Assembly (NCBI GenBank): GCA_016124805.1
Contig: WGND01000004.1
Coordinates: 62,001 to 126,000, forward strand
Source: Hyphomicrobiales bacterium
GTDB taxonomy: Bacteria; Pseudomonadota; Alphaproteobacteria; Parvibaculales; Parvibaculaceae
Direction of reading: 5' to 3'
DNA length: 64,000 nt
Shown: one piece after another, positions 1 through 64,000 of the stretch
How positions within the stretch are numbered: position 1 is the first letter of the stretch
Layout of the letters: every line of letters begins with the position of its first letter
Made by a program: the position numbers and the translations under genes
The notes under the pieces: generated by a model
What the model was told of the DNA's origin: nothing
The model's database searches: none
Seen by the model: the letters and a program-made list of their open reading frames with translations, nothing else

Positions 1-1361
1 AAGGCATCACCTGTAATCTGCTCGACACGCCGGGCCATGAAGATTTCAGTGAAGACACCTATCGCACGCTGACCGCCGCCGACAGCGCCATCATGGTGAT
101 CGACGCGGCAAAGGGCATCGAGGCCCAGACGCTCAAACTTTTCGAGGTTTGCCGCCTGCGCGATGTGCCGATCATCACCTTCATCAACAAGATCGACCGC
201 GATGGCGTCGACCCCTATCAGTTGATGGACGAGATTGCCTCCAAGCTGGCGCTTGATACAGCGCCCATGGTCTGGCCGGCCGGCATGGGCGGCCTGCTGC
301 GGGGCATTTTTGATCCCGTGGCAGACCGGTTCATTCCCTATGAGAAGCCGGGCGGCGAAAAACACGAGGGCGAACCGCCAAGCCTCTCGGGTAACGCCAT
401 CGCTGAATATATGAATGCCGATGAACTCAGTGCATTCCGCGACGAGATGGAACTGGCGCGCGAAGGGTCGCCGGCCTTTGATCTCGATAGCTATCGCGCG
501 GGCCATCTGACACCGGTCTATTTCGGCAGCGCCCTGCGCCATCTCGGCGTGCGTGAATTGCTGCGTGCCGTCGTGAGCTTTGCGCCGCCGCCGCGCGCCC
601 AGCCATCCTCGCTGCGTGTCGTCGAGCCGACAGAGCCCAAAGTGTCCGGTTTCGTTTTCAAGGTGCAGGCCAATATGGACGCCAATCACCGCGACCGTAT
701 TGCCTTCATGCGCATCTGCTCGGGCAAGTTCAAACGCGGCATGCGCCTGCGGCTTTCCTCGAGTGGCAAGACCATCGGCGTCAACAATCCCATTCTTTTC
801 TTTGCGCAGGATCGCGAGCTGGTGGAAGAAGCCTATCCTGGCGACATCATCGGCATCCCCAATCACGGCACGATCCGTGTGGGCGACACGCTGACTGAAG
901 GCGAAGAGATGACTTTCACCGGCATTCCGAATTTCGCACCGGAAATCCTGCAGCGCATCCGTCTTGATGATCCGATGAAGATGAAGCATATGCGCCGCGC
1001 GCTCGAAAGCCTCGCTGAAGAAGGCGTGACGCAGGTCTTCCGGCCCGAAATTGGCGCCAACTGGATTGTGGGCGTTGTCGGACGACTTCAGCTGGAAGTG
1101 CTCATGGCCCGCATTGATGCCGAATATGGCATCAAGGTCAGTTTTGAGAATGCGCCCTTTGAAACGGCGCGCTGGGTGGAGGCCGACGACCCGGTCGAAT
1201 TGCGGCGCTTCACCGATGCCCATCGGGGCAATATGGCAACGGACCGCGATGATGCGCCGGTCTTTCTTGCCAAGAGCAATTGGGAACTCGGCTACACCGC
1301 CGAGAAGTGGCCGAAAATTCGCCTCACAGCGACACGTGAGCGCAAGGCTGCAGCAGCTTAA
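1..1361 (+). CDS. prfC: Peptide chain release factor 3 (5' truncated by window edge)
   Basis: RF3 is a translational GTPase that recycles RF1/RF2 from the ribosome after termination. The reading frame is open from base 3 and runs to a TAA at 1359-1361, so the N-terminus with the P-loop lies outside the window. The first visible residues contain the G3 motif DTPGHEDFSEDTYRTLTAAD, a signature of RF3 rather than EF-G. The G4 motif follows as NKIDRD, then a domain 2 beta-barrel and the C-terminal domain 3. The visible part is about 453 residues, consistent with a full protein near 530. MscS follows after 17 bases with an AAGGAAGG ribosome binding site between, so the two are probably cotranscribed. 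Function is near certain from these motifs. Confidence 0.95.
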   Translation, partial: GITCNLLDTPGHEDFSEDTYRTLTAADSAIMVIDAAKGIEAQTLKLFEVCRLRDVPIITFINKIDRDGVDPYQLMDEIASKLALDTAPMVWPAGMGGLLRGIFDPVADRFIPYEKPGGEKHEGEPPSLSGNAIAEYMNADELSAFRDEMELAREGSPAFDLDSYRAGHLTPVYFGSALRHLGVRELLRAVVSFAPPPRAQPSSLRVVEPTEPKVSGFVFKVQANMDANHRDRIAFMRICSGKFKRGMRLRLSSSGKTIGVNNPILFFAQDRELVEEAYPGDIIGIPNHGTIRVGDTLTEGEEMTFTGIPNFAPEILQRIRLDDPMKMKHMRRALESLAEEGVTQVFRPEIGANWIVGVVGRLQLEVLMARIDAEYGIKVSFENAPFETARWVEADDPVELRRFTDAHRGNMATDRDDAPVFLAKSNWELGYTAEKWPKIRLTATRERKAAAA

Positions 1362-1378
1362 AGGAAGGACAGACAGAC

Positions 1379-2515
1379 ATGGAATCGACACTGACCGAAC
1401 TCGAAAAGTTTTGGGAGATGGCGATGAGCGTCTGGCACACAGGCGTCTTTGGCCGTGATCTCGGCGACATCATTGTCGCCTTTTTGATTTTCGGCGCCTT
1501 CTATGTCCTCCGGTCACTTTGCACGCGCTTCGTGCTCTATCTGGTTCATCGTGCCTCCAGGAAGCGCGATGTTGATCTGAATGGCGGTTTCAGCCAGGCC
1601 GTTGTCGAACCGCTGAAATTTCTGTTCTTCATTCTCGGCTTTTTCTTCGCCACCCATTATCTGGGCTTTGAAGGCGTCTCGGCTGTCATTGTTGAAAATA
1701 TCAGTCGCTCGCTGATCGCCTTTGCAATTTTCTGGACCCTTTACAACGCCGTCACCCCGATTGGCGCACTCTTCCATCATGTTGATTCAATCCTGACGCC
1801 CGAGATTGTCAGCTGGATCATCACGGGTGCGAAGGTTGCCGTCATTCTGGTCGGTGGCGCCACGGTGCTGCAGATCTGGGGCATTCAGGTCGCGCCCATC
1901 ATTGCCGGTCTCGGACTCTTTGGTGTCGCCGTTGCGCTGGGCGCGCAGGACCTTTTCAAGAATCTGATTGGTGGTCTCTCCGTACTGGTCGAGCGGCGCT
2001 TTCATATTGGCGACTGGATCGCGGTCGATGGCGTGGTGGAAGGCATCGTCGAACGCATTGGTTTCCGGTCGACACTGATCCGCCGTTTCGACAAGGCGCC
2101 GGTCTATGTGCCCAATCAGCAGCTGTCCGATAATGCGGTTACCAATTTCACGGCCATGACCTATCGCCGGGTCTACTGGACGATTGGCGTGGAATATCGC
2201 ACCACCCATGACCAGCTCATCCAGATCCGTGATGAAATCACGAAATGGATTGATGAGAATGAAGCCTTCGTGCCGCATGAAGATGCCTCGCGTACGGTGC
2301 GCATTGACAGCTTCGGTGCTTCTTCCATTGACATCACGCTTATTTGTTTCACCCAGGCGCGCGACTATGCCGGCTGGATGGAGCACAAGGAAAACCTGGC
2401 CCTTGCCGTCAAGAAAATCGTTGAAGGCGCAGGCACAGGCTTTGCGTTCCCGAGCACGTCGCTTTATGTCGAGTCGATGCCCTCTTCCTTTGGCGGGTTC
2501 GACAAGCAGGACTGA
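1379..2515 (+). CDS. MscS-family small-conductance mechanosensitive channel
   Basis: 378-residue inner-membrane channel that opens on membrane tension and releases osmolytes during hypo-osmotic shock. Several hydrophobic segments (about residues 25-45, 75-100, 110-125 and 145-165) precede the pore-lining helix, where the Gly/Ala-rich stretch IIAGLGLFGVAVALGAQDL (about 175-195) is the MscS hallmark. It is followed by the beta-domain (GDWIAVDGVVEGIVERIGFR) and an alpha/beta C-terminal domain. The length fits MscS-type channels with one or two extra N-terminal helices. It lies 17 bases after prfC, with AGGAAGG as ribosome binding site. Its stop is only 8 bases from the stop of the convergent nitroreductase gene, and I see no terminator hairpin between them. 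The paralogue within the MscS family cannot be assigned from sequence alone. Confidence 0.92.
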   Translation: MESTLTELEKFWEMAMSVWHTGVFGRDLGDIIVAFLIFGAFYVLRSLCTRFVLYLVHRASRKRDVDLNGGFSQAVVEPLKFLFFILGFFFATHYLGFEGVSAVIVENISRSLIAFAIFWTLYNAVTPIGALFHHVDSILTPEIVSWIITGAKVAVILVGGATVLQIWGIQVAPIIAGLGLFGVAVALGAQDLFKNLIGGLSVLVERRFHIGDWIAVDGVVEGIVERIGFRSTLIRRFDKAPVYVPNQQLSDNAVTNFTAMTYRRVYWTIGVEYRTTHDQLIQIRDEITKWIDENEAFVPHEDASRTVRIDSFGASSIDITLICFTQARDYAGWMEHKENLALAVKKIVEGAGTGFAFPSTSLYVESMPSSFGGFDKQD

Positions 2516-2523
2516 GGCAGTCC

Positions 2524-3735
2524 TCAGACTTGCGTCACCCGCTCAACGGCACGGCGGGGGCTTGGATAGGCGGGACGTGTGGCATAGCCCGCCCGGAAGG
2601 AAAAGGTCGGCTGCCAGCTTTCATCGCCCGTGATGGCGTTGAGACGCGCGTCCGACAGCAAGGGATTGCCGAGTTCCAGCTCGCGGTCAGCCGTTTCCAC
2701 AGGCTGGTTGAGCGGATGCATGTCAATGCCTGCCGCTGTGGCCGCCAGATGCATGCGCTGCCAGACACGCCCAGCCGCAAGCGACTGCGCGCGATCCAGG
2801 CGATCGCGAACGGCGACAAATCCAAACAGGGCGGCGGTGGCGACATGGCTGTCTTCCGTCTGGGTCTCCCAGGTGGCATGAGCCTGTTCGGCGGGAAGCT
2901 TTGGCAGCATTTTGACAAATGCGGCAAATTCGGGTGTCAGCCCGACGCTGTCGAGCGTGAGACCACTTGCCTCACTGGCAATTTGGTCAGGGCTGTCACG
3001 AACCCAGGCATCGCTGTCGAGCACCATCTGACGGTCACGCCCGATCTCGCGTGTTGCCTCAATGACGGCTTGGCCGAAGGCCTCAAAGGTCACGCCCTCG
3101 CGATAGAGGAAGAGCCGGACATCGGCAGTGTCTGCCACGGTGGCCATCATCGCCGCCTCAAATGTGTCTGGTAGGCTGCGCGTCTTGTCATAGGGCGTGC
3201 GATTGGTGTGGCGATGGGGGATTTGTTCATAGAGTGGATCGCGCGCGGCGTCGGGTGCCGGGGTAAGCGAGATAGTGGCGGCATGGGCAAAGCCTTCGCG
3301 TGATGTGATGTCGCGCAGATTACCCGGCACCAGTTCGACACGTGTGGCATAGCCATTGGGAGCGGCAGCCAGCACCATATTCTCGATGGCGCAGCCAAGA
3401 CCCATATGCATTTCACGCAGGAACGGATCAAAGCTGCCGAGATGGCGGGCAAGGCTGGCATGAATTTCAATTGACTGATCGCTGACCTTGAAGAGCCATG
3501 GCTGGGTGTCATGTGGATTAGCGGCCAGAATGCCAGCCGCGACAAGCGCAAGCGGCGTGCCGGCATGTTCTGCGGCGTTCCATGTCTGCCAGGGTTCGTA
3601 AGCGGTTCCTGTGTGGGCTGAGAAGACACCGCGATCTTCCGCGCGCCAGGCCAAGCCGCCTATAACGGCAATGGTGACAACGCCCCCGGCACGCAGGAAG
3701 TTTCGGCGGCTCAGGCTCTTGCTTGAATTTGTCAT
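2524..3735 (-). CDS. Tat-exported nitroreductase-family (Acg-like) flavoprotein
   Basis: 403 residues. The N-terminus MTNSSKSLSRRNFLRAGG followed by a hydrophobic stretch is a twin-arginine signal, so the folded flavoprotein is probably exported to the periplasm. The body matches the duplicated nitroreductase fold of the Acg family: ANPHDTQPWLF, a variant of the SxxNxQPW FMN motif, lies near residue 70. The ATG at 3735 is chosen because AAGGAGAAAG lies just upstream; a start 14 codons earlier would run through the operator-like palindrome at 3751-3766. The tetR gene ends 48 bases upstream on the same strand, and both genes carry the same inverted repeat, so I infer that the TetR protein represses this gene. 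The substrate is unknown. Confidence 0.85.
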   Translation of the reverse strand: MTNSSKSLSRRNFLRAGGVVTIAVIGGLAWRAEDRGVFSAHTGTAYEPWQTWNAAEHAGTPLALVAAGILAANPHDTQPWLFKVSDQSIEIHASLARHLGSFDPFLREMHMGLGCAIENMVLAAAPNGYATRVELVPGNLRDITSREGFAHAATISLTPAPDAARDPLYEQIPHRHTNRTPYDKTRSLPDTFEAAMMATVADTADVRLFLYREGVTFEAFGQAVIEATREIGRDRQMVLDSDAWVRDSPDQIASEASGLTLDSVGLTPEFAAFVKMLPKLPAEQAHATWETQTEDSHVATAALFGFVAVRDRLDRAQSLAAGRVWQRMHLAATAAGIDMHPLNQPVETADRELELGNPLLSDARLNAITGDESWQPTFSFRAGYATRPAYPSPRRAVERVTQV

Positions 3736-3750
3736 GATCTTTCTCCTTGA

Positions 3751-3766
3751 GTCACCTGTCGGTGAC
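3751..3766. promoter_or_regulatory. Candidate TetR operator upstream of the nitroreductase gene
   Basis: Perfect inverted repeat GTCACC-TGTC-GGTGAC, directly upstream of the nitroreductase ribosome binding site. The same arms with a different 4-base centre recur at 4406-4421 over the tetR start. Repeated arms with a variable spacer indicate a protein-binding site. Assignment to the adjacent TetR protein is inference. Confidence 0.7.
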
Positions 3767-3783
3767 ATGTTGGGCAAATTTTT

Positions 3784-4413
3784 TTACGGGCAGGCATCGG
3801 CAAATGTGCCGTCAATCATCAGGTCAATCGTCTTGAACAGGCGCTCCCATCCGGCATGACTGCCGACATCGACGCCGCCATAGCGTTTGATGCTGCGCGA
3901 TCGGATGGCGAGATAGTCGATGGCTGCCCCAAGCAGGCCGGTCAGGGCGGGAATGTCGATTGCGCGGTTATCGGGATAGCGGGCGGCCATCTGTTCGAAC
4001 AAATCCAGGCTGCGTTTTTCACGCACCGTTTCCAGCGCAATGGTGAGCGGTGTGCGATTGGTTGTCTCAGCCGCCATGACGGAGAGCGTGACAGGGCGGC
4101 GGCGCATTTCGCGTGCGTGAAATCGCATACCCAGTTTCAGCGCATTCGGCAGGTCGGGCGCTTCGGCGGTGGCGGCAAGCATGTCTTCGACCTGCCACCA
4201 GAAGTCACCACGCTCGGCAAAGGCTTCATAGACACCATCAAGATCACCGAAATAGCGATAGATCAGCACCTTGTCGATGCCGGCTTCGCGCGCCAGCGCA
4301 TTGACGCCGACCCCGGCCAGCCCGTCGCGCAGGATCAGGCGGCCGATCGCATCAAGGATCGTTTGTTCCGTCTTGAGCCGGTCGCGCGGCGCGATTGTCG
4401 TTTTTGTCACCAT
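3784..4413 (-). CDS. TetR/AcrR-family transcriptional regulator
   Basis: 209 residues with the usual plan: an N-terminal helix-turn-helix (about residues 15-60, with LAREAGIDKVLIYRYFGD as the recognition-helix region, typical of TetR proteins) and an alpha-helical ligand domain to the C-terminus. The ATG at 4413 is preferred over one 17 codons upstream because the conserved family region begins close behind it. No clear ribosome binding site is visible, and the start codon lies inside the palindrome at 4404-4423. The gene is followed on the same strand by the nitroreductase and is divergent from dadA. The operator over its own start suggests autorepression together with control of the nitroreductase. 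The inducer is unknown. Confidence 0.88.
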   Translation of the reverse strand: MVTKTTIAPRDRLKTEQTILDAIGRLILRDGLAGVGVNALAREAGIDKVLIYRYFGDLDGVYEAFAERGDFWWQVEDMLAATAEAPDLPNALKLGMRFHAREMRRRPVTLSVMAAETTNRTPLTIALETVREKRSLDLFEQMAARYPDNRAIDIPALTGLLGAAIDYLAIRSRSIKRYGGVDVGSHAGWERLFKTIDLMIDGTFADACP

Positions 4414-4423
4414 GTGGTGACAA
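4404..4423. promoter_or_regulatory. Candidate autoregulatory TetR operator
   Basis: 20-base palindrome TTGTCACC-ATGT-GGTGACAA overlapping the tetR start codon. Its core arms are identical to those of the site at 3751-3766. A repressor here would block its own transcript and possibly affect divergent transcription towards dadA. Confidence 0.7.
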
Positions 4424-4536
4424 TTAGGCGTTCCGCGCGCTCCAGTCAAGAGGGACGCGATCAAAAAGATGGGTTGCGCTGCGGTGTGGAAGGTCTAAGT
4501 GTCAGGCATTGCTGACTGACTGTCGTGAGGCTTGTT

Positions 4537-5820
4537 GTGCGAATACTGGTTCTGGGCGCTGGCATTGTTGGTGTCGCCACGGCCCATGATCTGGCCGAGG
4601 ACGGCCATGAGGTAACATTGGTGGAGCGCCGCGAAGGCGCCGCGCTTGAAACAAGCCATGCCAATGGCGGACAGCTTTCAGCTTGTGAGGTCGCGCCATG
4701 GGCCGGACCCGAAGTGCCCTGGCTGGTGCTGAAATGGCTCGGCAGGCCCGACGCTCCCTTCAAATTGTCGCTGAAAGCCGATCCCGACCAGTGGCGCTTT
4801 CTCTGGCGCTTTCTGTTGCGCTGCCGGACATCGGCGCGGCACGAACGCATCGCGCCCAATCTGGAACTGGCGCTGTCGACACGGCACAGGCTCAATGAGA
4901 TCGAAGCCCAATGCGCTGAAGAGGGCCACCCGCTTGCCTATGACCGTCTCAACAGGGGCATTCTTCGGCTCTTCCACGACAAGGCCGCCTTGCAGGAGGC
5001 TGCCGAGCTGGCCCCGCGCCTGGAGGCAGGCGGCGTGTCGCAGAAAATCCTCGGTGCTGATGACTGCGTGGCGCTGGAACCGGCACTGGCCTCCAGCTTT
5101 CAGCGTGGCGAGATTGTCGGCGGCGTTTATGCGCCGGAGGATGGTAGCGGCGATGCGGCCCTTTTCACCCGCGCTCTCAGCGAGCGGGCAACACGCCTTG
5201 GCGTGAATTTTCGGCACGGGCTTACGGTCGCGCGGATTGTAGCAGAAGCCGGCCGGGTGACGGGCGTTGAGACTGATCAGGGTTTTCTGGACGCCGATGT
5301 CGTGGTGCTTGCCGCCGGTGTCGGCAGTGCGAGGCTCGCCAAGGGGCTGGGCATCTACCTGCCGGTCTATCCGCTGAAGGGTTATTCGGTGACGGTGCCT
5401 CTGGGCGATCAGGGCGCGGCCATGCCCCAGGTCAGCATTACCGACGAAGCCCGCAAGGTCGTGATCAGCCGCCTCGGCAACCGGCTGCGGGCGGCGGGCA
5501 AGGCCGAGATTGCCGGTTACGACCTCAATCTCGATCAGGCCCGCGCACGCTCGGTCTTCGGGGCGGTCGAAAGTCTCATGCCCCAGATCGCGCCGCTGGA
5601 AGGCGGCGCAGACTACTGGGCCGGCCTGCGACCCATGTCGCCCGATGGCAGCCCCGTCATCGGGCGCTCGGGGCGCTACCCGAATCTCTATTTCAATACC
5701 GGCCATGGCTCACTCGGCTGGACCATGGGGGCAGGCAGTGCCCGGCTGCTGGCCGATGTGATCGGCGGAAAGCTGCCGGAAACAGCGCTTGGCAGCTTTG
5801 GTCTCGACCGCTTCGGCTGA
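4537..5820 (+). CDS. dadA: D-amino acid dehydrogenase, small subunit
   Basis: 427-residue FAD enzyme that oxidises D-amino acids, classically D-alanine after racemisation of L-alanine, to 2-oxo acids and ammonia, passing electrons to the respiratory chain at the inner face of the membrane. The N-terminal ILVLGAGIVGVATAHDLAEDG is the Rossmann FAD motif (quoted over 20 residues at most; GxGxxG core at residues 6-11). It is followed by the DadA-typical HANGGQLS and, near the C-terminus, LRPMSPDGSPVIG and NTGHGSLGWTM. GTG at 4537 is chosen as start because GTGAGG lies 6 bases upstream and the protein then begins MRILVLG as in the family. GTG at 4525 is the alternative. No alanine racemase gene is adjacent. 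Confidence 0.92.
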   Translation: MRILVLGAGIVGVATAHDLAEDGHEVTLVERREGAALETSHANGGQLSACEVAPWAGPEVPWLVLKWLGRPDAPFKLSLKADPDQWRFLWRFLLRCRTSARHERIAPNLELALSTRHRLNEIEAQCAEEGHPLAYDRLNRGILRLFHDKAALQEAAELAPRLEAGGVSQKILGADDCVALEPALASSFQRGEIVGGVYAPEDGSGDAALFTRALSERATRLGVNFRHGLTVARIVAEAGRVTGVETDQGFLDADVVVLAAGVGSARLAKGLGIYLPVYPLKGYSVTVPLGDQGAAMPQVSITDEARKVVISRLGNRLRAAGKAEIAGYDLNLDQARARSVFGAVESLMPQIAPLEGGADYWAGLRPMSPDGSPVIGRSGRYPNLYFNTGHGSLGWTMGAGSARLLADVIGGKLPETALGSFGLDRFG

Positions 5821-5834
5821 TCAGTCCAAAAATG

Positions 5835-5900
5835 GTGCGTCGCACAAATTTTACTTGACTAAAAAGTGGGGGCTCCCTAAATATATTGCAGTGCACAAAA
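5835..5900 (+). promoter_or_regulatory. Possible PhaR-type sites flanking the phasin promoter
   Basis: Two TGC-rich motifs bracket the predicted promoter: GTGCG-T-CGCAC at 5835-5845, a perfect inverted repeat upstream of the -35, and TTGCAGTGCACAAAA at 5886-5900, just past the -10. Both continue as GCACAAA. TGC/GCA-rich repeats around phasin promoters are the known target type of the PHB-sensing repressor PhaR. Its binding here is inferred from motif resemblance only. Confidence 0.45.
5855..5883 (+). promoter_or_regulatory. Sigma70-type promoter of the phasin gene
   Basis: TTGACT at 5855-5860 and TAAATA at 5878-5883 with exactly 17 bases between. Transcription would start near 5890, leaving a leader of about 75 bases before the phasin ATG. 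Confidence 0.65.
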
Positions 5901-5964
5901 CGGCAGGCAATGCCTTCCGTGACATGCCCTCCTGGGGGGCGACACATGCCAAGGGAATATTGAT

Positions 5965-6285
5965 ATGACCGAATCCACGAAAAAAGCTGCGCCGAAATCG
6001 ACCCCCGCTGCGGACAAGAACCCGCTTGAAACGGCGTCGACCATCATGACTGATCTGGCCCGCACAAATTACGAATCCAGCGTCGAAACAGCCAAGGCTG
6101 TGATGGCGTCGACGGACCTGAAGAGCGCGTTCGAACTTCAGAACGAACTGTTCCGCACCACGCTGAAGCGCAACATGGATGCTGCTCGCGAACTCAACGA
6201 ACTCACAGTGGCCGCCATGAAGGACGCCATGGGTCCGATGACGGAAAAATTTACTGAGGCTTTCGAGAAGATGAAAGTCGCCTGA
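5965..6285 (+). CDS. Phasin family protein
   Basis: 106-residue protein of the phasin family, small amphipathic proteins that coat polyhydroxyalkanoate granules and influence granule number and size. The sequence is almost entirely helical and charged with no membrane segment. A Lys/Ala/Pro-rich N-terminus (residues 1-20) precedes the phasin helices, and FELQNELFRTTLKRNMD (about residues 52-68) with the following MTEKFTEAFEKM is typical. The ribosome binding site is AAGGGAA, about 8 bases before the ATG. The gene stands alone, with its own promoter upstream and a terminator directly downstream. No PHA synthase is in the window. Short phasin-like proteins may also have general stress roles, so granule binding is inferred. 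Confidence 0.85.
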   Translation: MTESTKKAAPKSTPAADKNPLETASTIMTDLARTNYESSVETAKAVMASTDLKSAFELQNELFRTTLKRNMDAARELNELTVAAMKDAMGPMTEKFTEAFEKMKVA

Positions 6286-6337
6286 GCCAAGAGCTCACGC
6301 GCACAGCTTTAGTTGCGTACCCCGTAAAGTTGCGTAG

Positions 6338-6371
6338 GGCCCGGTCTCCAGTCGAGATCGGGCCTTCTGTT
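6338..6371 (+). terminator. Rho-independent terminator after the phasin gene
   Basis: Inverted repeat GGCCCGGTCTC / GAGATCGGGCC with a 5-base loop and one mismatch, followed by TTCTGTTT. It lies 50 bases after the phasin stop. Confidence 0.75.
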
Positions 6372-6414
6372 TATCGCGGAGCGATACGGGTGTCGTTCCG
6401 CATTGCGCCTAGAG

Positions 6415-7212
6415 TCAGTTGTCTTTACCTGTCCCGAGACAGAAAGCGCGGGACTGCTTACCCGTCAGCAGCGTGCTTCCAGTCATTGAGGTGTGGGTCT
6501 GAACATAACAATATTGCCCTCCAGCCGTGATCGCATCCGGAGCTAATTGGGTCCGTCTTTCGCGCGTGCTCTCAATCCTGCGAAGCTCTTCATCGATGTC
6601 CGTAACGGTCGTTTCCTTGCCCATGATGCCGGCAATGGTCTGGCCGATAAACCCATCCTTGACGCTTACGAGCTTCATGTTCTCCGGATAGCTGTCGAAA
6701 AACACGATACCGCTGTCCGGGAGCCTTGCGATCTCCTGTTGAAGAGACTGGAGTTGAGAAGATGTCTCGGGCGTCGTGGCCAGATGGTAATGAAACGTCG
6801 GTTGCCAGTAGTCGCCGTCCTTTGTCGAGGACACAGCGGCAGGAGCCAATGGGATGTAGTCATCAGCGCCCTGAAGATAGATTTCATCCCCGGGCGGCAT
6901 CCTGTACAGCACCACTTCCCTCATCGGATAGGCCGATTTCGAATCTATGGAGAGTATTACAGTTTCGGAGGAATAGCCCTCCTTCGAATACGCAACCACA
7001 AAGGTCCCCGGTACGAAGGGGAGTTCGTAATGGCCGTCGGAATCTGTTGAAGTCTCGAACGCGGAATCGCCGATTTGAATTGAAGCGCCCTGCACAGGCT
7101 TGGAGAAATTATCCTTCACCTGGCCGCTGATGACTGGCTTTCCGTCGCAAGCTGCAAGAAACAAGATTGAAATGAGGATCGCACCGAACTGGTGGCTACG
7201 CGTGAATGGCAT
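6415..7212 (-). CDS. Lipoprotein with a carboxypeptidase-regulatory-like domain
   Basis: 265 residues. A signal peptide ends in the lipobox LAAC (Cys at residue 22), so this is a predicted lipoprotein. Residues about 28-95 (SGQVKDNFSKPVQGASIQI, then a DSDGHYELPFVPGTFVV stretch) match the carboxypeptidase regulatory-like beta-sandwich, usually a binding or structural module. The rest (about 100-265) I do not recognise; it ends with two cysteines that could form a disulfide. The start at 7212 is preferred because GGAAGGAG lies just upstream; the frame is open for 20 more codons. Codon use is less GC-rich than in the neighbours, which suggests later acquisition. It is surrounded by non-coding spacers on both sides, so it is probably monocistronic. 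Confidence 0.7.
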   Translation of the reverse strand: MPFTRSHQFGAILISILFLAACDGKPVISGQVKDNFSKPVQGASIQIGDSAFETSTDSDGHYELPFVPGTFVVAYSKEGYSSETVILSIDSKSAYPMREVVLYRMPPGDEIYLQGADDYIPLAPAAVSSTKDGDYWQPTFHYHLATTPETSSQLQSLQQEIARLPDSGIVFFDSYPENMKLVSVKDGFIGQTIAGIMGKETTVTDIDEELRRIESTRERRTQLAPDAITAGGQYCYVQTHTSMTGSTLLTGKQSRAFCLGTGKDN

Positions 7213-7422
7213 TTCTGGGCTCCTTCCCCCGATGGAGGCCTCAACCATGCATGACAGGGGAGCCAGGCGCAAGGCTGGCTAGGAAACTGTGCGAACAAGC
7301 ACGCAAAAAGCCCAGTGCTCGTTGTTGAGACCCGGAGCTTGTTTCATTTTCGTTGCGATACACTAGAGAAGTGCCGGTGAAAAATCGTCAGATGACAGCG
7401 CGCTCCTTGTCCGCGTGCGTGA

Positions 7423-7908
7423 CTAGCGGTGGCGCAGCGAGAAGACGCTGACGCTGCCATCCGCGCCCGGCTGATAGGCATGGGTGAAGGTGCCAACCGC
7501 GCGCTTGTAAATATCGGGCGTGATATTATCGGCCACTTCAAGCGCATCAAAACCGACGCGGATCATATATTGGAACTGATCGCGCAGGACATTGCCCACG
7601 GCGCGGATCTCGCCCTTATAGCCATAGCGCTCGCGCAGCAGGCGGGCATAGGAATAGGCGCGGCCATTGCGATAGGCCGGGAACTCCAGCGCAACGACGG
7701 CGAATTTGTCAAGATCATCGGCAATGACGCTCGGCTCCTGACCGCTTTTGAGGCGGACGCCCAGCGGCGTATTGCGTTCGCTCAGGCTGTCGCGCTCGGC
7801 CTGCCAGCGCTCCAGCGAAACAATGATGGAACCCTCGGGCAGTTCGGCATCATCTTCAACCGTGGCAAAGCTGTCGGAGACGAATTCGCCCTTCTTAATG
7901 AGTTGCAT
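7423..7908 (-). CDS. DUF934 protein, sulfite/nitrite reductase partner
   Basis: 161 residues, DUF934 family. Members are almost always encoded next to the ferredoxin-type sulfite/nitrite reductase in alphaproteobacteria, and a role in assembling or supporting that enzyme is assumed but not proven. Typical family features are the N-terminal MQLIKKGEF, the central VVALEFPAYRNGRAYSYARL (about residues 95-115) and RERYGYKGEIRAVGNVLRDQ. The ATG at 7908 has AGGAG 7 bases upstream and overlaps the end of cysI by 14 bases, indicating translational coupling. In most relatives cysH follows; here transcription runs instead into the spacer at 7213-7422 and then a lipoprotein gene. Confidence 0.88.
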   Translation of the reverse strand: MQLIKKGEFVSDSFATVEDDAELPEGSIIVSLERWQAERDSLSERNTPLGVRLKSGQEPSVIADDLDKFAVVALEFPAYRNGRAYSYARLLRERYGYKGEIRAVGNVLRDQFQYMIRVGFDALEVADNITPDIYKRAVGTFTHAYQPGADGSVSVFSLRHR

Positions 7909-9553
7909 AAAGCGTCTCCTTGAAAGGGTCCACGCCGACACGACGATAGGTGTCGATGAAGCGTTCCCCATCCTTGCGCAGATCAATATAGGTTTCGACG
8001 ATGGTCTCGATGGCATCGACGATCTCGCCCTCGGTGAAGGCCGGACCGACAATGTCGCCGACAGCGGTCTGCTGATCGGCCGCGCCGCCGAGAGTGACCT
8101 GATAATATTCAACACCCTTCTTGTCGACGCCGAGAATGCCGATATGGCCGACATGGTGGTGGCCGCAGGCATTGATGCAGCCTGAGGTATTGATCTTCAG
8201 CTCGCCAATATGGTGCTGGCGTTCGAGGTCCTGAAAGCGTTCGGAAATCTGCTGGGCAATCGGGATCGAGCGGGCATTGGCCAGCGCGCAGTAATCCAGA
8301 CCGGGGCAGGCGATCTGATCGGTGATGAGACCGATATTCGAGGTGCCGAGGCCATTGGCTTCCAGCATCTGGTAAAGCGCATGGAGATCGCTCTGCTTCA
8401 CATTGGCCAGCGTCAGGTTCTGCTCATGCGTGACGCGGATTTCGCCAAGGCTGTATTTCTCGGCGGCGTCAGCCACGACATCCATCTGGTCGCTGGAGCA
8501 GTCACCCGGCGTGCCGCCATTTGGCTTGAGCGAGATATTGACGATGGCATAGCCCGGCACGCGATGGGGCGCGGTATTGGCGCGCACCCAATTGGCAAAA
8601 TCCTTGTCGGCCTTTTTGGCGGCCTCAAATTCCGGCGATACCTCGGGCAGCGTTTCGTATTCAGGCGCGGCGAAATAAGCCTGGATGCGTTCAAGCTCGG
8701 CCATGGGCAGTTCCAGGTGGCCCGCCTTTTTCACTTCGGCAAATTCGGCATCAACCTGACGACGCATTTCCTCGGCACCGATTTCATGCACGAGAATCTT
8801 GATGCGCGCCTTGTACATGTTGTCGCGACGACCATGCATGTTGTAGACGCGCATGACGCTTTCGAGATAGGCGAGAATGTCGGCCTTGGGCACAAAGTCA
8901 TTGAGCTTCTTGCCGATCATGGGCGTGCGGCCAAGGCCCCCGCCGACATAGATTTCATAGCCGACTTCACCCGACGCATTGCGGACGACCTGAATGCCGA
9001 TGTCATGCACGCGAATGGCGGCGCGGTCATCGGGTGTAGCGCAGACGGCGATCTTGAACTTGCGCGGCAGATAGGAAAATTCCGGATGGAAGGTCGACCA
9101 CTGGCGGATCACTTCGGAAATGATGCGCGGATCTTCGATCTCGTCCTGGGCGACACCGGCATATTGATCCGAGGTCACATTGCGGATGCAGTTGCCTGAT
9201 GTCTGGATGGCATGCATCTCGACCGTGGCGAGATCGGCCAGCAGGTCGGGCACGTCCTTGAGTTTGGGCCAGTTGAACTGCAGGTTCTGGCGTGTCGTGA
9301 AATGGCCATAGCCCTTGTCATAGACACGGCCAATCTCGGCAAGCTTGTGCAGCTGTCGCGAGGAGAGGGTGCCATAAGGAATGGCGACGCGGAGCATATA
9401 GGCATGCAGCTGCAGATAGAGGCCATTCATCAGGCGCAGCGGCTTGAACTCATCCTCGGTCAACTCGCCCTTGAGGCGACGCCCGACCTGATCGCGGAAT
9501 TGCGCGACGCGTTCATGGACCAGTTCATGGTCGAATTCATCATAACGATACAT
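7895..9553 (-). CDS. cysI: Sulfite/nitrite reductase, siroheme [4Fe-4S] subunit
   Basis: 552-residue assimilatory reductase that reduces sulfite to sulfide (or nitrite to ammonia) with six electrons. It has two ferredoxin-like half domains (about residues 50-120 and 310-380) and two siroheme/4Fe-4S domains. The cluster-binding cysteines are in CPGLDYC (about residue 415) and SGCINACGHHHVGHIG (about 460). The family cannot be split safely between sulfite and nitrite by motif, but the DUF2849/DUF934 neighbours are the usual cysteine-biosynthesis context. It is the middle gene of a three-gene minus-strand operon, 28 bases after DUF2849 and overlapping DUF934. A flavoprotein subunit CysJ is absent, as is normal for this ferredoxin-type lineage. 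Confidence 0.92.
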   Translation of the reverse strand: MYRYDEFDHELVHERVAQFRDQVGRRLKGELTEDEFKPLRLMNGLYLQLHAYMLRVAIPYGTLSSRQLHKLAEIGRVYDKGYGHFTTRQNLQFNWPKLKDVPDLLADLATVEMHAIQTSGNCIRNVTSDQYAGVAQDEIEDPRIISEVIRQWSTFHPEFSYLPRKFKIAVCATPDDRAAIRVHDIGIQVVRNASGEVGYEIYVGGGLGRTPMIGKKLNDFVPKADILAYLESVMRVYNMHGRRDNMYKARIKILVHEIGAEEMRRQVDAEFAEVKKAGHLELPMAELERIQAYFAAPEYETLPEVSPEFEAAKKADKDFANWVRANTAPHRVPGYAIVNISLKPNGGTPGDCSSDQMDVVADAAEKYSLGEIRVTHEQNLTLANVKQSDLHALYQMLEANGLGTSNIGLITDQIACPGLDYCALANARSIPIAQQISERFQDLERQHHIGELKINTSGCINACGHHHVGHIGILGVDKKGVEYYQVTLGGAADQQTAVGDIVGPAFTEGEIVDAIETIVETYIDLRKDGERFIDTYRRVGVDPFKETLYATH

Positions 9554-9581
9554 GCAGTCACCTTTGGCCTATGAGGCGCTT

Positions 9582-9905
9582 TTAGCCGAGTTCGGCCTGC
9601 TTGCCGAGATCGAGCCTGACAGTGGGCCCCGCCTTGCGGATCTGTTCGCGAACGCTGGAGGCGTTGATGCCGCCTTCCACAGGTTCCACTTCAAAGAGAT
9701 AGGGCTCCACCACGAGATTACTGGCAACGGCGGCGTCGGCGCGCGCGAGCAGCGCGTCGCCTTCTTCCTTGCCCTCTGCCACGGCGGCATCCTGCAGTGA
9801 TTCCGACCAGTCGCCATTCGCCGTCAGATAGACGACGAGGCCCTCCACGAGGAGACTCGCCGTGACGGCCTGAAACTTGGCGCCTTTGCGCGAATGCTGG
9901 GCCAT
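9582..9905 (-). CDS. DUF2849 protein, first gene of the sulfite-reductase operon
   Basis: 107-residue soluble protein of the DUF2849 family, found at the head of alphaproteobacterial sulfite/nitrite reductase operons. Its biochemical role is unknown. The conserved part is the early ...VTASLLVEGLVVYLT stretch and the ALLARADAAVASNLVVEPY region (about residues 50-70). Transcription starts from the promoter at 9967-9995. In many relatives a uroporphyrinogen methyltransferase gene (cysG/cobA) precedes it; here a transporter operon ends upstream instead. Confidence 0.82.
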   Translation of the reverse strand: MAQHSRKGAKFQAVTASLLVEGLVVYLTANGDWSESLQDAAVAEGKEEGDALLARADAAVASNLVVEPYLFEVEPVEGGINASSVREQIRKAGPTVRLDLGKQAELG

Positions 9906-9966
9906 GGGGCTTCCCTGTTTAGCTGGCTTGTCTCTGGGGGCTGTGAAAGCCCGTCAACTTGGCCGT

Positions 9967-10014
9967 AACATGGTATTTTCAGCAAACATCGTCAATAGAA
10001 GTGTAGAAATTTCT
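9967..10014 (-). promoter_or_regulatory. Promoter of the sulfite-reductase operon with an upstream palindrome
   Basis: On the minus strand, TTGACG (9990-9995) and CATGTT (9967-9972) are separated by 17 bases. Just upstream of the -35 lies the perfect 10-base palindrome AGAAATTTCT (10005-10014), inside a longer imperfect dyad GTAGA...TCTAC. The position fits an activator of sulfur assimilation; the factor is unknown. Confidence 0.5.
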
Positions 10015-10058
10015 TATCTACGAAAATATTTGTGAAAACTCCTTCCATCGTCATTCTA

Positions 10059-10859
10059 TCAGCTTTCCTGCCGCAAGGCGCTTTCATGCCAGCGACGCAG
10101 GGCAAGATGCTCAATCAGCGTCAAAATGAAGAAAATTGCGATGCCGAGCGCCGAGAGCAGGAAGAGGGCGGCAAACATTTTGGGAATATCGAGACGGTTG
10201 CCCGCCTCAATGATGCGCCAGGCAAGACCGCTGGATGTGCCCGAGCCTGCCACAAACTCGGCCACCACGGCCCCGATCAGGGCGAGGCCGCCGGAAATTT
10301 TCATGCCCGCCAGCATATAGGGGAGCGCGCCAGGGAGTTGCAGCTCGGTGAGCACCTGCCAGCGGCTTGCCCCGTAGAGTCGGAAAAGGTCGCGCAGATT
10401 GTGATCGGCCGAACGCAGGCCGAGTGTGGTGTTGGAGAGGATGGGGAAGAAGGCGACGATCCAGGCAAGGATCAGCAGCGCCAGCTGGGTGCGCTCAAAA
10501 CCGACCCAGATGAGAATGAGCGGCGCGATGGAAACAACCGGTGTGACCTGCAGGATGATCGCATAGGGAAATAGCGCCATCTCGACAGTGCGGCTTTGCG
10601 AGAACAGGATGGCAAGCCCGACGCCCCCGACAACGGCCAGCAGAAAGGCCGACAGCGTGATCTTGAGCGTGATCCAGAGCGAGCCCATGAGCGAGCCTGC
10701 ATTGAGCCAGAAGCTCTCGGCGATGCGTGAGGGGGCAGGCAGCACGAAGGAGGGGATGTCATAGACATGCACGAGCCCCTCCCAGAGCAGCAGGAAGGCA
10801 AGGCCCACAAGAAGCGGCGCGATGATGCGTGTGACGCGTGAGGTGCTCTCGCCGTTCAT
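10059..10859 (-). CDS. ABC transporter permease, NitT/TauT/ThiX type
   Basis: 266-residue inner-membrane subunit with about six transmembrane helices. The cytoplasmic EAA loop (LYGASRWQVLTELQLPGALP, about residues 170-190) contacts the ATPase. This belongs to the SsuC/TauC/ThiX-like group that imports small anions or thiamine precursors. The ATG at 10859 overlaps the ATPase stop as ATGA, a 4-base overlap typical of coupled ABC genes. Order in transcription: binding protein, ATPase, permease. Substrate is not evident. Confidence 0.9.
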   Translation of the reverse strand: MNGESTSRVTRIIAPLLVGLAFLLLWEGLVHVYDIPSFVLPAPSRIAESFWLNAGSLMGSLWITLKITLSAFLLAVVGGVGLAILFSQSRTVEMALFPYAIILQVTPVVSIAPLILIWVGFERTQLALLILAWIVAFFPILSNTTLGLRSADHNLRDLFRLYGASRWQVLTELQLPGALPYMLAGMKISGGLALIGAVVAEFVAGSGTSSGLAWRIIEAGNRLDIPKMFAALFLLSALGIAIFFILTLIEHLALRRWHESALRQES

Positions 10860-11620
10860 GCAGGCCCCTTTCGCAGCGAGGCCGTGACGGCAGCACATTG
10901 CACCAGATAGTCGGTGGACTGGCGAAAGGCGATGCCCCGCGGATAGGGCGCATCAATGGTGAATTCAGACAGGATGCGACCGGGACGGGCCCCCATCACC
11001 AGAATGCGTTCGGAGAGATAGACGGATTCATAAACGCTGTGGGTGACGAAGATGACGGTCCATTTCTGATCCTGCCAAAGCGCCAGCAGATCATCGTCAA
11101 GCTTCTCGCGGGTAAATTCATCCAGCGCGGCAAAGGGTTCATCCATCAACAGCACGGGCGGCTCGGTGACAAGCGCCCGGGCAATGGAAACACGCATGCG
11201 CATGCCGCCTGAAAGTTCGCGTGGAAAGGCTTGTGCAAAATCGGCAAGGCCGACGCGCTCCAGCGCATCGAACACAAGCGGGCGGGCTTCTTGAAGGCTG
11301 ACACCCTTGAGCTTGAGCGGCAGATAGACATTCTCCAGCACACGCGCCCAGGGCATGAGGGTAGCGTCCTGAAAAACAAAGCCGATATCGCCGGGGCGCT
11401 GGTCGGCACCGGCCCAGTTGATCGCGCCATGGGTCGGCGTGATGAGGCCGGCAATGATGCGCAGGAGCGTGGACTTGCCGCAGCCCGAGGGCCCCAGCAG
11501 CGACACAAAGGACCCGCGTTCAATATGCGCCTTCACACCGGAGAGCGCCAGCGTGCCCGAGCCATAGGTCTTGGCGACATCATCTATGTCGAGAAGCAGT
11601 CCGGCGTTGGGTGCTGGCAT
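10856..11620 (-). CDS. ABC transporter ATP-binding protein, NitT/TauT type
   Basis: 254-residue ATPase. Walker A is GPSGCGKST (about residues 44-52), the Q-loop is near FVFQDATLMPWA, the signature is LSGGMRMRVSIARAL, Walker B is VLLMDEPFAALD and the switch is FVTHSVYESVYL. The MPW after the Q-loop and the DEFTREKL segment are usual in SsuB/TauB/ThiZ-like importers. ATG at 11620 is chosen; a TTG three codons upstream is possible, and neither has a strong ribosome binding site. It lies 15 bases after the binding-protein gene and overlaps the permease. Confidence 0.9.
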   Translation of the reverse strand: MPAPNAGLLLDIDDVAKTYGSGTLALSGVKAHIERGSFVSLLGPSGCGKSTLLRIIAGLITPTHGAINWAGADQRPGDIGFVFQDATLMPWARVLENVYLPLKLKGVSLQEARPLVFDALERVGLADFAQAFPRELSGGMRMRVSIARALVTEPPVLLMDEPFAALDEFTREKLDDDLLALWQDQKWTVIFVTHSVYESVYLSERILVMGARPGRILSEFTIDAPYPRGIAFRQSTDYLVQCAAVTASLRKGPA

Positions 11621-11635
11621 GGATGACAAGGGTGT

Positions 11636-12682
11636 TCAGTTTCCCGTGAGCTCTTTTTTCAGGTCGAGCCCGACGCCCTTGTTCACGAAATCAAGCGTAT
11701 AGGCGGCGTGCATGTCGAGGTCCTTGGAGAAGACGCCAGCGGCCGATATGGTGGTGAAAAATTCTTCCCAGCGCGCATCGCTCATCGCGCCAATGCCCTT
11801 GGTCAGCGTGTCGCCTGAATCAACGATGCCATATTCTTTCATCACCTCAATGCCATGGGCGAGCAGATCGTCGGTCATTTCCGGATTATCCGCCTTGATG
11901 AGCGCATTGCCGAGCGTGGGATCGCCATAGAGATAGCTGACCCAGCCCTTGATCGAGGCATCGACAAAGGCCTGCACGATCTCCGGCTTCTCGCTGATCA
12001 GCTTGTCGGAGGCAAGAATGAAGGCGCCATAACCGGGATAGCCGGAATCAGAGAGCAGGAAAATCTTCGGCTTGAAGCCCGCGACCTTTTCGATCGTATA
12101 GGGCTCGGAGGAGAGATAGCCCTGCTGGATGGCATTGGGATCGGCCAGGAAGGGTGCGACATTGAAAGTATATTTGCGGATCTGGTTGTCATCGAACTGA
12201 TATTTGGCTTTGAGCCACTGCCAGAAGGCGCTGATGGTGGCATCCGACACCATGATCGGCTTGCCGCGCATGTCGGCAATCGAGTTCACATCATCGCGCG
12301 GATGGGTGATGAGAACCTGCGGGTCTTTCTGGAAGGAGGCCATGACGGCTTTTGAGCCCGCCCCGGCCTCGACGATGTTGTAGGGGATGAAGCTGTTGGA
12401 GCCCATGCCGAACTCGACCGTGCCGGTGGCGAGCAGCTGGGGCACATTCACGCCCGGTCCGCCCTGCCGGATGGTGACATTGAGACCGGCCTGCTTGTAG
12501 AAGCCCATGGCGAGCGCCTGATAGAAGCCGCCATGTTCGGCCTGGGCTTTCCAGTCGGTCGCAAAGCTGACGGAGATGCCGTCTGCCGGGGTGGTCTTCG
12601 GGGCACTCCCCAGAAAGCTGTAGCCGATGAGAAGAGCGGCCAGTGCAACGGCGGCAGCCCCGATGGCGATTGTTCTATTCAT
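11636..12682 (-). CDS. ABC transporter substrate-binding protein, NMT1/THI5-like
   Basis: 348 residues. A hydrophobic N-terminus (about 5-25) without a lipobox is a signal peptide or membrane anchor. The mature part starts SVSFATDWKAQAEHGGFYQA and contains GGPGVNVPQLLATGTVEFGM, the pattern of the NMT1/THI5-like binding proteins. Relatives bind pyrimidine precursors of thiamine, taurine, sulfonates or nitrate. The DWxxQAEHGGFYxA opening leans towards the pyrimidine/thiamine-precursor subgroup, but I see no TPP riboswitch upstream and no thiamine gene nearby, so the substrate stays open. It is the first gene of the importer operon. The ribosome binding site GGGGGACAGG is close to the ATG. Confidence 0.85.
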   Translation of the reverse strand: MNRTIAIGAAAVALAALLIGYSFLGSAPKTTPADGISVSFATDWKAQAEHGGFYQALAMGFYKQAGLNVTIRQGGPGVNVPQLLATGTVEFGMGSNSFIPYNIVEAGAGSKAVMASFQKDPQVLITHPRDDVNSIADMRGKPIMVSDATISAFWQWLKAKYQFDDNQIRKYTFNVAPFLADPNAIQQGYLSSEPYTIEKVAGFKPKIFLLSDSGYPGYGAFILASDKLISEKPEIVQAFVDASIKGWVSYLYGDPTLGNALIKADNPEMTDDLLAHGIEVMKEYGIVDSGDTLTKGIGAMSDARWEEFFTTISAAGVFSKDLDMHAAYTLDFVNKGVGLDLKKELTGN

Positions 12683-12803
12683 CCTGTCCCCCGCGTGTCT
12701 CAGACATGCCGCAGCATCTATCGTTCCGACAGCAAGGCTAGTTCAATCGCGGAGAGAATAAAGGGGCAAAGTCACAAAAATGCGCGCGGCGGCGGGCGGG
12801 GCC

Positions 12804-13241
12804 CTAAAGCGGGGCGCAATCATCCTGCCCGTCGCGCGGCGTGGCAACATGATGGATGTCGTTCTTCCGGATGAGGCTGAGACCCGAGCCGCTGGTGGCG
12901 ATGATGGTGGCGCCATTGGTGGTCATCACGAACTGCACATGGCGTGTCTGCACAGGTGAGGGCGCCATCTGGCGGATATTGTCGGCATTGGCGGCAAAGA
13001 GGGAGAGCGGCCAGTAGGTCTCGGGCACGACCTCGCCCTGGGGCAGGCTTGAGGTGCTGACTTTGTGGATGCAGGCCGTATAGGGCGTTTCGGCAGCCAT
13101 AAACTGCGGTGCCGGGGTATCGTCACCATTGCGGGCGGCGGCTTCGGCGGCATGGGCGCGGGACATGGTGACATCGGCGCCGAGCCACAGCGTTGCCGCC
13201 ATAACTGTCAAACTGCCGATCCAGATCCCGCCAAAACGCAT
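12804..13241 (-). CDS. Small secreted protein of unknown function
   Basis: 145 residues. Residues 1-32 form a Sec signal peptide ending near ...RAHAAEA, so the mature protein is probably periplasmic. I do not recognise the family. The mature part has two cysteines (in TACIHKVS and QDDCAPL, close to the C-terminus) that could form one disulfide, and a stretch HVQFVMTTNGATIIATSGSG that looks like a beta hairpin. The ATG at 13241 has AGTGACTGATCT upstream rather than a strong ribosome binding site. It sits alone between the importer operon and the ABC-F gene, with spacers on both sides. Confidence 0.6.
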   Translation of the reverse strand: MRFGGIWIGSLTVMAATLWLGADVTMSRAHAAEAAARNGDDTPAPQFMAAETPYTACIHKVSTSSLPQGEVVPETYWPLSLFAANADNIRQMAPSPVQTRHVQFVMTTNGATIIATSGSGLSLIRKNDIHHVATPRDGQDDCAPL

Positions 13242-13322
13242 AGATCAGTCACTCCCCCAAAAAGGCTGGGCGTATTCCAACCCGCTCAGGGTGCGGCAGT
13301 CAAAGATAAAGTTAAGAGAGGG

Positions 13323-15155
13323 TTAATTGTCGCCGGTGGCCAAGGCTTCCCGTTTCATCTCCAGTTCGAGCCAAAGCGCTTCGGAATCAGAGAGTTGGCT
13401 CACGAGCCGGTCATGTTCGGTGGTGAGTCGGGCAAAATCATCGGGGCTGCGGGAATAGAGGTCGGGGTCAGCCAGTTTGGCTTCCAGCGCGGCAATCTCC
13501 TTCTGGAGACGCGGCATCTGAGTCTGCAACTCCTCCAGTGCGCGCGAATCCTTGTAGCTGAGCTTGGCCTGCGACTTTGCCTGCGACTTGGGCTTCTCGG
13601 GCGCGGGTTTGGTGGCTGACGGGGTGCCCTTGACCATGCCTGGCTGACGATCCGGCGTTTCGGATTTTTTCTGCCGGACATAATCGCTATAGCCGCCGGG
13701 ATATTCCCGCGTGCCGCCTTCGGCATCAAGCGCGATGACAGATGTTACAACACGGTCAAGAAAATCGCGGTCATGGCTGACGACGAGAACGGTGCCGTCA
13801 TAATCGGCGAGCATTTCCTGCAGGAGATCAAGCGTCTCCATGTCGAGATCATTTGTCGGCTCGTCAAGGATCAGAAGATTGGAGGGCTTGGCGAGCGCAC
13901 GTGCCAGCAGCAGGCGGCACTGTTCACCCCCCGAGAGCGCCTTGACGGGCTGGCGGGCCTGGGTTTCGCGGAAAAGGAAATCCTTGAGATAGGAAACCAC
14001 ATGACGCGGCTTGCCCCGCACCATGACCTGATCACCGCCACCTTCGCAAAGCGTGCTCCAGAGCGTGTCGTCAGGATTGAGCGAGGCACGCGACTGATCG
14101 ACATAGACGGGCGTGAGATTGGTGCCGAGGCGGACATGGCCGCTATCGGGCGCGAGCGAACCGGTCAGCATTTTCAGGAGCGTCGTCTTGCCCGCACCAT
14201 TGGGGCCGATGAGGCCGACCTTGTCGCCGCGCATGATGCGAGTGGAAAAATCCTCAATGACGGTGCGCGAGCTGCCATCGGCACGCGGCCATGCCTTGGA
14301 AATATGCTCGGCCTCGATGACGAACGCGCCCGAACCGGTGCCGCTGTCGGCGGCGAGCTCAATGCGGCCGGTACGCGAAATCTGGCTCGCACGCTCCTGA
14401 CGCAGCGCGTGCAGACGGCGAAGACGCCCCTGATTGCGCTTGCGCCGGGCCGAGATGCCTTCGCGCGACCATTGCGTTTCCTGAAGGATGAGACGGTCGA
14501 GCTTGTGGGCGAGAACTTCCTCCTCGGCCATGATGCCTTCCGACCAGGATTCAAATTCCTCAAAGCCCTTGTCCATGCGGCGGATGGTGCCGCGATCAAC
14601 CCAGAGACAGCCGGCTGCCAGACGGCGCAGAAAGGCGCGGTCATGGCTGATCAGCACAAAGGCGCCTCTGAATTGCGAGAGGCGGTTTTCCAGCCATTCG
14701 ATGGAGGGCAGGTCGAGATGGTTGGTGGGCTCGTCGAGAAAGAGAATGTCGGGTTCATCGGCGAGTACACGGGCAAGGGCGGCCTTGCGGCCTTCGCCAC
14801 CCGAAAGCGTGGCGGTGGGCAGGCCCGGATCGAGACCCAGCTCGGAGAGCGCGCTCTCGGCGAGATACTGTTCCGCGCCGCCGGCCATGGCATAGTCGAG
14901 CGCGGTTTTGGCGCTGCCGAATTCCGGCATCTGGGCAAGATAGGCGACGCGCGTGCCCGGCTGGACAAAGCGTTCACCGCCATCGGGCTCCACGAGACCG
15001 GCGGCAATGCGCAGCAGGGTAGACTTGCCGGCACCATTGCGTCCGACAAGGCATAGCCGGTCGCCGGGTGCCAGCGCAAAGCTTGCCCCGTCGATCAGAA
15101 CCTGATCGGCAAAAGCAACGCGTATGTCGCGAAGAGCTAGAAGCGGTGGCGCCAC
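13323..15155 (-). CDS. uup: ABC-F family ATPase (Uup-like)
   Basis: 610-residue cytoplasmic protein with two fused ABC domains and no membrane segment. ABC-F proteins bind the ribosome or resolve translation and replication problems. First Walker A GRNGAGKST (about residue 38) with LSGGEGRKAALARVL and DEPTNHLD; second Walker A GPNGAGKTT (about 320) with LSGGEQCRLLLARAL and DEPTNDLD. The C-terminal 70 or so residues, after a Lys/Pro/Gln-rich linker, form a coiled coil typical of Uup. The inter-domain linker is rich in Arg (ARRKRNQGRLRRLHALRQ). The start is GTG at 15155, giving the family-typical opening LLALRDIRVAF. The gene is separated from the PBP gene by 90 bases. Confidence 0.88.
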   Translation of the reverse strand: MAPPLLALRDIRVAFADQVLIDGASFALAPGDRLCLVGRNGAGKSTLLRIAAGLVEPDGGERFVQPGTRVAYLAQMPEFGSAKTALDYAMAGGAEQYLAESALSELGLDPGLPTATLSGGEGRKAALARVLADEPDILFLDEPTNHLDLPSIEWLENRLSQFRGAFVLISHDRAFLRRLAAGCLWVDRGTIRRMDKGFEEFESWSEGIMAEEEVLAHKLDRLILQETQWSREGISARRKRNQGRLRRLHALRQERASQISRTGRIELAADSGTGSGAFVIEAEHISKAWPRADGSSRTVIEDFSTRIMRGDKVGLIGPNGAGKTTLLKMLTGSLAPDSGHVRLGTNLTPVYVDQSRASLNPDDTLWSTLCEGGGDQVMVRGKPRHVVSYLKDFLFRETQARQPVKALSGGEQCRLLLARALAKPSNLLILDEPTNDLDMETLDLLQEMLADYDGTVLVVSHDRDFLDRVVTSVIALDAEGGTREYPGGYSDYVRQKKSETPDRQPGMVKGTPSATKPAPEKPKSQAKSQAKLSYKDSRALEELQTQMPRLQKEIAALEAKLADPDLYSRSPDDFARLTTEHDRLVSQLSDSEALWLELEMKREALATGDN

Positions 15156-15245
15156 GGTGAAGATATCCGGTTGGGTTTGCAGACCCTGTCTGTGCTGAGA
15201 GGCGTTGTATGGACCATCAGCGCGGCTTAGGCAAATGGGGCAGGA

Positions 15246-17282
15246 TCAGTAGCGCCCGGAACCGACATTCTTGCCGCCACGGCGGAAGCCATTGCCCCAT
15301 GAATCTTCAGACCGCTTTTCGGCCAGTCGTGGCGCCGTCCCGAAGAGATTGGCAAGCTGGCCGAAGAAATTGCCCATGGATTCCGAGGGCTCCTGCTCGG
15401 CAACCTGCGTGCGACGGTTGACACCGGCAAGGGCGACATAGGGCTCGCCCTTCTGGGCGACCAGCATATAGCTGCGCCAGACGGGGGCGGCGACACCGCC
15501 GCCGGAGGCATGTTTCATGGGGGAGTTGTCGTCATTGCCAAACCAGACGCCGACCGTCTCATTGGCGCTGTAGCCGATGAACCAGGCATCGCGGCTGTCC
15601 TGGCTGGTGCCGGTCTTGCCTGCCACCATGCGATTGCCAAGCTGGGCGCGGACACCCGTGCCGCCGGTGATGACACCGCGCAGCATGTAGTTCATGTCGC
15701 GGGCCACCTCGGCCGGTATGGCCTGGGTGGAAAGAGGGGCGTGGGTATAGAGCGGCTTGCTGTCGCCCGTCGTGATTTCGGTGATGGCATAGGGTTCCGA
15801 GCGTCGGCCTTCATTGGGGAAGGTGGAATAGGCCGATGTCATTTCCAGCAATGTGACTTCCGAACTGCCAAGGGCGATGGAAAGATTTTCCTGCAGCGGT
15901 GTGGTGAAGCCGAGATCGCGGGCCGCCTTGTCGATATTGGCAAGGCCAACGCGGTCAGCAAGCTTGACGGCAATGGTGTTGATGGATTTGGCAAGGGCCT
16001 GCGCCACCGTGACCGAACCGACATATTGCGCATTGGCATTTTGCGGCTTCCAGTCGCCCATGGTGACGGGGCTGTCGGTGACAACTGTGTCCGGCGTGAA
16101 GCCGGCCTCAAGCGCAGCAGTATAAATGACCGGCTTGAAGGCAGAGCCCGGCTGGCGCAGGGCCTGGGTGGCGCGATTGAACTGGCTTTCACGATAGCTG
16201 TGACCGCCGACCATGGCGCGCACGGCCCCGTCGGGTGCAAGCGCGACGATGGCGCCCTGCGTGATGTTGTTCTTGGGATCGGCCTTGTCGAGCGCGTTCC
16301 AGAGCGATGTTTCGGCGGCGGCCTGTCGCGCGGGATCAAGCGTTGTGTGGACAACAATATAGCCCTTGGCATCGGGCAGCACCTTGTCGACCTGCTGGGC
16401 GACCCAGTCGACAAAATATTGCGGGCCATCGCCCGAGGCGCGCGGTGAAATGGTGGCGGGATGGGCGCGGGCATCGGCGACTTCCTGCGCGGTCAGCGCG
16501 CCGCTGTCGACAAGACGGTCGAGAACCTGGGCGGCGCGCGCTTGTGCCAGCGCCAGATCATTGGTCGGCGCAAAGCGTGTCGGCGATTTCGGCAGGCCCG
16601 CCAGCACGGCGGCTTCGGCCAGCGTGATGTCGCGGGCCGATTTGCCAAAATAATATTGCGAGGCCGCTTCGACGCCATAGGTGCCGCCCCCCAGATAGAT
16701 GCGGTTGAGATAGAGCGTCAGGATTTCGTCCTTGGACAGATTATTTTCAAGCCAGAGCGCGATCAGCGCCTCCTGCGACTTGCGCCAGAGGGTCCGGTCA
16801 TTGGCGAGGTAGAGATTTTTCACCACCTGCTGGGTGATGGTGGAGCCACCCTCGACAAAACGCCCGGCGCGGATGTTGGCCCACATGGCGCGCGCAATGC
16901 CGCGCATGTCGATGCCGTGATGGCTGTAGAAGCGGCGGTCTTCAGTGGCGATGAAAGACTTGATGAGATAGGGCGGCAATTCGCCAAGCGGCACGGTGGC
17001 GCTGCGCATGCCGCCACGCCGTCCGATAATGTGGCCATTGGCATCCATGACGGTCATGGAGAGCGGGGCATCGGCCTGATCGATGACTTTTTTCAGGCGC
17101 GGCAGCGTGTCGAAAACCAGAAGTGCCGACATGATGAGGACGAAGGTGAGGACGAAGGAGGCCGATGCCTGGGCGGCGAGAATGAGAAAACGGCGGCGAC
17201 GGCTGCGCTTCGGCGCGGATGTGTTCCCGCCGGTCGCTGACCCGGGGGTCTCGTCATCATCATAGGGTTCGTAATCGGACAC
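15246..17282 (-). CDS. Class A penicillin-binding protein (PBP1A-like)
   Basis: 678-residue bifunctional peptidoglycan synthase. Order: cytoplasmic Arg-rich tail (1-31), one transmembrane segment (about 32-57), glycosyltransferase GT51 domain with the catalytic Glu in TEDRRFYSHHGID (Glu114), then the transpeptidase domain with SAFK (Ser380, Lys383), SIN (433-435) and KTGTS (556-560). All catalytic motifs are intact. It is shorter than E. coli PBP1A because the extra OB-type region is missing, as in many alphaproteobacterial PBP1 proteins. The start is GTG at 17282 with GGGGGATG just upstream. It is divergent from the YcgN gene. Confidence 0.93.
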   Translation of the reverse strand: MSDYEPYDDDETPGSATGGNTSAPKRSRRRRFLILAAQASASFVLTFVLIMSALLVFDTLPRLKKVIDQADAPLSMTVMDANGHIIGRRGGMRSATVPLGELPPYLIKSFIATEDRRFYSHHGIDMRGIARAMWANIRAGRFVEGGSTITQQVVKNLYLANDRTLWRKSQEALIALWLENNLSKDEILTLYLNRIYLGGGTYGVEAASQYYFGKSARDITLAEAAVLAGLPKSPTRFAPTNDLALAQARAAQVLDRLVDSGALTAQEVADARAHPATISPRASGDGPQYFVDWVAQQVDKVLPDAKGYIVVHTTLDPARQAAAETSLWNALDKADPKNNITQGAIVALAPDGAVRAMVGGHSYRESQFNRATQALRQPGSAFKPVIYTAALEAGFTPDTVVTDSPVTMGDWKPQNANAQYVGSVTVAQALAKSINTIAVKLADRVGLANIDKAARDLGFTTPLQENLSIALGSSEVTLLEMTSAYSTFPNEGRRSEPYAITEITTGDSKPLYTHAPLSTQAIPAEVARDMNYMLRGVITGGTGVRAQLGNRMVAGKTGTSQDSRDAWFIGYSANETVGVWFGNDDNSPMKHASGGGVAAPVWRSYMLVAQKGEPYVALAGVNRRTQVAEQEPSESMGNFFGQLANLFGTAPRLAEKRSEDSWGNGFRRGGKNVGSGRY

Positions 17283-17483
17283 TGTTCATCCCCCGCGCTT
17301 TCGCGCCATTTCGCGCATCTTCACCTGCATCACCGGGCATTTGCAATGCCAGTGGCGCGTTCCATGGCGGCAGGATGGGGGCGATTTGTGGGGGCAATGG
17401 GGCAGGAACGGGTCAAAGCAAAGGCAAGTTTGCGATTAACTATGGCCAGCGATTTGTCGGATGGCGGGGCTGATTTTGCCCTC

Positions 17484-17512
17484 TTGACCGGAATGGCGCG
17501 GCAGGCTTTATC
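17484..17512 (+). promoter_or_regulatory. Promoter placing the transcription start at the ycgN start codon
   Basis: TTGACC (17484-17489), a 17-base spacer and TTTATC (17507-17512). The expected transcription start, 6-8 bases past the -10, coincides with the ATG at 17519. No ribosome binding site precedes that ATG, so a leaderless mRNA is likely. Confidence 0.55.
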
Positions 17513-17518
17513 TGCGCC

Positions 17519-17974
17519 ATGGAAAAGCAACCCTTCTGGCGGGTGAAACGCCTCGATGAGATGACGCGACCCGAATGGGAGTCGCTCTGCGACGGCTGCG
17601 CCAAATGCTGTCTGGTGAAGCTTGAGGACGAAGACACGCTGGAGCTGGCCTATACCAATGTGGTTTGCACGCTGCTCGACTGCGAAAGCTGCCAGTGCAC
17701 CGATTATGCAAACCGCTCCGTGCGCGTGCCCGATTGCGTGACGCTGACCCCGCAAAGTCTTGCCGAGATCGACTGGATGCCGACCTCCTGTGCCTATCGG
17801 CTGATCAAGGAGGGGAAAGATTTGCCAAGCTGGCATCCGCTGGTGAGCGGTGAGCAGGAAAGCGTGCATCGTGCCGACATGTCCGTCCGTGGCAAGACGG
17901 TTTTCGAACATGATGTGGCGTTCGAGGATATGGAAGACTATATCGTCGACTGGCCGATGGACGAGCCGGAATAG
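17519..17974 (+). CDS. YcgN/UPF0260 cysteine-cluster protein
   Basis: 151-residue cytoplasmic protein of the UPF0260 family, named for a conserved zinc/iron-cluster-like cysteine pattern. Cysteines occur in [15 protein letters not shown] (about residues 22-36), [15 protein letters not shown] (about 50-64) and VPDC. The opening [15 protein letters not shown] and the central [19 protein letters not shown] are family hallmarks. The molecular function is unknown. It is divergent from the PBP gene; the promoter at 17484-17512 suggests a leaderless transcript. It is followed by palindromic repeats and then the GTA cluster. Confidence 0.88.
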
Positions 17975-17984
17975 GCTTGAGGAA

Positions 17985-18066
17985 GTCGTGGATGACCCGC
18001 ATGAAGCGGGTCATGACGATGATTTGAAATGCCGTCATGGTCCGACTTGTTCGGACCATCCACGTC
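17985..18066. repeat. REP-like palindromic doublet
   Basis: Outer inverted arms CGTGGATG (17987-17994) and CATCCACG (18057-18064) enclose two hairpins, GACCCGC-atgaa-GCGGGTC and GGTCCGA-cttgt-TCGGACC. The single unit GTGGATGNCCGG...CCGGGCATGAC type recurs at 21690 and 29184. Such units are common extragenic repeats in alphaproteobacteria. Confidence 0.75.
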
Positions 18067-18080
18067 TTTAACCATTATTG

Positions 18081-18140
18081 TCCCTCGCCCCTGAGGGGAG
18101 AGGGGGAGGCGGACCGCAAGGTCCGGCGAGGGTGAGTGGG
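18081..18140. repeat. Dispersed CTCTCCCC/GGGGAGAG palindromic element, copy 1
   Basis: Contains CCCCTGAGGGGAGAGGGGG, then GGACCGCAAGGTCCGGCGAGGGTGAG. It shares both blocks with the elements at 21563-21676, 22775-22888 and 25434-25523. Confidence 0.75.
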
Positions 18141-18268
18141 AGGTGCATTTCAAAAAAAATTGCATTTTGTGAGTTATCCCCACTTGCAGCGCAACGCTGC
18201 GACCCTATCTACCATCCATATCAGGAATTGCGCCCGCAGGACGGGCCACCAGAAAAGCTCCTTACAAT

Positions 18269-18682
18269 TTGGCGACACGATTAACCAGCACGACGCGGGC
18301 AACCAGCACAGTGCCGGAACCCAAACCCACGCCGCCGCCTGCGGTGACGCCTGCGCCGAAGAAACGCGCAACGGCCAAACAGCTGGCGACACGGCTGCGT
18401 GACCTGATCGAGCGCGAAATTGCCGATATCGAGGTTGAGGGCAAACGCAAACGTGCAGCGAGCGATCGCGAACGCGCAGCACGGCAACTGGCCTCGCTGG
18501 TGCGCTCGCTTGAAAAGCTGAATGAAATCGATCTGGCCGACAAGGCGCGCCGCGAGGCCCGCGCCGCCGCCCGTAAAACAGAGGATGAAGACCATCGCGC
18601 CGAACTTGAACGCCGCCTCACTCGCCTTGCCACGTTGCTGGCGGCTGAGGCAGGCGCTGATGGCGAGCCTGAGCCAGCATGA
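18269..18682 (+). CDS. GTA g1-like protein, probable small terminase
   Basis: 137 residues, first gene of the GTA cluster. The N-terminal third is Pro/Thr-rich and low in complexity. The rest is a highly charged helical region with RARQLASLVRSLEKLNEI-like heptads (ARQLASLVRSLEKLNEI, about residues 70-87) that resembles GTA g1 proteins, which act as TerS and present DNA to the large terminase. The frame begins with TTG at 18269; a GTG 14 codons later is an alternative and neither has a clear ribosome binding site. It overlaps terL by 23 bases. The identification rests on position and on the helical LEKL region more than on a firm motif. Confidence 0.6.
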   Translation: MATRLTSTTRATSTVPEPKPTPPPAVTPAPKKRATAKQLATRLRDLIEREIADIEVEGKRKRAASDRERAARQLASLVRSLEKLNEIDLADKARREARAAARKTEDEDHRAELERRLTRLATLLAAEAGADGEPEPA

Positions 18683-19901
18683 AGCCCGCGCGCTGCTGGA
18701 AGACTGGCGCTTCTGGGCGCGCGACGATCAATTGGCCCCCGACGCCGACTGGACGACCTGGCTGTTGCTCGGCGGACGCGGCGCGGGCAAGACACGCGCC
18801 GGGGCCGAATGGGTGCGCGGCGAGGTGGCGGCAAAACGCGCCGGCCGCATCGCGCTGATCGGCGAGACGCTGGGCGATGTGCGCGAGGTGATGATTGACG
18901 GGCCCTCGGGCCTGCGTGCGGTGGAGCCGCTGCGCCGCCGCCCGCGCTATGAAGCCTCGCGCAAACGCCTGCTCTGGGAAAACGGCGCGGTGGCCTATGC
19001 CTTTTCGGCGTCCGAACCCGACAGCCTGCGCGGGCCGCAATTTGATGCTGCCTGGGCCGATGAGATTGCCAAATGGCGCTATGCCGAAGCGACATGGGAC
19101 ATGCTGCAATTCGGCCTGCGGCTGGGCGATCAACCGCGTCAGGTGGTGACGACGACACCGCGCCCGGTGCCGATTGTCAAACGCATGCTGAAGGACAGGC
19201 GCACCGTGGTGACGAAGGCAAGCACGCTGATGAACCGCGCCCATCTGGCTGAAGGCTTCTTTGCCAGCGTCATTGCGCGCTATCAGGGCACGCGGCTCGG
19301 GCGGCAGGAGCTCGATGCCGAACTGATCGAGGATAATCCCGATGCGCTGTGGTCCCGCGAGATGATCGAGCAGGCCCGTGTCGGCACGGCCCCGGCGATG
19401 GCGCGCGTTGTGGTGGCGGTGGACCCGCCCGCGACCAGCGGCCCCAAGGCCGATGAATGCGGCATCGTGGTGGCGGGGCGCGATGAGATGGGGCGCGGTT
19501 ACATATTGGAGGACCGCTCGATGGGCGGGCTGACGCCGCTGACCTGGGCGAGCCGCGCGGCCAAGGCCATGCGTGATTTTGAGGCCGACCGGATTGTTGC
19601 CGAAGCCAATCAGGGCGGCGAGATGGTGGCGGCGATCCTGCGACAGGTGGCGCCGCTCGCGCCGCTGAAACTGGTGCGCGCGAGCCGCGGCAAATACAGC
19701 CGGGCCGAACCTGTGGCCGCCCTTTATGAACGCGGGCTTGTGAGCCATGTCGGGCATTTTGCAAGGCTCGAAGATCAGATGTGCGACTACGCACCGGGCA
19801 TGGGGGCCAAGAGCCCCGACCGGCTTGATGCGCTGGTCTGGGCGCTGACCGAGCTGATGCTTGATGGCGAGGCGGGCAAGCCCAAGGTGCGGGGATTGTG
19901 A
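18660..19901 (+). CDS. terL: GTA g2, large terminase subunit
   Basis: 413-residue packaging motor. The N-terminal ATPase has Walker A GGRGAGKTRAGAEWV (about residues 34-48) and a Walker B/coupling region near AAWADEIAKW. The RNaseH-like nuclease begins at VVVAVDPPATSGPKADECG (about 245-265, first catalytic Asp), with a later acidic pair around KSPDRLDALVWAL near the C-terminus. The DNA-packaging terminase of GTAs cuts host DNA in headful fashion. ATG at 18660 is chosen because the conserved protein begins there; the frame is open further upstream inside g1. Overlap with g1 implies coupling. A repeat-filled spacer of 180 bases follows before the portal gene. Confidence 0.93.
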   Translation: MASLSQHEARALLEDWRFWARDDQLAPDADWTTWLLLGGRGAGKTRAGAEWVRGEVAAKRAGRIALIGETLGDVREVMIDGPSGLRAVEPLRRRPRYEASRKRLLWENGAVAYAFSASEPDSLRGPQFDAAWADEIAKWRYAEATWDMLQFGLRLGDQPRQVVTTTPRPVPIVKRMLKDRRTVVTKASTLMNRAHLAEGFFASVIARYQGTRLGRQELDAELIEDNPDALWSREMIEQARVGTAPAMARVVVAVDPPATSGPKADECGIVVAGRDEMGRGYILEDRSMGGLTPLTWASRAAKAMRDFEADRIVAEANQGGEMVAAILRQVAPLAPLKLVRASRGKYSRAEPVAALYERGLVSHVGHFARLEDQMCDYAPGMGAKSPDRLDALVWALTELMLDGEAGKPKVRGL

Positions 19902-19908
19902 ATTTCAC

Positions 19909-20053
19909 CCCTCACCCGGCTCGCGTTGCGACCCGACCTCTCCCCTGAGGGGAGAGGTTATTGAGACCAGAGCCTGAACCCTCTCCCCTCGGGGAGAGGT
20001 TATTGAGACCAGAGCCTGAGCCTTCTCCCTTCGGGGAGAGGGTTGGGTGAGGG
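19909..20053. repeat. Tandem palindromic repeats between terL and portal
   Basis: The unit CTCTCCCC-TGA-GGGGAGAG followed by GTTATTGAGACCAGAGCCTGA occurs at 19938-19978 and again at 19981-20019 (with CTCGGGG in the centre). A third palindrome CTTCTCCCTTCGGGGAGAGG follows at about 20022-20041. The block is framed by CCCCTCACCC and GGGTGAGGGG, giving an overall inverted arrangement. Confidence 0.75.
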
Positions 20054-20083
20054 GGCTTTCTGCAAATGTTGAAAGGAAAGACC

Positions 20084-21295
20084 ATGCCAGCAGATGTGAG
20101 GGCCGGGCCATGGGCGCGGCTGGCCGCGATGATGGGCGCAACGCCCGCACCGCTCGCACCACGCGAGGCCAAGGCAAGCCGCACCGGACCGCTCGTCGCG
20201 CTGTCGCTGACGGGGCGACCTGTCTGGACGCCGCGCGACTATGCAGCGCTGGCGAGCGAAGGCTTTGCAAAAAATGCCGTCGCCTATCGCTGCGTGCGGA
20301 TGATTGCCGAAGCCGCCGCCTCCGTTCCCTGGCTGCTTTATGAGGGCGAGCGCGAACTGAGCCGGCATCCGCTGCTGACATTGCTCAACGAGCCCAATCC
20401 GCAGGAGAGCGGCGCCGACCTGATGGAAAGCTGGTATGGCTTTCTGATGGTCGCGGGCAATGCCTATCTGGAACTGGTGGAGGCGGGCGGCACCCCGCGC
20501 GAACTCTATGCGCTGCGGCCCGACCGTATGAAAGTGGTGCCCGGCGATAATGGCTGGCCGCAGGGCTATGAATATGCCGTCAACGGACGAACGGTGACGA
20601 TCCCGCGCAACGCGCAGACGGGCGAAATGCCGCTCCTGCATTTGCGGCTCTTTCACCCGAGCGATGATCATTATGGCATGAGCCCGCTGGAAGCCGCCGC
20701 CTATGCCATCGATATTCACAATGCGGCGGGTGGCTGGAACAAGGCGTTGCTCGACAATGCGGCGCGACCCTCCGGCGCGCTGGTTTACAAGGGCGGCGAG
20801 GCGGGCATGAACCTGACGGAGGACCAGTTCGAGCGCCTGAAGCGGGAGCTTGCCGATAATTATCAGGGCGCGGGCAATGCCGGACGCCCGCTGCTGCTCG
20901 AAGGCGGGCTGGAATGGACCAGCATGGGGATGACGGCCAAGGACATGGATTTCATCGAGGCCAAACGCGCCGCCGCACGCGACATTGCGCTCGCCTTTGG
21001 CGTGCCGCCCATGTTGCTGGGGATTCCCGGCGACAACACCTATTCAAATTATGCCGAGGCCAATCGCACCTTCTGGCGTCAGACCGTGCTGCCGCTGGTG
21101 GGGCGCACCTCGCGCGCGCTGAGCCGCTGGCTGGCGCGGCGCTACGGGGCGGAGCTCAGGCTCTGGTATGACGCCGATGCGATTGAGGCGCTGGGCAGCG
21201 AACGCGAGGCACTCTGGGCGCGTGTCTCGGCAGCGGATTTTCTGAGCGATGATGAGAAACGGTCGGCGTTGGGGTATGGCAGGACGGAGGCGTGA
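20084..21295 (+). CDS. GTA g3, HK97-type portal protein
   Basis: 403 residues. The portal forms the dodecameric ring through which DNA enters the capsid. The phage_portal pattern is clear: NAVAYRCVRMIAEAAASVPW (about residues 65-85), HPLLTLLNEPNPQESG, LMVAGNAYLELV and LRPDRMKVVPG, then DIALAFGVPPMLLGIPGDNTY split around residues 300-320, and the wing/crown helices. The ATG at 20084 has GAAAGGAAAG upstream; an in-frame ATG six codons earlier is less well placed. The gene follows the repeat-filled spacer and ends 1 base before the next start. Confidence 0.93.
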   Translation: MPADVRAGPWARLAAMMGATPAPLAPREAKASRTGPLVALSLTGRPVWTPRDYAALASEGFAKNAVAYRCVRMIAEAAASVPWLLYEGERELSRHPLLTLLNEPNPQESGADLMESWYGFLMVAGNAYLELVEAGGTPRELYALRPDRMKVVPGDNGWPQGYEYAVNGRTVTIPRNAQTGEMPLLHLRLFHPSDDHYGMSPLEAAAYAIDIHNAAGGWNKALLDNAARPSGALVYKGGEAGMNLTEDQFERLKRELADNYQGAGNAGRPLLLEGGLEWTSMGMTAKDMDFIEAKRAAARDIALAFGVPPMLLGIPGDNTYSNYAEANRTFWRQTVLPLVGRTSRALSRWLARRYGAELRLWYDADAIEALGSEREALWARVSAADFLSDDEKRSALGYGRTEA

Positions 21296-21296
21296 G

Positions 21297-21566
21297 ATGG
21301 AGAGTGAAGCCGGAGAGGCAAATGGCTGGCACCTCGACAAGCGCGTGCCCATTGCCATGATCGTGGCGATCATCATCCAGTCGGGCGCGGGGCTCGTCTG
21401 GGCGGGTGCGGCCAGCGAAAGGCTGGTCTCGCTGGAAGGGCGCTCGCTGCGCACCGACGAAGTGGTGGAGCGCACCGCGCGGCTCGAAGAACAGTCCCAC
21501 GCCATGCGCGCCTCACTCGCCCGCATTGAAGACAAGCTCGACCGCGCTGTGGCAGGGCGAAGGTAA
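21297..21566 (+). CDS. GTA g3.5-like small membrane protein
   Basis: 89 residues: a short charged N-terminus, a transmembrane helix (VPIAMIVAIIIQSGAGLVWAG, about 16-36; 20 of it hydrophobic) and a C-terminal amphipathic helix/coiled coil (RLVSLEGRSLRTDEVVERT to IEDKLDRAVAGRR). The same position in the Rhodobacter GTA holds a small gene called g3.5. Function is unknown. The ribosome binding site GGAGG is inside the end of the portal gene. The last 14 codons are duplicated in degenerate form at 21754-21799. Confidence 0.65.
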   Translation: MESEAGEANGWHLDKRVPIAMIVAIIIQSGAGLVWAGAASERLVSLEGRSLRTDEVVERTARLEEQSHAMRASLARIEDKLDRAVAGRR

Positions 21567-21676
21567 GGCAGCGGTTGTTGCTTCCCCTCACCCGCGCTCA
21601 TGTCATTCGCTTGCCCTCTCCCCTGAGGGGAGAGGGAGAGACGGACCGGATGGTCCGGCGAGGGTGAGGGGCCATG
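21563..21676. repeat. 114-bp direct repeat, copy A (before lepB)
   Basis: Starts GTAAGGCAGCGGTTGTTGCT over the g3.5 stop codon and ends GAGGGTGAGGGGCCATG. By eye it differs from copy B at 22775-22888 in 3 of 114 bases. It contains the CCCTCTCCCCTGAGGGGAGA palindrome and the GGACCG/CGGTCC-type arm. The two copies flank the lepB gene in the same orientation. Confidence 0.85.
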
Positions 21677-21689
21677 GCTGACAAAAGAT

Positions 21690-21717
21690 GGATGTCCGGA
21701 TCAAGTCCGGGCATGAC
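21690..21717. repeat. REP-like hairpin unit
   Basis: GGATGTCCGGATCAAGTCCGGGCATGAC type: arms GTCCGG and CCGGGC around ATCAAGT. It is related to the units at 17985 and 29184 and lies in the lepB-side spacer. Confidence 0.65.
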
Positions 21718-21753
21718 AGCCCAATGAATACCTAAGAAGGTGCATGTGATCGG

Positions 21754-21799
21754 ACGCCATGAAGACAAGCTGGATCGGGCCATGGCGGGGCGAAGGTAA
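21754..21799 (+). pseudogene. Duplicated 3' end of the g3.5 gene
   Basis: Translating this stretch in the right frame gives HEDKLDRAMAGRR and a TAA. The end of g3.5 reads IEDKLDRAVAGRR and a TAA, and both are followed by GGC. The nucleotide match is GAAGACAAGCT...GGGCGAAGGTAAGGC with several substitutions. No start or body of a gene precedes it, so this is a fragment left by duplication or recombination. Confidence 0.8.
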
Positions 21800-21873
21800 G
21801 GCGTGGATTCCCTGTGGAGACTGTCACATTGTTCCCCTAAAGTCGGAACAGTGAAACAGGGTATGGGGTCCCG

Positions 21874-22764
21874 ATGTCTGAGGAAAAAACGATACGAAAG
21901 ACCTGGCTGGTTATCTTGATATTTCTGGTGACTTCACCTGTTGTCGGGATGCTTTATCTGGGTCGATGGTTTTGGGCCTTTGTTTATCTGCTTCTGGGCT
22001 TTGCCATTATCTATTTCACAGAGTCAGTCTGGCAGGTCGGGCCTTTCAGCCCGCAAGGAGCTGCCCTTTTATTGTTCTTTGTCCTGATCGGAATGGTTCA
22101 CGGATCTATCCTTTCCCATCGCAAGGTGGAGTTGCCAGCAGCGAAAGCGATACTCGGCAGCATTTTGACGATTGTGGCCTTTGCGAGTGGATTATGTTTC
22201 GTTTTCTTTTTTGGATTTCTTAATCGTCCATTTGCAATGACGGCAACGTCCATGCTGCCAACACTCAATGCGGGGGACTATTTGCTGGCGGACAAGAGAG
22301 CCTATCGGGAGGACAAGCCTGTCTTTGGTGATGTTATCATTTTCTGGTCGCCAAGCCTGAAAAACTATTTTGTGAAACGTGTGGCAGGATTGCCGGGTGA
22401 CCGCGTGCAGATGAAGCAGGGCGAGCTTTATATCAATGATGAAAAAGTGGCGCGAAAAGAGCTGCCGCCTTTTGAATATGAGCAGCGCGAGGTGGAAGTG
22501 ATCGGCGAATATCGACCGGATGGCCGCATGTATCGTACGTTGAATCTGGCGGATGGCAGCTTTGTCGATGATACAAATGAACTTCTTGTACCGGAGAACC
22601 ACTATTTTGTGCTGGGCGACAATCGGGACAATTCTTCCGATAGCCGACTTGCTGGTCAGATAGGTTTTGTGGATGAGGCTGATATCATCGGGCGTGCCAC
22701 TTATATTTACTGGGACAATCGGAAGAAGGAAACCGTCTTCCGGCCAATCGACGAATTGCCATGA
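21874..22764 (+). CDS. lepB: Signal peptidase I inserted in the GTA cluster
   Basis: 296-residue membrane serine protease that removes Sec/Tat signal peptides. The N-terminal 115 residues hold about four hydrophobic segments, more than the one or two of a standard LepB. The catalytic domain follows: Ser126 in TSMLPTLNAGDYLL, Lys168 in YFVKRVAGLPGDRV, and box E as GDNRDNSSDSR (about 252-262). All catalytic elements are intact. The base composition is visibly less GC-rich than the GTA genes on both sides. Nearly identical 114-bp repeats flank it and a terminator follows. GTA clusters do not normally carry a signal peptidase, so this is an insertion. The ATG has no strong ribosome binding site. 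Confidence 0.88.
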   Translation: MSEEKTIRKTWLVILIFLVTSPVVGMLYLGRWFWAFVYLLLGFAIIYFTESVWQVGPFSPQGAALLLFFVLIGMVHGSILSHRKVELPAAKAILGSILTIVAFASGLCFVFFFGFLNRPFAMTATSMLPTLNAGDYLLADKRAYREDKPVFGDVIIFWSPSLKNYFVKRVAGLPGDRVQMKQGELYINDEKVARKELPPFEYEQREVEVIGEYRPDGRMYRTLNLADGSFVDDTNELLVPENHYFVLGDNRDNSSDSRLAGQIGFVDEADIIGRATYIYWDNRKKETVFRPIDELP

Positions 22765-22774
22765 TCTCCATGGC

Positions 22775-22888
22775 GTAAGGCAGCGGTTGTTGCTTCCCCT
22801 CACCCGCGCTCATGTCATTTGCTTGCCCTCTCCCCTGAGGGGAGAGGGAGAGACGGACCGCTTGGTCCGGCGAGGGTGAGGGGCCATG
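22775..22888. repeat. 114-bp direct repeat, copy B (after lepB)
   Basis: Same sequence and orientation as copy A (21563-21676), with three differences: C to T in the GTCATTCGCTTG stretch and GA to CT in the GGACCGGATGG stretch. It begins 11 bases after the lepB stop. Confidence 0.85.
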
Positions 22889-22912
22889 ACGGCCTTACAA
22901 TTATTAAGAGAC

Positions 22913-22945
22913 AAAGGCGCCCAGGATCGGGCGCCTTTTTGTTTG
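22913..22945 (+). terminator. Rho-independent terminator upstream of GTA g4
   Basis: Stem AAAGGCGCCC / GGGCGCCTTT with an AGGATC loop, then TTTTTGTTT. It sits 24 bases after repeat B and about 15 bases before the g4 start. It would stop lepB transcripts and also read-through from g1-g3.5. Confidence 0.8.
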
Positions 22946-22960
22946 TGAACGGAGGATCAT

Positions 22961-23635
22961 GTGATCGAACAGACCAAGCGCCGGCACGCGGCAAGTCACC
23001 AGCAGGTGATCCGCACCGAATTCAAGAGCGTGAGCGCGGACGGGCATTTTGAAGGCTATGCGAGCCTTTTCGGGGCCGAAGATCTGGGCCGCGACATGGT
23101 GATGCCCGGCGCGTTTCAAGCTTCGCTCGAACGGCGCGGCCCGCGCGGCGTCAAGATGCTCTACCAGCACGATCCCAATGAGGTGATCGGGGTCTGGCAC
23201 AGGGTGGAGGAGGATGCGCGCGGCCTGCATGTGGAAGGCGAATTGCTGGGTGACGTTACCCGCGCCCGCGAGGTGCTGGCGCTGATGCGGGCCGGTGCGA
23301 TTGACGGGCTCTCCATCGGCTATCACGTGGTCAAGGCGCAGGCCGACCGCAAGCGCGGGGCGCGACGGCTGATCGAACTTGATCTCTGGGAAATCTCGGT
23401 GGTGACCTTTCCGATGCTGCCCGATGCCCGCGTGGCGCGCGTGAAGCATGTCAACCGGCCCAATGAACGCGAATTTGAACGCTGGCTGCGATACGAGGCC
23501 GGCTTCAATCAAGAGGAGGCCCACGTGATCATCACGCGTGGCTTCAAATCCCTGAAAGCGTCGCCCATGGCGGCGCTGAGCGACGGCGCACTCGCCCGGA
23601 AGATCCGGTCGGCAGCGCTCACGATCCGACCTTAA
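22961..23635 (+). CDS. GTA g4, HK97-type prohead protease
   Basis: 224 residues. The U35-type prohead protease cleaves the capsid protein's N-terminal delta domain during maturation. Family features: EFKSVSADGHFEGYASLFG (about 20-40), GRDMVMPGAFQASL, KMLYQHDPNEVIGVW with the catalytic His (about residue 70), and IDGLSIGYHVVKA with the catalytic Ser (about 117). The ELDLWEISVVTFPMLPDA segment is also typical. The start is GTG at 22961 with GGAGG at 22951-22955. It comes straight after the terminator, so expression of g4 onwards may need its own promoter. The major capsid gene follows after 17 bases. Confidence 0.92.
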   Translation: MIEQTKRRHAASHQQVIRTEFKSVSADGHFEGYASLFGAEDLGRDMVMPGAFQASLERRGPRGVKMLYQHDPNEVIGVWHRVEEDARGLHVEGELLGDVTRAREVLALMRAGAIDGLSIGYHVVKAQADRKRGARRLIELDLWEISVVTFPMLPDARVARVKHVNRPNEREFERWLRYEAGFNQEEAHVIITRGFKSLKASPMAALSDGALARKIRSAALTIRP

Positions 23636-23652
23636 CCCAACAGGAGAGTTCC

Positions 23653-24951
23653 ATGACTTCATGGCAGAACGACGTCCCGCGCATCGGGACGGCGCTGAAG
23701 ACGCTTGAGCAGAAAAGCGTGGGCGAGCGCCCCGCCGCAACCGAAGTACGCGAGGCGATGGATGAATTTCTGTCCGCCTTTGACGCCTTCAAGGCGGCCA
23801 ATGACGAACGCCTCGACCAGATCGAACGCAAGATGGGCGCCGATGTGGTGACGGAAGACAAGGTGGAGCGCATCAACCGCGCGCTCGACCGCCAGATGAA
23901 AACCGTGGACGAGCTGGCGCTGGCCATGGCACGGCCCGAAATCGGCGGCGAGATGCCGACCCGTCTTGATCCGGCGCGACGCGAACATAAACGCGCCTTC
24001 GACCTTTATGTGCGCAAGGGCGATGCGCCTGATCTGCGCGCACTGGAAGCCAAGGCACTTTCGGCCCAGTCCGACCCCGATGGCGGCTATCTGGTGCCGA
24101 GCGAAACCGAACGGCTGATCGACCGCATCGTCTCGGAAGCCTCGCCCATCCGCGCCATTGCCGGGGTGCGCCAGATCGGGGCGGCGAGCTACAAGAAGCC
24201 TTTCACGACCAGCGGCCCGCAATCGGGCTGGGTCGGCGAAAGCGAAACACGCACCGAAACCGAGGCGCCCAAACTCTCCGAGCTGGAATTTCCGGCGATG
24301 GAACTTTACGCCATGCCTGCGGCCACCAGCACGATGCTCGATGATGCCGCTGTCAATATCGACCAGTGGCTCGCCGAAGAAGTGCAGACCGTCTTTGCCG
24401 AACAGGAAGGCGCGGCCTTTGTGAATGGCGACGGGGTGAAGAAGCCGCGCGGTTTTCTGTCTTATGACGCGGTCGCCAATGCCGACTGGTCCTGGGGCAA
24501 GCTCGGCTATCTGGTGACGGGCAATGCGGGTGCCTTTCCGGTTTCCAATGCCGCCGACACGCTGATCGACATGATCTATGCGGTGAAGGCGGGCTACCGC
24601 GCCAATGGCCGTTTTGTCATGAACCGTTCGACGCAATCGGCGATCCGCAAGTTCAAGGATACCGATGGCAATTATCTCTGGCAGCCGGGCCTGAGCGCGG
24701 GCGCGGCCCCGACGCTGCTCAACTATCCGGTGACGGAGGCCGAAGACATGCCCTCCATCGGCACGGATGCGATGGCGCTTGCCTTTGGCGACTTCAGGCG
24801 CGGCTATCTGATCGTCGACCGGCTGGGGGTGCGCGTGCTGCGCGATCCCTATAGCGCCAAGCCCTATGTGCTTTTCTATACGACCAAGCGCGTGGGCGGC
24901 GGGGTCCAGAATTTCGAAGCGATCAAGCTTCTGAAATTCGGTACGGCGTGA
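23653..24951 (+). CDS. GTA g5, HK97-type major capsid protein
   Basis: 432 residues. The first 115 or so form a charged coiled-coil delta domain, removed by the g4 protease (a linker near ARREHKRAFDLYVRKG). The capsid domain follows, with SDPDGGYLVPSETERLIDR (about 135-153), IRAIAGVRQIG, the beta-hinge region WVGESETRTET and the C-terminal AFGDFRRGYLIVDRLGVRVL. The pattern is that of HK97-fold capsids of GTAs. The ribosome binding site is AGGAGAG before the ATG at 23653. The next gene starts 10 bases after the stop. Confidence 0.94.
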   Translation: MTSWQNDVPRIGTALKTLEQKSVGERPAATEVREAMDEFLSAFDAFKAANDERLDQIERKMGADVVTEDKVERINRALDRQMKTVDELALAMARPEIGGEMPTRLDPARREHKRAFDLYVRKGDAPDLRALEAKALSAQSDPDGGYLVPSETERLIDRIVSEASPIRAIAGVRQIGAASYKKPFTTSGPQSGWVGESETRTETEAPKLSELEFPAMELYAMPAATSTMLDDAAVNIDQWLAEEVQTVFAEQEGAAFVNGDGVKKPRGFLSYDAVANADWSWGKLGYLVTGNAGAFPVSNAADTLIDMIYAVKAGYRANGRFVMNRSTQSAIRKFKDTDGNYLWQPGLSAGAAPTLLNYPVTEAEDMPSIGTDAMALAFGDFRRGYLIVDRLGVRVLRDPYSAKPYVLFYTTKRVGGGVQNFEAIKLLKFGTA

Positions 24952-24961
24952 GGAGGGGCTG

Positions 24962-25393
24962 ATGAAAGATCTGCATCACAATATCAAAACCATCCTGACG
25001 CTTGATCCGGCGGTGACGACGGCGAGCCGCAGTGGCGCGCCGGTGGACGGGCGCGGCTTTCAGGCGGTGGAACATGTCGCCTGTTTTGGCGCGAGCGGCG
25101 ACACGCTTTCGGGCAGCGACTATTTCGAGCTGAAGCTGGAGGCAAGCAGCGATGCCGCCAACTGGTCGCCGGTGAACGAGGCAACCCATGTGCTGGGCGG
25201 GCCGGTAAGCGAAGCTGGGGTCTTTGCCACGATTGACGATGTGAGCGGCGACCAGACCGACTATCGCATCGGCTATGTCGGACCTGCCCGCTACAGCCGC
25301 CTTGTGCTGGTGGTGACGGGCACACATGACAATGGTACGCCCGTTTCGGCGCTCGCCATTCTTGCCGCCGCGCATGTCAAGCCGGTGGTGTGA
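24962..25393 (+). CDS. Capsid-adjacent beta-rich protein of unknown function
   Basis: 143 residues with no signal peptide or membrane segment. The sequence is rich in short beta-strand-like segments (YFELKLEASSDAANWSPV, IDDVSGDQTDYRIGYVG, RYSRLVLVVTGTHD). Proteins with this YRIGYVGxxRYxRLVxxxTGT ending are often encoded after the major capsid gene in siphophages, where a structural or decoration role is suspected; this is recalled, not verified. In the Rhodobacter GTA cluster no gene stands between g5 and g6. The ribosome binding site GAGGAGGGG overlaps the end of the capsid gene's spacer, so it is cotranscribed with the capsid gene. Confidence 0.6.
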   Translation: MKDLHHNIKTILTLDPAVTTASRSGAPVDGRGFQAVEHVACFGASGDTLSGSDYFELKLEASSDAANWSPVNEATHVLGGPVSEAGVFATIDDVSGDQTDYRIGYVGPARYSRLVLVVTGTHDNGTPVSALAILAAAHVKPVV

Positions 25394-25433
25394 CCGGTGT
25401 TGTGAGAAGACTGCCAGAGACATGACCGCGTTT

Positions 25434-25523
25434 CCCCCTCACCCTCGCCGGTCCTTGCGGCCCGGCTCTCCCTCTCCCCTCAGGGGAGAGGGCAAGCGAA
25501 TGCAATGAGCGCGGGTGAGAGGG
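25434..25523. repeat. Dispersed palindromic element, inverted copy
   Basis: Reverse complement of the copy A/B type: CCCCTCACCCTCGCCGGTCC, then CTCTCCCCTCAGGGGAGAGG and GCAAGCGAATGCAATGAGCG. It lies between the capsid-adjacent gene and g6. Confidence 0.75.
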
Positions 25524-25546
25524 ATGACGTCAGAAGGAATGAACCC

Positions 25547-26101
25547 ATGACCATGACCCTGACAAGCGGGCCGGCCGATGAGCCGGTGACGCTGGCTGAT
25601 GCGCGTGCCTTTCTGCGGCTGGATGATGCCACCGAAGACGCTTTGCTGTCGGCGCTCATCACGGCGGCGCGGCTGACACTCGAACATGTGACGCGCCGCG
25701 CCTTTGTCAGCCAGAGCTGGCGGCTGACGCTTGATGAGTGGCCCGGGCGGCAGGTGGCGCTGCCGATTGCGCCGGTCTCGGATGTGAGCGAGATCAGCGT
25801 CGATGGCGAGGTGCTGGATGAGGCGCTTTACAAGCTGGACCTGGAACACGAGCCGCCGCGCCTGGTGCTGAAGAAAAATGCGGTCTGGCCGCAACCGGCA
25901 GCGGGCAGCGGCGGCATTGATATCGACATGGTGGCGGGCTTTGGCAGCGCTGTCGACGTGCCGCAACCGCTGAAGCAGGCGCTGCTGATGCTGGTCGCCC
26001 ACTGGTTTGAAAATCGCGAACCCATCGCCTTTGGCGGCAGCCAGACGCTGCCGCTGTCGGTTGATGCGCTGATCGCGCCCTGGCGGAGGCTGCATCTGTG
26101 A
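25547..26101 (+). CDS. GTA g6, head-tail connector (adaptor)
   Basis: 184 residues. The adaptor ring binds under the portal. The N-terminal part EPVTLADARAFLRLDDATED (about 12-31) with LLSALITAARLTLEHVTRRA is the helical head-tail connector pattern (gp6/HK97 gp6-like family). A beta-rich domain and a helical C-terminus follow. The ATG at 25547 has GAAGGAA upstream; the frame extends 14 codons further back into the repeat, which is not a plausible start. The stop overlaps the GTG of g7 by 4 bases. Confidence 0.85.
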   Translation: MTMTLTSGPADEPVTLADARAFLRLDDATEDALLSALITAARLTLEHVTRRAFVSQSWRLTLDEWPGRQVALPIAPVSDVSEISVDGEVLDEALYKLDLEHEPPRLVLKKNAVWPQPAAGSGGIDIDMVAGFGSAVDVPQPLKQALLMLVAHWFENREPIAFGGSQTLPLSVDALIAPWRRLHL

Positions 26102-26427
26102 GCCGGATCGGAGCCATGCGCGCGCGTGTGACGCTGCAGGCGGCAACGCGGGAGAGCGATGGCGCGGGCGGCAGCAACTTGGGCTGGAGCGATGTCGCCA
26201 CGCTCTGGGCCGCCGTGACACCGCGCAAGGGGCAGGAGCGCCTGATCGGCGAACGCCCGGAAGCGCGGCAGACATGGGAGGTTGTGATGCGCTGGCGCAA
26301 TGATGTGACGAGCGCCCACCGGCTCCTTTGGCAGTCGCGCGTGCTGACGATTGAAAGTGTGGTTGATCCCGACGGCCGCAAACGCTGGCTGCGGATCGAA
26401 GCCGAGGAGGGACGCCATGAGCCTTGA
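26098..26427 (+). CDS. GTA g7, head-closure (stopper) protein
   Basis: 109-residue head-tail joining protein of the SPP1 gp16/HK97 gp7 type, which closes the connector after packaging. Family features: RARVTLQAATRESDGAGG near the start and WAAVTPRKGQERLIGER (about 40-57), then MRWRNDVTSAHRLLWQSRVL (about 65-84). The start is GTG at 26098, overlapping the g6 stop (GTGA). Its 3' end overlaps g8 by 11 bases, so g6-g7-g8 are translationally coupled. Confidence 0.85.
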   Translation: MSRIGAMRARVTLQAATRESDGAGGSNLGWSDVATLWAAVTPRKGQERLIGERPEARQTWEVVMRWRNDVTSAHRLLWQSRVLTIESVVDPDGRKRWLRIEAEEGRHEP

Positions 26428-26824
26428 TGCCGACCTTGCTTTGCAGCAGGCGATCTTCGCCCGGCTTGGCGCGGATGCGGGCGTGAGCGCGCTGGTCGGC
26501 ACGCGTCTTTATGACAATGCGCCGGGCGAGACGGGCTTCCCCTATGTGACCCTGGGCGAGAGCGACATGCGCGACTGGAACACGGGCGACAGCCATGGCA
26601 GCGAGCATCGGCTGACATTTTATGTGTGGTCGCGGGCCGGTGGCCGCAGCGAGGCCAAAGCCATTCTCGGCGCGATCCGCGCATGTCTTGAGGAAGCCGC
26701 GCTCAGCCTTACCGACCATGATCTGGTCAATCTGACATTCACGGGGAGCGACACACGGCGCGCCCCGGATGGTGCGACATGGCGCGGGGCCATCCGCTTC
26801 CGCGCGGTGACGGAGAGAATTTGA
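26417..26824 (+). CDS. GTA g8, tail terminator (DUF3168)
   Basis: 135 residues, DUF3168 family, which caps the tail tube at the head side. MSLDADLALQQAIFARLGAD at the start, GTRLYDNAPGETGFPYVTLG (about 30-49) and HRLTFYVWSRAGGRSEAKAI match the family closely. ATG at 26417 has GGAGGGACG upstream inside g7. It is followed by a repeat-filled spacer of 141 bases before g9. Confidence 0.88.
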   Translation: MSLDADLALQQAIFARLGADAGVSALVGTRLYDNAPGETGFPYVTLGESDMRDWNTGDSHGSEHRLTFYVWSRAGGRSEAKAILGAIRACLEEAALSLTDHDLVNLTFTGSDTRRAPDGATWRGAIRFRAVTERI

Positions 26825-26830
26825 ACGGCG

Positions 26831-26940
26831 CTCTCTTACCTCTCCCCCGGCGGGAGAGGTCGGAACGCGGATGCGTTCCGGGTGAGGGGGCACTTTCGGA
26901 TGACACCCCCCACCCAACCCTCCCCCGCAAGGGGGGAGGG
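26831..26940. repeat. Palindromic repeats between g8 and g9
   Basis: Three hairpins: CTCTCCCCCGGCGGGAGAGG (26840-26859), GGAACGCGGATGCGTTCCG (26862-26880), and CCCTCCCCCGCAAGGGGGGAGGG-like arms near 26918-26940, separated by GGGTGAGGGGGC. The layout resembles the other GTA-junction elements but the sequence has diverged. Confidence 0.65.
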
Positions 26941-26965
26941 CTATGGTTTGAAACAGGAGATCTGA

Positions 26966-27379
26966 ATGACAGCCCAGAAAGGCAAGGACCTGCTGCTGAA
27001 GCTCGACAGCGACGGCGCGGGGACATTCATCACGGTGGCGGGCCTGCGCTCGCGCTCGCTCGCCTTCAATGCGCGCAGCGTCGACATCACCCATTCGGAG
27101 TCAGCGGGACGCTGGCGCGAATTGCTGGAAGGGGCTGGCGTGCGCTCGGCATCGGTGACGGGGCGTGGCATTTTCCGTGACGCGAGCTCGGACGCCTCGC
27201 TGCGGCAGATCTTTTTCGACGGGCTCATTCGTGACTGGCAGATCGTGATCCCGGATTTCGGCATGGTGAGCGGAGCCTTCCAGATCACCTCGCTGGAATT
27301 TGCCGGTGAGCATGATGGCGAGATGAGCTTCGACCTGGCGCTGGAAAGTGCCGGCGCCTTGAGCTTTGCGGCGGCATGA
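26966..27379 (+). CDS. GTA g9, major tail protein
   Basis: 137-residue tail-tube subunit of the TP901-1-type major tail protein family. MTAQKGKDLLLKLDSDGAGT opens the protein, then the family-typical VAGLRSRSLAFNARSVDITH (about 24-43), WRELLEGAGVRSASVTGRG and SGAFQITSLEFAGEHDGEM. The ribosome binding site is AGGAGA before ATG 26966. Its stop overlaps the g10 start by 4 bases. Confidence 0.9.
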   Translation: MTAQKGKDLLLKLDSDGAGTFITVAGLRSRSLAFNARSVDITHSESAGRWRELLEGAGVRSASVTGRGIFRDASSDASLRQIFFDGLIRDWQIVIPDFGMVSGAFQITSLEFAGEHDGEMSFDLALESAGALSFAAA

Positions 27380-27696
27380 GCGGGGTAAACCGCCATCGTG
27401 GCGAGATCGAGGCGCTGCTTGATGACCGCCCGCGCAAGCTCGTGCTGACGCTGGGCGCGCTCGCTGAGCTGGAAAGCGCCTTTGGCGGGCAAGACCTGCT
27501 GGCGCTTGCGACACGTTTTGAGACGGGTCACCTCTCGGCGCGTGATGCAATTCGCGTGATCGGGGCGGGGCTTCGCGGCGCAGGCGAAGAAGTGAGCGAT
27601 GAGGACGTGGCCACCATGACGGCGCAGGGCGGGGCGGCAGGCTTTGTGGCGATTGTGGCCGATCTCCTCTCGGCGACCTTTGGCGGGGCGGCGTGA
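27376..27696 (+). CDS. GTA g10, gene-transfer-agent family tail protein
   Basis: 106 residues. It matches the GTA g10 group: NRHRGEIEALLDDRPRKLVL at the start, TLGALAELESAFGGQDLLAL (about 30-49), then RDAIRVIGAGLRGAGEEVSD. It is thought to be a tail assembly chaperone working with g10.1 during tube and tape-measure assembly. ATG 27376 overlaps the g9 stop (ATGA), and its own stop overlaps the next start by 4 bases. Confidence 0.85.
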   Translation: MSGVNRHRGEIEALLDDRPRKLVLTLGALAELESAFGGQDLLALATRFETGHLSARDAIRVIGAGLRGAGEEVSDEDVATMTAQGGAAGFVAIVADLLSATFGGAA

Positions 27697-27908
27697 CGCA
27701 AGCCACTTTCCCCTGGGCGCGGCTGATGGAAATCGGGCTCGGCGTGATGCGCCTGCCGCCTGAACGCTTCTGGCAGATGACGCTGCCCGAGATCAGTGCG
27801 GCGGCGCGCGCCCTCAATCCGCAAGCCGCACGTGGTATCGGGCGCGGCGAGCTCGGCGACTTGATGGCGCGCTATCCCGATCAGAGCCAGATCAAAAGAA
27901 AGACATGA
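27693..27908 (+). CDS. GTA g10.1, phage tail assembly chaperone
   Basis: 71 residues. The short helical family is recognisable by FPWARLMEIGLGVMRLPPE (about 5-23), FWQMTLPEISAAARAL and the final DLMARYPD. It starts with GTG at 27693, overlapping the g10 stop. In GTAs the g10 and g10.1 pair corresponds to the chaperone pair of siphophages, though here there is no sign of a programmed frameshift; the genes overlap as separate frames. Confidence 0.82.
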   Translation: MTQATFPWARLMEIGLGVMRLPPERFWQMTLPEISAAARALNPQAARGIGRGELGDLMARYPDQSQIKRKT

Positions 27909-27911
27909 CAG

Positions 27912-28541
27912 ATGCAGGATGAAACAGGACAGGACGCCACGCTGACAGGCGGGCTGGAAGCCGGTGCCTTTGCCGCGCGCGATTTCGCGCTGGAGACACA
28001 ACGCAGCCTGCGGCTGGCGAGCGAGGAATATCGCCGCGCGGCAGCCAGTGGGCGCGACTTTGGCCGTGTCGTCTCGGGCGCCTTTGCCGATGTGGCGCTG
28101 AAAGGCCGTTCGCTGTCGGACACGCTGAAGGGCCTTGCGCTCGATATGGCGGGGCTGGTGCTGAAAAACGCTACGCAGTCGATTACCACGTCGCTCGGCA
28201 ATTCGCTGACCTCCTCGCTCGGCTCGCTGGTCAAGAGCGCCGACGGCAATGTGTTTGCAGGCGGGCGGGTCAGAGCCTTTGCGCAAGGCGGCGTGGTGAA
28301 CAGCCCCATGCTCTTTCCATTGCAGGGTGGCGCGGGTCTGGCGGGCGAGGCAGGGCCTGAAGCGATCATGCCGTTGCAGCGCGGCAGCGACGGGCGGCTG
28401 GGCGTTGCCATGTCAGGCGGCGCCACAACGCAGATCGTTTTCAATGTGCAGGCCACGGATGCCGAAAGCTTCCGGCGCTCGCAATCGCAGATCGCGGGCA
28501 TGCTGAGTCAGATGACGGCGCGCGGACAAAGGAACCTCTGA
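27912..28541 (+). CDS. GTA g11, short tape-measure protein
   Basis: 209 residues, far shorter than phage tape-measure proteins but normal for GTA tails. Central Ala/Arg-rich helices (about 20-90), then a Gly/Ser-rich segment (FAQGGVVNSPMLFPLQGGAG, about 116-135) and GEAGPEAIMPLQRGSDGRLG, a classic tape-measure C-terminal signature. The C-terminus VFNVQATDAESFRRSQSQIA matches GTA g11. The ATG follows the g10.1 stop by 3 bases. It lies directly ahead of g12. Confidence 0.87.
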   Translation: MQDETGQDATLTGGLEAGAFAARDFALETQRSLRLASEEYRRAAASGRDFGRVVSGAFADVALKGRSLSDTLKGLALDMAGLVLKNATQSITTSLGNSLTSSLGSLVKSADGNVFAGGRVRAFAQGGVVNSPMLFPLQGGAGLAGEAGPEAIMPLQRGSDGRLGVAMSGGATTQIVFNVQATDAESFRRSQSQIAGMLSQMTARGQRNL

Positions 28542-28544
28542 GCC

Positions 28545-29174
28545 ATGGCGTTTCACGATACTCGTTTTCCGCTCGGCATTGCGCTGGGCGCGCGCGGCGG
28601 GCCGGAACGGCGCACCGACATTGTGACGCTCGGCTCGGGCTTTGAGGAGCGCAACAGCGCCTGGGCGGATTCACGCCGCCAGTATAATGCAGGCTATGGG
28701 CTTCGCGGGCTGGATGACATTCACGCGCTGATCGCCTTTTTCGAGGCGCGGCACGGGCGGCTGCATGGCTTTCGCTGGCGCGACCGGGCGGACTGGAAAT
28801 CCTGCGCGCCCTCGGCAACGCCGCAGGCAGATGATCAACTGATCGGCACGGGCGATGGCACGCAGGCGGCATTTCAACTGACCAAGACTTATATGTCGGG
28901 CCCGGCAAGCTATGTCCGCATGATCACCAAGCCGGTGGCGGGCAGTGTGCTGCTGGCGGTTGATGGCGTGGCGACAAGCGCCTTCACACTCGATGCGGTG
29001 ACGGGCCTCGTGACATTTGACGTGGGCGCGATACCGGCAAGCGGGGCACTGGTGAGCGCGGGCTATGAATTTGATGTGCCGGTGCGCTTTGACACCGACC
29101 GGCTCGAGATTGATCTGAGCGCCTTTACGGCGGGCGCCGTGCCCGACATTCCTGTGATTGAGATCAGGGTGTGA
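28545..29174 (+). CDS. GTA g12, distal tail protein (DUF2460)
   Basis: 209 residues, DUF2460 family. MAFHDTRFPLGIALGARGGP, DIVTLGSGFEERNSAWADSR (about 25-45), IAFFEARHGRLHGFRWRDRA (about 60-80) and the C-terminal YEFDVPVRFDTDRLEIDLS are diagnostic. The distal tail protein forms the hexameric platform for the baseplate hub. It starts 4 bases after g11. A REP-like unit occupies the 56-base gap to g13. Confidence 0.92.
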   Translation: MAFHDTRFPLGIALGARGGPERRTDIVTLGSGFEERNSAWADSRRQYNAGYGLRGLDDIHALIAFFEARHGRLHGFRWRDRADWKSCAPSATPQADDQLIGTGDGTQAAFQLTKTYMSGPASYVRMITKPVAGSVLLAVDGVATSAFTLDAVTGLVTFDVGAIPASGALVSAGYEFDVPVRFDTDRLEIDLSAFTAGAVPDIPVIEIRV

Positions 29175-29183
29175 AGGCAAGGC

Positions 29184-29213
29184 GTGGATGACCCGGACAA
29201 GCCGGGCCATGAC
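29184..29213. repeat. REP-like hairpin unit between g12 and g13
   Basis: GTGGATGACCCGGACAAGCC then GGGCCATGAC: arms CCCGG and CCGGG around ACAAG. Same family as the units at 17985 and 21690. Confidence 0.65.
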
Positions 29214-29230
29214 GCGGAAGGAAAACCAAC

Positions 29231-30118
29231 ATGAAAGCCATATCGACAGAGATGCAGGACCATCTCGACAGCGGCGCAACGACGCTGTGCACCTGCTGGA
29301 AGCTGACACAGCAGGACGGGACGGTGATGGGCTTTACCGATCATGACCGCGATCTCGCCTTTGGCGGTGCGACCTATGAAGCCGCCGGCGGCTTTACGGC
29401 AAGTGCGCTGAAAACAGGACAGGGGCTTGCGGTCGATAATCTCGACCTGATGGGCGCGCTTTCGTCAGACCGGCTGGATGAAGGTGATCTGGCCGCGGGG
29501 CTTTATGACGGCGCCGATATTGAAATCTGGCGGGTGAACTGGCAGGCGCCGGAAATGCGGGTGCTGCTGCGCAAGGGCACACTCGGCGAAGTCGCGCGCG
29601 GACGCAGCGATTTCACCGCCGAGATACGTGGCCTTGCCCATGCGCTGAACCAGACGACCGGGCGGCTCTATCAATATGGCTGCGATGCCGATCTGGGTGA
29701 CACGCGCTGCGGCGTTGATCTGAGTGGTGCGGCCTTTACGGCTGAGGGCGTGGTGAGCGCGGCGAGCGAGGACCGGCTGCTGACTCTGAGCGGGCTTGAG
29801 ACCTTTGCCACGGGCTTTTTCACACGTGGCAAAATCCGTGCGCTGGATGGTGCCAATGAGGGCGCGGTGATGGAGGTGAAAGCCCATCAGCTGAGCGGCA
29901 GTCTTTGCGCGCTGGAACTGTGGCAACCGCTGGCACGGGCCATTGAGATCGGTGATCGCTTCGCCGTGAGTGCGGGCTGCGACAAGCAGTTTGAGACCTG
30001 CCGGAGCAAATTTGCCAATGGTGCGAATTTCCGTGGCTTCCCGCATATGCCCGGCAATGACTTTGTGCAGGCAACGGTGTCGCGAAGCGGTGCCAATGAT
30101 GGCGGCAGGCGGCGTTAA
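29231..30118 (+). CDS. GTA g13, baseplate hub protein (DUF2163)
   Basis: 295 residues, DUF2163 family. The opening MKAISTEMQDHLDSGATTLC with CWKLTQQDGTVMGFTDHDRD (about 21-40) is characteristic, as are the LYQYGCDADLGDTRCGVDL (about 150-169) and AGCDKQFETCRSKFANG (about 250-266) cysteine motifs; the four-cysteine pattern binds an iron-sulfur cluster in the Rhodobacter hub protein, which I infer here by homology. GGAAGGAAAAC precedes the ATG. The next gene follows after 1 base. Confidence 0.92.
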   Translation: MKAISTEMQDHLDSGATTLCTCWKLTQQDGTVMGFTDHDRDLAFGGATYEAAGGFTASALKTGQGLAVDNLDLMGALSSDRLDEGDLAAGLYDGADIEIWRVNWQAPEMRVLLRKGTLGEVARGRSDFTAEIRGLAHALNQTTGRLYQYGCDADLGDTRCGVDLSGAAFTAEGVVSAASEDRLLTLSGLETFATGFFTRGKIRALDGANEGAVMEVKAHQLSGSLCALELWQPLARAIEIGDRFAVSAGCDKQFETCRSKFANGANFRGFPHMPGNDFVQATVSRSGANDGGRRR

Positions 30119-30119
30119 G

Positions 30120-30554
30120 ATGACACAGGCTGAAATGATCGTGGCCGCTGCACGCGGCTGGATCGGCACGCCCTATCGCCATCAGGCAAGCGAGCGTGGC
30201 GTGGGCAGTGATTGCCTCGGGCTCGTGCGCGGGGTCTATCGCGAGGTGATGGGGAGGGAGCCCGAACTGCCGCCCGCCTATTCCGCCGACTGGGCTGAAC
30301 GCGATGGCGCGGGTGAGCAGATGGCGGACGCCGCAAGGCGACATTTGATTGCGCGACGTTTGGGCCGGGAAAGGCCCGGCGATGTGCTGCTCTTTCGGTT
30401 GCGCCCGGCGGCACCAGCCAAACATGCCGCGATCCTGAGCGATGCGACCCGCATGATCCATGCCTATAGCGGCCATGCGGTGGTGGAAACGGCGCTGACG
30501 CCCTGGTGGCAGCGACGACTTGTGTTTGTTTTTTCCTTTCCTGAGAGTGACTGA
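30120..30554 (+). CDS. GTA g14, NlpC/P60-type cell-wall peptidase
   Basis: 144 residues. The NlpC/P60 cysteine peptidase has its catalytic Cys in GVGSDCLGLVRGVYRE (about residue 31) and the His in AKHAAILSDATRMIHAYS (about 103). GTPYRHQASERGVGSDCLGL is the family opening. It helps the tail penetrate the recipient's peptidoglycan. The ATG at 30120 follows the g13 stop by 1 base with no strong ribosome binding site, so coupling is likely. g15 follows after 3 bases. Confidence 0.9.
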   Translation: MTQAEMIVAAARGWIGTPYRHQASERGVGSDCLGLVRGVYREVMGREPELPPAYSADWAERDGAGEQMADAARRHLIARRLGRERPGDVLLFRLRPAAPAKHAAILSDATRMIHAYSGHAVVETALTPWWQRRLVFVFSFPESD

Positions 30555-30557
30555 TCC

Positions 30558-33500
30558 ATGGCAACGCTGGCATTAAGCGCGGTGGGCTCGGCATTGGGCA
30601 ATACGCTGCTGCCGGAAGGCATCTCGATTCTCGGCTCGCAGATAACGGGTGCCGCCATCGGGCAGGCGGTGGGCGCGACAATGGGCGCCTATATCGACTC
30701 CATGCTGTTTGGCGGTGTCGGCAGCAGTCGCGGCCCGCGTCTCTCTGACTTGCAAGTGATGACCTCAAGCGAGGGCGCGGCGATCCCGCGCCTTTATGGC
30801 CGGGCGCGGGTGGCCGGTCAGGTGATCTGGGCGACAAATTATCTCGAAACATCGACCACGACGCGCAGCGGCGGCAAGGGCGGGGGCGGCGCGAGCGCCA
30901 CGACATACAGCTATTCGGTCTCCTTCGCGCTGGGCCTTTGCGAGGGCGAGATCACGCGCATTGGCCGCATCTGGGCTGATGGCAAATTGCTCGATCTCTC
31001 GGGCCTGACATGGCGGCTTTATAAGGGCGAGGTAACGCAGGCGCCTGATCCGCTGATCGAGGCGGTGGAGGGCGAGGGGGAGGCGCCCGCCTATCGCGGG
31101 CTTGCTTACATAGTCTTTGAAAATCTGCCGGTGACACCCTTCGGCAATCGCCTGCCGCAATTGTCGGTGGAGGTGTTTCGCTCTTTCAGCGATGTGGAAA
31201 GCCGCGTCAAGGCGGTCAATGTGATCCCCGGTGCGGGCGAATTTGTCTATGGCACAGAGGTAACGCGCGAATATCTGAGCGAAACATCAAGCCGCCCGCT
31301 CAACATGCATAACAGCGAGGGTGTTGCTGATTTCACGCTGGCGATGGATCAGCTGGAAGCGACCTGCCCGCAGGTCAATGCCGCCGCGCTCGTGGTGAGC
31401 TGGTTTGGTAACGATCTGCGCAGCGAGCACTGCACCATCACGCCGCGCGTGGAAACGACGCTGAAATATACCGGCCCCGCAACATGGCAGGTGGCGGGCG
31501 TGACGCGGGATGTCGCGCAGGCCGTCTCGCAGGTGGACGGACGACCGAGCTATGGTGGCACGCCCTCTGACGCAAGCGTGGTGGCGGCGCTGAAAGACAT
31601 GAAGGCGCGCGGCCTTGCCTGCACCTTCTATCCCTTCGTGATGATGGATATTGCGCCGGGCAATGCGCTGCCCGACCCCTGGAGTGGCACGGCGTCGCAA
31701 CCGGCCTATCCCTGGCGCGGGCGCATCAAGGGCAGTGCGACGGGCATCGCGGCTTTTTTCGGCACCGCCGTGCCGGAAGATTTCACCCTCAATGGCGAGA
31801 GCGTGACCTATGCCGGGCCTCATGAATGGTCCTATCGCCGCATGGTGCTGCATGATGCCTATCTGTGTCTGGCGGCGGGCGGCGTGGAGGCCTTCCTGAT
31901 CGGCTCGGAACTGAAAGGCCTGACGCAATATCGCGACGGGGCGGGCGACTTCCCCGCTGTCGCCGCGCTGCAGGCACTTGCCGCCGATCTGCGCGACGTG
32001 CTGGGGCCGGATGTGAAAATATCCTATGCCGCCGACTGGTCGGAATATGGCAGCTATCAGCCCGATGATGGCTCGGGCGATCTCTGCTTTCCGCTCGACC
32101 CGCTCTGGGGTGATGACAATATCGATTTTGTCGGCATTGATAATTATCTGCCCGTGACGGACTGGCGCGAGGGCACAACGCATCTCGACAGGCTGGCGGG
32201 CACGAGCGCGATTTATGATCTGGCCTATCTGCGCGACGGCATCACCGGCGGTGAGAATTATGACTGGTATTATGCAAGCCAGAGTGATCGCGACGCGCAG
32301 ATACGGTCGCCGATCAGCGATGGCGCCTATGGCAAGCCCTGGGTCTATCGCGCCAAGGATTTCAGAAGCTGGTGGGACAATGCCCATGTGGAACGCGCGG
32401 GCGGCGTGGAACTGGGCGAGCCGACGGACTGGGTGGCGCAGGGCAAGCCGATCTGGTTTACCGAGCTTGGCTGCCCCGCCATCGACAAGGGCACCAATGC
32501 ACCCAATCTCTTTCTCGATCCCAAATCAGCCGAAAGCGCCTTGCCGCCTTATTCGACGGGCGCGCGTGATGATTATCTGCAGCGCTGTTTCATCGAGGCG
32601 CAGAGCGATGTCTGGGACCCGGCAAGTGCGCATTTCGATGCTGCGAAAAATCCTGTCTCAATTGTCTATGGCGGGCGCATGGTGGAGGCCTCGCGCCTCT
32701 TCTACTGGACATGGGATGCGCGACCCTATCCGGCCTTTCCGGCCGATGCTGATGCCTGGGCCGATGCCGCGCAATGGGCCTATGGCCATTGGCTGAACGG
32801 CCGGCTGGGGGCAGCGCCGCTGGGCGAGCTTGTCAGCGCCATCATGGCCGATGTTGGTTTCACACGGGGCGAGACGCGCGATCTGACGGGCATTGTTGAT
32901 GGCTATGTGATCGACCGCATCATGTCGCCGCGCGATGCGCTGGCGCCGCTGATGCTGGCGCGCTTCTTTGATGGCTGTGAAAGCGAGGGACTGATCCGCT
33001 TCACGCATCTGGGGCAGGCATCTGTCATGATGCTGGCCGCCGATGATCTGGCGGTGGCCGATGACAGCGCGCAGGCAGGCTATCGTCTGACACGCGGGCA
33101 GGAGAGCGAATATCCATGCTCGGTGAAGATCAGCTATTTCGAGGGCGATGCCGATTACCGGCAGGCGACGATTGAAAGCCGCCGACTGGCGGTGAATAGC
33201 GAGCGCGTGGCGACGACAACGCTCGCCATGGTGACGCATCAGGCCGATGCGCAGGCCATGGCCGATATCTGGCTGCAGCAGAAATGGGTGGAGCGTGAGC
33301 GGGCGACCTTGACGCTGCCGCCAAGCCGGCTGGCGCTTGATCCCGGCGACGTGGTGACGCTTGATCTCGGTCATCGCCAGGTGGACCTGCGGCTGACGGG
33401 GCTGAGCGATGAAGACCGCCGCGCGGCGGATGCCGTGGCGAGTGAGGCGAGCGTTTTTGGTGCGGTGGCACGGGTGACGCGCGCGGCGCAGACACAGGCG

Positions 33501-34451
33501 ACGACATCGCCCGGACCGGTGCTGGGCCTGTTCCTTGATCTGCCGCTGATCGCGGGCAGCGAAACGCCTTATGCGCCGCGTCTGGCGGTGGCGGCTGAGC
33601 CCTGGCCGGGCGAGGTGGCGCTTTATCGCGAGGCGGGCGATGGCCTGAGCCTTGACCGGACGCTGGATCGCATGGCCACCATCGGCCGCACGGTGACGGC
33701 GCTTGCCGCCGGGCCGACCAGCCGCTGGGATGAAGGCAACAGGCTGGAAGTGCAGCTCGTGAGTGGTGCGCTTTCAAGCGCGAGTGCGGCGGCGGTGCTC
33801 GCCGGGGCCAATGTTGCCGCGCTGGAAACCGCGGAGGGCGAATGGGAAGTGATCCAGTTTCGCGAGGCGGTGCTCACCGAAAGCGGGAACTATGAACTCG
33901 GCGGCCTGCTGCGCGGACAGGCAGGCAGCGAGGGCGCGATGCGGGACTTGCTGCCCGGTGAGGCGCGCTTTGTGCTGATTGATGGGGCCCTTGCCGAAAT
34001 CGGCTTGCAGGAAAGCGAGCGCGGGCTGACACGCGAATGGCGCTGGGGACCGGCGACGCTCGGCTTTGATGATGCCACCTATCAAAGTGTGACCCGCGCC
34101 TTTGATGGCATCGGGTTGAAGCCGCTGAGCCCCGTGCATTTGCGGGGCCGTCGCGACGCATCGGGCGACATTGCGCTGAGCTGGGTCCGGCGCACGCGCG
34201 TCAATGGCGATAGCTGGGCGGGGAGCGAGGTGCCGCTGGGCGAGGAAGAAGAGGCCTATGAGATCGAGATACGCGAGGGCGACACGGTCAAGCGCGTGCT
34301 GAACAGCGCGACGCCGACGGTGGTCTATGACGCCGCCGCCCAGATCGCCGATTTCGGCAGCGATGATTTCACGACATTCGACATCACGGCTTTTCAGATC
34401 AGCCGCAGCTTTGGCCGTGGCACAGGACGGAGCATGACAATCCATGTCTGA
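30558..34451 (+). CDS. GTA g15, megatron baseplate protein
   Basis: 1297 residues, the largest baseplate protein. An N-terminal hydrophobic, Gly-rich part (1-60) is followed by the tail-hub region (SDLQVMTSSEGAAIPRLYGR, about 60-80, then TYSYSVSFALGLCEGEITRI, about 117-136). The central TIM-barrel, glycosidase-like GTA domain lies at about 425-740 (for example DDNIDFVGIDNYLPVTDW and GKPIWFTELGCPAIDKGTNA). Beyond it is a phage-tail_3 type region (about 780-930) and beta-rich receptor-facing domains. The acidic residue in WFTELGCPA is at the usual glycosidase position. The stop overlaps the DUF2793 start by 8 bases. Confidence 0.94.
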   Translation: MATLALSAVGSALGNTLLPEGISILGSQITGAAIGQAVGATMGAYIDSMLFGGVGSSRGPRLSDLQVMTSSEGAAIPRLYGRARVAGQVIWATNYLETSTTTRSGGKGGGGASATTYSYSVSFALGLCEGEITRIGRIWADGKLLDLSGLTWRLYKGEVTQAPDPLIEAVEGEGEAPAYRGLAYIVFENLPVTPFGNRLPQLSVEVFRSFSDVESRVKAVNVIPGAGEFVYGTEVTREYLSETSSRPLNMHNSEGVADFTLAMDQLEATCPQVNAAALVVSWFGNDLRSEHCTITPRVETTLKYTGPATWQVAGVTRDVAQAVSQVDGRPSYGGTPSDASVVAALKDMKARGLACTFYPFVMMDIAPGNALPDPWSGTASQPAYPWRGRIKGSATGIAAFFGTAVPEDFTLNGESVTYAGPHEWSYRRMVLHDAYLCLAAGGVEAFLIGSELKGLTQYRDGAGDFPAVAALQALAADLRDVLGPDVKISYAADWSEYGSYQPDDGSGDLCFPLDPLWGDDNIDFVGIDNYLPVTDWREGTTHLDRLAGTSAIYDLAYLRDGITGGENYDWYYASQSDRDAQIRSPISDGAYGKPWVYRAKDFRSWWDNAHVERAGGVELGEPTDWVAQGKPIWFTELGCPAIDKGTNAPNLFLDPKSAESALPPYSTGARDDYLQRCFIEAQSDVWDPASAHFDAAKNPVSIVYGGRMVEASRLFYWTWDARPYPAFPADADAWADAAQWAYGHWLNGRLGAAPLGELVSAIMADVGFTRGETRDLTGIVDGYVIDRIMSPRDALAPLMLARFFDGCESEGLIRFTHLGQASVMMLAADDLAVADDSAQAGYRLTRGQESEYPCSVKISYFEGDADYRQATIESRRLAVNSERVATTTLAMVTHQADAQAMADIWLQQKWVERERATLTLPPSRLALDPGDVVTLDLGHRQVDLRLTGLSDEDRRAADAVASEASVFGAVARVTRAAQTQATTSPGPVLGLFLDLPLIAGSETPYAPRLAVAAEPWPGEVALYREAGDGLSLDRTLDRMATIGRTVTALAAGPTSRWDEGNRLEVQLVSGALSSASAAAVLAGANVAALETAEGEWEVIQFREAVLTESGNYELGGLLRGQAGSEGAMRDLLPGEARFVLIDGALAEIGLQESERGLTREWRWGPATLGFDDATYQSVTRAFDGIGLKPLSPVHLRGRRDASGDIALSWVRRTRVNGDSWAGSEVPLGEEEEAYEIEIREGDTVKRVLNSATPTVVYDAAAQIADFGSDDFTTFDITAFQISRSFGRGTGRSMTIHV

Positions 34452-35154
34452 CACAATCCATCTCGCCTTGCCGTTCCTTGAGGCGGCACAGGCGCAAAAA
34501 CATGTGACGGTGAATGAGGCGCTGCGGCGTCTGGATGCGCTGGTGCAGCTTGCCGTAGCGAGCGCGACGCTGACAACGCCGCCCGCCACACCGGCAGACG
34601 GCGCGCGCTATATTGTGGGCGCAGGCGCGGGCGATGACTGGGCAGGCCATGAGGCGGCGGTGGCGGCCTTCATCGACGGGGCCTGGATGTTCCTGGCACC
34701 CGAACCGGGCTGGCGTGCCTTTGATGAAGCCACAGGCGCGATGCTGGTTTTCACCGGCAGCAGCTGGGTCGGCGGGAATGGCACCGCGGTGAGCCCGCAC
34801 GGGGCAACAAGCGCGCTCGCCATTCTCGAAGCCGATCATGTGCTGAGCGCAGGTGCCAGCAATGACACGGCGCTGGAAATTCCCGACCGCGCCATTGTGC
34901 TCGGTGTGACGGGCCGCGTGATCGAGGCGGTGACGGGCGCGACAAGCTGGAATCTGGGCGTCGCAGCCGATGCCACACGCTATGGCAATGGCATCGGCGC
35001 GGTTACCGACAGCACGGTGCTGGGCGTGAGCGGCACGCCGACTGCCTATTACGGCGCGACACCGCTGCGGCTGACTGCCGTGGGGGGCGATTTTACCGGC
35101 GGCACAATACGTCTGGCGATCCATTACTGGATGCTGAGCGGCCCCGCCGCCTGA
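34444..35154 (+). CDS. DUF2793 protein, GTA tail-associated
   Basis: 236 residues. The N-terminal half is a clear DUF2793: LALPFLEAAQAQKHVTVNEA (about 6-25), LDALVQLAVASATLTTPPA, ARYIVGAGAGDDWAGHE and FIDGAWMFLAPEPGWRAFDE (about 74-93). The C-terminal half is beta-rich and probably a tail fibre or receptor-binding extension. It overlaps g15 by 8 bases, so it is part of the GTA operon. Two small genes of phage type follow. Confidence 0.85.
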   Translation: MSDTIHLALPFLEAAQAQKHVTVNEALRRLDALVQLAVASATLTTPPATPADGARYIVGAGAGDDWAGHEAAVAAFIDGAWMFLAPEPGWRAFDEATGAMLVFTGSSWVGGNGTAVSPHGATSALAILEADHVLSAGASNDTALEIPDRAIVLGVTGRVIEAVTGATSWNLGVAADATRYGNGIGAVTDSTVLGVSGTPTAYYGATPLRLTAVGGDFTGGTIRLAIHYWMLSGPAA

Positions 35155-35164
35155 GGAGATCATC

Positions 35165-35467
35165 ATGAATGAGACAGAAAAGCGCGCGGGCTTGATTGCC
35201 GCGCGACTGGAGACGCTTGCGCCCGGTGATGCCGGGGCCATGGCGGCGATGACCCATGTGCTGCTGCGCCAGCCTGCGCCATGCATGGCAGAGGGCATCA
35301 AGGCCGCGCCTGAGACCATCACGCTGGTGCGCGAGGTGATGGCGGGCGGGGCTTATGACCTGACGCAAGGCGCGACGCAATTCCATCTGCATACGGATGA
35401 CCCGGTCTGGGCGCGCAAGCTGACGCCGAAGGCGCTGATTGGCCGGTATTTTTATTATGCGCCCTGA
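35165..35467 (+). CDS. Short cell-wall-hydrolase-like (SleB-type) protein without catalytic motif
   Basis: 100 residues. The C-terminal half, VREVMAGGAYDLTQGATQFH (about 57-76) and DDPVWARKLTPKALIGRYFYY (about 78-98; 20 residues of it are the core), resembles the end of the SleB/Hydrolase_2 domain, where GATHFH...WA....RTARIG..IFYR is usual. The first half retains AAMTHVLLRQ, like the GQVAVAHVVLNR helix. The usual EARGE catalytic segment is replaced by TLAPGD, so the protein may be non-catalytic or represent a divergent subgroup. The ATG has GAGGAG upstream. Family membership is my pattern reading and needs a profile search. Confidence 0.5.
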   Translation: MNETEKRAGLIAARLETLAPGDAGAMAAMTHVLLRQPAPCMAEGIKAAPETITLVREVMAGGAYDLTQGATQFHLHTDDPVWARKLTPKALIGRYFYYAP

Positions 35468-35510
35468 GCCATGCCTCAGGGGTGCCTTCGGCTGACATAT
35501 GAAAGGATGA

Positions 35511-35708
35511 ATGATGGAAACGGTTTCCCTTTTCCCTGATAGCTGGCTTGCCTGGATTCAGGCCGCCCTGAGCCTTGTCGGCGCGGCCTCCGCCGTGGCC
35601 GCCGCCACGCCGACGCCGAAGGATGACAAGATCATCGGCAAAATCTATCGCGTGGTGAATGTGCTGGCCCTGAATGTGGGCTTTGCCAAAAACAATTCGG
35701 CCAATTAG
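35511..35708 (+). CDS. Small membrane protein at the end of the GTA cluster
   Basis: 65 residues, or 64 if the second ATG is used. One predicted transmembrane segment (about 14-32, ending AASAVAAATPT) is followed by a short charged stretch and VVNVLALNVGFAKNNSAN. Small phage-borne proteins ending in L(A)LN.G.AKN are common near lysis or tail genes, but their role is not established. AAAGGATGA lies before the start. A hairpin at 35725-35764 closes the cluster. Confidence 0.6.
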   Translation: MMETVSLFPDSWLAWIQAALSLVGAASAVAAATPTPKDDKIIGKIYRVVNVLALNVGFAKNNSAN

Positions 35709-35724
35709 GCCGATAGCTGACGCA

Positions 35725-35764
35725 GCGTTGAGGTGGGTTCCTGTTTGATGGCCTGCCTCAACGC
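35725..35764. terminator. Hairpin closing the GTA cluster
   Basis: Perfect 9-base arms GCGTTGAGG and CCTCAACGC around a 22-base loop, starting 17 bases after the last GTA-type gene. There is no T-run, so termination is uncertain. Confidence 0.45.
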
Positions 35765-35866
35765 AGTGATCGTGCAGAATTAAACAGGCTCTGACGTTCC
35801 ACCCGCCGGTTTCGCTCTATATGCTCTCGGGCAAGCAAGAAGAGTCGGCAGGATGCAGGGAACGGC

Positions 35867-36667
35867 ATGGATCTCGGACTGAAAGGCAAAAGCGCGGTGG
35901 TGACCGGTGCCTATCGCGGCACGGGGCGCCATATTGCGCTGACGCTGGCCGCTGAAGGCGCGCATGTGCTGGTGCATGGCTTTGATCTGGCCGCCGCTGA
36001 CGTGGTGGCGCAGGAAATCCGTTTTTCAGGCGGCGCGGCAACCGCCATTGCCGGGGACATCACCAGTGACGCGGGCAGCGAAGAAACGCTGGCCGCGATC
36101 CGCGCGGCAGGTGGTGCCGATATTCTCATCAATAATTATGGTGTCGCCGAAGCCGGCTCCTGGACGGGGTCTGACTCCGCCGACTGGCTGGATGCCTATC
36201 AGAAGAATGTGCTCTCGGCGGTGCGCCTGTCGCGCGGGCTGATGGCGGACATGAAGACCCGCGGCTGGGGCCGCATCATCATGCTGGGCACGATCGGCTC
36301 CACGGAACCGGCCGCCCGCATGCCGCATTATTATGCCTCCAAGGGCGCGCTGGCGACGCTCACGATCAGCCTTGCCAAGGAACTGGCGAGCACCGGCATC
36401 ACCGTCAATCTGGTGAGCCCCGGCCTGATCAAAACCCCCGAAGTCGAAGCCAATTTTCTCGCCCGTGGCAAGGCCAAGGGCTGGGGCACCACATGGGCCG
36501 AGATCGAGCCGCATGTGCTCAAACATTTCATGGACAATCTGACCGGCCATGTGACGCTGCCTGAAGAGGTGGCCGATATTGTGGCCTTTGTCGCAAGCCC
36601 GCGCTCGGGCGCCCTGACCGCGTTCAATATGCGCGTGGATGGCGGCGCGACGGCGCTTGTCACTTAA
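35867..36667 (+). CDS. Short-chain dehydrogenase/reductase
   Basis: 266-residue classical SDR, an NAD(P)-dependent oxidoreductase. The cofactor motif is TGAYRGTGRHIA (about residues 13-24), the NNAG motif is replaced by NNYG (about 90-93), and the catalytic region has a Ser near GTIGSTEP (about 145) and YYASK (Tyr and Lys at about 154 and 158). The Asp in GDITSD marks adenine contact. The ATG has CAGGGAACGGC upstream. It precedes an acyl-CoA dehydrogenase pair by 38 bases, probably in the same operon, which suggests acyl-CoA or steroid/isoprenoid-type substrates. Confidence 0.88.
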   Translation: MDLGLKGKSAVVTGAYRGTGRHIALTLAAEGAHVLVHGFDLAAADVVAQEIRFSGGAATAIAGDITSDAGSEETLAAIRAAGGADILINNYGVAEAGSWTGSDSADWLDAYQKNVLSAVRLSRGLMADMKTRGWGRIIMLGTIGSTEPAARMPHYYASKGALATLTISLAKELASTGITVNLVSPGLIKTPEVEANFLARGKAKGWGTTWAEIEPHVLKHFMDNLTGHVTLPEEVADIVAFVASPRSGALTAFNMRVDGGATALVT

Positions 36668-36705
36668 TATCAATCACAACAACAAGCAGCGTCAGGCTGA
36701 GCAAC

Positions 36706-37854
36706 ATGCAGACTTTCCGTTTCGACCTCTGTGAACTGCCCGAAGAGACAAAGGGTCTCCGCAATGATGTGCGGCAATTTCTCGCCCGTGAACTGGCTGA
36801 TGTGCCCGCCCATCTGCGTGCGCTGACATGGAGCGGCTCCGACCCGGCCTTCAGCAGGAAGATGGCCGCGCAGGGCTGGATCGGCATGACCTGGCCCAAA
36901 CAATATGGCGGCCATGAGCGCAGCGCCTTTGACCGCTATGTCGTGATCGAGGAAATGCTGGCCGCCGGTGCGCCGGTGGGCTCGCACTGGATCGGCGACC
37001 GCCAGAGCGGACCGCTGCTGCTGCGCTTTGGCACCGAAGAACAGCGCCAGCTCATTCTGCCCAAGGTGGCGAAAGGCGAATGCTTTCTCTGCATCGGCAT
37101 GAGTGAACCGGATTCAGGCTCCGACCTGGCCGCGACACGCACCCGCGCCGACAAGGTTGAGGGTGGCTACAAGGTCAATGGCACCAAGCTCTGGACTTCG
37201 GGCGCCCATCGCGCGCATTACATGATCGCGCTTTTCCGCACCCATTCCGATCCGCAAAACAAGCATGCGGGGCTGACACAGTTTCTCGTCGATCTGAAAA
37301 CGCCGGGCATCACCATCCGCCCGATCCGCGACCTGACGGGGCATGCCCATTTCAATGAAGTCGTGTTTGAGGATGTCTTTGTGCCCGATGCCATGCTGGT
37401 GGGCAGTGAAGGCAGCGGCTGGGGACAGGTGACGGCGGAACTCGCCTATGAACGTTCGGGGCCGGAGCGCTATCTGTCGAGTTTCATTCTGCTCGTCGAG
37501 TTGATCCGCCGTCTGGAACAGGAAGGCGGCAGCGAGGCGGAGGCCGAGATAGGGCGGCTGGTGGCTCATCTTGTGACGCTGCGGCAGATGTCGCTCTCGG
37601 TGGCAGGCATGCTGGAAGCCGGTGAAAACCCGGCACTGGAAGCCTCGGTGGTGAAAGACCTCGGCGCGATCTATGAGCAGGACATGGCTCTGAAGGCGCA
37701 TGAAATGATCGGCGCGATGCCCGCCATGGGCGATGGCGATGCCTTTGAAAATGTGATGGGGCAGATCACGCAGATCTCGCCCTCCTTCTCGCTGCGCGGC
37801 GGCACGCGCGAAATCCTGCGCGGCATTATCGCCCGCGGCCTGGGCTTACGGTGA
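36706..37854 (+). CDS. Acyl-CoA dehydrogenase, subunit with the SEPDSGSD flavin motif
   Basis: 382 residues. It retains the N-terminal helical domain, the mid beta-domain with CIGMSEPDSGSDLAATRTRA (about 124-143) and KVNGTKLWTSGAHRAHYMI, the flavin-contacting part, and a C-terminal helical domain ending LRGGTREILRGIIARGL. The R-x-x-FG...FQ adenine-side motif expected around residue 270 is missing; the sequence there reads ERYLSSFILLVELIRRLEQ. The next gene has that motif, so the two probably form one heteromeric enzyme. ATG 36706 is preceded by weak AGGCTGAG. It is 10 bases ahead of the partner. Confidence 0.88.
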   Translation: MQTFRFDLCELPEETKGLRNDVRQFLARELADVPAHLRALTWSGSDPAFSRKMAAQGWIGMTWPKQYGGHERSAFDRYVVIEEMLAAGAPVGSHWIGDRQSGPLLLRFGTEEQRQLILPKVAKGECFLCIGMSEPDSGSDLAATRTRADKVEGGYKVNGTKLWTSGAHRAHYMIALFRTHSDPQNKHAGLTQFLVDLKTPGITIRPIRDLTGHAHFNEVVFEDVFVPDAMLVGSEGSGWGQVTAELAYERSGPERYLSSFILLVELIRRLEQEGGSEAEAEIGRLVAHLVTLRQMSLSVAGMLEAGENPALEASVVKDLGAIYEQDMALKAHEMIGAMPAMGDGDAFENVMGQITQISPSFSLRGGTREILRGIIARGLGLR

Positions 37855-37864
37855 GGGACGCATC

Positions 37865-38902
37865 ATGAATGAATTTCAGACAATCCTTGCCGATAGCGTG
37901 GCCCGGCTGATGGGCCATGAGGTGGACCGCCATCTGCTTGAAGCCGCCGAGACAGGGGCCTTCCCTGACAAGCTGTGGGCGGCGCTGGAGGCAAATGGCC
38001 TGACGCGCATTCTGGTGCCCGAGGCGATGGGCGGCACCGGCGGCACATGGAGCGATGCGCGCATCGTGCTCAGCGCGGCGGGCAAGGCGAGCGCGCCGGG
38101 CCCGATTGCCGAAACGCTGGTGGCCGGTTTTCTGCTCGCCCAGGCAGGCATCACGCCACCCGAGGGACCGCTGACGCTGATTGAAGGGGAATTGACGCTC
38201 GCCAATGGCACGCTCTCCGGCACGGCGAAACATGTGCCCTGGGCGCGCGCCGCGACGCATGGCGTGGCGATGGTGAGCCGACATGGCGCAAGCCAGGTGC
38301 TGTTGGTGCCGCTGGGCGAGAGCCGGGCAGGGGAAGCCGACAATATTGCGCGCGAGCCCCGCGACAGCCTGACCTTCGGGAATGTGGCGGTGCAGGCCGC
38401 TGCCACGGCACTGCCTGAAAATGCGCTGCGCCTCTATGGTGCTCTGGCGCGTGCCTGCCAGATGGCGGGCGCGCTGGACTATCTGACGACGCAGTCGGTC
38501 GCCTATGCCAACGAACGCAGCCAGTTTGGCAAACCCATCGGCAAGTTTCAGGCGATCCAGCAGCAGCTCGCCGTGCTGTCGACACAGGCCGCTGCCGCCG
38601 GCATGGCGGCGTCCTATGGCTGCGCCAGCGCCGACAAGGCGGGCGAGGGCCATGACCCGGCCTTTGAAATCGCCATTGCCAAAATCCGCGCCGATGATGC
38701 GGCAGGCATTGCCACAAGCATTGCCCATCAGGTGCATGGCGCCATCGGCTTTACTTATGAACATGCGCTGCATTTTGCCACGCGCCGCCTCTGGGCCTGG
38801 CGGGCCGAATATGGCGCGGGCCGCGAATGGGCCAAATGGCTGGGCGCGGGCGTGATCGCGCGCGGCGCCGACAATCTCTGGTCCGATGTGACCGCACGCT
38901 AG
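37865..38902 (+). CDS. Acyl-CoA dehydrogenase, partner subunit with the RxQFG FAD motif
   Basis: 345 residues, shorter than a standalone acyl-CoA dehydrogenase. The C-terminal helical domain carries ANERSQFGKPIGKFQAIQQQ (about 215-234) and HQVHGAIGFTYEHALHFATR (about 285-304), the FAD-binding adenine-side and dimer motifs. In contrast, the middle domain lacks the TEPxAGSD-type flavin motif. The two neighbouring genes therefore complement each other, as in the alpha2-beta2 acyl-CoA dehydrogenases of steroid side-chain degradation. The ATG at 37865 has GAGGGACGC upstream and follows the first subunit by 10 bases. Confidence 0.87.
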   Translation: MNEFQTILADSVARLMGHEVDRHLLEAAETGAFPDKLWAALEANGLTRILVPEAMGGTGGTWSDARIVLSAAGKASAPGPIAETLVAGFLLAQAGITPPEGPLTLIEGELTLANGTLSGTAKHVPWARAATHGVAMVSRHGASQVLLVPLGESRAGEADNIAREPRDSLTFGNVAVQAAATALPENALRLYGALARACQMAGALDYLTTQSVAYANERSQFGKPIGKFQAIQQQLAVLSTQAAAAGMAASYGCASADKAGEGHDPAFEIAIAKIRADDAAGIATSIAHQVHGAIGFTYEHALHFATRRLWAWRAEYGAGREWAKWLGAGVIARGADNLWSDVTAR

Positions 38903-38944
38903 AAACCAGAAAAAAGTAAATCATCCATCCTGAGAGGTCTCCCC

Positions 38945-39616
38945 ATGAAAGTTTCTGAAGCACTGAAAAGCCGGATCACCTGCCGCGCCTATCTCGACAA
39001 GCCCGTGTCGGAAGAAACCGTCCGTGAGCTGATTGAAGTCGCCAAATACGCGCCGTCCGGCGGCAATCTGCAACCCTGGAATGTGGATGTGCTGACAGGC
39101 GCCAAGCTGGCTGAATTTCTGGCGATGATCGCCGAGAAGCAGAAGACCAATCCGCTGGGCGACGGTTCGGAATATGACATCTATCCCAAGGGCCTTGGTG
39201 ATCCCTATCGTGCCCGTCGCAGCAAATGCGGCGAGGACATGTATGCCTCCATCGGCGTGGCCCGCGACGACAAGGCCGGACGGCTCTCGCATTTCCTGCG
39301 CAATTTCGAAGCCTTCGGCGCACCGGTTTTGATGTTCTTCTCCGTTGAGCGCTATATGGGGCCGCCGCAATGGTCGGATGTGGGCATGTTCATGCAGTCG
39401 CTCATGCTGCTGGCGCGCGAACATGGTTTACACACCTCCGCGCAGGAAGCCTGGGCGATCTGGCCAAATGCGGTAAGGGAGTTTATTGGCATGCCCGATG
39501 ACCGTATGCTCTTCTGCGGGCTGGGTTTGGGTTATATGGATACGTCTGCGGCTGTTAACACTTTGCGGACGGAACGGGCACCTTTTGAAGAAATCGTCAC
39601 GCTTCACGGCTTCTAG
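38945..39616 (+). CDS. Nitroreductase family FMN oxidoreductase
   Basis: 223 residues. The classic N-terminal FMN site is KSRITCRAYLDKPVSEETVR (about 8-27) and KYAPSGGNLQPWNVDVLTG (about 36-54). FFSVERYMGPPQWSDVGMFM and CGLGLGYMD near the C-terminus complete the family. It reduces nitro compounds, quinones or related substrates with NAD(P)H. The ribosome binding site is TGAGAGGTC before the ATG. It starts 42 bases after the acyl-CoA dehydrogenase pair and may belong to the same operon, but the link to that pathway is not established. Confidence 0.88.
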   Translation: MKVSEALKSRITCRAYLDKPVSEETVRELIEVAKYAPSGGNLQPWNVDVLTGAKLAEFLAMIAEKQKTNPLGDGSEYDIYPKGLGDPYRARRSKCGEDMYASIGVARDDKAGRLSHFLRNFEAFGAPVLMFFSVERYMGPPQWSDVGMFMQSLMLLAREHGLHTSAQEAWAIWPNAVREFIGMPDDRMLFCGLGLGYMDTSAAVNTLRTERAPFEEIVTLHGF

Positions 39617-39674
39617 TTTCGGCTATTCTGACTGTTCATCAAAGGTTCAGTTGGGATGGCTTAAGCCTGTGCAC

Positions 39675-40040
39675 ATGATGACCAAGCTCAAACCGCTCCT
39701 GATGGCCCTGAGCCTCGCCGCCTTCCTCCTGCCGGGGGAACGGGCGGCGGCTGATCCCTTGCGGTCCGAGCCTGCGACACTGACCGACACGCTGATTCGC
39801 CAGATTGACTGGCAAAACGGGCAGAATGACCCGCGAAATGCCGTGCGCGAGGGCAAGGTGCTGCCTTTGGGGCAGGTTCTGGCGAAGGTTCGCGAGCGTT
39901 ATCCGGGCCGGATGCTGGATGCCACACTTGCCCAGGAGGGCAATCGCCCCGTTTACTATATAAAGATGCTGATGGGGGATGGCCGCGTCGTGCTGGTGAA
40001 AGCCGATGCGCGAAACGGTAACATACTGTCCGCATCCTGA
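39675..40040 (+). CDS. Secreted PepSY-domain protein upstream of a two-component system
   Basis: 121 residues: a Sec signal peptide (about 1-27, ending GERAAADP) and one PepSY-type domain (VLPLGQVLAKVRERYPGRML, about 63-82, to VYYIKMLMGDGRVVLVKADA, about 93-112). PepSY modules are often periplasmic modulators or inhibitors of histidine kinases or proteases. The mature part is short and ends GNILSAS. The response regulator begins 45 bases later, and the three genes look like one operon. No strong ribosome binding site is visible; the second ATG (39678) is equally possible. Confidence 0.78.
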   Translation: MMTKLKPLLMALSLAAFLLPGERAAADPLRSEPATLTDTLIRQIDWQNGQNDPRNAVREGKVLPLGQVLAKVRERYPGRMLDATLAQEGNRPVYYIKMLMGDGRVVLVKADARNGNILSAS

Positions 40041-40085
40041 GGCGGCAGAAGCCTCGCGCCCGCTTTCTGCCAGGAGAGATGAACC

Positions 40086-40757
40086 ATGCGTCTGCTCGTT
40101 GTTGAAGATGATCCCGACCTGAACCGCCAGATTGTGGCCGCGCTTGAGGAGGCCGGCTATGTGGTGGACAAGGCGCTGAATGGCGAGGAAGGCCATTTTC
40201 TCGGCGATACCGAGCCCTATGACGCGGTGGTGCTGGATCTCGGCCTGCCGGAAATGGACGGCGTGACGATTCTGGAAAAATGGCGGCGCGACGGGCGCAA
40301 CATGCCGGTGCTGATTTTGACCGCGCGCGACCGCTGGAGCGACAAGGTGGCGGGCTTCGATGCCGGGGCCGATGATTATGTCGCCAAGCCCTTTTTCATG
40401 GAGGAAGTGCTGGCCCGCATCCGCGCGCTGCTGCGCCGCTCGACGGGTCATGCTTCCAGCGAACTTGAATGCGGGCCGGTGCGCGTCGATACCCGCACCT
40501 CCAAGGTGACGGTGAATGGCCGCGCGGTGAAGCTGACCTCGCTCGAATATCGCCTGCTTGCCTATATGATGCATCATGCCGACCGCGTGATCTCGCGCAC
40601 CGAACTTGTCGAGCATTTGTATGACCAGGATTTCGACCGCGACTCCAATACCATTGAAGTCTTTGTCGGCCGCATCCGCCGCAAGCTCGGCAAGGATGTG
40701 ATCGAAACCGTGCGCGGGCTGGGCTACAGGCTGGTGGCCCCTGAAGATGCCGTTTAA
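40086..40757 (+). CDS. OmpR-family response regulator (FeuP/PhoP-like)
   Basis: 223 residues. The receiver domain (1-116) has the phospho-acceptor Asp51 in AVVLDLGLPEMDG, the acidic pair EDD at 7-9 and Lys in YVAKPFF (about 101). A winged-helix DNA-binding domain follows (about 125-220, SLEYRLLAYMMHHADRVISR and NTIEVFVGRIRRKLG). It is close to the PhoP/FeuP group in pattern. The 3' end overlaps the kinase gene by 11 bases. AGGAGAG precedes the ATG. Confidence 0.9.
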   Translation: MRLLVVEDDPDLNRQIVAALEEAGYVVDKALNGEEGHFLGDTEPYDAVVLDLGLPEMDGVTILEKWRRDGRNMPVLILTARDRWSDKVAGFDAGADDYVAKPFFMEEVLARIRALLRRSTGHASSELECGPVRVDTRTSKVTVNGRAVKLTSLEYRLLAYMMHHADRVISRTELVEHLYDQDFDRDSNTIEVFVGRIRRKLGKDVIETVRGLGYRLVAPEDAV

Positions 40758-42126
40758 GACTGACAGTCTCGCCTTTCGACTGATTGCGGGCGCCGCGCTG
40801 TGGAGTGCGATTGCGCTGATTGCCGGTGGCCTGCTGCTCTCGACAATCTTCCGCAATTCCGTCGAGCGCAGCTTTGACAGCCGCCTGGAAGTGCTGCTCG
40901 ACAGCCTGATTGCGACAACCGATGTGGGACCGGACGGACAGTTGAAGCGCTCGCGCGACCTGAGTGAATCCCGTTTTGATTTTGCCTATTCAGGCTGGTA
41001 CTGGCAGATCTGGCCGACCGCCAACCGCCCGGCGCTGCGCTCCCGCTCGCTGTTTGATGAATCGCTCGACATCAACGTGGCGCAGAATGTGGCGCGCGAT
41101 GCCCGCAGCATCAAGACCTTCGACATGAGCGGGCCGGAAGCCCAGAATCTGCGCGTGCTCGAACGCCGCGTGATGCTGCCGGGCTATGATGTGCCGGTCT
41201 CCTTTGCCGTGGCAGGCGACAAGGCGGAAATGCAGAACGAAATCCAGAGCTTCAATAACTGGACCATTGTCGCGCTGGGCGCGATGGGCGGCGGCATCAT
41301 CATCGCCATGCTCATTCAGGTGCGCTTCGGCTTGCAGCCGCTGGATCGCGTGCGCCGCGAACTGGCCGCGATCCGCTCGGGCAGGGCGACCAAGCTGGAA
41401 GGCAGCTTCCCCGTTGAAATCGAGCCGCTCGCCCAGGAACTGAACAGCCTGCTCGATGGCAATCGCGAAGTGCTGGAGCGCGCCCGCATGCATGTCGGCA
41501 ATCTTGCCCATGCGCTGAAAACACCGCTGAGCGTGCTGACCAATGAGGCCCATGGCCACAAGGACGGCTTTGGCGAGACGGTGACGCGGTCTGCCGCGCA
41601 AATGCGCGAACAGATCGACCATCATCTGGCGCGTGCCCGCATGGCCGCCTCGGCCAATGTGCTGGGTGTGAGCACGCCGGTGGGGCAGGTGCTCTCGCGC
41701 CTGACGCGGGCGCTTGAACGCATCTATGCCGATCGTGGCATCGAGATTGAACTGCACTGTCCCGATGAAGTGAGTTTTCGCGGCGAGGCGCAGGACCTGG
41801 AAGAAGTGACGGGCAATCTGCTCGACAATGCCTGCAAATGGGCCAACAGCGCGGTGCGTGTGACTGTGGTGGCAGCCGGGCCCAATGCCAAGGGCCGCCC
41901 GAGTTTTCATCTGGTGGTGGAGGATGACGGGCCGGGCCTGCCCGAAGAAGCCCGCCAGACCGCTCTTCAACGCGGCAAGAGGCTGGACGAATCCAAGCCC
42001 GGATCAGGCCTTGGCCTCTCCATCGTGACGGAGATCGCCGATCTTTATGGCGGCGCGCTGACGCTCGCCAATTCCGATATGGGCGGCCTGAAGGCAAGCT
42101 TGCTGCTGCCCAGCACGGCAGATTGA
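40747..42126 (+). CDS. Sensor histidine kinase (FeuQ/PhoQ-like)
   Basis: 459 residues. Transmembrane segments at about 11-35 and 171-192 enclose a periplasmic sensor domain of about 135 residues. A HAMP region precedes the dimerisation domain with His255 in HVGNLAHALKTPLSVLTNEA; the NLAHALKTPL H-box is typical of PhoQ/FeuQ kinases. The ATPase domain has an N-box (LLDNACKWA) and GSGLGLSIV. FeuPQ of rhizobia is required for cyclic glucan export, so a periplasmic or envelope signal is plausible, but this is inference from family resemblance. It is coupled to the response regulator. Confidence 0.88.
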   Translation: MPFKTDSLAFRLIAGAALWSAIALIAGGLLLSTIFRNSVERSFDSRLEVLLDSLIATTDVGPDGQLKRSRDLSESRFDFAYSGWYWQIWPTANRPALRSRSLFDESLDINVAQNVARDARSIKTFDMSGPEAQNLRVLERRVMLPGYDVPVSFAVAGDKAEMQNEIQSFNNWTIVALGAMGGGIIIAMLIQVRFGLQPLDRVRRELAAIRSGRATKLEGSFPVEIEPLAQELNSLLDGNREVLERARMHVGNLAHALKTPLSVLTNEAHGHKDGFGETVTRSAAQMREQIDHHLARARMAASANVLGVSTPVGQVLSRLTRALERIYADRGIEIELHCPDEVSFRGEAQDLEEVTGNLLDNACKWANSAVRVTVVAAGPNAKGRPSFHLVVEDDGPGLPEEARQTALQRGKRLDESKPGSGLGLSIVTEIADLYGGALTLANSDMGGLKASLLLPSTAD

Positions 42127-42233
42127 GGCTCCGTTCCCTGAACGCCAGATGAATATCGCATTCAGGCCCCGCTCAAGGGTATGGGCGCATTGTGTCCCTC
42201 ATTGGAGATCAACTCCGGAAAAGGGATACGAAA

Positions 42234-42782
42234 ATGAAAAGCATTCGTCTTATGACAGTCGCGCTAATGGCCGCCTCGCTCACATTGGGTGCTGGTGCCG
42301 CCTCGGCCCGCGACTACAATGATTATGGCTATGGCAATCAGGGCTATGGCCAGAATTACGATCGCGGCTATGACCAGCCCAGCCGCAACAATCCGGTCGG
42401 CCTGATCGGTGGCGCGCTGCTGGGCGGCCTGCTGGGCTCGCAGTTTGGCGGCGGTGACGGCAAACTCTGGACGACGGGTGCCGGTGTGCTGCTCGGTGCC
42501 GTGATCGGCAACCGCGTGGGCGCCAATCTCAACCGCAATGACCAGCGCTATCTCGGCGATGCCTCTTACAACAGCTTTGAAAGCGGTCAGCGCTCCAGCT
42601 GGCGCAACCCGGATAATGGCAATTACGGCTATGTCCAGCCGGTGCGCAGCTATCGCAGCAATGGCGGCAGCTACTGCCGCGAGTTCCAGCAGACGATTTA
42701 TATCGATGGCCGCGCCCGCAATGGCTATGGCACAGCCTGCCGCCAGAGCGATGGCAGCTGGCAGATCGTCAGCGACCGCTAA
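42234..42782 (+). CDS. Glycine-zipper surface protein
   Basis: 182 residues: a Sec signal peptide (1-25, ending GAASARD), a Tyr/Gly/Asn-rich stretch (DYNDYGYGNQGYGQNYDRGY, about 26-45), two glycine-zipper helices (GLIGGALLGGLLGSQFGGG, about 55-73, and GAGVLLGAVIGNRVGANL), and a C-terminal domain (SYCREFQQTIYIDGRARNGY) with two cysteines in CREF and TACRQSDGSW. This is the pattern of RT0821/Lpp0805-like outer-surface proteins, widespread in alphaproteobacteria, of unknown function. The ATG at 42234 is preceded by AAGGGATACG. A terminator and small-gene unit follow on the opposite strand. Confidence 0.82.
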   Translation: MKSIRLMTVALMAASLTLGAGAASARDYNDYGYGNQGYGQNYDRGYDQPSRNNPVGLIGGALLGGLLGSQFGGGDGKLWTTGAGVLLGAVIGNRVGANLNRNDQRYLGDASYNSFESGQRSSWRNPDNGNYGYVQPVRSYRSNGGSYCREFQQTIYIDGRARNGYGTACRQSDGSWQIVSDR

Positions 42783-42840
42783 TCCTTCCGCCTGCTGAAT
42801 GCCTCCCCCCGACGGATGCCGCTCCACCGGCGTCTGGACG

Positions 42841-42878
42841 TTAAAAGGCCGCCGCGCTCCCGAAGGAGTGCGGCGGCC
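42841..42878 (-). terminator. Strong minus-strand terminator with UUCG tetraloop
   Basis: Read on the minus strand: GGCCGCCGCACTCC-TTCG-GGAGCGCGGCGGCC then TTTTAA. The 14-base stem has one mismatch and a C(UUCG)G tetraloop. It ends a minus-strand transcript, most simply that of the small gene at 43007-43117, but it could also serve the surface-protein gene from the other side. Confidence 0.8.
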
Positions 42879-43006
42879 AGGTTGGGAACGGCTTAGACGC
42901 GACCTGCTTGTTGTGTTTGCTGGGTCGCCTCGTTTGCGCCGATCATTTCAAGATCAACCAGTCAGCGCGTAAGGAAAGGACCACCGCGCGACTGAGGATG
43001 TCCTGG

Positions 43007-43117
43007 TCAGGCTGCAAGGGGTCCAGAGATGTCCGCCCTCGCATGCCTCACCTCACGATCCAAAGTTGAGATCGAAATGTTGGCAATGGCAAACGGTGTC
43101 AGGTAGCCGTTAGACAT
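43007..43117 (-). CDS. Small 36-residue protein with a consensus ribosome binding site
   Basis: A short frame encoding MSNGYLTPFAIANISISTLD then REVRHARADISGPLAA and a TGA. The ATG is preceded by AAAGGAGGTGATCC, a near-perfect Shine-Dalgarno that would rarely arise by chance. Upstream is a TTGACG (43179-43184) suited to a -35; downstream a strong minus-strand terminator lies at 42841-42878, giving a separate transcript of about 300 bases. The peptide is soluble-looking, with a hydrophobic first half and a charged second half. I recognise no family. The 130 bases between stop and terminator are unassigned and can fold (AGTCGCGCG/CGCGCTGACT). It may alternatively be a leader peptide or part of a regulatory RNA. 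Confidence 0.6.
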   Translation of the reverse strand: MSNGYLTPFAIANISISTLDREVRHARADISGPLAA

Positions 43118-43373
43118 TGGATCACCTCCTTTCCTTGTTAAACTCAGGGACCTGTAGCGTGAATCCAGAGAGCCCCCTCGTCAAGGGAATGTATGTGAAA
43201 ACTTTCAGACGACATCATGGGGTAGGAGAGAGTGGCGCTGTCGCGTTGTTTTTGGCGGCTGCGAGTCAAAAATTCAGCCTGCGGAGGGGCGCGAGGCGCG
43301 CGTCGATCGCGTGTCATCGCGAGACGGCTTGAGCGATTTGCACATTCGGTGACGAATCACCCCGATCCGGCGC
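43118..43373. other. Spacer between the small gene and the YihY-family gene
   Basis: 256 bases with no gene seen. It holds the candidate -35 TTGACG (43179-43184, minus strand, within CCCTTGACGAGG) for the small gene. The -10 is not clear: CACGCT at the 17-base position is weak. The part next to the YihY stop contains no obvious terminator, only GC-rich short palindromes such as GGCGCGAGGCGCGC. Confidence 0.4.
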
Positions 43374-44753
43374 CTATTTTGTGTCGCTGCCGGTCGCTTT
43401 GTCGGCCTGACCGGCCTCGGGCGGCACGCCATCATTGGCCAGAATGTCGGCCATGCTGATCCCGGCGAATTTCTCTTTCTCGATGCTGGTGAGCGCCTCG
43501 AAGCAGGCATCAAGCCGCTCATCACTGGCCAGCGAGTCATCGGGCAGGCTGTGGGCCTCGCGCTTGTTGCGCAGCGCCTGAAGGACATCGAGGAGATAGG
43601 TCTTCTCCGAGGGCCGGCCGGGCAGAACGGCAGCCGGGCTCGAAGCAGACAGGCTGACAAGCCCTTCCTTGCGCAGCGCCGAGATGATGCCGCCCAGCGC
43701 ATCCATGGGCAGATGCAGCCTTTGGGCAAGCGCCTCCTCGGTCCAGCTCGAGGTGCCCTTCTCGAAGGCCTCATGGACCAGCAGCATGGTATGAGCCCCC
43801 ATGCGCTCAATCTGCGGCATGGTGAGCACGCCAAGGCCCGCGATGGGCGAGAGGTGGCGGCGGTTCTGGTAATAGAAGGAAATGGCGCAGCCGCCGAGCA
43901 GGATGAGCCAGGCGGCATAGAGCCAGAGCATGAAGACAACGAGGCTGGCAAAGGCGGAATAGATCGCCACATATTGCGCCGAGCGCACCACAAAGGTGGC
44001 AAAGGCCCAGCCGATGGCGCCCCAGATGATGCCGGCCACAATCGCGCCGACAATGGCGGAGGAAATCTTGACCCGCGTATTGGGCACCATGGCATAGAGG
44101 AAGGTGAAGGCGGCAATCAGCATCACATAGGGCAGGAGACGCGTGGACTGCTGCACCAGAAACTGGATGGGGCCAAAGCTCGTGATGCTGTCGACCAGCG
44201 TGTTGGAAAGCGCGCCTGCCGCAATGCCCAGCAGCGTGAAGACGACAAGCGGCCCGATCAGGCCGAGGCTGACGATCTCGGTGAACTGGCGCGCCAGCGA
44301 GCGGTTCGATTCCACATGCCAGATGCTGTTGAAGGCTTCTTCAACCTTCTTGATCATGGAGAGGACGGTATAGACCAGAAAGGCAAAGCCGACCGTGCCG
44401 AGCACATTGGCATTGACCCGCTGGACGAATTCCATGACGCGTTCGGTGATTTCCGAGCCCTGCCCGCCAAGCGGCGCCAGAAAATCCGTCAGCATGCCCT
44501 GAATATAACTGTCGAAGCCGAAGGCGCGGAAAACGGCAAAGCCGATGGCAAGGGCCGGGACCAGCGAGAGCAGGGTGGTGTAGACCAGGCTCATGGCGCG
44601 CAGGCTGAGCGTGCCGCTCATCAGGTCGCGAATGACCACCCAGCCGATGCGCAGGAAAACAACAAGCCGCGCTTCCATCTTGGGTTTGTCGTCGGTCGAG
44701 CCTTCCCAGATGAAATCATGGGCCTGCTTGATCATCTCGCCTGTTGTCATCAT
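43374..44753 (-). CDS. YihY/BrkB-family inner-membrane protein
   Basis: 459 residues. Six or so transmembrane helices lie between about 40 and 295 (for example LSLRAMSLVYTTLLSLVPAL near 50-69, FAFLVYTVLSMIKKVEEAFN near 122-141, and WLILLGGCAISFYYQNRRHL near 262-281), with the NxIWHV-type motif as FNSIWHVESNRSLARQF. These are the YihY/virulence factor BrkB hallmarks; despite old names the family is not RNase BN and its function is unclear. The C-terminal 160 residues form a soluble winged-helix-like domain (EEALAQRLHLPMDALGGIIS), common in the family's longer members. It is divergent from the next gene. Confidence 0.9.
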   Translation of the reverse strand: MMTTGEMIKQAHDFIWEGSTDDKPKMEARLVVFLRIGWVVIRDLMSGTLSLRAMSLVYTTLLSLVPALAIGFAVFRAFGFDSYIQGMLTDFLAPLGGQGSEITERVMEFVQRVNANVLGTVGFAFLVYTVLSMIKKVEEAFNSIWHVESNRSLARQFTEIVSLGLIGPLVVFTLLGIAAGALSNTLVDSITSFGPIQFLVQQSTRLLPYVMLIAAFTFLYAMVPNTRVKISSAIVGAIVAGIIWGAIGWAFATFVVRSAQYVAIYSAFASLVVFMLWLYAAWLILLGGCAISFYYQNRRHLSPIAGLGVLTMPQIERMGAHTMLLVHEAFEKGTSSWTEEALAQRLHLPMDALGGIISALRKEGLVSLSASSPAAVLPGRPSEKTYLLDVLQALRNKREAHSLPDDSLASDERLDACFEALTSIEKEKFAGISMADILANDGVPPEAGQADKATGSDTK

Positions 44754-44986
44754 GTCGTGAAGCCTAGCTGTCTATGCTGCCTGAAACCACCGCATTGCGC
44801 GCTATTTTGGCACAAATTCCCTCTTGTTTTGATGAAGATGCGCAGGCAGAGCGCCAATCGGACCGAAAATGGCGCCAGTTTTATGCGCCGACACAAGGCT
44901 TTGTTAAACATGAGCCCCTAGGTTGGAGGCTCGTGCAATTTATGGGCGGGGGGCTCATGGCCTCACCGCGAATTCAGTTCGGGTCC

Positions 44987-46408
44987 ATGTCAACGAAACC
45001 TGACGTTTCTTTGAATCAGAAGCTGACCGAGTATCTGTCGACGCTGCCCACAAAAACCGTGGTGAAGCTCGCCTCAGGCCTCGAACGCGAACGCATGCGC
45101 GGCACCCAGGGTCTGCCCTATCGCGAAATTCTCGAAGGTCTGCGCCCGATCCTGGCCAAGCTGAAAGGCCCCCGGCCCGGCAAGGCCGATCCCATCCGCA
45201 AATTCTGTCAGCCCTTTGAAGACCTGCTGGTCAATGAGCACAGCCGCTACATGCCGCAGGGCCAGATCCAGCGCGCCACCATCATGCGTGTCTGGCGCTG
45301 GCTGGAAAAGGACCTGCTGCCCGACGCCATGCCTGATCTGGCGCGGCGCATTATCGACCACACGCTGAAGGGCGACCAGCTGTCGCTTGATGCGAGTGTG
45401 GCGGTGCTGCATGCGACAACGGCGGCGGCCATTCGCGAGGCGCTGGCCGAGGCGCGCAAGGATGTCGCCATGAAGCGGCGCATCGAAGAACAGCTGGGCG
45501 GCGAAAGCGGTCTGGAGGATGTCAGCGAGATTGCCGATGTGCTCGACATTGCCCCGTTGATGCTGACGCTGCAGGAAAGCCTGCCCCGGAAGATTGCTGA
45601 TTTCGACGAGGGCATGATTTCGGTGGCGCGCGATCTTTATGAGGCGGCCAGCGAGATGGCCCCGGATAGCGCGCTCTATATTCCCTTTGCGGTGATGAGC
45701 CGCCTGACCGACAGCTGGCAGATTTTGCGTCTGGCGCGGCGCATTGCCCATCAGCGCAATGACATGCTGATCAGCCGCAGCGAAATGGCTGTGCTCGGCG
45801 AGATGCATCTGGTCGAACTTGAAGACATTACCCAATCGGTTGAAACGCTTCGCCCCGGCCATATTGATCTTGATGACCTGCTCAAAAAGACCGAACGCTT
45901 CGTGCGGGTGTCCAAGGGCTTTACCGGCGAAATCGATATCCGCCGCTATGGCGAATGGGGACAGCGCGTGCTGGCCGCGCGCGCCCGCATGTCGGCCGTG
46001 ATCTCGCAGGAAATTTCGCGCTTTGAAAATGAATTGAACCGCGCCCTGCCATTGCAGCAGATCGGCGCCTATGGACGCGGCGCGCCGCTGCGTCCCGATG
46101 TGGCACGCGCGCCGGACGAGTTGCGCGTGGCGCGGGCCCGCAAATGCCTGCATTTCCTGCACGGCGCCATCGGGGTGACCGAATCCATCGGCGCGCTGAG
46201 CCATTGCAAATCGGTACTGGCGCAGATCACGACCTATCTGGCGAGCTATGAAGACCGGCTGCTGGAGGAAATCCGCAATGCGCGGGGGCCTGAACGGGCC
46301 CATGCCCAGCTCTATCTCGATATTGTCGCCGGTTTCCGCGATGAATTGGGGGCCGCCGATGAGGCCAATGTGCTGCGGCGCCGGGCGGCCATCGCGGCGC
46401 AGGGCTAG
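44987..46408 (+). CDS. Conserved-looking cytoplasmic protein of unknown function
   Basis: 473 residues from ATG 44987; ATG 44957 (10 codons earlier, behind GGGCGGGGGG) is an alternative, and the frame is open still further but there it looks non-coding. The sequence is soluble, helical and rich in Arg/Glu/Leu, with no signal, membrane segment or motif I recognise. Blocks such as LSTLPTKTVVKLASGLERER (near the start), PIRKFCQPFEDLLVNEHSRY and HGAIGVTESIGALSHCKSVL look like conserved family segments. I recall similar uncharacterised proteins in other alphaproteobacteria but cannot name them. It is divergent from the YihY gene and followed by a sensor kinase on the same strand after 81 bases. 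Confidence 0.75.
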   Translation: MSTKPDVSLNQKLTEYLSTLPTKTVVKLASGLERERMRGTQGLPYREILEGLRPILAKLKGPRPGKADPIRKFCQPFEDLLVNEHSRYMPQGQIQRATIMRVWRWLEKDLLPDAMPDLARRIIDHTLKGDQLSLDASVAVLHATTAAAIREALAEARKDVAMKRRIEEQLGGESGLEDVSEIADVLDIAPLMLTLQESLPRKIADFDEGMISVARDLYEAASEMAPDSALYIPFAVMSRLTDSWQILRLARRIAHQRNDMLISRSEMAVLGEMHLVELEDITQSVETLRPGHIDLDDLLKKTERFVRVSKGFTGEIDIRRYGEWGQRVLAARARMSAVISQEISRFENELNRALPLQQIGAYGRGAPLRPDVARAPDELRVARARKCLHFLHGAIGVTESIGALSHCKSVLAQITTYLASYEDRLLEEIRNARGPERAHAQLYLDIVAGFRDELGAADEANVLRRRAAIAAQG

Positions 46409-46489
46409 GCCCTCTTAACACAAATTTTCAGCTTTGCGACGTAAGCTCCCCCAAGGAGGCGACTGTCACTTGTCGTCGGGAGAAGTCGG

Positions 46490-48358
46490 TTGAGCCATAC
46501 GCGCGATGACAATTTGGAGATTGTTGGACTGCATGACCATAGTGGTGATGCGGTGCAGCGTGCCTATCTGTGGACCGGGGAATTCGCCTCCAAGTCGCTT
46601 GAGGACAGCTATGCCCAGAATGCACGGCAGGACACAAAGAACCGCCTGCTGACGGTGCAGCTTGGTGCCCTGTCTTTTCTGATCTGGGCCTGTTTTGACT
46701 ATATAACGCTCGGCACAAGTCCGTTGTTCTGGGCCCTGCTGGCGGGCCGTATCCTGACAGTTGTTGTGCTCGTCTATGGCATCTGGCGCTTCAGCCTTGG
46801 CAGCAGTCGTGACAATCTCTTTGCATGGATCACGCTCACCCAGGCGCTGATCTGCATCATTTCGCCGATCTCGCTCGCTGCCGGGCATATCGATTTTGCC
46901 ACCAGTGTGCTGAGCACGCTCGTCATCACCTTTGTCTATTATGTGGTCGTGCCCAACCGGCTGGTACCAAACCTCATATTGTCGATTACGCTGTGCCTCG
47001 GCCTTGTCGCCATCATGCCGGGCTTTGAGGGCATCAGCCTGAAGACGATGATTGAGGTGACTTTTCTTTTCATCATCATCAATGCCATTGGCTGTCAGGT
47101 CATTCGTGGTGCCAATCGGCTGCGCCGCAGCAATTACCTCACCATGCTGCGCCAGAGTGAACTGTTTGAGCAGCTGCGGTGCGAAATGGAGGTGCGTGAA
47201 GAAGCCGAGCTCGCCGTGCGCTCGACGGAAGAAAGCTTCCAGAGCATTTTCTATGCCGCGCCGATGCCGATTGCCCTGATTGATCGGGTAACCCTGAAGG
47301 TCATTCAGGCCAATCCCGCCGCCATATCACTCCTGGGTGTCGAAGATGAAGAACTGACAGAGATTGATGTGACGGATCTCTTTACCGACACGGCTGCGTT
47401 ACTCGAAATCCAGAAACGGCTGGATGAAAACACGATGGAAGGCCCCTTTGAGATTTGTCTGACGACGCGGGACGATGAATCGATCTGGGTCAACATATCG
47501 GTGGCACGGGTGCAGTTTGCCCGCCGCCCCGCCGCCCTTGTCGGCATGCAGGATGTGACCGCCAAACACAGGGAAGCCGAGGCCCTGCGCGAAGCGCGCG
47601 ACGAAGCGACGGCAGCCAGCCGGTCAAAATCGGAATTCCTTGCCAATATGAGCCATGAACTGCGCACGCCGCTCAATGCCATCATCGGCTTTTCAGAGAC
47701 CATTGAGCGCGAGATGTTCGGCCCTGTCGGCAATGCCCGATACCGCGAATATGCCGAGGACATTCACAATAGTGGTGTCCATCTCCTCAACCTGATCAAT
47801 GACATTCTCGATCTTTCCAAGATCGAGGCTGGTCATTTCATTCTGCATCCCGAGCAGGTCGAAGTCGGCACCATCACCAATGGCGCCTGCCGCATCGTGC
47901 AGCATCGCGCCGCGCAGTCCCGGATTGATGTGTGTCAGGAGATCGACGCGCCGGACATGCCCCTGATCGTGGATGAGCGCGCCATGAAACAGGTGCTCAT
48001 CAACCTCTTGTCCAACGCGGTGAAATTCAGCCCCGATGGCAGCGTGGTCACGCTCAAGGTCGAGCGTCGGTCGGACGGCGCGCGCCTCTCCGTCATCGAC
48101 CGCGGCGTCGGCATTGCGCAGGATGACATTCCGCGCGCGCTCGCGCCCTTCACCCAGCTCGACGGGTCGCTCTCGCGCATGCATGAAGGCACCGGCCTCG
48201 GCCTGCCGCTTGCCAAGCATCTGGTAGAGCTGCATGGCGGGACGCTGACGATTGACAGCGTCGTCGGCGCCGGGACAGCGGTGCATATCGATCTGCCGAA
48301 ATCCTGCATGGTTGAGACGCCGCCGCTGACAGAACAGCGCAACGGCATGTCAGCCTAG
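46490..48358 (+). CDS. PAS-domain sensor histidine kinase, DivJ/PleC-type
   Basis: 622 residues. Five or six transmembrane segments (about 57-78, 83-101, 110-131, 137-155, 160-177 and 187-205), a PAS domain (about 246-358, SFQSIFYAAPMPIALIDRVT) and a kinase core with His389 in SEFLANMSHELRTPLNAIIG. FGPVGNARYREYAEDIHNSG and LLNLINDILDLSKIEAGHF (19) are shared with the PleC/DivJ group that controls DivK in alphaproteobacteria. N-box LINLLSNAVKFSP and GTGLGLPLAKHL complete the ATPase. TTG at 46490 is used with GGGAGAAG upstream. No response regulator is adjacent, and it overlaps the convergent acylase stop by 4 bases. Confidence 0.87.
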   Translation: MSHTRDDNLEIVGLHDHSGDAVQRAYLWTGEFASKSLEDSYAQNARQDTKNRLLTVQLGALSFLIWACFDYITLGTSPLFWALLAGRILTVVVLVYGIWRFSLGSSRDNLFAWITLTQALICIISPISLAAGHIDFATSVLSTLVITFVYYVVVPNRLVPNLILSITLCLGLVAIMPGFEGISLKTMIEVTFLFIIINAIGCQVIRGANRLRRSNYLTMLRQSELFEQLRCEMEVREEAELAVRSTEESFQSIFYAAPMPIALIDRVTLKVIQANPAAISLLGVEDEELTEIDVTDLFTDTAALLEIQKRLDENTMEGPFEICLTTRDDESIWVNISVARVQFARRPAALVGMQDVTAKHREAEALREARDEATAASRSKSEFLANMSHELRTPLNAIIGFSETIEREMFGPVGNARYREYAEDIHNSGVHLLNLINDILDLSKIEAGHFILHPEQVEVGTITNGACRIVQHRAAQSRIDVCQEIDAPDMPLIVDERAMKQVLINLLSNAVKFSPDGSVVTLKVERRSDGARLSVIDRGVGIAQDDIPRALAPFTQLDGSLSRMHEGTGLGLPLAKHLVELHGGTLTIDSVVGAGTAVHIDLPKSCMVETPPLTEQRNGMSA

Positions 48359-50532
48359 TCGGCAGTGACCGCAGCCCGCGTGCCGGGCTTGTATTCTTCC
48401 TCGATATGGCCTGCCAGCTCCGCGTCTTCAAACAGCACCGGCTTGGTTTTCATATCCACAAACATCTGCACCTGATCGCCATAATGGGGAGAGCCTGCAT
48501 CCAGCGTGGCGCTGCCGAACTGATGCACGCTTTCGGAATGCAGCTTGCCCTGATTATCCCATGTCACGAACATGATGAAGGTGTCGCCGGCAACAGCTGT
48601 GAGTGTGCCGTCTGACTGCGGTTCGCCATAAACGGCGCGCAGCACATCGGGCCCACCATCAATCGGCAGGTCGAGATCGCCACGGCGGAACCGGTTGACC
48701 TCGCCCCATTCCGGATCAAGACGCCCGAAATGCGTCAGCAATGTTTCGATGGCCTTGTGCAGGGAGTCATGTGCTTCCGGCGGCGTTTCGCCTTTCAGCT
48801 CGGCGGTGACGATGGGCTGGAAAGTGAGGACGGCAAGCGCGGCCTCGCGATTATGGATGTCGGTCCGATAGTTCCATTTTTTCAGCACGGCCTGGGCGGC
48901 AGCCATTTCATCATCACCACCGGCATCGATGGCAAGCAGGGCTGAAATTTTTTCCGCCAGCACTGAGCGCTGGCTATAGGCCAGATCATATTTATAGCTC
49001 CGGAAGTCTTCCGAAGTGATGGATGTATCGGCGCCGAATGTTTCCTGCGCACGATAGGCACGATTGGTCATGTCGGTCTGGATGCCCATGCTCGGCGGGA
49101 AATCGGATGGTTTCAGATTGTTGCTCGCCGCCGTCGCCTCGAAAGGTGTGTTGTTGGAATTGAACACATAACCTGAGCGCGGATTGAGAAGCTGGGGCAT
49201 TTTTTCAAATGGCAGATAGGCCTGCCAGATCAGATCGGAGCGGTCACCCGGCAGGATGCCCGACCAGTCCACACCCTTGAGACGATCCGGGAACTGACCA
49301 TTATAGATATAGGCGATATTGCCCTGACGGTCGGCATAGATGTAGTTGAGGCTGGGCAGGGCCTGAAGCCGCATGGCGTCGCGCCATTCAGCCAGATCAC
49401 GCGCCTTGTCGAGACGGTAATATTGCTCGGCCTGACGGACCTCATCCATGCCTGCATAGCGCAAAGCAAAGAGCCCCTGTTTGGTGCGCAGTACAGGACC
49501 ATGGGCCGAATGCAGGATTTCGCGCTCAACCGTCCACCAGAACGGTCCCCAGAGGCGGATTTTGATATGGGCTGTCTTTTTGTCGAGATCATGCCAGACG
49601 CCATCCAGCAAATACTGGTCTTCATTGTCCGGATTGATGGTGAGCTTATAGATGTCGACAAGGTCGGGCTTGTTGACCGTGTTGGCCCAGCCGAGATTGC
49701 GGTTGTGCCCATGCAGCATGAAGGGCGTGCCGGGGAAGAAACCACCGGCGACATCAAGCCCTTCCTCGCTGTGCAACACGGCCTCATACCAGGCAACGGG
49801 GCCGGTATAGGGCTGATGCGAATTCACAAGCAGGCGCGTGGCGTAGTCCGGCGTGCGGGCAGGGCCGACGGCAACGCCATTGGAGCCGATGGGCAGCGGT
49901 GTGCCCGTGGGCAGGAAGGCGTCTTTTGATTCACGCGAGAGCGATTTTGCCTTGGGATTGAAGAGCGCCATCAATTCATGGTCGAGACCATAAAAGAACG
50001 GCGTCTTGAAGACAAAACCGGCGGCAATGTCCTTGCCGGTCAGGGGCAGGAGACCGGGCGCGACCTTCCCGGGATGCAGCGCCGCGTAATAATTGACGCC
50101 ATCGGCATAGGCTTCGAGCACGGCGCGCACATCGGGCGAAAGATCCGTTTCATAGCGCGCATTGACGCGGTCCCAGACGCCCATGAGGCGCACAAGATAA
50201 TCCGTGATGGCTGCCCTGGGGCCTTCAAGGGCGGCGAGATCGCCCCGTGTGGCAAGGGCGGCCTGCTGGATCGTGGCAAAATCATCTTCGCTATGGGCAA
50301 AGGCAATGCCGAAGCCGACATCGGCGTCCCGCTTGCCGTAAATATGGGGCACGCCATAAGTGTCGCGCTTGATGGTGACATCATAAGTCGCCGCTTTCGC
50401 CTTGATGGCGGCGATATCGGCAGGCGCGGGGGCCTTGATGTGGGCCATGATGAGGGCCGGAAGGGCAATAATCGCGAGCACAACCAGCAGGGTCAGAGCC
50501 GTGTAATAGAGGGTTCTGAGGATTTTCGACAT
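48355..50532 (-). CDS. Penicillin acylase-like Ntn-hydrolase
   Basis: 725 residues. An N-terminal transmembrane or signal segment (about 9-31) precedes the A-chain. The autocatalytic cleavage site is GSNGVAV with Ser217 as the nucleophile of the B-chain (PLPIGSNGVAVGPARTPDYA), then HQPYTGPVAWYEAVLHSEEG and MLHGHNRNLGWANTVNKPDL. The C-terminal AGDTFIMFVTWDNQGKLHSE and FGSATLDAGSPHYGDQVQMF match. The family hydrolyses amide bonds of penicillins, aculeacins or acyl-homoserine lactones; which applies here is unknown. ATG 50532 has CGGAGC upstream, and the longer frame upstream is unlikely to be used. It converges with the kinase gene. Confidence 0.87.
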   Translation of the reverse strand: MSKILRTLYYTALTLLVVLAIIALPALIMAHIKAPAPADIAAIKAKAATYDVTIKRDTYGVPHIYGKRDADVGFGIAFAHSEDDFATIQQAALATRGDLAALEGPRAAITDYLVRLMGVWDRVNARYETDLSPDVRAVLEAYADGVNYYAALHPGKVAPGLLPLTGKDIAAGFVFKTPFFYGLDHELMALFNPKAKSLSRESKDAFLPTGTPLPIGSNGVAVGPARTPDYATRLLVNSHQPYTGPVAWYEAVLHSEEGLDVAGGFFPGTPFMLHGHNRNLGWANTVNKPDLVDIYKLTINPDNEDQYLLDGVWHDLDKKTAHIKIRLWGPFWWTVEREILHSAHGPVLRTKQGLFALRYAGMDEVRQAEQYYRLDKARDLAEWRDAMRLQALPSLNYIYADRQGNIAYIYNGQFPDRLKGVDWSGILPGDRSDLIWQAYLPFEKMPQLLNPRSGYVFNSNNTPFEATAASNNLKPSDFPPSMGIQTDMTNRAYRAQETFGADTSITSEDFRSYKYDLAYSQRSVLAEKISALLAIDAGGDDEMAAAQAVLKKWNYRTDIHNREAALAVLTFQPIVTAELKGETPPEAHDSLHKAIETLLTHFGRLDPEWGEVNRFRRGDLDLPIDGGPDVLRAVYGEPQSDGTLTAVAGDTFIMFVTWDNQGKLHSESVHQFGSATLDAGSPHYGDQVQMFVDMKTKPVLFEDAELAGHIEEEYKPGTRAAVTAD

Positions 50533-50725
50533 GGTGAGCTCCGATTTGTTTTGGTCTTGTTCTTTTGCCCCGACAGGCATGCGCCTGACTCGAATAGAGA
50601 TATGGTCCCTGATTGGCAAGCCTGCGTCCCTGCGCCGCTTCCAACCCCTGCCACAAACTTATATATAGCTGGGCCATGCAGGGGCGTTGCCCGCAAGAGG
50701 CCGGTTCGGCCTGAAAGGACCTGTT

Positions 50726-51868
50726 TTGACGAGCGAATGGAGCGGCGTGATCCTCTGGATCCTATTTGCGGCGATGACGGCTTTCGTGATTGCCGCCGTG
50801 CTGCGGCCACTTGCCCGCACGCAGAAGCGCAGCATTGGTCATGAAAAGGATGTGGCGCTCTATAAGGATCAGCTCGCCGAAATCGAACGCGACGTGACGC
50901 GCGGCGTGATGGCCGAAGCCGATGCAGTGTCGGCCCGTCTGGAAGTTTCGCGCCGCCTGCTTGCCGCTGACGACATGGCGCGCAGCGAGCGCAAGGAGAG
51001 CGAGGCGCCGAGCAATGGCAGCTGGCGCAAGGGTGTGGCGCTCGCCACCATGATCCTGCTGCCGCTCGGCACGCTGGGTCTCTATCTGGCTGAAGGCTCG
51101 CCCGATCTGCCCGACCAGCCTTTTCAGGCGCGCATCAATGCCCCGACATCGCAGCTCCCTGTCGAGGCGCTTGTCGTGCGCGTGGAACAGCAGCTCAAGC
51201 AAAATCCCGATGATTTGCGCGGCTGGGAAGTGCTCGCGCCGAGCTATGTGCAACTGCGCCGCTATCCCGATGCGGCCATGGCCTGGTCGCGGGCGATTGC
51301 GATTGGCGGCGAGACAGCCGGTCGCATGGCGGCGCTGGGTGAAGCCCAGGTGCTGGCGGCCAATGGCATCGTGACGCCAGCGGCGCGCAAGTCGCTCGCC
51401 CGTGCCGTGGAACTCGATCCGGCTGAGCCGCGCGCGCAATATTATCTGGGCCTTGCCGATATCGAGGACGGCAACAGGGACAAGGCCCTTACCCGCTGGA
51501 AAAAGCTGATTGCCGAGGCGCCGAAAGATGCGGGCTGGAAGCCCGGTCTTGAGGCCGAAGTCGCCCGCCTTGAATCCGGTGCGGCCATGCCCGTGGCCCC
51601 CGGTCCGAACGCGGCTGACGTGCAGGCAGCAGGCGAGATGAGCGCCGATGACCGTCAGGCGATGATTGAAGGCATGGTGGGCAGGTTGGCCACGCGCCTT
51701 GATGAAAACCCCAATGATCTGGCGGGCTGGCTGCGCCTGATCCGCGCCTATGGCGTGCTCGGCAAGACCGATGAAGCCGCCAGCGCCACGGCAAAAGCGG
51801 TCAAGGCTTTTACGGGCAATGACGACGCTCTTGCCCAGATCGAAGCTGCGGGACAAGTGCCGCAGTAA
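50726..51868 (+). CDS. ccmI: Cytochrome c maturation protein CcmI
   Basis: 380 residues. CcmI/CycH presents apocytochrome c to the heme-ligation complex in the periplasm. N-terminal transmembrane helix (about 8-26), the cytoplasmic loop with the typical KDVALYKDQLAEIERDVTRG (about 40-59), a second transmembrane helix (about 90-107), then periplasmic TPR repeats (for example LRGWEVLAPSYVQLRRYPDA and PRAQYYLGLADIEDGNRDKA). The start is TTG at 50726 behind AAAGGAC; a GTG 7 codons on is possible. ccmE, ccmF and ccmH follow but are separated from it by the chitosanase-like gene. Confidence 0.88.
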   Translation: MTSEWSGVILWILFAAMTAFVIAAVLRPLARTQKRSIGHEKDVALYKDQLAEIERDVTRGVMAEADAVSARLEVSRRLLAADDMARSERKESEAPSNGSWRKGVALATMILLPLGTLGLYLAEGSPDLPDQPFQARINAPTSQLPVEALVVRVEQQLKQNPDDLRGWEVLAPSYVQLRRYPDAAMAWSRAIAIGGETAGRMAALGEAQVLAANGIVTPAARKSLARAVELDPAEPRAQYYLGLADIEDGNRDKALTRWKKLIAEAPKDAGWKPGLEAEVARLESGAAMPVAPGPNAADVQAAGEMSADDRQAMIEGMVGRLATRLDENPNDLAGWLRLIRAYGVLGKTDEAASATAKAVKAFTGNDDALAQIEAAGQVPQ

Positions 51869-51922
51869 TCCCCGCCCTTTAGGCACTGTCTAGCATCAGG
51901 TCCTTTGCAGGAAAGGGCCGTC

Positions 51923-52861
51923 ATGATGATCAGCAACATTCAGAAACAGGCCGCGCAGGCCATCGTCAATATTTTTGAAACGGGCCGGGTGCGTGGCGAT
52001 TATGGCGCCGTCACGCTGCTGGCGGGCGACAATGGCCATCTGACCTATGGCCGCTCGCAGACAACGCTTGGCAGAGGCAATCTGCATGAACTTGTTGCGG
52101 ATTATTGCGAGCGGGAAGGCGCGCGTTTTGCCACCGCCCTGCAACCTTATCTGACGCGGCTGGCCACGACCGATCTGACGCTTGATCATGACCGCCGCTT
52201 CCGGGCGCTGCTGGCGGAGGCGGGTGATGATCCGGCAATGCAGGCCACGCAGGATGCATTTTTCGACAGGCGCTTCTGGCAGCCGACGGCCCATGCCGCC
52301 GGGTCGCTTGGCCTGCGCGAGGCGCTGTCCTGGGCGGTGGTCTATGACAGCCTGATCCACGGCTCATGGGCACGGATGCAGCGGGCAACGATCGCCAAAG
52401 CGGGCAGCGCGGCGGCTTTGGGCGAGCGGCGCTGGATTGCAGCTTATGTCGGCGCGCGCAAGGCCTGGCTTGCCGGTCATCGCAACGCGCTGCTGCGCAA
52501 GACGGTCTATCGCATGGACAGCTTTTGCGCCCTCATGCGAGACGGCAACTGGGCGCTGACCCTGCCCATGACGATCCGTGGACGGGTGGTGGATGAGGTG
52601 ACGCTCGGCCTGTGCCCGGCCCCGCGCCTGCTCCAGCTCAGTGTGCCGCCCCTGCATGGTCTTGATGTGGTGGCCCTCGCTGTGGCGCTGCGGCAGGCGG
52701 GTTTTCCCGTCCATATGGATGGCGTTTTTGATCTGGCCATGCAGCGCGCGCTTAAGCGCTATCAGGCGCGAAAGGGGCTTGTGGTGGATGGGGTGCTTGG
52801 CCCGAAGACAAGGTTTTCCCTTGGTTTGACAGGGGGCTGCGCGCCAGCCGCGACCATTTAG
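51923..52861 (+). CDS. GH46 chitosanase-like protein with peptidoglycan-binding domain
   Basis: 312 residues. AQAIVNIFETGRVRGDYGAV followed by GDNGHLTYGRSQTTLGRGNL resembles the active-site region of family 46 chitosanases; the candidate catalytic pair is Glu19 (FETG) and Asp36 (AGDNGHLTYG), 17 apart, as in known enzymes of the family. The C-terminal 70 residues (LDVVALAVALRQAGFPVHMD to YQARKGLVVDGVLGPKTRFS) form a PG_binding_1 domain. No signal peptide is visible, which is odd for a wall- or chitosan-active enzyme. The ATG at 51923 has AGGAAAGGG upstream. It sits between ccmI and ccmE, where other species have no gene. Confidence 0.75.
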   Translation: MMISNIQKQAAQAIVNIFETGRVRGDYGAVTLLAGDNGHLTYGRSQTTLGRGNLHELVADYCEREGARFATALQPYLTRLATTDLTLDHDRRFRALLAEAGDDPAMQATQDAFFDRRFWQPTAHAAGSLGLREALSWAVVYDSLIHGSWARMQRATIAKAGSAAALGERRWIAAYVGARKAWLAGHRNALLRKTVYRMDSFCALMRDGNWALTLPMTIRGRVVDEVTLGLCPAPRLLQLSVPPLHGLDVVALAVALRQAGFPVHMDGVFDLAMQRALKRYQARKGLVVDGVLGPKTRFSLGLTGGCAPAATI

Positions 52862-52945
52862 CGGTTTTAGTGGGGACCTCACAACGCTATATCTCTCTCC
52901 AGGGACAAGGAGCGGGGGCACCCTCGCGAGGAATGGAATGGATTT

Positions 52946-53428
52946 ATGACGCGTAAGCAGCGCCGCGCCACCTTTATCATCACCGGATTGGCCATTCTGG
53001 CGCTCGCCGTGGGGCTGGTGCTGAATGCCATGCGCGACAATATCGTCTTCTTCTATTCCCCCAGTGACATTGTGGAGAAGGGGCTTGAGCCCGGTCGCCA
53101 GATCCGTCTGGGTGGCCTGGTGGAGCAGGGGTCGGTCGAACATGCCGGTCCGGCCACCGTGACTTTCACCGTCACCGATCTGCAGAACAGTCTGCAGGTC
53201 AGCTATACCGGCATTTTGCCCGACCTCTTTCGCGAGGGGCAGGGCGTCGTTGCCGAGGGCAAGCTGCAGGAAGATGGCAGCTTCATTGCCTCCAATGTGC
53301 TGGCCAAGCATGATGAAAAATATATGCCGCCAGAAGTCGCCGAAGCGCTGAAGAAGTCCGGCAACTGGACGGGCGAGGGCGCCGAGAAGAAACATTCCGA
53401 AACCTACGGGCAGGGCAGCTATCCATGA
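52946..53428 (+). CDS. ccmE: Cytochrome c maturation protein CcmE
   Basis: 160-residue periplasmic heme chaperone anchored by an N-terminal helix (about 10-28). The heme-binding His122 lies in the motif [20 protein letters not shown]. The OB-fold runs from about 40 to 125 ([32 protein letters not shown]). The length and the motif are typical. The stop overlaps the ccmF start by 4 bases (ATGA). The ribosome binding site is GAGGAATGG. It probably starts transcription separately or continues from the gene upstream. Confidence 0.94.
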
Positions 53429-55410
53429 TTGCCGAGATCGGTCATTTCGCGCTGGTGCTGGCACTTGGCGTCGCGCTGATCCAGATGGTCGTGCCCATGA
53501 TGGGCGCGCAGCGCCATGACGCCGCCATGATGGCCGTGGCGCGTCCGGCCGCGCTGATGCAGTTTGCCCTTATTCTTGTGGCCTTCACGGCATTGCTCTG
53601 GGCCTTCCTGACGTCTGATTTCTCGGTTTCGCTGGTGGCGGAAAATTCCCACTCCACCAAGCCGCTCATCTACAAGATCAGCGGTGTCTGGGGGAACCAT
53701 GAAGGCTCCATGGTGCTGTGGGTGGCGATCCTGGCGCTTTATGGCGCGCTGGTTGCGCTGTTCGGCAATAACCTGCCCGACGCGTTGCGCGCCCGCGTGC
53801 TCTCGGTGCAGGCCTCGGTCGGTGTCGCCTTTCTGCTTTTCATCCTGCTGACCTCCAATCCTTTTCTGCGGCTTGATCCGGCTCCGTTCGAGGGCCGTGG
53901 CCTCAACCCGCTCTTGCAAGACCCCGGTCTCGCCTTTCATCCGCCCTTTCTCTATGCGGGCTATGTCGGCCTTTCCATGGCCTTTTCCTTTGCCTGCGCA
54001 GCGCTGATCGAAGGGCGACTGGATGCCAGCTGGGCGCGCTGGGTGCGGCCATGGACATTGGCGGCCTGGATCGCGCTGACACTCGGCATCGCCATGGGCT
54101 CGTGGTGGGCCTATTACACGCTCGGCTGGGGCGGCTTCTGGTTCTGGGACCCGGTGGAAAATGCTTCGCTGATGCCGTGGATCATTGCCACCGCGCTGCT
54201 GCATTCGGCCATCGTGGTTGAAAAGCGCGATGCGCTGAAAAGCTGGACGGTGCTGTTGGCGATTTTCGCCTTCTCGCTGTCGCTGATCGGCACCTTCCTT
54301 GTGCGATCCGGCGTGCTGACATCAGTGCATGCCTTTGCCGTCGATCCGGCACGCGGTGTTTTCATTCTCGGCATTCTCGTCATCTTCATTGGCGGCGGCC
54401 TCGGGCTCTATGCCTATCGCGCACCGGCGCTGAAGGCGGGCGGGCTTTTTGCGCCGATCAGCCGTGAAGGCGCGCTGCTGCTGAATAACCTGCTGCTGGC
54501 TGCCGCCTGCGTGGCGGTCTTCATTGGCACGCTTTATCCACTGTTTCTTGATGCGATCGGCGGGCCGAAAATCACGGTCGGGCCGCCTTTCTTCAATCTG
54601 ACTTTCGTGCCGATCACGCTGCCGCTGCTCTGCATGGTGCCGCTGGGACCGATGCTGAGCTGGAAGCGTGCCGATGTGCTGGCCGCTGCCCAGCGCTTGA
54701 TGGCCGCGGCTGGTCTTGCCTTTGTGGCCGGGCTGATCGTGCTGGGCTTCTGGCACAAGGGACCGTGGCTTGCTCCGCTCGGCATGATGCTGGCGGCCTG
54801 GCTTGTCTTTGGCGCCTTCAGCGAGATTGCCTATCGGTTGCGGCTTTTCCGCATTCCGCTGAGGGAAAGCCTCGGCAAGGCCTGGCATCTGCCCCGCGCG
54901 GCCTGGGGCGGGGCGCTCGCCCATGCCGGTCTCGGCATCGTGCTGGCGGGCATTGTCGGCATGACGGCCTGGCGCATCGAAGTCGTGACGGCGCTGAAAA
55001 CCGGCGAGAGCACGCAGGTGGGCGACACGGTGCTGACGCTGGAAAAGGTCGGCCTGCGCGAAGGCCCCAATTATGAGGCGACAACCGGCATCGTGAAGGT
55101 GGAGCAGGACGGGCGCTTTGTGGCTTACATGCTGCCGGAAAAACGCAACTTCCCTGTCGAAAAGCAGGAGAAGAATGAAGCGGCGATCCGCACCAATTTC
55201 ATGAGCGATCTTTATGTGGTGCTGGGCGAGAATAACGGGCAGGGCGCCTGGACGATCCGCGCCTATCGCAATTATCTGGCCCCCTGGATCTGGATCGGCG
55301 GCGTGATCATGGCCTTTGGCGGTGTGATCTCGCTCAGCGACAGGCGCTACCGCGTCGGCGCGCCGCTGCGCGCGCGCAAGCTGCGCCTGAATGCGCAACC
55401 GGCGGAGTAG
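53425..55410 (+). CDS. ccmF: Cytochrome c maturation heme lyase CcmF
   Basis: 661-residue polytopic membrane protein that transfers heme from CcmE to apocytochrome c together with CcmH. The tryptophan-rich WWD domain is [18 protein letters not shown] (about residues 233-250), preceded by [15 protein letters not shown] and [20 protein letters not shown] (about 151-170). Many transmembrane helices run from residue 3 to about 640, with a large periplasmic loop before the last helix. It overlaps ccmE and ends directly before ccmH. The length is typical for CcmF. Confidence 0.95.
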
Positions 55411-55878
55411 ATGATGATGCGATTTTTGACCCTGCTGTGTCTGCTTGTGGCGCTGGCCCTGCCGGTGCGGGCGGTGGAACCGGGTGAAGCGCTCAAAGAC
55501 CCGGCGCTGGAAGCGCGCGCCCGCGAGATTTCGCAGGAGCTGCGCTGCCTTGTCTGCCAGAACCAGTCGATTGATGATTCCCATGCGCCGTTGGCTCGCG
55601 ACCTGCGCCTGCTGGTGCGCGACCGCCTGAAGGCAGGCGACAGCGATGAACAGGTGCTTGATTATATCGTCGCGCGCTATGGCGAATTCGTGCTGATGAA
55701 GCCGCGCTTCGGGCCCGACACTTATCTCCTGTGGCTGGGGCCGGGGCTGGCGCTCGCCATCGGCATCTGGATTCTCTTTGCCATGTATCGCCGCAATGCG
55801 ACGGCGCCCGAGGTGCCCTCGCTGAGTTCTGCCGAAATCGCGCGTCTTGACGCGATTGTGAAGGATCACGAGCGTTAA
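55411..55878 (+). CDS. ccmH: Cytochrome c maturation protein CcmH
   Basis: 155 residues. N-terminal signal/anchor (about 4-21), a periplasmic three-helix domain with the thiol motif LRCLVCQNQSIDDSHAPLAR (Cys46, Cys49) and DSDEQVLDYIVARYGEFVLM (about 78-97), then a C-terminal transmembrane helix (about 106-124). It reduces apocytochrome cysteines for heme attachment. The start directly follows the ccmF TAG; there are three consecutive ATGs. No ccmG lies in this block, as in the rhizobial cycHJKL arrangement. Confidence 0.94.
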   Translation: MMMRFLTLLCLLVALALPVRAVEPGEALKDPALEARAREISQELRCLVCQNQSIDDSHAPLARDLRLLVRDRLKAGDSDEQVLDYIVARYGEFVLMKPRFGPDTYLLWLGPGLALAIGIWILFAMYRRNATAPEVPSLSSAEIARLDAIVKDHER

Positions 55879-55937
55879 TCAGGGACGGCGGGACGGGTTT
55901 CTTTGCTAGGCTGTGGTTCCAACAGTGAGGTCCCCCG

Positions 55938-57167
55938 ATGTCCGACGATGCCAAGAATATACGCAGCGAAAAAGTCACCTTCACAGGCAGCCAGGGCGAG
56001 GCGCTCGCCGCCCGCCTCGACAGTCCGCTGGGGCCGGTGCGTGGCTATGCGCTTTTTGCCCATTGCTTCACCTGCTCCAAGGATGTCTTTGCCGCCGCGC
56101 GCATTGCCAGCGCGCTTGCCGCACGCGGCATTGCCGTGTTGCGGTTTGATTTCACAGGTCTTGGCATGTCGGGCGGGGATTTTGCCAATACCAATTTTAC
56201 CTCCAACGTGCAGGACCTTGTGGCGGCGGCAGATTTTCTGCGTGAAAGCTATGAAGCGCCCAAGCTGCTGATCGGGCACAGCCTGGGCGGGGCGGCTGTG
56301 CTGGCTGCGGCGGGCGATGTGCCTGAGGCCAAGGGCGTTGCAACCATCGGCGCACCTTCTGACGCCGCTCATGTGAAGCATAATTTTGCCGACAAGCTTG
56401 CCGACATAGAACGCGATGGCGAGGCGGAAGTGAAACTCGTGGGCCGCACCTTCAAAATCCGCAAACAGTTTCTGGATGATCTGGAAAGCCACAGGCTGGA
56501 TGCGCGTATCGGCTCGATGCACAAATCGCTGATTATTTTCCATTCGCCGCTCGATAATCTGGTCGGCATCGACAATGCGACGAATATTTTCCTTGCCGCC
56601 AAGCACCCCAAGAGCTTTGTCTCGCTCGACAAGGCCGACCATCTGCTGACGCGCCATGAAGATGCAATCTATGTCGCCGATGTGCTGAGCGCCTGGGCGA
56701 CGCGCTTTCTGCCCGAGCCGCAAGACGAGGCCGTTGTTGAAACGCAAGCCGGCGAGGTCGTGGTGGCCGAAACCCATCTGGGCAAATATCAGGTGCGGGT
56801 GCGCAGCGGCAAAAACAGCTTTATCGCCGATGAACCGGTTGACCTGGGCGGGATGGATAGTGGCCCGACACCGCATGAAATCCTGCTCGGCGCGCTGGGC
56901 GCCTGCACGGCGATTACTTTGCGCATGTATGCCGAGCGCAAGGACTATCCGGTCAGCGATATCCGGGTCCGGCTGACCCGCGAGGAAGTCGAAGAAACCG
57001 GCGAGAATGGCCCCCAACAGGTCGAAATCATCCGCCGCCATATCCATCTGGAAGGCGATCTGGATGAAAACATGCGCGAGCGCATGCGGATCATCGCGGA
57101 TAAATGTCCTGTTCACCGGACCCTGCTAAACCAGCACAAGCGGATCGACACCGATCTGGTCGATTGA
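55938..57167 (+). CDS. Fusion of alpha/beta hydrolase and OsmC-family domains
   Basis: 409 residues in two domains. Residues about 15-258 are an alpha/beta hydrolase with the nucleophile Ser115 in LIGHSLGGAAVLAAAG and HxCFTCSKD near residue 42. Residues about 270-405 are an OsmC/Ohr-type domain with peroxidatic Cys323 in LGALGACTAITLRMYAE and resolving Cys390 in IIADKCPVHRTL, both present. Such bifunctional proteins are known in alphaproteobacteria and are thought to detoxify organic peroxides, perhaps after ester cleavage. ATG 55938 has AGTGAGGTCC upstream. It lies between ccmH and degP. Confidence 0.9.
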   Translation: MSDDAKNIRSEKVTFTGSQGEALAARLDSPLGPVRGYALFAHCFTCSKDVFAAARIASALAARGIAVLRFDFTGLGMSGGDFANTNFTSNVQDLVAAADFLRESYEAPKLLIGHSLGGAAVLAAAGDVPEAKGVATIGAPSDAAHVKHNFADKLADIERDGEAEVKLVGRTFKIRKQFLDDLESHRLDARIGSMHKSLIIFHSPLDNLVGIDNATNIFLAAKHPKSFVSLDKADHLLTRHEDAIYVADVLSAWATRFLPEPQDEAVVETQAGEVVVAETHLGKYQVRVRSGKNSFIADEPVDLGGMDSGPTPHEILLGALGACTAITLRMYAERKDYPVSDIRVRLTREEVEETGENGPQQVEIIRRHIHLEGDLDENMRERMRIIADKCPVHRTLLNQHKRIDTDLVD

Positions 57168-57243
57168 TTTGCTGAATTGGTCCGTTTTCCGCCACGTTTT
57201 GGCCTTACCCTTTTGTAACGATCAAGACACCAATCTGTAAGGA

Positions 57244-57329
57244 GGGCTGCTCCACCCTGCACATCTGTAGGTATCAGGGCGCCCCCCTGCGGCAACAAAA
57301 AGCCTCCCCCCGTGCAGGTGGAGCCGCCC
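57244..57329 (+). promoter_or_regulatory. Long hairpin in the degP leader
   Basis: Left arm GGGCTGCTCCACCCTGCAC (57244-57262) pairs with right arm GTGCAGGTGGAGCCGCCC (57312-57329) with one mismatch and one bulge. A nested hairpin CAGGG-CGCCC-CCCTG sits at 57275-57289. The right arm ends just before the degP ribosome binding site GAGGAG (about 57333-57338). It may regulate translation or protect the mRNA. Confidence 0.65.
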
Positions 57330-57348
57330 ATTTGAGGAGTTTCGAAAC

Positions 57349-58875
57349 ATGATGAATGTCGGTCTCAATCCAGCAACACCTGCCGCCGGTGTCTGGCTGC
57401 GACGTGGCTTTTCGCGCAGCTGCCGCAAGGGTGCCTCTCTGGCTGCGACAGCATTGATCAGCCTTGGCCTGCTCGGCACGCCTGCATTTGCAGATGCCGG
57501 CCCGATCAACACCAAGCCTGTGGCGCCTGCGACCAATGACATGTCGAGCCTGCCGAGCTTTGCCGATCTGGTGGAGAAGGTGAGCCCCGCCGTGGTTTCG
57601 ATCCGTGTCGATGAGGAACAGGAAGTCGCTGCCGGCAATGGCCTGCCCGACCTGCCATTCCCGCCCGGCAGCCCCTTTGAAAAATTCTTCCGTGACATGC
57701 AGCCCAAGGGCCCCGATGGCAAGCCGGCCAAGCGCCACGCCACGGCACTGGGTTCCGGTTTCATCATTTCGGCGGACGGCTATATCGTCACCAATAATCA
57801 CGTGGTCGATGGTGCAACGGAAATCACCGTCGTGCTCAATGACCAGTCCGAACTCAAGGCTGACCTGATCGGCCGCGATCCCAAAACCGATCTCGCGCTC
57901 ATCAAGGTGAAATCGAAAAAGCCGCTGGCCTATGTGGCCTTCGGCAATTCCGACACGCTGCGTGTGGGCGACTGGGTGCTGGCCGTGGGCAATCCCTTTG
58001 GTCTGGGCGGCACGGTGACAACAGGTATCGTGTCGGCGCGTGGCCGCGATATTGGCGCCAGCGCCTATGATGACTTCATCCAGATCGATGCCTCGATCAA
58101 CAAGGGCAACTCCGGTGGCCCGACCTTCGACACCAGCGGCAATGTGGTGGGCGTGAACACGGCCATCTTCTCGCCCACGGGCGGCAGCGTCGGCATCGGC
58201 TTTGCCATTCCCTCCAATGTCGTCTCCAAGGTCGTTGCTGACCTCAAGAAGGACGGCAAGGTGACACGCGGCTGGCTGGGTGTGACCATCCAGCAGGTCG
58301 ATGACGACATGGCCGCCAATCTCTCGCTCGACAAGGCCAAGGGCGCGCTTGTCGCCGATGTGTCGGAAGGCAGCCCCGCCGAGAAATACGGCATCAAGGC
58401 GGGTGACGTGATCACCTCGGTCAATGGCACGGAGATGGAAGACATTCGCGCGGTGAGCCGCACGGTGGCTGATCTCAAGCCCGGCACCACGGCCAAGGTC
58501 GGCATCTGGCGCGATGGCAAGGCCAAGACGCTGAACGTCAATATCGCCGTCTTCCCCGACAAGCTGGAAATGGCCTCCAATGATGACGACACGCCGGTCG
58601 CCCCGTCCGAAGCGACCAAGAGCCTTGGCCTTTCCCTTTCGCAGGGCGATGACGGCGTGGTCGTGCAGGCCGTTGATCCCGACAGCGAAGCCGCAGAGAA
58701 GGGCGTGCGTCCCGGCGACCTGATCCTCAAGATTTCAGGCAAGGATGCCAAGACGCCCGCCGATGTGGTGGCAGGCGTGAAGGCAGCCAAGAGGGACTCC
58801 AAGACATCGGTGCTCCTTCTGCTCAAGACACGCGATCAGCAGCATTTCGTGGCCCTGTCCATCGAGAAGTCCTGA
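57349..58875 (+). CDS. degP: Periplasmic serine protease DegP/HtrA
   Basis: 508 residues. A long, Arg-containing signal peptide (about 1-49, cleavage near AFADA), a trypsin-like domain with His151 (TNNHVVDG), Asp181 (DPKTDLALIK) and Ser255 (NKGNSGGP), and two PDZ domains (about 275-365 and 395-500). All catalytic residues are intact. It degrades or refolds misfolded envelope proteins. The location between the ccm block and a two-component pair before glnE is the known rhizobial order. Expression may be tuned by the leader hairpin at 57244-57329. A GC-rich hairpin follows at 58926-58974. Confidence 0.94.
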   Translation: MMNVGLNPATPAAGVWLRRGFSRSCRKGASLAATALISLGLLGTPAFADAGPINTKPVAPATNDMSSLPSFADLVEKVSPAVVSIRVDEEQEVAAGNGLPDLPFPPGSPFEKFFRDMQPKGPDGKPAKRHATALGSGFIISADGYIVTNNHVVDGATEITVVLNDQSELKADLIGRDPKTDLALIKVKSKKPLAYVAFGNSDTLRVGDWVLAVGNPFGLGGTVTTGIVSARGRDIGASAYDDFIQIDASINKGNSGGPTFDTSGNVVGVNTAIFSPTGGSVGIGFAIPSNVVSKVVADLKKDGKVTRGWLGVTIQQVDDDMAANLSLDKAKGALVADVSEGSPAEKYGIKAGDVITSVNGTEMEDIRAVSRTVADLKPGTTAKVGIWRDGKAKTLNVNIAVFPDKLEMASNDDDTPVAPSEATKSLGLSLSQGDDGVVVQAVDPDSEAAEKGVRPGDLILKISGKDAKTPADVVAGVKAAKRDSKTSVLLLLKTRDQQHFVALSIEKS

Positions 58876-58925
58876 CCGCAACGAGACGATGTAGCCCCGA
58901 CCCCCTCCGACCCAGGGCTGCAAAC

Positions 58926-58974
58926 GGGCCGCGACTGCCGATGTGCAAACCCCGCAGCATCGACACCGCGGCCC
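58926..58974 (+). terminator. Hairpin after degP
   Basis: Outer arms GGGCCGCG and CGCGGCCC with inner arms CGATG/CATCG. There is no T-run, only CCCTTT. It is a probable terminator or transcript stabiliser between degP and the response-regulator gene. Confidence 0.5.
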
Positions 58975-59100
58975 GCCCTTTGCCCGGCAGGTGGTAGAAG
59001 GGCCTCTTGAGAGTGCTTGCAACAAATCACAGAGGTTGAGACCATGAATGCTGATTTGATGTCGCGGGACAGAAACTGGAATGCGGAAAGCCGAGTAGCC

Positions 59101-59778
59101 ATGCGAATTCTTGTTATCGAAGATGATCTGGAAGCGGCGGCCTATGCGGTGAAGGGCCTGCGCGAGAGCGGTCATATTGTCGATCATGCCGCCGATGGCG
59201 AGGAAGGCCTGACGCTGGCGCTGTCGGGCTCTTTCGATGTGCTGATCGTCGACCGCATGCTGCCCAAGCGCGACGGCCTGAGCCTGGTGGAGATGCTGCG
59301 CTCGGAAAACAATCGCACACCGGTGCTGTTTCTCTCCGCGCTTGGCGAAGTCGATGACCGCATCAAGGGCCTCAAGGCCGGTGGCGATGACTATCTGACC
59401 AAGCCCTATGCCTTTGCCGAATTGCTGGCGCGCATCGAAGTGCTGGTGCGCCGCTCCAATCCCGATCAGGTCCGTACCAAATTGCAGGTCGGTGATCTGG
59501 AGGTTGACCTGCTGGCGCGCAAGGTGATGCGTGCCGGACAGGAAATCGAGTTGCAGCCTCGCGAATTTCGCCTGCTGGAGTATATGATGAAACATGCGGG
59601 GCAGGTGGTCACGCGGACCATGTTGCTCGAAAATGTCTGGGAATATCATTTTGATCCCCAGACAAATGTGATCGATGTGCATATTTCGCGACTCCGCGCG
59701 AAGATCGACAAGAACTTCAAGGAGCCGTTGCTGCATACGATCCGAGGTGCCGGATACTCGTTACGTGCAGTCGATTAA
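59101..59778 (+). CDS. OmpR-family response regulator upstream of glnE
   Basis: 225 residues. Receiver domain with Asp51 (DVLIVDRMLPKRDG) and Lys in DYLTKPYAFAELL (about 101), then a winged helix (about 130-222, LQPREFRLLEYMMKHAGQVV and NVIDVHISRLRAKIDKNF). Start at ATG 59101 gives the family-typical MRILVIEDD; an upstream ATG at 59044 with GAGGTTGAG is possible but would add 19 unusual residues. The kinase gene overlaps the end by 14 bases. Related RR-kinase pairs sit here in rhizobia without assigned signals. Confidence 0.9.
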   Translation: MRILVIEDDLEAAAYAVKGLRESGHIVDHAADGEEGLTLALSGSFDVLIVDRMLPKRDGLSLVEMLRSENNRTPVLFLSALGEVDDRIKGLKAGGDDYLTKPYAFAELLARIEVLVRRSNPDQVRTKLQVGDLEVDLLARKVMRAGQEIELQPREFRLLEYMMKHAGQVVTRTMLLENVWEYHFDPQTNVIDVHISRLRAKIDKNFKEPLLHTIRGAGYSLRAVD

Positions 59779-61165
59779 TCTTCTCAAAACCTCGACCTTC
59801 AGGCTCGCGGTCATCTATCTGGCGCTCTTTGCAGCCTCGGCCATCACCCTATTGGCCTATGTCTACTGGAATACGGCAGGCTTTCTGGTCCGCCAGACGG
59901 ACGAAGCCGTGCAGGCCGAAATCACGGGCCTTGCCGAACAATATGCCCAAGGTGGCCTGCCGCTGCTGGTGCATACGGTGATCCAGCGCTCGCGCGATGC
60001 GGGCGAAAGCCTCTATCTGGTGCTTGATCCGGCAGGCCGTGTGCTCGCCGGGACGCTGGACGGGCGACCGACCGCCGAGGAGGGGCCGGATGGCTGGCTC
60101 GATTTTCTCTATAGCCGCAAGACGCTCGATGGCGTGGAGATGAAAGCGGCGCGCGCGCGCGCCTTCATCCTGCCGGAGGGCTTCTATCTGCTTGTCGGGC
60201 GCGACGTGCAGGAACGACGACAGATCGAAACACTCATTACATCGGCCCTTGTCTGGGCGATCGGGCTGACGGTGGCGCTGGGCCTTGTCGGCGGTCTCTT
60301 CATGAGCCGCAACATGCTGGCGCGCGTCGATGAGATCAACCAGACGAGCCGTGACATCATGCAGGGCGATCTCTCTCAGCGCCTGCCCATTGCCGGGACG
60401 GGCGATGAACTCGACCAGCTGGGACGCAATCTCAACGCGATGCTCGACCAGATTGAAGCGCTGATGATCGGCATGCGGCAGGTGACCGACAATGTGGCGC
60501 ATGATCTGCGCAGCCCGCTCAACCGCCTGCGCAACCGGCTGGAAGTGACGCTGATGGGGGATTCATCGCCAGAGGAATATCGCGCCGTGCTGGAAAAAAC
60601 CATCACCGAGGCGGACGGCCTGCTTGGCACCTTCAATGCGCTGCTGATGATCGCCAAGGCCGAGGCAGGCTCGCTGCGTGAATCCATGACGCTGCTCGAT
60701 CCTGCCAATCTGGTGCTGGATGCCGCCGAGCTTTATGAGCCGCTGGCGGAGGAAAAGGGCCTGCGTCTTGATGTCGATGTGACGCAAGGCATGCAGATCA
60801 AGGCCCATCGCGAACTGCTCTCGCAGGCGCTCGCCAATCTTCTCGACAATGCGATCAAGCATGGCACGCCAGACAGCGCCAGCGTATCGCCGGTCATCAC
60901 CATTTCAGCCAAGCCCGACCCCGACTCGCCGCAGCGTCACGTCATGATCTCTGTCGCTGATCACGGCCCCGGCATCCCCTATGACGAGCGCGACCATGTG
61001 CTGGAGCGTTTCGTGCGTCTGGAAGCCAGCCGCAACACGCCCGGCTCGGGTCTGGGCTTGAGTCTGGTGGCGGCGGTGGCGCGGCTGCATGGTGGCCGCG
61101 TGAGGCTGGGCGACAATGATCCCGGCCTCAAGGCCATATTGATCATGCGGCGAACGCTGAAATAA
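59765..61165 (+). CDS. Sensor histidine kinase upstream of glnE
   Basis: 466 residues from GTG 59765, overlapping the response regulator. Transmembrane helices at about 12-32 and 158-180, a periplasmic domain of about 125 residues, HAMP (about 181-235), His246 in VTDNVAHDLRSPLNRLRNRL, N-box ALANLLDNAIKHG and GSGLGLSLVAAVARLHGG. The cytoplasmic kinase core is complete. The signal is unknown. glnE begins 73 bases downstream behind a hairpin. Confidence 0.9.
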   Translation: MQSINLLKTSTFRLAVIYLALFAASAITLLAYVYWNTAGFLVRQTDEAVQAEITGLAEQYAQGGLPLLVHTVIQRSRDAGESLYLVLDPAGRVLAGTLDGRPTAEEGPDGWLDFLYSRKTLDGVEMKAARARAFILPEGFYLLVGRDVQERRQIETLITSALVWAIGLTVALGLVGGLFMSRNMLARVDEINQTSRDIMQGDLSQRLPIAGTGDELDQLGRNLNAMLDQIEALMIGMRQVTDNVAHDLRSPLNRLRNRLEVTLMGDSSPEEYRAVLEKTITEADGLLGTFNALLMIAKAEAGSLRESMTLLDPANLVLDAAELYEPLAEEKGLRLDVDVTQGMQIKAHRELLSQALANLLDNAIKHGTPDSASVSPVITISAKPDPDSPQRHVMISVADHGPGIPYDERDHVLERFVRLEASRNTPGSGLGLSLVAAVARLHGGRVRLGDNDPGLKAILIMRRTLK

Positions 61166-61192
61166 GCAGCCGCCCGCTTGCCGCCTTCATCT

Positions 61193-61231
61193 GTTATCCT
61201 GCCCGGACTGAATCACAAGCCGCAGGATAAC
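61193..61231 (+). promoter_or_regulatory. Hairpin containing the glnE ribosome binding site
   Basis: Perfect 10-base arms GTTATCCTGC (61193-61202) and GCAGGATAAC (61222-61231) with a 19-base loop. The AGGA needed as ribosome binding site for the ATG at 61239 lies in the right arm (61224-61227), so folding would hide it. Confidence 0.65.
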
Positions 61232-61238
61232 CGACCCG

Positions 61239-64000
61239 ATGACGACAGGCGCACCCCTGAAAACCAGAGCCCAGTTTGCGCCGAAAGCCTATGATATGGC
61301 CAGGGTCGCGCGTGAACTTGAGGATATCGAGGCACAGGCCGCCGCTGCCGACCGGAGCCTGCGCAAGCCGCTGGCAGAACTGCTGGCCGACAAGGCCGTG
61401 CGCCATCTGCTCGCCTCGGTTTATGGCAATTCGCCTTTTCTCACGCAGATCATCCGGTTGCATCCCGACTGGCTGGTGCGGCTGCTGAATGAACCGGCCA
61501 AGGAGTCGCTTGCCGATATTCTGCGGCGCACACGCGATGCCGCCCGGCTGCCAACACAGGCCGAAATCATGCGCGAATTGCGGCGGTTGAAATCCGAAGC
61601 CGCGCTATTGATTGCGCTGGCCGATATTTCCGCCATGTGGTCGCTGGACGAGGTGACCGAAGCGCTCTCCGCCTTTGCCGAGGCGGCAACGCAAAGTGCC
61701 GTGTCCTGGCTGCTGGCGGCTGCCGGACGCAGCGGGCAGATTGCCGAACCCGGCCACGCAAAGGCAGAAGGTTCGGGCCTCGCCGTGCTCGCCATGGGCA
61801 AATTCGGTTCGGGCGAACTCAATTATTCCAGCGATATTGATCTTGTCGTTTTCTATGAGCCCGACCAGATGCCGCTCAAGCCCGGTCTGGAAGACAGCAG
61901 CTTTTTCGTGCAGCTCACAAAGGGGCTCGTAAAGCTGCTCCAGGAACGCACAGAGGATGGCTATGTCTTTCGCGTCGACCTGCGCCTGCGGCCTGATCCG
62001 GGTGGCACGCCGGTCGCCGTCTCGCTGCCTGCCGCCGAAGTCTATTATGAAAGCCGCGGCCAGAATTGGGAACGGGCTGCCTTCATCAAGGCGCGCGCGG
62101 TGGCCGGTGATCTGGAAGCCGGGGGCCGCTTCCTCGATCTTCTGACGCCCTATATCTGGCGCAAGAATCTCGACTTTGCGGCGATTGACGATATCCACTC
62201 CATGAAGCGCCAGATCCATGCGGTGGGCGGCCATGGCGTCATTGCGGTGGCAGGCCACAATGTGAAGCTCGGGCGCGGCGGCATTCGCGAGATCGAATTT
62301 TTCGTGCAGACACAGCAGCTGATTGCGGGAGGACGCGAATACAGCCTGCGCGGCAAGAAGACCTGCGCCATGCTGGATCAGCTCGCCGAGATGCAATGGA
62401 TCACGCCCGACGCCGCGCAGGAACTGAAGGAAGCTTATCGCTTTCTGCGCACGCTTGAGCATCGTCTGCAGATGATCAATGACGACCAGACCCATTCGCT
62501 GCCGTCTGACGCCGAAGGTTTGCGCCATGTCGCGCTCTTCATGGGCTTTGAGGATGTCGAGACATTTTCCGAAGCGCTGACACAACGCCTGCGATGCGTG
62601 CAGCATCACTATGCCAATCTTTTTGAAACCGCGCCGCCTCTGGCCGAGGAAAGCGGCAGCCTTGTTTTCACCGGCAATGATGATGACCCCGAAACCATCG
62701 CGACGCTGAAGGCGCTGGGTTTCAAGCAGACATCGCAAATGTCGGAAACCATTCGCGCCTGGCATTCGGGGCGCTATGCCGCGACGCGCTCCACCCGCGC
62801 GCGTGAAATGCTGACCGCGCTGATGCCCGCGCTGTTGCGCGCGCTTGCCGCCACGCCCAATCCGGATACGGCCTTCACCCATTTCGATGATTTCCTGCGC
62901 GGCTTGCCTGCCGGTATCCAGCTTTTTTCGATGCTCTATTCGCATCCGGGCCTGCTGGACCTTCTGGCCGGTATCTCCAGCACTGCGCCGCGCATGGCGC
63001 ATTATCTGAGCGAAAATGCCGCCGTGCTGGAAGCCTTTATCGATCCGAATTTCCATGAAGTGCTGCCCGGCAGCAATGATCTTCAGCAGTCGCTGGAGGC
63101 AGCCCTTGCCAAGGCGGCCGATTATCAGGACGTGCTCGATTTTGCCCGTGTCTGGGCGCGCGAATATCGCTTCCGCCTGAGTGTGCGCGTGCTGGCGGGC
63201 AGTGCCGATGCCGCCGAGGCAGGTCCGGCCTATGCCGCCATTGCGTCCGGTCTTGTCGATGCGCTGGCCCCGATTGCACAGCAGAAAGTGGCCGAGCGCT
63301 TCGGCGAAATGCCGGGCGGTCATTTTGCGACGCTTGCCATGGGCAAGCTCGGCAGCCGCGAAATGAGCGCCACTTCCGATCTTGATCTGATCATGATCTA
63401 TGAGACGGCGGACGCCCATGCGCTCTCCGACGGCAAGAAACAGGCGGAACCGCCAACCTATTATGCGCGCATCTGCCAGCAGCTGATCAATGCGCTGACC
63501 GCGCCCACGGCGGAGGGCAAGCTCTATGAGGTGGATCTGCGCCTGCGGCCCTCGGGCAATGCCGGACCGATTGCGACCTCGCTAAAGGCCTTTGAAGATT
63601 ATCAGGCCAAGGAGGCCTGGACCTGGGAGCATATGGCGCTGACACGCGCGCGGGTGATCTCGGGCGATGCGGCGCTCAAGGCCAAGATCGAAGCCGCCAT
63701 CGCGACAACGCTTCGCCGGAAGCGCGATCCGGCGCTGATTGCCAAGGATGTGCGCGACATGCGCGCCCGCATCGAGAAGGAATTTCCAAGCAAGGATGCC
63801 TGGGAACTGAAATATGTGCGCGGCGGCCTCGTCGATCTGGAATTCATCAGCCAGTTTCTGCAACTGATCCATGCCCATGCCCATCCCGACATTCTGCAAT
63901 GTCATACACGGACATCGCTGATGAAGGTGGCCGAAGCCCGCCTCATTCCCTCGCAGATGGCCGATGCGCTCGTGGCAGCGATTGATCTCAACCATAATCT
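61239..64000 (+). CDS. glnE: Glutamine synthetase adenylyltransferase/deadenylylase GlnE (3' truncated by window edge)
   Basis: GlnE attaches AMP to and removes it from glutamine synthetase, controlling nitrogen assimilation in response to PII. About 920 residues are visible; the stop lies beyond the window. The first nucleotidyltransferase domain has KFGSGELNYSSDIDLVVFYE (about 188-207) and GRGGIREIEFFVQTQQLIAG (about 345-364). The second, near residues 700-720, has GKLGSREMSATSDLDLIMIY. Between them is an HD-like helical region, and GGLVDLEFISQFLQLIH follows near the window end. ATG 61239 is the first start after the kinase gene. The ribosome binding site AGGA is inside a hairpin. Confidence 0.94.
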   Translation, partial: MTTGAPLKTRAQFAPKAYDMARVARELEDIEAQAAAADRSLRKPLAELLADKAVRHLLASVYGNSPFLTQIIRLHPDWLVRLLNEPAKESLADILRRTRDAARLPTQAEIMRELRRLKSEAALLIALADISAMWSLDEVTEALSAFAEAATQSAVSWLLAAAGRSGQIAEPGHAKAEGSGLAVLAMGKFGSGELNYSSDIDLVVFYEPDQMPLKPGLEDSSFFVQLTKGLVKLLQERTEDGYVFRVDLRLRPDPGGTPVAVSLPAAEVYYESRGQNWERAAFIKARAVAGDLEAGGRFLDLLTPYIWRKNLDFAAIDDIHSMKRQIHAVGGHGVIAVAGHNVKLGRGGIREIEFFVQTQQLIAGGREYSLRGKKTCAMLDQLAEMQWITPDAAQELKEAYRFLRTLEHRLQMINDDQTHSLPSDAEGLRHVALFMGFEDVETFSEALTQRLRCVQHHYANLFETAPPLAEESGSLVFTGNDDDPETIATLKALGFKQTSQMSETIRAWHSGRYAATRSTRAREMLTALMPALLRALAATPNPDTAFTHFDDFLRGLPAGIQLFSMLYSHPGLLDLLAGISSTAPRMAHYLSENAAVLEAFIDPNFHEVLPGSNDLQQSLEAALAKAADYQDVLDFARVWAREYRFRLSVRVLAGSADAAEAGPAYAAIASGLVDALAPIAQQKVAERFGEMPGGHFATLAMGKLGSREMSATSDLDLIMIYETADAHALSDGKKQAEPPTYYARICQQLINALTAPTAEGKLYEVDLRLRPSGNAGPIATSLKAFEDYQAKEAWTWEHMALTRARVISGDAALKAKIEAAIATTLRRKRDPALIAKDVRDMRARIEKEFPSKDAWELKYVRGGLVDLEFISQFLQLIHAHAHPDILQCHTRTSLMKVAEARLIPSQMADALVAAIDLNHN

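Follow-up and report, generated by a model that had tools for sequence, protein, structure and literature searches.

A moron-like signal peptidase I gene, probably of long residence, in the g3.5-g4 spacer of an RcGTA-type gene cluster

Our analysis of the window, a 64,000-nucleotide stretch (G000:C5:62001-126000) of a 3.2-Mb alphaproteobacterial genome (G000), leads us to regard, with reasonable confidence, the lepB gene between g3.5 and g4 of a GTA cluster as a long-resident, moron-like paralogue of the signal peptidase I gene whose product has four transmembrane (TM) segments, and the g3.5-g4 spacer as a slot that gains and loses passenger genes, several of them encoding proteins with signal peptides. 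Most likely, lepB is a passenger at a tolerated position, and its insertion was accompanied by a duplication of the g3.5 end that has remained as a scar. At the same junction, one congener (G016) carries an intact lepB orthologue (44% amino acid identity over residues 8-293) and another (G003) a truncated one comprising the C-terminal 108 residues. Both lack the 114-bp repeats that flank lepB in the window, and 15 congeners have no lepB there, which together indicates that lepB is an old accessory gene.

The cluster is of the RcGTA type. Its collinear genes, recognized by matches to Pfam, TIGRFAM and NCBIfam-type profiles, include those encoding the terminase, HK97 portal, prohead protease, HK97 capsid protein, tail proteins with an RcGTA-type tape measure, baseplate hub and megatron. 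The matches to NF048004 (megatron), TIGR02217 and TIGR02218 are above the cut-offs, while that of the tape measure protein to NF058675 (E=6e-50) is under the curated cut-off of this profile. The g3.5-g4 spacer contains copy 1 of a 114-bp repeat, another g3.5 tail, lepB, copy 2 of the repeat and a terminator hairpin, in this order (Table 1). No Rfam matches were found within positions 15000-40000 of the window. A previous sequence-only reading had described lepB as complete and as foreign to the GTA cluster, which is otherwise collinear, and the ORF, the profile matches and the neighbouring genes agree with this. The features ascribed to the locus in that reading also stand: a GC content lower than that of the surroundings (48.7%, vs. 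61% for the window and 65% for the portal gene), extra N-terminal membrane segments (four predicted, vs. one in the housekeeping LepB encoded on contig C20 of the same genome), direct repeats of 114 bp with three differences (97% identity in the alignment), and a second, decayed copy of the last 14 codons of g3.5 (45 nt at 82%).

Table 1. Features of the terminase-capsid part of the GTA cluster, in window positions
Feature	Position	Strand	Basis or remark
GTA large terminase (g2)	18522..19901	+	Pfam Terminase_6N/6C
GTA portal (g3)	20066..21295	+	TIGR01537
g3.5, 89 aa, intact	21297..21566	+	orthologues in all genus members having the region
Tail 1, final 45 nt of g3.5	21522..21566	+	sequence comparison
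114-bp direct repeat, copy 1	21563..21676	+	21 bp of g3.5 stop/flank, then palindromic element at ~21584-21671
Tail 2, duplicate of tail 1 (45 nt, 82%)	21755..21799	+	
Accessory signal peptidase I (lepB), 296 aa, 4 predicted TM, Ser126/Lys168	21874..22764	+	
Possible third g3.5 end remnant (CCATGGC-GTAAGGC)	22768..22781	+	by reading; short, uncertain
114-bp direct repeat, copy 2, 97%	22775..22888	+	
Intrinsic-terminator hairpin (22913-22938) with T-run, upstream of g4	22913..22945	+	family-conserved
GTA prohead protease (g4)	22961..23635	+	TIGR01543
GTA major capsid protein (g5)	23653..24951	+	TIGR01554

The product of lepB matches the profiles of Peptidase_S26 (PF10502, E=4.5e-42, 144 bits, cut-off 22.9) and of signal peptidase I (TIGR02227, E=7.8e-43, 146 bits, cut-off 47). 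Its catalytic dyad, assigned by alignment to solved LepB, consists of S126 in the motif TSMLPTL and K168 in KRVAGLPGD, and both residues are kept in the G016 orthologue. The boxes SMxPTL, KRxAGxPGDRVQM and GDNRDNSxDSR are conserved between the two proteins, and the Ser and Lys boxes as well as box E (GDNRDNSxDSR) align with those of bacterial signal peptidase I of family S26A (1B12, 1T7D). Unlike the housekeeping enzyme with its single TM segment, the GTA-LepB is encoded inside a GTA cluster and has four predicted ones. The identity of the window and G016 lepB genes at the three codon positions (0.54/0.68/0.42) indicates purifying selection on the protein. We estimate that LepB may be a working peptidase retained for a role in the envelope or in secretion, in a cluster whose spacers tolerate cargo; it would process envelope or secreted proteins rather than take part in building the particle. 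That lepB is instead a decaying hitch-hiker with no function in the GTA context seems unlikely to us. Its loss or absence in most congeners, its truncation in G003 and its AT-richness in the window fit such decay, but in two genomes that have diverged from each other the ORF is complete and the catalytic boxes are intact, and the first two codon positions are constrained.

Within the genus, this LepB paralogue was found solely in the window genome, G016 and G003, i.e., in intact or truncated form in 3 of the 18 congeners bearing the junction. In a phylogenetic tree, the GTA-LepB proteins of the window and G016 form one clade (100/98) on long branches, apart from the housekeeping LepB of the genus; this position and the four-TM architecture rule out that lepB is a copy of the housekeeping gene. 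The first 160 residues of LepB were used as the query in a search of the kind proposed along with the sequence-only reading. It did reveal relatives, in 3 of 384 other sampled alphaproteobacteria, but none of them adjoins a tested GTA gene (terminase to capsid) within about 1.5 kb of flanking DNA. The sole close relatives in GTDB r220 are ordinary one-TM LepB proteins of two MAGs. A phage origin of lepB was also considered and rejected: the phage matches are partial (up to about 71% of the query) and, among the ten matches listed, of less than 36% identity. They come from records of Firmicutes or faecal phages that lack annotation, and were judged to represent host contamination or unrelated sequences. 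In the open-access literature, we found no paper on cargo slots of GTAs or on signal peptidase genes within their clusters.

Other genes occupy the same slot in relatives. In G016, g3.5 is followed by a gene of the Imm-NTF2-2 family (PF15631) in reversed orientation, a second g3.5 tail, lepB, a gene for protein Y (secreted, as judged by eye), the terminator and g4. In G004, the order is g3.5, a repeat, a reversed Imm-NTF2-2 gene, a second g3.5 tail with the same flank (229 nt, 84%), the terminator and g4, and in G003 the truncated lepB and two Y-like genes lie between g3.5 and the terminator that precedes g4. No cargo is present at this junction in G006, G007 and G015. Cargo bracketed by a duplicated GTA gene end was found in three congeners and, at neighbouring junctions, in two distant alphaproteobacteria. 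One of the latter (G148, L115 599-2373, minus strand) carries a candidate defence pair, DUF5131 and a PDC-M30A-like gene, between g4 and the capsid gene. In the other (G040, L078), the portal-g3.5 spacer contains a gene of 153 aa whose start is copied from the first part of g3.5, with a full g3.5 following. A gene for a GAF-EAL protein lies between the terminase and portal genes of G024 (L070 1527-2765; Pfam match) and G008 (L072 444-1682; assigned by a closely similar ORF), and G164 has an acyl-CoA dehydrogenase gene in the g3.5-g4 or a neighbouring GTA spacer. No large integrative elements were seen at the junction in the class sample, where the portal-to-capsid distance stays within about 4.3 kb. 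An extra gene between structural genes that is absent from most congeners is a trait of prophage morons, and variable prophage hotspots such as those of P2/P4 (PMC9122126) likewise have extra genes that lie between conserved structural genes and vary among relatives. The differences are that the carrier is a GTA cluster, that gene-end duplications bracket some of the cassettes, and that lepB, which gave no match in PADLOC, is not a defence gene.

In G016 and in the window genome, the second g3.5 tail lies directly upstream of lepB (59 and 74 nt). The local alignment of the two tails of the window has a score of 50, compared with a maximum of 25 for shuffled sequences; behind lepB, there is only a short possible third copy, while in G004 the second tail is on the far side of the cargo. 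In all three genomes, the duplicated 3' ends start, give or take a few nucleotides, at one common Arg codon and run to the stop codon. The two tails are more similar within a species (0.82-0.91) than the second tails are between species (0.67-0.80), so the duplications may be independent, or may have been converted or homogenised rather than inherited. As judged against shuffled spacers, the 3' end of the upstream gene is copied in G000, G016 and G004 (g3.5) and in G148 (83 nt of the g4 end, 88%, bracketing the cargo in the g4-capsid spacer), and the 5' end of the downstream gene in G040. Among the 163 GTA spacers measured, 31 are of at least 550 bp, and 3' end duplications occur in 4 of these 31, a count in which the three congeners are perhaps not independent and the distant genomes had been picked for long portal-capsid distances. 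Of 181 control gene ends, all from the window's own genome and inspected within 1.6 kb, one is duplicated.

These duplications could reflect a mechanism in which a terminal stretch of a GTA gene, 40-90 nt at its 3' or 5' end, serves small cassettes as an attachment site or region of homology. Integration would restore the gene end and leave a second copy beyond the cassette, and would depend on a recombinase acting in trans or proceed by homology-facilitated illegitimate recombination. We treat this as a tentative possibility. It is favoured by the common starting point of the g3.5 duplications in the three congeners, by the bracketed pair of G148, by the fusion of the duplicated g3.5 5' end to a cargo gene in G040 and by the rarity of such duplications among the control ends. 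However, none of the cassettes contains an integrase, and between g3.5 and g4 of the window and of three cargo-bearing relatives there is no integrase-like ORF and no room for one. Many cargo-bearing spacers (G018, G024, G164, G262 and others) are free of duplications, the shared boundary could be accounted for by common ancestry, and a short g3.5 tail duplication without cargo in G031 implies that tandem slippage alone suffices to make such copies. The broader proposition that alphaproteobacterial GTA clusters have defined landing sites at gene ends such as those of g3.5 and g4, where the insertion of a cassette entails an exact duplication of 40-90 nt of the end and leaves the GTA gene intact, appears to us rather improbable. 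If true, the cassettes using these sites would carry immunity-like, defence-candidate, secreted-protein and signal-peptidase genes, and GTA clusters, usually described as streamlined and conserved, would be cargo platforms into which genes are integrated in trans or by GTA-borne recombination. If the duplicated ends do trace back to a genuine insertion mechanism, GTA clusters would have to be counted, like prophages and satellites, among the cargo platforms.

The sequence-only reading had proposed a duplication or a capture by repeat-mediated recombination. The duplication of g3.5 DNA stands and is part of the history of what does look like a stable moron-like gene; a recent capture of lepB through the 114-bp repeats is already largely refuted, and we give it very little credence. 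The low GC content of lepB and its position between repeats of 97% identity that have a non-element flank in common speak for capture, but the G016 orthologue resides at the same junction without these repeats, and the identity of the repeats far exceeds that of the lepB orthologues, so the repeats are probably younger than the residence of lepB at the junction. Comparison of the junction in relatives had been named as a possible refutation of the earlier reading: G016 and G003 indeed have lepB without the repeats, while most congeners have no lepB. Another objection, that the repeats are random members of an abundant family, does not apply. Although most of the repeat, from position 22 to 109, is a palindromic element of a family with further copies in the genome and genus, the first 21 bp, which correspond to the g3.5 stop codon and its downstream flank, are common to only the two copies flanking lepB, and one repeat is thus a segmental copy of the other. 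Copy 2 starts at the g3.5-derived GTAAGGC and so also carries a bit of the g3.5 end. Most likely, the segmental copy was made in this lineage when lepB was already in place. The repeats are near-identical rather than identical, and excision of lepB by homologous recombination between them would be possible.

The palindromic family, which we presume to be comparable to the REP/RIME-type dispersed repeats of alphaproteobacteria, resembles these in its general features (short, intergenic, palindromic, multicopy) rather than by a match to a named family. It differs from them in its unusual concentration in the GTA cluster: 7 of the 19 cores in the genome (with up to 2 mismatches) lie within about 9 kb (18082-26939), where about 0.05 would be expected if they were evenly spread. 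Congeners contain 0-26 exact copies, and no such enrichment was seen in G014, whose four exact copies are all far from the GTA cluster.

Returning to the long-resident passenger, its shared junction with G016, the G003 remnant, the conserved catalytic residues and the g3.5 ends beside the cargo count for long residence. The insertion could have happened once, in an ancestor, and been followed by losses, or repeatedly, with end duplication. In the former case, a common ancestor of G000, G016 and G003 would have acquired lepB in a single step that also duplicated the g3.5 end; the gene would then have diverged fast and been lost or truncated in other lineages, and the g3.5 flank with the palindromic element would have been copied to its far side in the window lineage only. 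Separate imports would fit the difference in the GC content of lepB (48.7% in the window vs. 58.8% in G016). Also against a single entry are the long lepB branches, the closer similarity of the tails within than between species, and the tree of GTA genes, where the lepB carriers are not a clade, the placement of G000 being weakly supported.

No promoter-like site was seen just upstream of lepB, and the terminator downstream of it is that of the cluster rather than its own; lepB would probably share a transcript with the genes at the front of the cluster (terminase, portal, g3.5), ahead of this conserved terminator. When the 160 nt preceding each gene were scored by one and the same rule in the family and the outgroup G040, a hairpin with a T-run was found before g4 in 23 of 30 genomes, compared with 2 of 23 for the portal gene, 1 of 24 for g3.5 and 0 of 26 for the capsid gene, and shuffled sequences gave none. 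G018 and G022 are among the few genomes in which the best hairpin by this rule is not the nearest to g4; a nearer one was seen by eye. The stems differ in sequence between species. The presence of a recurrent passenger slot, with GTA genes intact, beside a family-conserved terminator connects GTA regulation with accessory gene content in a way that can be tested.

The terminator at 22913-22945 is a candidate attenuator or anti-termination point of the GTA operon. In Caulobacter crescentus, terGTA consists of three GC-rich direct repeats of 150 bp located behind gtaT, and GafZ allows the polymerase to pass it (PMC11150451). The window cluster shares two features with that system, a terminator located among the GTA genes and a spacer with GC-rich direct repeats that contain inverted repeats, but its putative terminator before g4 is a classical hairpin with a T-run. 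By analogy, the capsid genes would need read-through here as well, and lepB would be on the front side of the barrier. Directly 3' of the terminase gene of the window (19937-20041), there are tandem direct repeats of 42 bp, rich in GC and accompanied by inverted repeats, which resemble terGTA of C. crescentus as described; long direct repeats are likewise present in the terminase-portal spacer of G014 and G011.

Follow-up and report, generated by a model that had tools for sequence, protein, structure and literature searches.

A conserved intrinsic terminator upstream of the capsid genes of an RcGTA-like cluster, a probable gate for antitermination by GafZ

Results

The terminator and the cluster around it

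An intrinsic (Rho-independent) terminator owned by the gene transfer agent (GTA) cluster is the best explanation, at the level of sequence and by analogy with Caulobacter for termination in vivo, of the hairpin found at positions 22913-22945 of the window (the whole stretch of 64,000 nucleotides that was analysed, G000:C5:62001-126000, in which C5 coordinates are contig coordinates). With a probability of roughly 0.7, this terminator acts as a gate against stray transcription, which polymerase loaded with GafZ would pass into g4-g15. The terminator with its conservation, a gafY-gafZ pair and the layout of a promoter upstream of g1 were all observed in the DNA itself and are described below; the remainder of the scheme leans on Caulobacter.

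The stem-loop occupies positions 22913-22938 of the + strand and consists of 10 perfect pairs around a 6-nt loop, with the arms AAAGGCGCCC (22913-22922) and GGGCGCCTTT (22929-22938) paired at 10 of 10 positions. A T-rich tail (22936-22945, + strand) shares its outer T's with the stem and reads TTGTTTG 3' of it. A GC-rich stem with an immediate T-run is the make-up of an intrinsic terminator, and the description given by the first-pass annotation, a terminator with a 10-base GC-rich stem and a T-run, was confirmed by pairing, score and fold; the relatives considered below support both stem and tail. The RNA of 22904-22946 folds at -21.3 kcal/mol (z -5.0), none of 200 shuffles being as low. When both strands of region 15000-34900 were scanned with a loose terminator consensus, 17 sites were obtained versus 15.2 expected from shuffles. 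As this level was uninformative, a stricter score was adopted, d, which combines hairpin and T-tract, requires a T-run and was computed with our own script. The hairpin reached d = 41.7, the top + strand value of the 64 kb (runner-up 23.2, at 1463-1480), and it is the sole + strand site with d > 0 within the GTA cluster; 30 dinucleotide shuffles of 18501-35500 gave a mean of 0.23 hits and a maximum d of 7.7. The same hairpin scored d = 17.4 on the - strand and could therefore have weak activity in both directions. The start of the following gene, g4, was assigned to the GTG at 22961, the preceding ATG running straight into a TGA. The T-run ends at 22945, which leaves the 15 nt before g4 that had been annotated at first, and the distance from stem to start is 22 nt.

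Pfam and NCBIfam matches outlined a GTA cluster extending from g2 (from 18522) through g15 (end 34451). On the 5' side of the terminator lie, all on the + strand, g2 for the large terminase (18522-19901; PF03237, PF17289), g3 for the portal (20066-21295; PF04860, TIGR01537) and g3.5 (21249-21566), which encodes a small protein with a hydrophobic stretch; g1 and g3.5 were named by position and had no family match. The first gene 3' of the terminator is g4, encoding the prohead protease (22961-23635, + strand; PF04586, TIGR01543), and g5, for the major capsid protein (23653-24951, + strand; PF05065), comes next. Other matches of the cluster were Terminase_6, portal_HK97, proheadase_HK97, Phage_capsid, TP901-1 tail, TIGR02217, TIGR02218, TIGR02219 (g14) and GTA_megatron, and the RcGTA_tape profile scored 170 bits, under its cut-off of 220. 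The order terminase, portal, prohead protease, capsid, tail and baseplate is that of an RcGTA-like cluster, the comparison being made with what we take to be the RcGTA gene order.

The named contigs carrying a close capsid gene included several MAGs of Parvibaculum and Parvibaculaceae. The plasmid collection gave no match in the search; in the phage collection, a capsid relative was present in 599 records, at no more than 60.0% identity. MW091529.1, an 18-kb sequence submitted as a bacteriophage, carries a GTA-type capsid (60% identity) and may be a misfiled GTA cluster. As a separate observation, six of the 15 CTCTCCC..GGGAGAG palindromes of this 3.2-Mb genome lie in a 7-kb part of the GTA cluster (19938-26858); five of the remaining nine were inspected and were surrounded by ordinary-looking genes.

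Conservation among close relatives

Relatives were drawn from 61 genomes (38 with a match, including the genome of the window), 80 named contigs, ten larger stretches and 80 contigs of a viral collection. The systematic scan was performed on the window together with the last three of these sets, 171 loci in all. At 97% g5 identity 155 of them were distinct, and 135 of the distinct loci contained g4 preceded by more than 250 nt of sequence; the 20 distinct loci left out had no g4, or 250 nt or less upstream. A strong terminator was defined by d > 10 and a position at most 75 nt before g4.

Among the distinct loci whose g5 shares 68.5% identity or more with that of the window, 28 of 34 (window included) had such a terminator. 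With other g5 cuts the proportion was 28/37 (66%) or 27/29 (70%). Inspection by eye of the loci without it at the 68.5% cut revealed an imperfect hairpin with a T-run in L121 and L122, a hairpin lacking the T-run in L048 and no hairpin in L045 and L050, while L118, the sister of L045, keeps the terminator; in the sixth locus, L153, a terminator is located at another place between g3 and g4. Two more distant loci, L062 and L179, also carry a strong terminator before g4. Over the 135 distinct loci (474 kb scanned), 77 terminators were found on the + strand versus 8 on the - strand.

The 30 loci with a terminator before g4 displayed 12 distinct 6-bp stems when aligned at the stem base. Pairs 1-4 were standard in all 30 and pairs 5 and 6 in 29. 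Because the loci and stems were selected by folding, the overall level of standard pairs (97%, versus 61% with partners shuffled among distinct stems, a level reached by none of 2000 shuffles) is partly a matter of construction, and the informative part is the occurrence of different stems at one place. The existence of 12 distinct stems means that the hairpin has been retained through changes of sequence; its structure is thus conserved beyond its sequence.

One other role for the stem was tried and rejected. Its GGCGCC..GGCGCC resembles the Caulobacter GafZ-binding element, or ZBE (GCGCCCG-CTGGCGC), and the stem was considered as such an element. The loop varies among loci (3 nt in L033; long and interrupted in L036 and L117) and changes in the stem are compensated, as expected for a hairpin formed in RNA but not for a DNA site of fixed sequence. 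The palindrome of the Parvibaculum promoter, AGCGnnnCGCT, also differs from the terminator stem.

A terminator embedded in g3.5

A terminator situated within the coding sequence of g3.5 was found in 19 distinct loci, all outside the Parvibaculum group, including those of Rhizomicrobium electricum (L102, 7082-7100) and of a Rhizomicrobium MAG (L097). These 19 loci were chosen for having a terminator. When similarity was used instead, all 18 loci whose g3.5 shares 59% identity or more with the R. electricum one (itself included) carried the embedded terminator; the nineteenth locus, L111, has a g3.5 with 44% identity. Among the named contigs outside the Parvibaculum group with a g3.5 match, 15 of 17 carried it. 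The exact embedded pattern occurs in three of 387 genomes of the class, and these are all the capsid-match members of family f5 (three of its five genomes).

The peptide PAALVAAFLLQ is near-invariant in the embedded-type loci (one L for V), and the same place varies in other groups. It is specified by GCC GCC CTY GTG GCG GCY TTT TTR TTG CAR, codon variation falling mostly in the loop and the stem base. TTT makes up 19% of the Phe codons and TTG 11% of the Leu codons in g2-g5 of 15 embedded-type loci. Normalised synonymous entropy amounted to 0.17 for the 11 terminator codons versus 0.51 for 34 other conserved codons of the frame (p = 0.0005, Mann-Whitney test); among these 34, three are invariant as well, with common codons. 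In the 15 loci that were parsed, the stem begins 48-57 nt after an in-frame ATG, L097 having a further ATG at 33. In E. coli, terminators placed no further than 100 nt into a coding region can work efficiently (PMC4824070). In L073, a second hairpin of the embedded type was observed between g3 and g3.5 (5806-5822), perhaps a duplicated g3.5.

These data bear on the possibility that the hairpin is not a terminator and serves as an mRNA processing or stabilising element, setting the level of capsid mRNA. A conserved stem 5' of the capsid genes is compatible with such a role, and the genes on either side of it likely differ strongly in the dosage needed, as far as can be inferred. However, the T-run would be superfluous for a processing stem, and it is kept together with the stem in all 22 displayed relatives (a set picked for having one); in g3.5 of the Rhizomicrobium type, the TTT TTR TTG codons are near-invariant. 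A processing element is therefore unlikely.

The cluster promoter and the gafY-gafZ pair

A promoter of the GTA cluster was predicted 5' of g1 from its sequence and from relatives (18174-18211, + strand). This stretch reads TTATCCCCACTTGCAGCGCAACGCTGCGACCCTATCTA and holds the TTATCCCCACTTG box; the predicted -35 (TTGCAG, 18184-18189) and -10 (TATCTA, 18206-18211) are separated by a spacer of 16 nt. The palindrome GCAGCG-CAA-CGCTGC (18186-18200) between them is a candidate GafZ-binding element, and its place corresponds at the sequence level to a GafYZ-type promoter. The putative GafZ-binding element of C. crescentus is likewise a palindrome between -35 and -10 (PMC11150451).

The promoter was recognised by eye, after which a 13-nt box was searched in relatives with at most two mismatches. 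Of 24 relatives run, 22 were usable, sequence being too short in L039 and L040. The box was found 5' of g2 in 12 of the 22, and in 10 of these 12 it is followed by AGCGnnnCGCT; 415,623 nt of minus-strand sequence from these loci, the window among them, served as a control and contained three box matches. The other 10 usable relatives, in which the box was not found, include L033 and L113, with the closest g5 among those searched. The GTA promoter consensus of the relatives gave no match in the window, missing the window's own g1 promoter too; that promoter has diverged, and the consensus search has little power there. A perfect copy of the same consensus was observed elsewhere, on the minus strand of L132 (~1501-1526; G000:C18:14361-14386). 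It points against both flanking frames, presumably nrdA-like and nrdB-like, is surrounded by palindromic repeats and looks like a transposed promoter fragment.

The genes gafY (PF08299) and then gafZ (PF20057) form an intact pair at C5 57161-58422, on the same contig and about 22 kb upstream of g1. A DnaA domain IV gene (gafY) adjoining a DUF6456 gene (gafZ) is the arrangement of GafYZ-controlled GTAs, and reading of the translation indicated a SufE-like frame after gafZ. As far as the accessible sections of the respective papers go, a split gafA with sufE downstream is the Hyphomicrobiales arrangement (PMC9638019), gafY and gafZ of Caulobacter represent the split form (PMC9632790), and gafA homologues are present in 196 of 208 genomes analysed (PMC9765227). 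In the family to which the window belongs, PF20057 was found in 35 of 37 genomes; the remaining two are 71% and 70% complete. It is also retained in the genomes of L045 and L050, loci without a gate hairpin by eye, so the gate and gafZ are not strictly linked. In C. crescentus, GafZ enables polymerase to pass terGTA and similarly E. coli rrnB T1 (PMC11150451), a result repeated in what is accessible of PMC13236601.

Discussion

Gated transcription of the capsid genes

Release of GTA particles kills the releasing cell, and leaky expression of the cluster should therefore be costly. The terminator is probably a safety gate, passed only for particle production. Stray or unmodified polymerase entering g2-g3.5 or lepB would stop before g4, so that the genes behind the gate would remain off. 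Once GafY and GafZ are made, GafZ would load onto polymerase at the palindrome of the promoter upstream of g1, and the modified polymerase would pass the gate and transcribe g4-g15. We infer termination in vivo, GafZ binding and GafZ-dependent read-through from Caulobacter. An internal terminator 3' of the cluster promoter agrees with control of the GafYZ type, although its position is unlike that of terGTA.

The first-pass annotation had offered three readings: an antiterminator, a second promoter and a silent GTA. The antiterminator reading is strengthened, short of proof, by the intact gafY and gafZ, by a promoter layout suited to GafZ loading and by the presence of the terminator in most close relatives. 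The accompanying idea that packaging and structural genes are uncoupled did not hold in that form, and 'gated' is the better term.

A second promoter driving g4 onwards, with the terminator parting two transcription units, is quite improbable. Terminators often divide transcription units, and a weak promoter-like site (9/12) is present at 22679-22707, but this site lies 5' of the hairpin and a transcript from it must cross the hairpin. A sigma-70 consensus scan of 22889-22960, where a promoter search had been suggested, yielded no site; moreover, the 22 nt between stem and g4 start leave no room for one, and no promoter motif common to the displayed relatives was seen there by eye. The reading in which the GTA is silent and the terminator marks decay or silencing fares still worse. 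The cluster has taken in repeats and an extra gene, which would suit this reading, but its frames are open, gafY and gafZ are intact, NCBIfam matches extend to the megatron gene, and the terminator is common to most close relatives, which speaks against silence. Additionally, dN/dS values of 0.09-0.56 against three relatives indicate purifying selection on the comparable genes, a set from which g14 was left out; L114 had a stop in its g13 match, and for two of the three relatives the comparison of g15 covered part of the gene at most.

The lepB insert and the age of the terminator

Between g3.5 (end 21566) and g4 (22961), the window contains in this order a repeat, a copy of the g3.5 3' end, lepB, a second repeat and the terminator. 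The two GC-rich palindromic repeats, copy 1 (21563-21676) 5' of lepB and copy 2 (22775-22888) between lepB and the terminator, are 97% identical; the copy of the g3.5 3' end (~21764-21803) is partial and diverged and was seen by eye. The inserted cargo, lepB (21874-22764, + strand; PF10502, TIGR02227), encodes a signal peptidase of the lepB type; with it, the genome has three PF10502 matches. Its flanking by near-identical repeats, with a diverged g3.5 3' end on the 5' side (21563-22888), is an insertion trace. The repeat region 22785-22895 folds at -69.9 kcal/mol; the GC-rich repeats were considered as terGTA-type terminators, a kind outside the reach of the d score with its required T-run.

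The distance from the g3.5 stop to the estimated g4 start is 66-105 nt in ten relatives (L038, L039, L049, L116, L119, L120, L121, L122, L144 and L148), and the hairpin occupies a good part of this gap. A strong terminator was found in eight of them, the two others, L121 and L122, being those with an imperfect hairpin by eye. Outside the window, lepB occurred in only two of 170 other loci, L033 and, as a partial match, L115. The presence of the terminator in short-gap relatives, together with the rarity of lepB, implies that the terminator is independent of lepB; from sequence comparison, it is probably older than lepB and the repeats, which would have inserted 5' of it.

A rival reading takes lepB for a moron of the phage kind, equipped with a promoter of its own and ended by this terminator. 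In its favour, lepB lies immediately 5' of the terminator (about 150 nt from its stop codon), is bracketed by the repeats and has two further signal peptidases beside it in the genome. The reading is largely refuted, since the terminator would then be confined to lepB-bearing loci and is present before g4 in 30 of 135, and since repeat copy 2 separates the two.

Gates in other lineages

The distribution of terminators over the wider sample was uneven. No terminator with d > 10 was found between g3 and g4 in 82 of the 135 distinct loci, and most contigs of Rhizobium, Shinella and Neorhizobium had none there, the exceptions being L094 and L106. In 20 further stretches, at least four of which (L221, L223, L224 and L226) repeat L062, L060, L067 and L070 and so are not independent, many had no terminator. 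Two of the three stretches of family f63 showed one between g2 (terminase) and g3 (portal; L229:3700-3717, L233:3704-3719), L222 carried one between g3.5 and g4 at a greater distance from g4, and L227 was of the embedded type. A gate is thus common in some groups and absent in others, and its place differs. As an additional observation, terminators between g5 and g6 occurred in 16 of the 135 loci, in several lineages (e.g. L033:9754-9795, L058:4137-4160).

It is conceivable, at somewhat less than even odds for the whole of what follows, that several RcGTA-like lineages keep a gate between terminase and capsid genes, and that gate and GafZ antitermination together form an ancestral safety lock which was relocated repeatedly and lost in some lineages. 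The gate would then stand before g4 in the Parvibaculum type, in the first ~80 nt of g3.5 in the Rhizomicrobium type, and between g2 and g3 in another family (two of its three stretches), with terGTA as the Caulobacter form; it would be gone in, for instance, most of the Rhizobiaceae sampled. Under the same tentative reading, the g3.5 terminator would fix both the protein sequence and the synonymous codons.

Comparison with known systems

The closest parallel is the GTA of Caulobacter crescentus (PMC11150451), in which internal termination and antitermination were shown, and which shares with the window an internal terminator, gafY with gafZ and a promoter palindrome between -35 and -10; the ZBE and the palindrome of the window occupy the same place at the promoter. 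The terminators themselves differ: terGTA consists of three 150-bp repeats after the first gene (PMC11150451), whereas the window has a compact intrinsic terminator before g4. Three tandem GC-rich hairpins between g2 and g3 of the window (19938-20045, + strand; the third recognised by eye) lie directly after the terminase gene, the place of terGTA, and are alike by position only.

In Rhodobacter capsulatus, GafA combines DnaA-like and DUF6456-type parts and controls the RcGTA cluster (PMC9638019, PMC6363796, accessible portions); it is one fused protein, unlike the split pair found here, and antitermination by it is only suggested. AlpA (PMC9371919, available excerpt) and lambda Q also bind at the promoter and let polymerase pass a downstream intrinsic terminator; reportedly, neither resembles GafZ in sequence or structure. 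A further difference is that some 4.7 kb separate the terminator of the window, in the middle of the cluster, from the promoter.

A literature search that left most subscription papers uncovered found no paper naming an intrinsic terminator together with gene transfer agents. By title and start of abstract, PMC11150451 was the only one among the matches listed to concern terminators in a GTA cluster; PMC11150451 and PMC13236601 were the GTA papers naming GafZ together with a terminator, and the 'terminator' of PMC7296036 is, in its accessible part, a tail terminator protein. Antitermination in GTAs is already known, and the conserved gates described here were not found in print within that coverage. 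Antitermination has reportedly also been described for the Bartonella BaGTA, going by the title of a 2025 eLife article of Korotaev, Niggli and Dehio; BaGTA is, we assume, another type of GTA.

Conclusion

With a terminator that most members of a family retain at one place although its letters change, and another that is written into a coding sequence in a different group, antitermination would grow from a Caulobacter feature into a testable rule for several RcGTA-like lineages. The stem, the T-run, the promoter palindrome and gafZ offer precise targets for such tests.
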